IMG/VR virus record: IMGVR_UViG_3300040809_000713 | Coordinates: 1-21,064 of that record | Source of the DNA: a virus | DNA length: 21,064 bases | Strand: one strand, 5' to 3' | In this document: positions 1-21,064 of the stretch, one piece after another | How positions within the stretch are numbered: the stretch's first letter is position 1 | Layout of the letters: each line of letters opens with the position of its first letter | Made by a program: the position numbers and the translations under genes | The notes under the pieces: generated by a model | Database searches by the model: none | Seen by the model: only the letters and a program-made list of their open reading frames with translations | What the model was told of the DNA's origin: nothing

Positions 1-741
1 TGTGTTTGCTTTACTGATGCTAAAGGTCGCATATTCTTCATGTGTTTCAATTTGTTTGTGGACTCTACGCTGTGTTTTTCTTCTATGATAATCACTTCCT
101 GTGTAGTGTTGTTTGTATTTAATGCCGTAACTTTTGAAGATACGTTTGGTCAATACATTGATATCTCCTAGTCCACATATAGTTCTTAGTTCACTTAGAT
201 CGTAAAGTATATAACCTGAACTCATTAAATCTATTGGATCTACTTTGATGTGCTTGAGTAAGAATGTAGGATCATTGCCTTTGATAAAATAAAAATCAAA
301 CGGTTTTATTTGATCACTTTGTATTCTTGCATTTCTACTGTCTCTTGCGCCTGTCATCCTAAACATAGTATCTTGACTAAAGTTAATCTCAAGTTTCCAA
401 TCATTGATATAGAAAATTATATTGATGTCACTTTGTATTTCAAGTTTTACACTTTCAATTTGACTGAGAACGTTTTCTGCTTGTCGTAATCTAATCACAT
501 TGTCTTTGGGCATAAGTCTGGGCCCATCGAGTAACTGTGCAACTTGATACTTGCTAAAACTAAGTTCTCCCATCATCAGCTTTTTAGCTGTTTCATCAGG
601 AGTTTCTATATGAGGGTGACGGCTATCCTTGGGACGATTAGTGATCTGTACGATCTCGCCGTTCCACTCATCGTAGTAAACACAGAACTTATGCGGAGGC
701 GTTTCTTCGATCGCTGATTTCAACAACGGCTTTAATTGCAT
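1..741 (-). CDS. Unidentified phage protein, 3' end outside window
   Basis: This is an open frame of 247 codons with no stop. It begins MQLKPLLKSAIEETPPHKFC and continues past the left edge. I chose the ATG at 739-741 because a GAGG ribosome-binding site lies 9 bases upstream of it. The frame must in any case run into the preceding gene, because codons before base 689 read sensibly (EETPPHKFCVYYDEWNGEIV). This start overlaps the glycosyltransferase gene 689-1567 by 53 bases. A double ATG at 571-576 would avoid the overlap but would discard about 55 plausible residues. The protein is mixed alpha/beta in character and soluble. It has a charged middle part (about 70-150) and a basic stretch near residues 220-232 (YHRRKTQRRVHK). 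I see no signal peptide, membrane segment or catalytic motif that I recognise. It is the last visible gene of the cluster that starts at 2819. Function unknown. Confidence 0.8.
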   Translation of the reverse strand, partial: MQLKPLLKSAIEETPPHKFCVYYDEWNGEIVQITNRPKDSRHPHIETPDETAKKLMMGELSFSKYQVAQLLDGPRLMPKDNVIRLRQAENVLSQIESVKLEIQSDINIIFYINDWKLEINFSQDTMFRMTGARDSRNARIQSDQIKPFDFYFIKGNDPTFLLKHIKVDPIDLMSSGYILYDLSELRTICGLGDINVLTKRIFKSYGIKYKQHYTGSDYHRRKTQRRVHKQIETHEEYATFSISKANT

Positions 742-1567
742 CGATTATGTCCTCGGTTAAAAAGTTTTCGTCTTGATAGTGAATAATTCCACTGTTTACT
801 ACACTGTTTTCAATCATAAGTTTATGTTGATCTGTATACCAGTAGTTGAGCATATCAGTCCAGTTTTCAGGAATATCTTCTCCCCAATGTCTTTGACTTA
901 AATTATGAAAATCATAATGATTGTTTATGGGACAACTTACTAAATTCTCTATATCGCACAACTGAGTTGTAATATTTGCTAACAAGTTTTTGTCAAATGT
1001 CAATGGCTTCTTTTCTTTGAACATGGTTTGATAAACTTGTCTCCAATTTTGGAAAACTGGATCTGCCATCTTAAACCATTCAATTGCAAGCTGACTGTCT
1101 CTTTTGAAATAGATGAGATTGTTGTATAATTGTGGCAACCCATAGTGCATTTCAATTTCAAATTTGTATATTTTATTTGTGAGATAATCTCTGTATGTTC
1201 TTGCTATTGGACTAATTGCTAGATCATAAGTTTCGAATTGATCCCATAGAGTTTCAATGTTTATGTTTTTAAACATTGTGTCACTGTCTACATAAATTGT
1301 TTCTTCAAATGGACTACAATGTAATAGTTGCCACAAGTTCATACCATGAAACCCATCTTTGTATGCTGTGTTACCAAATGGCAGTTCTACAATATAATCA
1401 AATGCATGATGATATTTTGCAGGAACTTTATCGCTTGAATCTTTGTCTACCACAAGACAAAACTCACTGTTGGGATCACACTGTTTAATACTTAATGCAA
1501 GGGCATAGCTGTATTTGATTCTATCTTCTTCAGTATCAATACCTATTGTTATAAATCCTCTAGACAT
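689..1567 (-). CDS. Glycosyltransferase, GT-A fold, GT8-like
   Basis: This 292-aa protein probably transfers a sugar from a nucleotide-sugar donor. The N-terminus (GFITIGIDTEEDRIKYSYAL) is a short beta strand followed by a helix, as in GT-A enzymes. A DSD motif follows a hydrophobic strand at residues 91-96 (IYVDSD), which is where GT8-type enzymes bind the metal and donor. YNNLIYFKRD at 148-157 resembles the family's strand after the acceptor region, and IIHYQDE at 261-267 fits the late His that completes the metal site. There is no signal peptide or membrane segment, so it should act in the host cytoplasm. The start has an AAGG ribosome-binding site 7 bases upstream and overlaps the stop of the preceding glycosyltransferase-like gene by 8 bases, which suggests coupled translation. 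The GT-A fold is fairly secure. The sugar and acceptor (fibre protein, host surface polymer or DNA) cannot be told. Confidence 0.78.
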   Translation of the reverse strand: MSRGFITIGIDTEEDRIKYSYALALSIKQCDPNSEFCLVVDKDSSDKVPAKYHHAFDYIVELPFGNTAYKDGFHGMNLWQLLHCSPFEETIYVDSDTMFKNINIETLWDQFETYDLAISPIARTYRDYLTNKIYKFEIEMHYGLPQLYNNLIYFKRDSQLAIEWFKMADPVFQNWRQVYQTMFKEKKPLTFDKNLLANITTQLCDIENLVSCPINNHYDFHNLSQRHWGEDIPENWTDMLNYWYTDQHKLMIENSVVNSGIIHYQDENFLTEDIIDAIKAVVEISDRRNASA

Positions 1568-2468
1568 TCAGTACCTTTCCTATGTGTTTCCACATGTCTT
1601 TACTGTTGCGGCTAACTGCACGTTTGTTCATGGCATGAATATTTTGCTTTTGTAATCTTGTTAATATGTTTTTCCAAGGCTCTTTTCTGTCATGACTAAG
1701 CATGATCCAATCGTCAACAGACTTAACTTCAATAATGTCATCTTTTTGATCCATGTTTAGTAGAGGTACTCCACCAAAGTCATGTACAAAACTTCCGTTA
1801 TTGAATCCGTTCATCATATGACATGCAATGCTCACACAAAAGTCAGTTCTAAACAGTGCTGGAGGGAACTGATACAACAGTGCATAATAATCCCAATTCT
1901 CTTTTACGTGCGCCCATATATCAAAAAAGATCTTCGATTCATAATTATTCTTGTCAAAATACACAGCGGTACTCCACCAATGGTGTATGCCGCCTTCATT
2001 TAACTGTATTTCATTCAAGTAAGGCATTTGGCCTTCTAGGTAAATTGCATCTCTGTGTAATCCTACACCAACATCACTGTCAAACAAATAATCATAGAAG
2101 TCATTCATAATATAATAATCACTGTCTATTAGCAGTGTCTTATCATATGGAGTTATGTTTACTACATTGTTTTTATTCTTGTTGCTAAACTGTGCATTAA
2201 ACTCAGTCCACGGACTGTCCATGTGTTTACGTGGATTATCTTCGTGAATAATATCTTGTACTACCACTTGATCAAAGCAAGCGTCTTGTAATGTTTCAGG
2301 AACACTAGTTTCCATCCAATCACTTGTTCCTTGATCTGTCAACAATGTAACATTGTTGTTTTTCATATGTGTTTTTACATAAGCTGCCGCTAGACTTGCA
2401 AACTGAATATAGTCTAACTGATTGTTATTGTAAGCAATTATGCAAACACCCTTAGTTGGTTCTGCCAT
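1560..2468 (-). CDS. Glycosyltransferase-like protein, DSD motif
   Basis: This 302-aa protein has the layout of a GT-A glycosyltransferase and looks like a distant relative of the product of the next gene. The first strand is VCIIAYNNN (8-16), followed by a helix with FASLAAAY (23-30). The hydrophobic strand TLLIDSDYYI ends in a DSD motif at 115-117. HHWWSTAVYFDK (162-173) lies where GT8-type proteins have a conserved strand. An aspartate in RTDFC (207-211) and a late histidine (LSHD, 257-260) are candidate active-site residues. It is soluble, with no export signal. It starts 3 bases after the stop of the 115-aa gene with only a weak ribosome-binding site, and its stop overlaps the next gene by 8 bases, so the three are probably one transcript. 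Similarity to known enzymes is weaker than for its neighbour, so it could be a catalytically altered or non-enzymatic paralogue. Confidence 0.65.
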   Translation of the reverse strand: MAEPTKGVCIIAYNNNQLDYIQFASLAAAYVKTHMKNNNVTLLTDQGTSDWMETSVPETLQDACFDQVVVQDIIHEDNPRKHMDSPWTEFNAQFSNKNKNNVVNITPYDKTLLIDSDYYIMNDFYDYLFDSDVGVGLHRDAIYLEGQMPYLNEIQLNEGGIHHWWSTAVYFDKNNYESKIFFDIWAHVKENWDYYALLYQFPPALFRTDFCVSIACHMMNGFNNGSFVHDFGGVPLLNMDQKDDIIEVKSVDDWIMLSHDRKEPWKNILTRLQKQNIHAMNKRAVSRNSKDMWKHIGKVLNV

Positions 2469-2471
2469 TTA

Positions 2472-2819
2472 CTACCAATCCATTAGTTTTTTAATATTTC
2501 TTGCTTTATTGACTTTGTCAATTTGCACCTTGTATTCATTGCTCGCTTCTGTGTATTTTTCTATTAGTGTTTCTAAAAATTCTTGAAGATATTCAATTTC
2601 AATTGGATTTTCTTTGGTATCTACTACAACAGCACTAGTTTTACCTGCTGTTAGCAAACCGCTGACAAGTCCAATTGTTACAGGATCAGCAAGAAAGTTG
2701 CCCTTTTTATAGTGTACTGTTTGTAATATTTGCATTCGAGTTCGAATGTTTCTTTTCTGATTGCTCAGAGTAATGCGATAGTTAGCAAATTCTAACGCAC
2801 GTTCAAGTCTCTCATCCAT
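2472..2819 (-). CDS. Small conserved-looking phage protein, helical, unknown role
   Basis: This 115-aa protein is rich in charged residues and probably mostly helical. Residues 1-35 (MDERLERALEFANYRITLSN and following) and 70-115 (about residues 75-108 have a heptad-like pattern, ending KKLMDW) look like amphipathic helices or short coiled coils. Between them is a less charged stretch with FLADPVTIGLVSGLL, which is too short and polar to be a membrane span. I believe similar short proteins occur beside structural genes in marine T4-like phages, but I cannot name a function. A scaffold or chaperone role for fibre assembly is only a guess from position and shape. The ATG is preceded by AAGGAG at a 9-base distance and is the first gene behind the consensus promoter at 2846-2874, so it opens the glycosyltransferase cluster. 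Confidence 0.75.
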   Translation of the reverse strand: MDERLERALEFANYRITLSNQKRNIRTRMQILQTVHYKKGNFLADPVTIGLVSGLLTAGKTSAVVVDTKENPIEIEYLQEFLETLIEKYTEASNEYKVQIDKVNKARNIKKLMDW

Positions 2820-2828
2820 AGTGAGTTT

Positions 2829-2834
2829 CTCCTT
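2829..2834 (-). promoter_or_regulatory. Strong ribosome-binding site of the 115-aa gene
   Basis: AAGGAG lies 9 bases upstream of the ATG at 2817-2819. It is one of the strongest Shine-Dalgarno matches in the window. With the promoter just upstream it gives a short untranslated leader of roughly 20 bases. Confidence 0.75.
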
Positions 2835-2845
2835 ATATGTGCTAT

Positions 2846-2874
2846 ATTATAATTTATCTATTCCCAGATGTCAA
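2846..2874 (-). promoter_or_regulatory. Consensus sigma70-type promoter
   Basis: Reading the minus strand, TTGACA (2869-2874) is followed by a 17-base spacer and TATAAT (2846-2851). Both hexamers match the bacterial housekeeping consensus exactly, and the spacing is ideal. The predicted start is near 2839-2840, about 20 bases before the 115-aa gene. The -35 box begins 3 bases after the stop codon of the 382-aa fibre-like gene, so it lies in the only real gap (58 bases) on this side of the window. The likely role is early or host-polymerase-driven expression of the glycosyltransferase cluster independent of late transcription of the structural genes. The sequence match is direct; the timing is inference. 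Confidence 0.85.
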
Positions 2875-2877
2875 GTA

Positions 2878-4026
2878 TTATGAATCAAATACGTTATTGA
2901 AATCATCTGAGATAGCAACTGTTGGATCTGGGTTTACATCAAACGTTGCAGATCCTCTTGTAAGTGTGTCAGGCATAAGATAACTGAGGCTTGCACTAAC
3001 TGTGCCGTCGATTACTTGATCAAAACTAGTATCATCTAGTACTAGTTTAAAATGTAAACGTCTTCCATTCAAGCTGTATTTGCCGTATAATTTAAATTTT
3101 AAGTTTTGATAACTGCTATATGTACTGTAACTACTGGTGTAAGCAGTATTTGCATAAAAGTTAGCATACGTTGGATAATTGCCTACTCCGGTAATAAATC
3201 CATATGGGTTGCTTGCACCATAACCGTAACCATATCCTGTTCCACTAAGTGTGACACCGCTACTGGTAAACAATAGTCCTTGATCATCTGTTGCGCCATC
3301 ACCATCGCCGTATAGCTCTGTTAGATCATAAACACCTTTGTTCTCACTGGTGCCAACTGTAACACTGTTACTTTGTATTACATTGTTCCAAGTAAAGCTG
3401 AGTGTTCCCATTTCATTGATAACGTCTGCCCAGTTGTAGTAGCCTGCTGTACTGCCGCCGCTCATTGACAAGCTCACCCGAAGTTGTCCACCGCTGTTAA
3501 AAAAATATCTACAATGGTTGTAACTGTCAAAGTCCCAATAGTATTCGCCTGTTAATTGATGTTGCCAGCTATTGGTTCTTTGCAATGGGCCGCCACTTGT
3601 AGGCGTTGCACTCAACGCACTTGCGTTTGTTGGATCTACTGTGGTGTGTGCATCATTTACAAGTATAGTTGTGTTAAACTTGCTTTCAACAATGTTTAAA
3701 TCTTCTGCTCTAATAGGTGTGTTTACTGTAACATCATCTCTGCTTGTGGGAACCGCAAACACAAGTAAACTGTCTGTAACATTGATGTGATCTACACTTA
3801 CATTGGTCCTGTCTACTAGATATTGCAGTCTTTGAGCTGTTATCAAATCACCAATTGGAACAGCATCGTCGATGTTTACTGCTCCCCAACCAAATTTATG
3901 GGTTGCTTTTCTATTAGAATCAGTTACAGCCGCAGTGTTGTACTTGTCACCAAAAACTTTGTTGACATCTTCTGCTACCGTATTATAGTGTGAGGCTTCT
4001 GCTAATTGGCCAACAGACACTACCAT
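2878..4026 (-). CDS. Tail-fibre-like virion protein
   Basis: This 382-aa protein looks like a beta-rich virion protein of marine T4-like phages, probably a fibre or appendage. Residues 1-85 (start MVVSVGQLAEASHYNTVAED) contain a short helical attachment-like part with ITAQRLQYLVDRT. The middle has the pattern CRYFFNSGGQLRVSLSMSGG, which I associate with a family of phage structural proteins in which an aromatic-rich strand precedes a glycine loop. Residues about 255-310 are unusually rich in Gly, Tyr, Ser and Asn (GTGYGYGYGASNPYG). The C-terminus is a run of strands ending in DDFNNVFDS. Its ATG directly follows the stop of the 305-aa gene (TAAATG) and uses an AGGAG site inside that gene, so the two are translationally coupled. 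Which ligand it binds, if any, is unknown. Confidence 0.7.
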   Translation of the reverse strand: MVVSVGQLAEASHYNTVAEDVNKVFGDKYNTAAVTDSNRKATHKFGWGAVNIDDAVPIGDLITAQRLQYLVDRTNVSVDHINVTDSLLVFAVPTSRDDVTVNTPIRAEDLNIVESKFNTTILVNDAHTTVDPTNASALSATPTSGGPLQRTNSWQHQLTGEYYWDFDSYNHCRYFFNSGGQLRVSLSMSGGSTAGYYNWADVINEMGTLSFTWNNVIQSNSVTVGTSENKGVYDLTELYGDGDGATDDQGLLFTSSGVTLSGTGYGYGYGASNPYGFITGVGNYPTYANFYANTAYTSSYSTYSSYQNLKFKLYGKYSLNGRRLHFKLVLDDTSFDQVIDGTVSASLSYLMPDTLTRGSATFDVNPDPTVAISDDFNNVFDS

Positions 4027-4944
4027 TTACTTTGCTCCTACTACTACTTCGACTGTGCCTGCAACATCAGTATCTTTGCTTGCAAGAGCTCTGCCAATGA
4101 TCCTTCTATAATCGTTAAGTTCAGCTGGGTGCGCTCTTCTTGCATGTCCTGGCATATTACTACTTACCAGTCTATCTCCTTTGGCTACAGTACCTACTAC
4201 CAAACAAGGTACACGCCCAGCTAGTGCTACATAAGGGTGTGTTTCGTCTGTACCTGCCGCCGCATTCATTTCAAATCCAGGTTGTGTACTTACGATTCCA
4301 AATACGTCAATATCACCTTCTTGTAGTGTTTGTGTAATTTCATGTGTGCCGCCTAGACGTACAACTGTACCATGTGCATAAGTCTGATCACTTGCATAGC
4401 GTTCTGCTAAGTCAGCGTATTCTGCACTAGTTGCTATACCTCTAAACTTAAAGTTTGTTGTATTGTTCATTTGGATACCAGCTTGAATAGTTGGAAACTG
4501 TGTTGTGAGTGCAGTTGACCCATCTTCTAAATATTCAGTGGCATGTGGTGTCCATACTGTTGCATCATCTGTACAAATCCAAACAATAACATTGTCTACC
4601 AAACACTCAATTGTGTTGTGATATGTGCCTAGCGTATCCTGTCTATATCTATATTCAAATCTTGTAGTACTTGCAGGCGCACCAATTTGATACCATTGAC
4701 CGTTGTCATATATCATAAGTTTACTGTTACCTGTATCGTACCAAAGTTGTCCTTCAGTGGGGTTGCTTGGTGCGTTAGCATCACTAAAGTTTTCTAGCAG
4801 ATGCAACAAGTCCTCGTTGAGTAGTTCACCGAAGTTTGTGTAGTTTTTACCAATTAGTCCTAAACTAGTGCTGGTGTCAACTGTACCGTCGTTTACTACG
4901 ATTGCTGTCTTTGCACTGTCGCTATAATCTACTGTATATGGCAT
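4027..4944 (-). CDS. Fibre-like structural protein with conserved C-terminal module
   Basis: This 305-aa protein has two recognisable parts. Residues 28-90 (LGLIGKNYTNFGELLNEDLL, then GQLWYDTGNSKLMIYDNGQW) form a module that recurs at the start of structural proteins in marine T4-like phages, where it probably docks to the virion. Residues about 174-305 (AEYADLAERY, DVFGIVSTQPGF, YVALAGRVPCLVVG, KGDRLVSS, RIIGRAL, VEVVVGAK) form a second module common at the C-terminus of phage fibre-like proteins. The GIVSTQP stretch recalls the intramolecular chaperone/self-cleaving (peptidase G2) domains of some phage tailspikes, but I see no proven catalytic residues. The start has AGGAAG (4950-4955) just upstream, in a 12-base gap after the preceding gene. 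The likely role is a baseplate-attached fibre or its adaptor. Structural assignment is fairly sure; the exact role is not. Confidence 0.75.
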   Translation of the reverse strand: MPYTVDYSDSAKTAIVVNDGTVDTSTSLGLIGKNYTNFGELLNEDLLHLLENFSDANAPSNPTEGQLWYDTGNSKLMIYDNGQWYQIGAPASTTRFEYRYRQDTLGTYHNTIECLVDNVIVWICTDDATVWTPHATEYLEDGSTALTTQFPTIQAGIQMNNTTNFKFRGIATSAEYADLAERYASDQTYAHGTVVRLGGTHEITQTLQEGDIDVFGIVSTQPGFEMNAAAGTDETHPYVALAGRVPCLVVGTVAKGDRLVSSNMPGHARRAHPAELNDYRRIIGRALASKDTDVAGTVEVVVGAK

Positions 4945-4956
4945 ATCGTCTTCCTA

Positions 4957-5559
4957 TTATAAGTCCGCAAACGAACTTCTTATTCTTAGTGTGTAAACAA
5001 CTTGTATTTTTCTGTTTGCACTTTTTTGTACAGGGTGAAAAATTACGTGAGTCAACAAATCGTTGTTGGCTGTGTACAGTGCTAGTTCGTCAAATACATA
5101 TGTACCATTCATATTTGTTGCTGTGTCTAATGTATCTTGTCCAACAGGTGTTGCATAATCCAATGTGCATGTTACAATTACATCGCTGTATGTGTTGGGG
5201 CTAGTATGACTTGCTTCTACACTATTGTCTGCGCTACCTGTAACAGATTCATCAACTGCTTGACTAAACGTCTGATTATACAGCGCACCTGTACTACTGT
5301 TTGTGTTAGTTGCTTTATATGTAACTGCACCTAAACCATCAATACTTGTCCCGCCATTTCCAAAACGCATAGTGCTTACTTCGTATGTGCTTGTTGATCC
5401 AGCTTCGCTAGCTAGTAGATTTGCAATTGCAATGCTCATGTTTTCGTAGTTCACAGCGTTGCGTCTACGAACCAGAACTTCGCCTGACTCTGGATCCCAA
5501 ATCTTAATATGTCCTTCAATACCTATTAAAGGTGTTTCAATATGTTGTTCTAAACTCAT
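4957..5559 (-). CDS. Baseplate- or fibre-associated structural protein, 200 aa
   Basis: The protein begins MSLEQHIETPLIGIEGHIKI and carries IKIWDPESGEVL, then NAVNYENMSIAIANLL and the glycine loop MRFGNGGTSIDG, followed by ALYNQTFSQAVDE. I recognise this order from structural proteins of marine T4-like phages, although no T4 counterpart is obvious. The C-terminal half is beta-rich and ends in the strand VVYTLRIRSSF. The frame is open further upstream to an ATG at 5604, but that start has no ribosome-binding site and would overlap the end of the giant gene. The ATG at 5557-5559 has GGAAAAG close upstream and fits the family N-terminus, so I prefer it. A late promoter box lies just before it (5579-5586), so this gene may begin a separate late transcript with the two fibre genes. 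It is probably part of the virion; the precise location is unknown. Confidence 0.78.
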   Translation of the reverse strand: MSLEQHIETPLIGIEGHIKIWDPESGEVLVRRRNAVNYENMSIAIANLLASEAGSTSTYEVSTMRFGNGGTSIDGLGAVTYKATNTNSSTGALYNQTFSQAVDESVTGSADNSVEASHTSPNTYSDVIVTCTLDYATPVGQDTLDTATNMNGTYVFDELALYTANNDLLTHVIFHPVQKSANRKIQVVYTLRIRSSFADL

Positions 5560-5578
5560 AGTCTTTTCCAATTTATAA

Positions 5579-5586
5579 TATTTATA
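5579..5586 (-). promoter_or_regulatory. T4-type late promoter box
   Basis: The minus strand reads TATAAATA, identical to the -10 element that T4 late transcription uses with its sliding-clamp-dependent sigma factor gp55. Placing the start 6 bases beyond the box gives a transcript beginning near 5573, about 14 bases before the preferred ATG at 5559. The box overlaps the TAA stop codon of the giant gene (5582-5584). No -35 element is expected for this promoter class. The window is AT-rich, so a chance match is possible, but its position just before a start codon favours a real site. Confidence 0.6.
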
Positions 5587-8500
5587 TCGATCCTTGACCC
5601 ACATTTCTTATAAATGCATGCTCGGGCGAAATTCCTGCGGCACTAAGACTAACACCGCTATCATTGTATGCCATACGCAGGTTATCTCCGTGATCAGAGA
5701 ACTTCTCTAGCGTAGGTATACGTGTTGTTGGGCCACTGTTAATTACAGTTGCACCACTATTGTGTGCTTTTGCACTTGTACCTAATGTACCTCTAATACA
5801 GAACAATAAGTTGTTTCCACTTATTGCGTTGTATTCAATACGTTCACCGTCTATATATACCACACATGGTACTTCACCTTTTCCAAACACAGTGTTTGGA
5901 TCATCAAGCAGTGCAGCATTTGTTACTGGAATTATTGTATCTGTACCAGAAACATTTGCAGTGGTTGTAGTTTTATTAGCATCAACAATAACATTACTTA
6001 TGTGTATGTCCATTGGTTGATATTGCGTCATTCTATAAGTTCTAGTATCTGCGGTTTCTGTGCTTCCGCTAGCGTTTGTTTGTACTGCTATACTAATGTT
6101 TTCTACAAAGTCAGTTGGGTAAAGTTCTTCACCCCATCCTTCACACACAGGTTGGACAAACAGATTTCCATTATATATGTAATCTAAGTTTGCGTCAATA
6201 GTAGTGAATGTAGAAATATCCTCATTACCAGTAGGTGTGCTTGTAAAGTCACCACCCAGCAACACTTGATCACATGCCCAATCTCTAAGTGTGTGATCAC
6301 TATACACCATAGTAATATTAGTATTTCTGCTTTGCTCGTCAATCTCGATGTTTGTAGCTTCACCATGTGTGTTACTATCTACCAAGTCTAGTAGTTTTGT
6401 ATGGAAAGGTTTGATTGTATCAAAGTATTTTTCAACAACATCTACACCAAATCTTTGATAAGTTGATTTGTTGAGTAATAGAGGATGATTAACACGTAAT
6501 CTCACATAAGTTGTTTTGAATGCAAAATCGTCTGTGGTGTTTTGTAATACTGCACTGTACAGTAACTTAAACCATAGCTTGTTATACATCACATGATGTC
6601 TGCCTACAAAAACATTTTTACGCAATAGATCCATGAGATGACCTATAACAATACTGCTATCACTATCAAACGGCATAAGATCATAGCTCATACTGTCAAA
6701 TCCATGACCAAACTTGCTTTGTAACCACATCTCTTCACTGAGCTGTACTGTTGACTTTTCTTTGAAAACAAGTTTATCTGTACCACCAACAAAGTGATAC
6801 ATTTTTTTCCTGTCAACTAAATCTGAACCTAAGTCATGTTTGATTAAAACATAACTACCTTCTGGTGGTTCACCTGCATTCAAATATTCTTGATCCGACT
6901 CATATACAAAGTCAGGAACAGTGTTTGTATCAAATCTATATGTTACAGTGCCTGCTGAATTCTTTTCTATCAGTTTAAAGTCTGTTAAATTTACATAGTC
7001 TTTGACATCATATGTTACTGCGCCTCTACTAAATGTAGTTTCAAATGTATCTTCCCAATTTTGCAATTCGTCTACAACGTTTACTTGACTCAGCATATCG
7101 TTTACTGTATAAACAAAGTTGTGTCTTGCTTCAACTAAGTCTCTGAACAAACTTTGTCTCGGACGCACAAGATGACCGTAACGATTGTATTCGTGTAAAT
7201 CTAAATCTGGAACATGTTGTCCTCTCCAAATTCGTATATCATCCACTTGCGTTCCGTCTACAAAACTGTAATCGTAAATTTTACTCCAGTGACTCATATC
7301 TGTGTCTAAACTTGGTTGCTGTGACTGATTGTTAGACTGTAAGCTGATATAATAATCATTACCTTCTTTAACAACTGCATCTTTGGCATACACTGTGCTG
7401 CTACCCCAAGTTGTATATGTACTATCAATTGAATAGTTGTTGAATCCTGTTAGACTATCACGCATTTTAATGTGCAAGTATTCTGGAATAGTTGTGTTAG
7501 GATCATTTTCTGCTAACAATGTCCATTCATTCAACGGCATACTGTTGCTGTCTGGATAACGCTGGTTAATCTGTACCACACTGTATTTGGTTACATAGTT
7601 GCTTACATTACTCAAAAACAGTTGACTACTGCCACTAGCCGCGGCCCAGCTCAATCCAAATGCTTCTGGATTGGCAAGTATCTGACTGAGTTGTGTAACA
7701 TTGTATTGTCTTATACCACTGAAACTTAATTTATTTTTTACCCAGAAATAGTAAACATTTTCATTTCTACGTGTTTTAGGATTGTAATAAACTTGCTCTG
7801 TCCAATTGTATATACGTTCGTTATCAACTGCTGTAAAGTATGCTTGTCCACTTGCAACATTACCATCGATAACTATTTCTGCATCTACTGCATCTTGCCA
7901 TTGTTCTGGAAGCACAGGACTACGTGTCCATTCGTATATATCGATACTGGCACCTGTTGCAAGTCTACCCCAGTTCATCTGTTGATAGTCTATTGTGCTT
8001 TGTTCGTAATCTAAATAAATCGCTGTGCTTATATCCCACCAACGTACACCAACATATTCTTCTGTCCATGAACTAGTGTTTGCAATTTCGCCGTCTATGC
8101 TGTTGTAATTGTAGCTGGCAATATCACTTGCTAATTTATAGTCGATCTCTTTGTCGACAAATCCAAATATGATGCCTTTTGCTGGATCCCATGTCTCAAT
8201 ATTTGCAATACTACTTCTGTTAAGTGCATCGTATATTTTTACATTTTCAATTAGATCATTTCTTGCTTGTGTGTTGCCTGTGCGTACTTTTTCAAATACA
8301 CCATTGTAATGTCCATTGGCATTGGTCCACAATCCACTCCATTTGTAAACTGCACTTTTGTTTGTACCGTCATTGTCTACATATGCATATATTGGCTGAG
8401 CTGTGTTGTTTTGTCTGAAACCACCAAAGTTATATTTGTACACACCATTGACTTGATTGTTTTTAACACTATCAAGTTCATTGAAAGTGCTGAATCTCAC

Positions 8501-11500
8501 AGGGCGTAGAGGATAAATGTTTCCGCCACTTCCTTCTTGCGTAATATATTGATCAATATAAAACTTAGTTACACTGTCACTGTCTACTTTGTGTACTCTG
8601 TGAATACCATCAATGCTAGGAATAGTTGTACTACCTCTGATCAACACATAATCGCCAACAGACAAATTGTGTGCTTGTGTTAAATTACTAGGGTATCTTG
8701 CAACAGTTATTTCAGCTTCGTCAGCATCAATAATTCCTGCACAACTGTAATTAACATACATGCTTAGATCCATTGTTTGATATACTTGATATCCTAAATT
8801 GTAGTTGCTTTCAACGCTGTCATCTGCAATATGAATACTAAAAATGTTTGGATCATTTGTCATTTCTCTAAACACTTGATTGTTGTCACTGCCTACAATA
8901 GCATTAAACACATTGCCAACTTGTATCGTTGCACTGTTGTATGTTTGTGCAACCAATCCCACTTGACCGTTACTTGATCCTGCGCCAATCACAAACTGAC
9001 TGTTAACACTAACCAGTTTTAGTCTGTTGTTGCTGTTGCTTGCACTTACTCCACTGATGCCAGCTTGATTAATTTTATCAACAATATCGTTAACATCAAG
9101 ACTTATGTTACTTGTGGTTGTAGTAGATCCTGCAGGTGTAACTCCTGGTGTAACACCTATTACACTGTTTGCAGTTCCGTTACCTATGTACAGTGTTGAT
9201 CTATTGCTGTTAATTTGTAATAGGTTTGTATTGTTTGCATTGATACTTGCTGTTATACCTGTAACACCAGCAGCATTAATTTGATTAACAGTTTGTTGTA
9301 ATGTTAAATTAGGGAAGCCAGTTGAGGTACTACTTGTTGCAGCAATTGTTTCTGTTTGTGTGCTAAAACCTACATCGTTATTTGCAGTTCCTACACTGAG
9401 TGTTAAATCAAATGCTACAGTAGGTGTACTGGTTGTTTTTGTCAATCTTAAAAATGTACCTGTATTGGTTGCAACAACGTTGGGAATACCTGCGTCATTA
9501 ATTTCTTGTACAATTCCTGCCAAAGTGTAAGTTTTAAAGGTTGTACCGCTTTGAGTAGCAACCACAGTAGTTGTGGCAAGAGTTACACTTGGATTACCTT
9601 TAACATATGTAGCAAAATCGTCGATGTATACACCATTGTCTACAGCGTTTTGTGTTGCTACAATATCACTGTTTGGTATTACTGTGCTGCCACTAATTAC
9701 TGCACTTGCTACGTAACTATTTCCTGTTTGCTCATTAATAAGAGCAACATCATTTGTAATTAAACTTTCTAGCTGTGTGACGTAACTTGGACTGGTCCCG
9801 TGTTCAACTAATAGTTGACTTAAATTTATACCAGCATTATTTGTAAAATAAGTTGTAATAAATGTTTGCCAAGCACTACTGCTATTTGCACTAATGTATG
9901 CTGTTCTCAATGCTTCTAAGGCATTGATCCTGTTGGTAGCTAAATTTGCTGTATTATTAAAGTTGTTTGCATTGAAACTGTTTTCCAATGCTGCTTGGGC
10001 AGTGATATTTGTTGTGGTTGCTACAGTATCATTAAATGTAACTGTTTGTCCGTCGATAATTAATGTTTTAGTTGCACTGCCTACAAAATTAGGATTGCTC
10101 ACTGTTCCTGTTTTAACAACATCATTGTAAGTTGTAGTTGTTACTGGATTGCTAAATGTAATAGTCTGTGCTAGCGAACTTGTTTCACCTAGTACAACTG
10201 TACTGCCGTGTGTTACAACATTACTGCTGGCAATGTCTTGAGTTCCAATAATGTTAATAACGCCAAGTGTTGTTGTCGTAGAAGTTTTAGTTAGTGTTAC
10301 TGTTGTGTTGTCTAACACCAATGTACCGCCGCTTGAAGGCACACTAGGAAGTGTAATAGTACCTATAACTTCAATTGGATCGTTACCTGTGCTAATACCA
10401 CTACTACCATCCGGATCTAGCATCGCCCAACTGCGTCCTTCGTACAGTACTTTGTCATTGTATTTGTAACTAATATAAGGATCCCAAGGCAATACATCTC
10501 TCCAGGCGCCGCTGAAGTTGTATGTATCATTTGAGTTTTCTACTAGAGATAACATATTTTGTCTATTAATAACTTGATAGTCTGTTTCTGTTGTAAGTGG
10601 TAACCCGCTGTTTACAAAGTCGCTGTGATATTCATCAGCTGTACTACCTGAATAAGTGTTTACTGCTCTTGTTGTAAAGTTGTTGCCAGGAGATCCAGTT
10701 ACGAGTAACGGACTATTACTATCAACGTCAATTGTTAAATCTGTCAGCGTATCATTTAATTCGCCTTGTGTAAATCTAATAGATTGAGGACTAGTGGCGA
10801 GCAAGTCTGGAGTCAGTTGAAACTCTATTGTATCTCTGCTTCTTGTATCTCCAAAGTCTGCAATTCTAATAGCCCATTCTTCATGTAGGTCAATCATAGC
10901 ATCAGCATCAAATAAACTTTTGTTTCTTGCAAATGCATCTAGTGCATACTTGGTACCTTTGTACTTGAGACTGCCTTGTACAAATTCAAACAATGTATCA
11001 TCGTCGATATCTAAATTATCTGCCCACTGTGGTTTATTGTATCCGCTATTGTATTTTGCAACGTTACTGATTTGACTATTGCTAAGATTTGCAGTTCTTC
11101 CGTAGTATTGATCAAGTTCTTTTGCAACTGTGTCATAGTTTGGAATAATTGTATTATCAGTGATTACAAAACCCGGACTGTAGAATCGTCCGTTCCAGTC
11201 TTTGGTTCTTGTACCTTGCCACACAATTCTATTATGACGCTGTCCAATAGCAGGATCATACACTACATCATCAAAGTTTGTAATATTATCAAACACAATT
11301 AAATGTTCTACTTGTGTTTTGTATAATCTTACTCCATATATTTCGTCACTACTATCTTTTACACTAAATGTTGTTTCCTTGTCAAGACTTAATATATTTC
11401 TATCAATGAGCAACTTGCTGGTTTGTATTTGATTTCCATTGCTATCGTTAACATTATAGATACCATCATATCTATTATTGATATTATCAAAGTATCCATT

Positions 11501-14500
11501 TGTACTATCTTGCACTGTGATCTTTGTGTTATCTGGAATAATTTTAAGTTGAATAGTTGTTTCACTGGATGCCCATGTTACAAAATCATTTGCAGCACTA
11601 CGCCATTGCTGTGTAAATCCAATTGTGTTTAGATAATAACCATACCCTACAATAAAGTTATAAACTTCTTGTATACTTGATAGTTCTGTATTATAATCTA
11701 ATGTACTTTCAGCGGTTTCAAAGTCTGTATATCTAAACACTTCAGTACTGCTTATAACTGCACTAATTTTATTACTACTGGTTACAGGAGCATAATATTT
11801 GAATGTAAGTTTACTGTTGTCATAGCCTGCAATCTTATACCCGTTTGCTGTTTTATCAATTTTAATTCCGCCAAAGAAGTATTCAGTATTAGGACTGTTT
11901 GTAAACAGTATTGTATTAAAGTTTTCTTCTGGAACAAATACACGACCTTTGCCTTGACTGCTTTCTAACATAAATTTTTGATTGCTGTTTACAAAGCCGC
12001 CTGCTTTAGCTACAGTACTAAACGACATATTTTCTAATCTAGTTTGAAGTTCTTCAACTGTTGTACTATTGCTTTTTGCAAAATCGATCACACTGTTTTG
12101 CATACCGATAAAGTAGCGTTTGCTATCTTCAGCTAGGATAGGCTCTAGTTTTGCTGCACCTGTGCTTGGTATTAGTGTTGGTCTATTGTAGTAGTTTTTA
12201 CCAGGATTGATCACACTAGCACTTGTAACTACACCTCCTGTGATGTGTGTTTGTATTTGTGCATCTTGTCCAAAGTTATCATATACACTCACTGTAGGCG
12301 CACTGGTATAACCTGTACCGCCATTGACAACTCTTACAGACTCGATAATTTTACCAGTTTGTATATTACCACTCAGTTGATGCGACTTCCAACTTGTTAG
12401 TTGATTTGCGGTACCATTGTACAATTGTGCATTATTGAAACTGCTAAGTGTAGATTCTTTTCTTTCATTGACAGCAAAATAGTTGTTGGTGGCAATCAGT
12501 GGTCTTGCTTTGAGTAGTGCTAAGAATTCTACAATTTTGTATTCAGAACTGCGTCTCCATTCGGCTTCTACCGGACCCCAGTCTCCAAACTCAAATGCAC
12601 GAGCAGGATCTGTTGGCGTAGCAACAACACCAGCTGTGTTTGGATCGTTTAATACACCTGCATTTGTTACCAGTGTATTGGTTGCCCAATCATAATTGTT
12701 ATAACTGTAATTGATATCGTATACAGCATCTAGTGATGGATTGTTAATTTTACCGTACTTGAGTGCAGTTATTAAGTTTGCTCTCTCAGTGGCATCTGTC
12801 CAGCTATAGTTTGCGTCCCACCAGCTAGGTTTGCGATTGTATCCCATCATTTCCCAAGGATGTGTGTGCGGTCTATCTGTGTTAAAGAAGTAATGATACA
12901 ATCCTCTCCAGCCGCCGATACCTGGAGTAACATCGCTGTAGTTCCATGTCCATTTGTCACTAGCATCATAGTAGGTATCACTTTGTAGAGCAGTAACATT
13001 ATTAGCTACTTTCCATTTGTTAAATTCGCTTTTTACAGTGTCTTGGAATTTGTTCCATGTGTATACATTTGCTCTGTGTGCATTAGGCGTATAAGTTTTT
13101 ATACTTTTTACATTATCTAATTTTGTATGTTGTATGTTGTTGTAAATTCTACACTCTAGATCCCACAGAGCAGCATCTACAGGATCAAATCCTACTTTAC
13201 TTCTGTCATATAGTTCAGTACCATTGCGAACATGCACACTGCCGTCGTGTCCAACAATTACTGTGTCTGTGGCTGTTCCTGTGCTATCTTTGCTGTAATC
13301 ACTGCGTAACTCAGGCAAGTAACTTTTACACAATCCTAGTTTAACTGCACTAGGTGGCACAAAGCTAATACTTGCTCTAGGATACCATCTTACGTGTAAC
13401 TGTGCTTGTCCTCCTGATGGGAATGTTGGGGTTGTTGTCACTGTAATTTTATTACTGCCCAGCGTATAATCTTGATCTTTGATCAAAGCTCTCCAGCGGG
13501 TGTTTCCAGCTCCGTCATCATCATTTAGCCAAACCTGTATATGATTTTGTTCGTCGTCATATGTGTTAACACTTTCAGGTAAATCGAACACAGGTGTTGT
13601 TGGATTGTTCCAACCATAGTCTGCACTTTCGTAATCTCTGTACATAGCCATATTGCTGTTGGCAAACAGTGTACTTTTATTTTTACCTACAAACATTGCT
13701 TCTAATGTACGATCCACTAGTGTGTAAACAGGCTGTGTAATATCCAATGTGTTGTGCAGTTGTGCTGCTTTGAGTTTGAATTGTTTTTTGAATATGCTGT
13801 ATTGATTAGCATTAAACTTAACACTACTATATGGATTAGTATCTTTGTCCATCAGTAACTGATTTAACAGTTCTGTACTGTATGGTTGTTGTCTAATAGT
13901 ACCACCAAATTCATGCACATGCGGTAGTTGTCTATAATTGTTAATACCAAAATAATCGCCTGTAAATCCTGGGATCCCAGTCATCTGTTGTCTAATGTGT
14001 TCTACTAGATCTCCAAAACTGATATTTGCAAAATCTAAATTTTGCGCATTATGTGTTTGTGTGTCAGCTATCAGTTGTGACCCTTCTACTGTATCACTAT
14101 AATCTGCTTCTGTATAATACTCTACTTCGTAAATATCATCTATAGCTGATGCACCTGTGATGCTAAGAATGTTGCCACTTAAACTGTATGCACTTATTTT
14201 TGTTCTGTTTCGGTATACTGTGATGTTGGTATAATCGCTAACAGTGTTGATATAAATTATACCTTCTTTGTTAGTTGTGCCAACAACACGATATTTAATT
14301 GCTGTTTGACTTGGTGTTGCAATTGCAAATGTAAACACATCACCTGTGCCAGAACTTCTTGTAAACCCACTGCCCAATGCTGTGCCATCAAAATCTACAA
14401 ATTCAATTTGATTTTGTGCAAATTGTGTTTGGAATGTGTATGTTGTTCCTGTGTTCATAAACAGTGTAGGTAATGTGCCATTGACGAGATTTAGTCTATT

Positions 14501-16798
14501 TGTAAGACTGCTATCTTTTTGACTGCTTACTCTAAGTTTGTCGTCGCTGGTTTTTGTGAACACAAAATACTTGTCTTTGTCAAAACTATTGTGACCTAGA
14601 TCAAATTTTAGTGTTTGGCCCGCTGTTGCTTTTGTTATTGTTTTTCTTACTACACGTTTTACTGGCTGGCTATTTCTAATGGTTACCCATCCGTTGTGTG
14701 CAGTACCATCTAACATTTTATAATAATAATATCCAGTTATTGATCGTGTAAGACTCTTTTCAGTGTTTGGACTGCTTTGTGTATACTTGAATTTTTTGTT
14801 TACTAAATCAACTGAAAAGTTAATACCCGGACTGTTACCATAATCAACATAGTCGACTCCAAACCCTAGTGCAGCATCTATTGGGTTTGCTGTGTTATGA
14901 ACATAATCAAAAATGTAACCACCTTTGAAATTACTGTTAGGATATGTAGCAGTATTGTCTAATTTTACATTGTTGATATCATACAGTTGTGCCAGCATAC
15001 CAAAACTACGTGCAGTTTTTTGCTGTCCATAAATCCATGCACTGCCATTCCAATACCATTCACTTCCATCATACGGCTCTGATGATTCGTTAGTTGTACC
15101 AAACTTCATTGAATTGTGACCATTGATAATCACAACTTTGTCATTGGTATTAATAGCTGTACTTCCGCTGCCATAAATTTCTGTTAAAACAATGCTGGTC
15201 CCTACACCACTTACTCTAAAAATTTTGTTATTATAAACACTGTTGGTTGTTTGCAAGAACATTACAATATCATTATTTTGCAGTGCTTGTGGCACAATCC
15301 TTTTCCAAAAATTGTAATTCTGTGACTGCGAAGGGTCTTTTGGATCAGTGTGTTTGGCAATACATTCATAGTAAGTGATGTTGCTGTTTACTGACAAATA
15401 AACTAAGTCGCCTGGTTCGTAACCACTGCCAGAACTCCATTGAGTAGTAATACCAGAAATAGTCCAATCCCAATCTGTTTGTCCAACAATAGCTGTGGCT
15501 GGATCAATATTATCTTCTACTAGATGATCAACATATGAGATATGATTTTTACCAAAGTTATATTTTTCTATTCCTGCTTTGTATTCAATGACAGGACGTA
15601 CAGCTCTGAATGTATCAACAATATAATCACCAGCTGTTAAATCTTGATATGCACACATAGCCTGCGCACTATCTTCATGTATCCATAAATTGCTTCTAGC
15701 CCATGCACTGTGATCTGCTGCCCATCTCTCTTCAACAACATAGTCACGCTTTGTGTTTTTGTATTGATCCGTATCAGTAGGATCAAAGCTGAATGTCGTA
15801 GGAGTTTCTACAAAGTCATTTCTATTCTGAGTATCATAAATCGCTGTATTAATAAAATGTCTTGCATAATGATTATATCTAGTTGCTTCGTATTGTTTAG
15901 TTAACTTAATACCTGTGCCTACACCATCCACAATATAAATGCTGTCAACTTCATAATTCCCACTTGTACTATAAGAATGAAAATTAGTTACTCGTATTAC
16001 ATCGTTTACTGCTGGTGCAGTAGTAAATGTTATCAATCCAGTATTAGTGTTATATGTATAATCAGTTGTAACCGTTTGTATTAGATTATTTTTAAAAACT
16101 TTTACAGTGTTAGAATAAGCACCCACTGTGAATGTTGTATTACCAGAAACTGTTTGTGTAAATTCAGTAAACTGAGATTGAGTAAATCGAATTCTCATAC
16201 CGTTTTGTAGTGTGAGAGTTTTACCATTCACTAGTGTAGGTGTAGTATAAAAAGTTCTGCCAATAATAGTGTCAATATCAATAGGATTAGCAAGCACTGC
16301 ACTTAAACTACATGGCGGAAGAATATCAGTCAGCCAAAAGTACTTGTGATAGTTTATAAACATATCATAGTTAATTGGCAAGTCCAATGTATAAGCAGTT
16401 TCATTCAATGTTTTGTTGTGATTGTTGACATCAACTTCATTGAATTTCATTGCGTTAATAAGATCATCATAGGGCAATGCACCTTGTATGTTTTGATCTG
16501 TATCTTTGTTTACAAGTCCAGGTGTAAACTGGTATGTGTCATTGCTTCTATCATCAACGATGTAGTTGTCAGCTACAGTATTTTTAAGATACTGTTGTCC
16601 TATATAGTTCTTGATAGGCTGTAAGCTACCGCTACTGAGCAATTGCTCCATAGTAGTATCTAAAAACTGTCTGTTGACCTGTGTTTGAAATATCTCTGGT
16701 AAAAAGTTTGAGATATTGCGTGTACCAAAGTGTTCGTTAGACTCACCCGGTCTTGTGATCATCGGCGCCTTTATAGGTCGTGGACTGCGTTCGCTCAT
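5582..16798 (-). CDS. Giant modular baseplate/tail structural protein, 3738 aa
   Basis: This uninterrupted gene starts 4 bases inside the end of gp6 (ATGA overlap), with GGAG upstream, where T4 encodes baseplate wedge gp7. The N-terminus (residues 20-160, with NISNFLPEIFQTQVNRQFLD, later INYDMFINYHKYFWL) resembles large virion proteins of marine T4-like phages. I see these modules in order: beta-hairpin units with NxLI...DYT...ITFT at about 229-273, 859-894 and 1086-1138; aromatic W..G..Y..GD modules like carbohydrate-binding ones at about 454-498, 2099-2130 and 3131-3171; a GGTGYTSAP module near 1484-1550; a Thr/Asn/Ser-rich region at about 2140-2625 holding a helical island and three flagellin-IN-like repeats; and a C-terminal IDGERIEY...RGTLGTS module at about 3615-3690. 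I see no enzyme motif. It probably forms the periphery of the baseplate wedge and carries the fibres, possibly doing the work of several T4 wedge proteins. Structural assignment is strong; equivalence to gp7 rests on position only. Confidence 0.85.
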   Translation of the reverse strand: MSERSPRPIKAPMITRPGESNEHFGTRNISNFLPEIFQTQVNRQFLDTTMEQLLSSGSLQPIKNYIGQQYLKNTVADNYIVDDRSNDTYQFTPGLVNKDTDQNIQGALPYDDLINAMKFNEVDVNNHNKTLNETAYTLDLPINYDMFINYHKYFWLTDILPPCSLSAVLANPIDIDTIIGRTFYTTPTLVNGKTLTLQNGMRIRFTQSQFTEFTQTVSGNTTFTVGAYSNTVKVFKNNLIQTVTTDYTYNTNTGLITFTTAPAVNDVIRVTNFHSYSTSGNYEVDSIYIVDGVGTGIKLTKQYEATRYNHYARHFINTAIYDTQNRNDFVETPTTFSFDPTDTDQYKNTKRDYVVEERWAADHSAWARSNLWIHEDSAQAMCAYQDLTAGDYIVDTFRAVRPVIEYKAGIEKYNFGKNHISYVDHLVEDNIDPATAIVGQTDWDWTISGITTQWSSGSGYEPGDLVYLSVNSNITYYECIAKHTDPKDPSQSQNYNFWKRIVPQALQNNDIVMFLQTTNSVYNNKIFRVSGVGTSIVLTEIYGSGSTAINTNDKVVIINGHNSMKFGTTNESSEPYDGSEWYWNGSAWIYGQQKTARSFGMLAQLYDINNVKLDNTATYPNSNFKGGYIFDYVHNTANPIDAALGFGVDYVDYGNSPGINFSVDLVNKKFKYTQSSPNTEKSLTRSITGYYYYKMLDGTAHNGWVTIRNSQPVKRVVRKTITKATAGQTLKFDLGHNSFDKDKYFVFTKTSDDKLRVSSQKDSSLTNRLNLVNGTLPTLFMNTGTTYTFQTQFAQNQIEFVDFDGTALGSGFTRSSGTGDVFTFAIATPSQTAIKYRVVGTTNKEGIIYINTVSDYTNITVYRNRTKISAYSLSGNILSITGASAIDDIYEVEYYTEADYSDTVEGSQLIADTQTHNAQNLDFANISFGDLVEHIRQQMTGIPGFTGDYFGINNYRQLPHVHEFGGTIRQQPYSTELLNQLLMDKDTNPYSSVKFNANQYSIFKKQFKLKAAQLHNTLDITQPVYTLVDRTLEAMFVGKNKSTLFANSNMAMYRDYESADYGWNNPTTPVFDLPESVNTYDDEQNHIQVWLNDDDGAGNTRWRALIKDQDYTLGSNKITVTTTPTFPSGGQAQLHVRWYPRASISFVPPSAVKLGLCKSYLPELRSDYSKDSTGTATDTVIVGHDGSVHVRNGTELYDRSKVGFDPVDAALWDLECRIYNNIQHTKLDNVKSIKTYTPNAHRANVYTWNKFQDTVKSEFNKWKVANNVTALQSDTYYDASDKWTWNYSDVTPGIGGWRGLYHYFFNTDRPHTHPWEMMGYNRKPSWWDANYSWTDATERANLITALKYGKINNPSLDAVYDINYSYNNYDWATNTLVTNAGVLNDPNTAGVVATPTDPARAFEFGDWGPVEAEWRRSSEYKIVEFLALLKARPLIATNNYFAVNERKESTLSSFNNAQLYNGTANQLTSWKSHQLSGNIQTGKIIESVRVVNGGTGYTSAPTVSVYDNFGQDAQIQTHITGGVVTSASVINPGKNYYNRPTLIPSTGAAKLEPILAEDSKRYFIGMQNSVIDFAKSNSTTVEELQTRLENMSFSTVAKAGGFVNSNQKFMLESSQGKGRVFVPEENFNTILFTNSPNTEYFFGGIKIDKTANGYKIAGYDNSKLTFKYYAPVTSSNKISAVISSTEVFRYTDFETAESTLDYNTELSSIQEVYNFIVGYGYYLNTIGFTQQWRSAANDFVTWASSETTIQLKIIPDNTKITVQDSTNGYFDNINNRYDGIYNVNDSNGNQIQTSKLLIDRNILSLDKETTFSVKDSSDEIYGVRLYKTQVEHLIVFDNITNFDDVVYDPAIGQRHNRIVWQGTRTKDWNGRFYSPGFVITDNTIIPNYDTVAKELDQYYGRTANLSNSQISNVAKYNSGYNKPQWADNLDIDDDTLFEFVQGSLKYKGTKYALDAFARNKSLFDADAMIDLHEEWAIRIADFGDTRSRDTIEFQLTPDLLATSPQSIRFTQGELNDTLTDLTIDVDSNSPLLVTGSPGNNFTTRAVNTYSGSTADEYHSDFVNSGLPLTTETDYQVINRQNMLSLVENSNDTYNFSGAWRDVLPWDPYISYKYNDKVLYEGRSWAMLDPDGSSGISTGNDPIEVIGTITLPSVPSSGGTLVLDNTTVTLTKTSTTTTLGVINIIGTQDIASSNVVTHGSTVVLGETSSLAQTITFSNPVTTTTYNDVVKTGTVSNPNFVGSATKTLIIDGQTVTFNDTVATTTNITAQAALENSFNANNFNNTANLATNRINALEALRTAYISANSSSAWQTFITTYFTNNAGINLSQLLVEHGTSPSYVTQLESLITNDVALINEQTGNSYVASAVISGSTVIPNSDIVATQNAVDNGVYIDDFATYVKGNPSVTLATTTVVATQSGTTFKTYTLAGIVQEINDAGIPNVVATNTGTFLRLTKTTSTPTVAFDLTLSVGTANNDVGFSTQTETIAATSSTSTGFPNLTLQQTVNQINAAGVTGITASINANNTNLLQINSNRSTLYIGNGTANSVIGVTPGVTPAGSTTTTSNISLDVNDIVDKINQAGISGVSASNSNNRLKLVSVNSQFVIGAGSSNGQVGLVAQTYNSATIQVGNVFNAIVGSDNNQVFREMTNDPNIFSIHIADDSVESNYNLGYQVYQTMDLSMYVNYSCAGIIDADEAEITVARYPSNLTQAHNLSVGDYVLIRGSTTIPSIDGIHRVHKVDSDSVTKFYIDQYITQEGSGGNIYPLRPVRFSTFNELDSVKNNQVNGVYKYNFGGFRQNNTAQPIYAYVDNDGTNKSAVYKWSGLWTNANGHYNGVFEKVRTGNTQARNDLIENVKIYDALNRSSIANIETWDPAKGIIFGFVDKEIDYKLASDIASYNYNSIDGEIANTSSWTEEYVGVRWWDISTAIYLDYEQSTIDYQQMNWGRLATGASIDIYEWTRSPVLPEQWQDAVDAEIVIDGNVASGQAYFTAVDNERIYNWTEQVYYNPKTRRNENVYYFWVKNKLSFSGIRQYNVTQLSQILANPEAFGLSWAAASGSSQLFLSNVSNYVTKYSVVQINQRYPDSNSMPLNEWTLLAENDPNTTIPEYLHIKMRDSLTGFNNYSIDSTYTTWGSSTVYAKDAVVKEGNDYYISLQSNNQSQQPSLDTDMSHWSKIYDYSFVDGTQVDDIRIWRGQHVPDLDLHEYNRYGHLVRPRQSLFRDLVEARHNFVYTVNDMLSQVNVVDELQNWEDTFETTFSRGAVTYDVKDYVNLTDFKLIEKNSAGTVTYRFDTNTVPDFVYESDQEYLNAGEPPEGSYVLIKHDLGSDLVDRKKMYHFVGGTDKLVFKEKSTVQLSEEMWLQSKFGHGFDSMSYDLMPFDSDSSIVIGHLMDLLRKNVFVGRHHVMYNKLWFKLLYSAVLQNTTDDFAFKTTYVRLRVNHPLLLNKSTYQRFGVDVVEKYFDTIKPFHTKLLDLVDSNTHGEATNIEIDEQSRNTNITMVYSDHTLRDWACDQVLLGGDFTSTPTGNEDISTFTTIDANLDYIYNGNLFVQPVCEGWGEELYPTDFVENISIAVQTNASGSTETADTRTYRMTQYQPMDIHISNVIVDANKTTTTANVSGTDTIIPVTNAALLDDPNTVFGKGEVPCVVYIDGERIEYNAISGNNLLFCIRGTLGTSAKAHNSGATVINSGPTTRIPTLEKFSDHGDNLRMAYNDSGVSLSAAGISPEHAFIRNVGQGSI
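8941..9535 (-). repeat. Three flagellin-IN-like protein repeats inside the giant gene
   Basis: Three diverged repeats share the pattern [IV]v..IN.AG[IV]..[VI].A.......L.[LI], followed in repeats 2 and 3 by IG.G..N..[VI]G. The IN pairs are at residues 2433 (EINDAGIPNVVAT), 2507 (QINAAGVTGITAS) and 2576 (KINQAGISGVSAS), so the spacing is 74 and 69 residues. The pattern resembles the IN motif of flagellin and hook-associated proteins, a small surface beta domain. The repeats differ enough at DNA level that recent slippage is unlikely. Confidence 0.7.
12149..12349 (-). other. GGTGY-type beta module in the giant protein
   Basis: Residues about 1484-1550 read VRVVNGGTGYTSAPTVSV, then ITGGVVTSASVINPGKNYYN and RPTL. 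The pair of half-repeats ([V]NGGTGY..[AI]P.V and V.NPG..Y..[RP]) is the same as in the gp6 module at 18243-18474. It is a glycine-rich beta module found in many phage and bacterial surface proteins and is likely a surface decoration. Confidence 0.7.
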
Positions 16799-19700
16799 TG
16801 GTAAGATACTCCAGTGCTTTCAGCTATTGTTGTGCTGTTGGAAACAATACTGTTAGACACAATAATGTTTGATGCTTCAACTACAGGAAGAAATAGTTCG
16901 TCTCCTGCACTAGTTATTTCAAATAGTTCTTTGGTGTCTGTGCTATTGCCAACTGGTTGAATTGTAACTTGACTTATTTCGCCAATCATGTTATTGTGAA
17001 TATATGCTGCCATTTCAGTAAAGTAAAAGTCTTCACCGAAGTCCCAGTTTTCAACTGCAAAGTAATCATTGATAAGTCTTATTACCTGCTGTTTTACTTC
17101 AGTGTCACTGAGTGTACTGTTTGCAGTTTTAGTTACATTAAATCTAGCCTGTAGTTCACTACTAGCCAAATCACCAAATAGTATTTTATACTTAACTGGT
17201 CTGTAAATAACTTGATCACTAATACTCTTTTTAGTTTCTAATACTTCAAACATATTTGTAAGTTCACTAATAGTTGGCGGATTCGGTTTAGTTTCTGTTC
17301 TGCCATCATATTTTGTCCAAGTTCTAAACTGTCTATCATAACTTGACATTAATACATATGTGTCTACAATGTTTGTAATAGCAGGATCAATTACATTGTT
17401 GATGTCACTGATTCTGTCATACTGTGTGTGCAAATTAGCTTTACCGTTTACAATTGTAGTACCATTGGCATCATAACACACATAGTCAAATCCGTCTACA
17501 GTTTTTGTTCCTAGTTTAATAGTTTGTCCAGCTAATACATTGTTGAATGCTTCTGGATTAGTAGGATAGTCTCCGTTGTTAGGATCAGCAAGTGTAACTC
17601 TCACATTGTGAGGATCTGTGTAGCCATCTTGATATACAAAATATCCAAACAAATTAAACTTATAGTCTCTGCCTAAAGCAGTTGAATCTAGTTCACTAAC
17701 AGGATTTATTCTCAACACTTTCAAACAATCTCTGAGAGGTTTTTGTGTTTCACTGCTGAATGTACTGTTGAAGTTTAAGTTGCTAAATTTAAGTTTAGCA
17801 CTACTGCCAAATACCATTTGTGTTTTGCGAGTAAGTATTTCCCATTGTGTACTGCTATAGTTGAAGCGTATAAGCCAACTGTTGTCTATGCCAGTGCCGC
17901 CTGTATTACCTTCGTACTGTCTACTCCAACTACTCACTGCATTCAGTGTGGTTGTGTTAGCAGGAATATCTCCGCTTTCAATGATGTGCCACTGTTGTGT
18001 GTCACTGTTATATCTCAGTGCAAAACTTACTTTTGAATCTATCTTGTTTACAACTTGTGTTTTAATTGTGTCTGTAAAGTCTTTGGCAAACACAGGAACA
18101 ATACGTCTAACTCTTGCACCATCTTCTACTACACCACTCAGCACCACAGCACCTTTGCCTGTGTTGTCATTTCCTGTTGGAATACCGTCTGCTGTGTCAT
18201 CACCCAAGCCATCTTTGTAAAGTCTATCAACTTTAACCCACTGTGTGTTACTGTCAGCTAGTGTTACTTTAGCAGTGGCATTGCTTCCGCTGCCACCTGT
18301 GATTGTAACTGTAGTACCGTTTTCATAACCACTTCCTGCATTGGTAATTGCAATAGCTGTGACTGTGCCACTTGTAACTGTGGCTGTAGCTGTTGCGCCT
18401 GATCCAACGCCGTTAACTGTAACTGTGGGTATGCCTGTGTATCCTGTGCCGCCGTTTACCACTGTGATAGTTTTTACATACCCCATCTGATAAGGCGCAC
18501 TAATAAATTCTACCAAGCTGTTTAAACTTGCTTTTTTCAAACTGTTGGTTTGCACAAGTCCGGTACGCTGTACAATACTGTCTTTGGTAAAATATCCACT
18601 GCTACTTCCACTTGCTTTTGTAACTTGGTTCCAGCGGAATACTCCGGTGATGTCTGTTTCTGTTGCATTTCTAAACACAATGCCACTTGTTGTATTATTG
18701 AAATCTGAATTGCTGTTAAACGTTGTGCTTGTGTAACCTTGTCTTGTGTAGTAAAAGTTTTTAACTTCTGCATTGCCCAGCATTGGTCTAATATACTTTT
18801 TATAAATCTGTTCACCATTCAACGAGTTAGGCAAACTAACAAGACTTCTGTTGGTCACATTATTTTCATACACATAACCGTCGTCTGTGTATTGTGTTGC
18901 ATCATTATAAGTTGCTGTAGGATCATATAAGTCACGGAATCTACTGTGACCACTGTGTACACGGTTAATACTTTTAATCTTGCGAATATTTTCACTTACT
19001 GTTACAGGAAAAATACTGTAATCAGCAGCAGTAACCATTCTGTCCTGTGCGGCAAAGAATCTTGGAGCATTGGCTTTGATACTAGCAACACTTTCTCTTG
19101 TGCTAGCGTTGGTTACATTATTCTTCAAACTGAGAGTAAAAAGTGCATTGTATGTATTACCATCAGCTCCTTGATAATCAATGTTCATACTTGTACTATT
19201 AAATGTATCAGGATTAAGGCTATAAGATTCATTTAGTCCTGTGCGATACCAAACTCTAATGTTACCACGTGGAATATTTCCAAAACTTCCATCGCCAAAT
19301 ACAATACTAACTTGATCACTTTCTCTGCTAGCAACACTGTAAATATCTCTGATAGCATTACTGGTGCTGTTAAATATAGCACTGTTTCCAAACAGCTTAT
19401 CAACTCTTGTCCAATTTTTTTGTACTTGTCCTACTTCGTCGATTGTTTGTACCCATATGTTTCCATTTGCAATGTTGTCTACATTAATATCAAGTACCAT
19501 ATTTGATAAACCATTTGTGATATTAAAGTCTTTGTATTCCATTGCACCTTGCTTGAATCCTACAAAAAATCCAGTATTTGAACTGCTATTACCGCTGTTG
19601 TCATTTTTGTACAACAAATCAACAACACTGTAAGGATCAGGTGTTTTTTCAATCACTGTGTTCTGTGAAGTAGTTTTGCTACTGTAAAAACTAAATGTGG

Positions 19701-20325
19701 CATTTTTGTTATTGATTCTGTTTTGAAAATTGCGAGTTGCTATATTGTTTACACTGCTGGTTCTGTAAATTTCATTGCTCACACTACCTATTGTAACTTT
19801 ACTATAAGGAGATCCAAACTGACTACTGCTTTGAAACATGCTGTTCATAATAGTTAAAAAGTTTTTATAACTGTTGGGATCAGTTGTGTCATCAAATTGC
19901 ACTGATATATTTGCTAAACTGTTACCGTTTGTGTCAAACACAGGCTCGTTTGTTCTCACACTGTCTATCTTTAAAAATCCGTTGGCAACAACATTTCTAG
20001 TAGGTGTATATCCTAAGAAGTCAGCAATACGTAAGGCGCTTTCTCTGCGTTCTGCTGTGCTTAAATAATTTTCTCTGCTGGCTAAGTCTGCTCTGTATGC
20101 TAAGTTATGACCTAAGAAAGCCATAAGTTCTAACAAACTTACAAATTCACTTGAGTTGATCCAGTCATTGAAGTTTTCCGGATAGTTGTTGTTAATATAA
20201 TCAACCATAGCGTTACGAATAGTTTCAAAGTCATAAGCCTGAAAATTAGCTTCACTAAAACTTTCGTACACTACGCTGAAATCTTCAGCAGCAAATAAAC
20301 TGCTCTGTCTTGCGCCTTGTGCCAT
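16795..20325 (-). CDS. gp6: Baseplate wedge subunit gp6, enlarged
   Basis: gp6 forms the inner ring that links the wedges of a T4-type baseplate. The match is clearest in residues 32-120: FETIRNAMVDYINNNYPENF, NSSEFVSLLELMAFLGHNLA, then YRADLASRENYLSTAERRES and LGYTPTRN. This is the conserved N-terminal part of gp6 and related baseplate J-type proteins. Residues 440-470 (FFAAQDRMVTAADYSIFPV) and the C-terminal region from about 1060 (RPVKYKILFGDLASSELQAR, later NWDFGEDFYFTEMAAYIHNN) also fit. At 1176 aa it is nearly twice the length of T4 gp6 (about 660 aa). Part of the extra length is a GGTGY-type module at about 618-693. It overlaps the gp25 stop by one base (TAATG), with AGGTGA upstream, and ends in an ATGA overlap with the giant gene. 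The gp25-gp6 order supports the call. Confidence 0.93.
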   Translation of the reverse strand: MAQGARQSSLFAAEDFSVVYESFSEANFQAYDFETIRNAMVDYINNNYPENFNDWINSSEFVSLLELMAFLGHNLAYRADLASRENYLSTAERRESALRIADFLGYTPTRNVVANGFLKIDSVRTNEPVFDTNGNSLANISVQFDDTTDPNSYKNFLTIMNSMFQSSSQFGSPYSKVTIGSVSNEIYRTSSVNNIATRNFQNRINNKNATFSFYSSKTTSQNTVIEKTPDPYSVVDLLYKNDNSGNSSSNTGFFVGFKQGAMEYKDFNITNGLSNMVLDINVDNIANGNIWVQTIDEVGQVQKNWTRVDKLFGNSAIFNSTSNAIRDIYSVASRESDQVSIVFGDGSFGNIPRGNIRVWYRTGLNESYSLNPDTFNSTSMNIDYQGADGNTYNALFTLSLKNNVTNASTRESVASIKANAPRFFAAQDRMVTAADYSIFPVTVSENIRKIKSINRVHSGHSRFRDLYDPTATYNDATQYTDDGYVYENNVTNRSLVSLPNSLNGEQIYKKYIRPMLGNAEVKNFYYTRQGYTSTTFNSNSDFNNTTSGIVFRNATETDITGVFRWNQVTKASGSSSGYFTKDSIVQRTGLVQTNSLKKASLNSLVEFISAPYQMGYVKTITVVNGGTGYTGIPTVTVNGVGSGATATATVTSGTVTAIAITNAGSGYENGTTVTITGGSGSNATAKVTLADSNTQWVKVDRLYKDGLGDDTADGIPTGNDNTGKGAVVLSGVVEDGARVRRIVPVFAKDFTDTIKTQVVNKIDSKVSFALRYNSDTQQWHIIESGDIPANTTTLNAVSSWSRQYEGNTGGTGIDNSWLIRFNYSSTQWEILTRKTQMVFGSSAKLKFSNLNFNSTFSSETQKPLRDCLKVLRINPVSELDSTALGRDYKFNLFGYFVYQDGYTDPHNVRVTLADPNNGDYPTNPEAFNNVLAGQTIKLGTKTVDGFDYVCYDANGTTIVNGKANLHTQYDRISDINNVIDPAITNIVDTYVLMSSYDRQFRTWTKYDGRTETKPNPPTISELTNMFEVLETKKSISDQVIYRPVKYKILFGDLASSELQARFNVTKTANSTLSDTEVKQQVIRLINDYFAVENWDFGEDFYFTEMAAYIHNNMIGEISQVTIQPVGNSTDTKELFEITSAGDELFLPVVEASNIIVSNSIVSNSTTIAESTGVSYQ
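18243..18474 (-). other. GGTGY-type beta module inserted in gp6
   Basis: Residues about 618-693 of gp6 read KTITVVNGGTGYTGIPTVTV, GSGATATATVTSGTVTAIAI, TNAGSGYENGTTVTITGG, then SNATAKVTLAD. This is a complete copy of the module that appears in shorter form in the giant protein. It is flanked by ordinary gp6 sequence, has no counterpart that I know of in T4 gp6, and has a marked Gly/Thr/Val/Ala bias. Confidence 0.75.
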
Positions 20326-20687
20326 TATTCTTCACCTACATATGTTAACAACAGTTCTTCTGCTGTTCCTGTATCAATATATTCCATTCTCACACGCACT
20401 TCTAGTGTATGCTCGGTGGGCTTGTTCAATAGTGTTTCTATAACTCTCCATCTAGGATCGTTAGTCACTATTCTATTCACATCGTCTAGTGCTTCTGCTT
20501 CTGTTGTATAATCCAGCGGTTCAAACACCAACTCAGGTAGTATGCTACCAAATGTTGGATTCATTACACGTTCGCCTCTGCGAGTGTAAAAATGATTCAT
20601 CAAGTCACGTTTTGCAATATCAACATCTTCCAATGTTTTACTGCCTGTGACTGTGTCTATTGTGCTATATCCGATGTATGTTGCCAT
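20325..20687 (-). CDS. gp25: Baseplate wedge subunit gp25
   Basis: This 120-aa protein belongs to the gp25 family (lysozyme-like fold without lytic function), which sits next to gp6 at the sheath-baseplate junction and helps start sheath assembly. The family signature is clear at residues 24-60: AKRDLMNHFYTRRGERVMNP, then TFGSILPELVFEP. A second conserved part follows at about 68-85 (DDVNRIVTNDPRWRVIE), and the protein ends in strands (LEVRVRMEYID, ELLLTYVGEE). T4 gp25 is 132 aa, so this copy is complete and slightly short. The start at 20685-20687 gives the expected N-terminus (MATYIGYSTIDT), but no Shine-Dalgarno sequence can be seen before it. A CATAAATA box ends only 5 bases upstream. It overlaps gp6 by one base. 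Confidence 0.94.
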   Translation of the reverse strand: MATYIGYSTIDTVTGSKTLEDVDIAKRDLMNHFYTRRGERVMNPTFGSILPELVFEPLDYTTEAEALDDVNRIVTNDPRWRVIETLLNKPTEHTLEVRVRMEYIDTGTAEELLLTYVGEE

Positions 20688-20692
20688 ACTAA

Positions 20693-20700
20693 TATTTATG
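20693..20700 (-). promoter_or_regulatory. Possible late promoter box before gp25
   Basis: The minus strand reads CATAAATA, one base off the T4 late element TATAAATA, in the 33-base gap between the small upstream gene and gp25. If transcription starts 6 bases beyond the box, as in T4, the first base would be the A of the gp25 ATG and the message would have no leader. That is odd but consistent with the lack of a ribosome-binding site. A chance AT-rich match is a real alternative. Confidence 0.4.
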
Positions 20701-20720
20701 GCAAAATTAACTGCTACTTT

Positions 20721-21064
20721 TTATATTTTGATCTGAGTACGTATAATATCGCCATTTGTCATGTTTTTTGTGATAGTAACAACTAAATCACTCACTGTAA
20801 AATCAAATAAATGATCTAATATCTCTCCGTTGAGTCTTACTTCCAGTTTTTCAATTGGATCCATACTAAAATTAGTGTCCATAGTAAATGTGTTAGTTCC
20901 GCTGTATGTGAATGTTTGATTCACTAGTGTTTGATTGTAGCGTTTAGCAATATCTCGTTTAATACTTTCAGGAGTAAATGGCAAAAACTTCAGTGTCTCT
21001 GCATAGTATGCAAATCTTGCACGTTTGAGTTGTGCGTCAGTCAACAAGTTCTTTTCATTTTGAT
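20721..21064 (-). CDS. Small virion-like protein, 5' end outside window
   Basis: The frame is open to the right edge (its first visible codons encode QNEKNLLTDAQLKRARFAYY) and ends at a TAA at 20721-20723. A TTG at 21047 could start it, but no ribosome-binding site precedes that codon, so I think the true start lies outside the window. About 115 residues are visible. The first part is helical and basic (DAQLKRARFAYYAETLKFLP, ESIKRDIAKRYNQ). The last 60 residues are a beta module with LEVRLNGEIL...DFTVSDLVVTITKNMTNGDIIR, the same style as the beta-hairpin units of the giant protein. Its place directly before gp25 and gp6 suggests a baseplate or tail part. I do not recognise a named T4 homologue; it does not look like gp53 or gp5. 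Confidence 0.75.
   Translation of the reverse strand, partial: QNEKNLLTDAQLKRARFAYYAETLKFLPFTPESIKRDIAKRYNQTLVNQTFTYSGTNTFTMDTNFSMDPIEKLEVRLNGEILDHLFDFTVSDLVVTITKNMTNGDIIRTQIKI

Follow-up and report, generated by a model that had tools for sequence, protein, structure and literature searches.

In bacteriophage T4 the gene for the baseplate wedge protein gp6 is followed by the gene for gp7, a 1032-aa protein whose domain A swings during baseplate opening, according to the available text of PMC3004832. The same text describes P2 and Mu as having no counterparts of the peripheral T4 proteins gp7–gp11, and the available account of the XM1 wedge gives no counterpart of gp8–gp11 (PMC10457771). Thus, the absence of gp8–gp11 from a phage does not imply that these proteins have been fused. 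In XM1, the gp7 orthologue gp17 has a small core that pairs with a gp6-type dimer, plus an extra loop and a C-terminus that hold the tail spikes (PMC10457771, available text).

Very large proteins directly after gp6 are also encoded by certain marine phages. In P-SSM2, gp25 and gp6 are followed by a 5195-aa protein annotated as gp7 (PSSM2_111) and then by a separate gp8; in S-PM2, a 3048-aa protein (S-PM2p084) occupies the gp7 slot and is followed by a small protein and gp8; and in HTVC008M, a 1016-aa protein occupies the slot, followed by gp8 (assigned by phrog_438). P-SSM2 gp7 aligned with T4 gp7 through the core (hhalign E 4e-9 in one direction and 4e-7 in the other).

The window analyzed here is an entire IMG/VR record, a fragment of 21,064 bp. 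Its minus strand encodes, in order, a 113-aa end of a cut gene, gp25, a gp6-like protein, a giant protein of 3738 aa, proteins of 215, 305, and 382 aa, and smaller genes. The main genes are as follows.

20325..20687, minus strand: gp25-like baseplate wedge protein or sheath initiator, 120 aa (GPW_gp25, PF04965, E 1.7e-7; phrog_43).

16795..20325, minus strand: gp6-like baseplate wedge protein, 1176 aa (phrog_10646, E 5e-264; phrog_219, E 4e-21; a weak PDB match, E 9e-6, to the solved baseplate protein BplA, 9ay5_Y).

5582..16798, minus strand: giant virion protein P0001, 3738 aa, 417 kDa, of the phrog_10938 family (from frame, translation, and PHROGs).

4957..5604, minus strand: P0004, conserved small protein, 215 aa, with its likely start at an inner ATG at residue 16.

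4027..4944, minus strand: P0005, fibre-like protein, 305 aa.

The gp6 assignment comes from PHROGs and the weak BplA match, the Pfam model Gp6-like_1st being reached at 0.042 only; the protein is nearly twice the length of T4 gp6. As originally predicted, the giant is a single frame directly downstream of the gp25 and gp6 genes, beginning with ATG, free of internal stops, and overlapping the end of the gp6-like gene by four bases. A frame of at least 3400 aa stays open in 39 of 74 IMG/VR loci, a set that holds many near-identical or duplicate contigs and several cut by the contig end; the giant is thus a real gene rather than a chance frame.

We infer that the giant is the outer-wedge protein in a marine jumbo phage of the RaK2/PA5oct type, standing in the place of gp7 and carried in the virion, with equivalents of gp8–gp11 probably absent rather than fused into it (probability about 0.55). 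Taken by itself, its placement in the gp7 slot is likely. The giant resembles T4 gp7 in following gp6, although it has no significant sequence match to gp7 (HMMER, hhalign). With the cyanophage giant gp7 proteins (phrog_2885/phrog_4406) it shares its size, its position directly after gp6, and the GGxGY and tail-tip-type beta modules; however, those proteins have a detectable gp7 core of their own near the N-terminus and are followed by gp8, directly or after one small gene, and no overall homology was found between them and the jumbo phage giant.

The giant matches phrog_10938 over four stretches (PHROGs profile search, E 4.1e-237) and belongs to a family of virion proteins already known from RaK2-like jumbo phages, though uncharacterised; the family is not new. 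Its other members (121Q gp582, RaK2 ORF070, GAP32 gp230, PA5oct gp355, and Atu_ph07 gp180 among them; 3313–4555 aa) carry the conserved blocks in the same order as the window giant and also lie after gp6, except in SCTP-2. Identity to the window giant is 21–34% per block, with 43% in one short repeat module, and distant relatives do not share its region 2041–2830 and some modules. BLAST of the whole giant against nine named giants (PA5oct, Atu_ph07, SCTP-2, 121Q, RaK2, GAP32, Vibrio 2.275.O, Phosso, and XacN1) recovered blocks in the same order in all nine, with no more than three blocks in XacN1, the exception to this order being one repeated GGxGY module in Atu_ph07. The blocks kept in distant jumbo relatives span residues of about 16–165, 342–720, 880–1070, 1141–1440, 1554–2040, 2833–3254, and 3318–3517. 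Four regions were marked out.

16304..16729, minus strand: residues 24–165, conserved domain at the N-terminus that does not fold confidently by itself (residues 1–150, pLDDT < 50).

8309..10678, minus strand: residues 2041–2830, poorly conserved to distant jumbo phages, although members of the marine group conserve this region as well as the rest of the protein; it looks rich in Thr/Ser by eye.

7037..8302, minus strand: residues 2833–3254, conserved block; its alignment with Phosso is the best of all single BLAST blocks (E 1e-52), and a chitin-binding-type module lies inside it.

6359..6601, minus strand: residues 3400–3480, region of the motif D[WF]xFKT[ST][YF]...KP[FY].

The N-terminus, which had looked conserved from the window sequence, does contain six invariant columns across residues 1–200 in 17 sequences. 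A tblastn search with the N-terminal 504 residues matched 16 phage records, each longer than 280 kb, whereas a search with gp6 matched 65 records; the 60 of these listed come from the same circle of jumbo phages, except two short ones (86 and 110 kb). Scanning IMG/VR with the N-terminus of the giant gave the 74 loci mentioned above, and such a number of marine relatives points to a widespread design. In a Pfam scan of the whole giant nothing exceeded the cut-off (PF09343 at 0.057 only), and PDB sequence searches with the giant, 121Q gp582, and two sub-alignments gave no match or chance-level rows (0.51, 1.5). The best BFVD matches are other unnamed or uncharacterised large proteins, the Atu_ph07 one included, and tail fibres come next.

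The order gp25–gp6–giant was found in eight of the nine named jumbo phages inspected. The exception is SCTP-2, in which the giant lies ~92 kb from gp6 and is preceded by a 3096-aa gene (10624–31415 and 15001–18726 of the stretches examined). The end of gp6 is at most 300 bases from the start of the giant in all 74 IMG/VR loci with upstream sequence, which are not independent because they were found through the giant itself, and gp25 is upstream in all 57 loci with room for it. In the available table for Sinorhizobium phage AP-J-162 (PMC11242549), the baseplate wedge protein 57, of 1198 aa, is directly followed by the structural protein 58, of 4455 aa. In 121Q, a gene annotated as group I intron-associated lies just before the gp6 gene (17232–17996 of the stretch examined).

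The distant location in SCTP-2 favours a different reading, in which the giant would be a peripheral scaffold or network protein for fibres rather than a partner of gp6, and the true gp7 would be another, undetected protein. Tight linkage to gp6 elsewhere, together with several blocks kept across the whole group, argues against this reading, as does the failure to find any other gp7 candidate, though the phrog_964 profile used for gp7 also misses S-PM2 and HTVC008M. We regard such a scaffold as somewhat unlikely.

Relatives of the giant are virion proteins, by annotation in PA5oct and by mass or neighbour in phAPEC6 and CBB, so that absence from virions, which the original prediction had named as evidence against itself, does not hold for these relatives. 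The available phAPEC6 data list virion protein gp245 (381.88 kDa, 17 unique peptides) after the 131-kDa baseplate wedge protein gp244; 121Q gp582 has a computed mass of 381.87 kDa, the correspondence being by mass and not by sequence. In the available CBB data, CBB_236 is represented by 21 virion peptides and was identified by its gene number beside gp6 (CBB_237), not by sequence. The annotation of PA5oct gp355 carries an ESI-MS/MS note, and the main text of the Atu_ph07 paper does not name gp180.

PHROGs files phrog_10938 under the kind “head and packaging,” whereas gene order ties the family to the baseplate. This filing would suit an appendage (whisker) protein of the tail or head, as would the whiskers or hair-like fibres that CBB and phAPEC6 bear along their sheaths according to the available texts. 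However, PA5oct and RaK2 have the same family, the gene is linked to gp25 and gp6, and the PHROG description reads merely “virion structural protein”; an appendage role is thus highly improbable.

Separate genes for gp7, gp8, the gp9/gp10 N-terminus, and gp11 were sought in the records of jumbo relatives with T4 as positive control, and none was over the cut-off. For gp8, PF09215 matched T4 and had no match in six jumbo records or three IMG/VR contigs. The marine gp8 family phrog_438 was full-length in P-SSM2, S-PM2, and HTVC008M and in pieces in T4; in Atu_ph07 and the three IMG/VR contigs the match was confined to positions ~185–280, inside giants or gp6, which corresponds to the shared GGxGY module, and there was no match in the other five jumbo phages. 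This beta module occurs in both the gp6-like protein and the giant of the window, and confuses homology counts. PF07880 (gp9/gp10 N-terminus) matched T4 twice and nothing over the cut-off in the six jumbo records; the three cyanophage-type records gave no match with this model either. PF08677 (gp11) was over the cut-off only in T4 among 16 records, nine of them from jumbo phages, and missed the cyanophages too.

For gp7 itself, phrog_964 matched T4, reached E 8e-5 in P-SSM2, and had no match in the nine jumbo records; because the gp7 proteins of S-PM2 and HTVC008M were missed as well, this result is no proof that gp7 is absent. Similarly, PF09684 (Tail_P2_I, P2 gpI) found nothing over the cut-off among the 16 records, the T4 and cyanophage gp7 proteins included. 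The short form of gp53 was found in all 13 records at E <= 10 and over the cut-off in seven, including PA5oct and SCTP-2 of the six jumbo phages. A table in the CBB paper gives gp25, gp6, and gp53, and “gp7,” “gp8,” and “gp10” appear nowhere in its main text as available.

Sub-threshold matches of PF07880 in SCTP-2 (E 0.0013), of GP11 in Phosso (with three stops), and of PF09684 in 121Q (with stops) were taken as chance. PA5oct gp358, called gp10-like in an annotation note, was rejected: Pfam gives a C-terminal Gp10_C domain (E 1e-23), and nothing in the PA5oct record matches the N-terminal model for gp9/10.

The original prediction proposed that one molecule may replace several wedge proteins of T4. 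In its fullest form, the whole outer wedge of RaK2-like jumbo phages would be one polypeptide, with a mid-chain gp7-type core flanked by about 1.9 and 1.7 thousand residues, whose covalent modules for fibre docking, sugar binding, and inter-wedge contact would do the work of T4 gp8, gp9, gp10, and gp11; we consider this improbable. A fusion replacing gp7, gp8, and gp10/gp11 together would fit the lack of matches over the cut-off to gp8, gp9/10-N, and gp11 in the jumbo records tested. With the copy numbers and masses in the available text of PMC3004832, T4 gp7 + 2 gp8 + 3 gp10 + 3 gp11 amount to ~465 kDa per wedge, against 417 kDa for the giant, an agreement that proves nothing. No gp8, gp10, or gp11 domain was matched inside the giant by Pfam or PHROGs, and no window protein matched any of the gp7–gp11 families in either collection. 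Moreover, P2 and XM1 do without gp8–gp11 and without any giant, and in P-SSM2 a still larger gp7 coexists with a separate gp8, which weakens giant size as an argument for fusion. A fused outer wedge is accordingly improbable: of the original claim, the gp7 position is retained, and the idea that one protein takes over from several is unsupported.

The giant was also predicted to be a chain of beta modules. AF2 models were made of residues 1–1195 (30 sequences, mean pLDDT 60.6) and 2826–3738 (19 sequences, mean pLDDT 52.7), and within these ranges the description holds, at modest confidence, for residues ~155–900 and several C-terminal parts. Structure matches with Z below 8 lie within the chance range and are marked as such below.

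15977..16180, minus strand: residues 207–274, fibre-adaptor-type beta module (CBA120 TSP4, 7rfv, Z 10.7, rmsd 1.3, 64 aligned).

15293..15448, minus strand: residues 451–502, chitin-binding-type module (chitin deacetylase 4nz1_A, Z 6.2, chance range, rmsd 1.7, 46 aligned, 28% identity).

14243..14578, minus strand: residues 741–852, beta sandwich with a cupredoxin/MakD-like arrangement (Z about 7, a level reachable by chance).

13373..13642, minus strand: residues 1053–1142, second, possibly adaptor-like beta module, weak (7y1c_g, Z 7.6; phiKZ baseplate 9xqd_G, Z 7.1; both chance range).

12164..12358, minus strand: residues 1481–1545, GGTGYTSAP module, also present in gp6 and in cyanophage gp7/gp8.

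7283-7420, minus strand: residues 3127–3172, chitin-binding-type module (MmChi60 9fbp_A, Z 6.7, chance range, rmsd 1.2, 45 aligned).

5723..6004, minus strand: residues 3599–3692, tail-tip/baseplate-type beta module (8jov_1, Z 10.4; Chi tail tip 8vjh_A, 9.7; JBD30 baseplate 8rk3_b, 9.3).

The module at residues 207–274, which we take to be a fibre adaptor, also matched phage B2 Gp48/49 (9d84_B, Z 10.5) and, at a Z of 6.4 that is within the chance range in each case, the N-terminus of T7 gp17 (7boz_a) and residues 171–274 of T4 baseplate chain 5iv5_B, which is taken to be gp6 from its chain length. The chitin-binding-type module at residues 451–502, which we take to be CBM5/12, has a parallel in the vB_Pa-PAC2 orthologue, annotated as chitin-binding type-3. 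The module at residues 3599–3692 is also found inside P-SSM2 gp7 (53–123; hhalign probability 91%, E 1e-6). Such a set of modules (adaptor, chitin-binding-type, tail-tip) would be typical of receptor-binding parts and to that extent fits the fibre scaffold. None of the T4 gp7, gp8, and gp10 chains is among the PDB structure matches listed for the giant models, an absence that is no evidence either way.

The candidate region for a gp7-type core lies outside both AF2 models.

10769..11011, minus strand: residues 1930–2010, conserved block with K/R-G-T, a weak candidate for a wedge core of gp7/gpI type (profile–profile comparison).

Against a merged gp7/gpI core profile, this block supplied the top four of 90 giant windows (21.6–22.0; next 17.9), and a deeper alignment of it scored 26.6, above all 300 column-shuffled profiles (maximum 20.0). 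The P values were 0.0013–0.0018, and 0.0036 in another build, with an HH probability of 9–18%; for scale, T4 versus HTVC008M gp7 reached only 0.0016–0.0046. Among 101 sequences of the block, 98 retain G and T; the K is kept in 60 and is R in 35, and all its replacements (R, Q, S, or N) together number 41. The block resembles the KG pair that is invariant in a 13-sequence gp7/gpI alignment, P2 gpI (176 aa) and XM1 gp17 (242 aa) being putative compact counterparts.

Other comparisons limit the reach of this match. The 13-sequence core profile (HMMER) found nothing in the window, three IMG/VR records, or nine jumbo records; the block region had no phrog_964 or PF09684 match in PHROGs and Pfam; and T4 gp7 alone gave no signal against it (P 0.21–0.23). 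When windows along the giant were compared with each of four gp7 families in turn, HTVC008M alone picked the block (P 0.016–0.02), P-SSM2 and S-PM2 gp7 picked the shared C-terminal beta module of the giant, and the T4 gp7 family gave nothing significant. A core-bundle hairpin just before the block scored 14.9, which is within background, since 200 shuffles reached up to 18.6; hairpin windows ranked first and third of 123, tied with an unrelated window. By hhalign, the N-terminal domain of the giant gave nothing convincing against T4 gp7, three cyanophage/pelagiphage gp7 proteins, or T4 gp6, gp8, gp9, gp10, and gp11; its P of 0.025 with T4 gp7 fell at 146–188, outside the core. The K/R-G-T block is therefore put forward as the best place for a gp7/gpI-type core, a weak sequence-based lead and not proof, and the faintness of the match counts in favour of the fibre scaffold. 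A split core, with the LP helix (residues 33–34) some 1,900 residues from the KG motif, was dropped, and the C-terminal FKT...KPFHTK region received no profile support as a gpI-like domain (P 0.57).

Returning to the gp7-slot reading, the giant would be the third partner of the (gp6)2–gp7 wedge heterotrimer, in the place held by P2 gpI and XM1 gp17. One copy per wedge would bind the gp6 dimer via a gp7-type core, for which the K/R-G-T block (residues 1930–2010) is the best candidate, and long arms on both sides would carry the adaptor, chitin-binding-type, and tail-tip-type modules. These arms may dock the products of the downstream fibre genes, bind surface sugars, and touch the cell surface, and receptor contact could then be passed through gp6 and gp25 to trigger the sheath. 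The simplest reading would be the plan of XM1 and T4 gp7, with greatly extended arms.

RaK2-like jumbo phages are large and have many pathogens among their hosts. In the open-access literature searched, no text was found that assigns the giant to the gp7 position in these phages, and the available texts name it only as a hypothetical or structural protein. Its placement in the gp7 slot provides a concrete test of how the baseplate is built and where fibres attach; the sole tail reconstruction we met for RaK2-like jumbo phages, that of phAPEC6, is at about 25 Å in the available account.

Downstream of the giant, the conserved P0004 precedes the fibre-like genes. P0004 has no Pfam match and is 31–43% identical to proteins of all nine jumbo phages, even where the gene has moved or been inverted. 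The PA5oct orthologue carries an ESI-MS/MS mark, and the 121Q orthologue has a mass of 21.95 kDa, equal to that of virion protein gp251c in the available phAPEC6 data. P0004 is a candidate fibre connector. In P0005, the part that finds matches is residues 124–305 or less, and the matched parts are protein C-termini from the PA5oct, Phosso, and Atu_ph07 clusters.

At the opposite end of the window, the end of the cut gene upstream of gp25 (20721–21062, minus strand) resembles the adaptor modules of the giant by eye, and matches were found in 60 loci. P0008 and P0009 (689–2468, minus strand), with no Pfam match above the cut-off, have by eye the look of glycosyltransferases, including D-S-D motifs.
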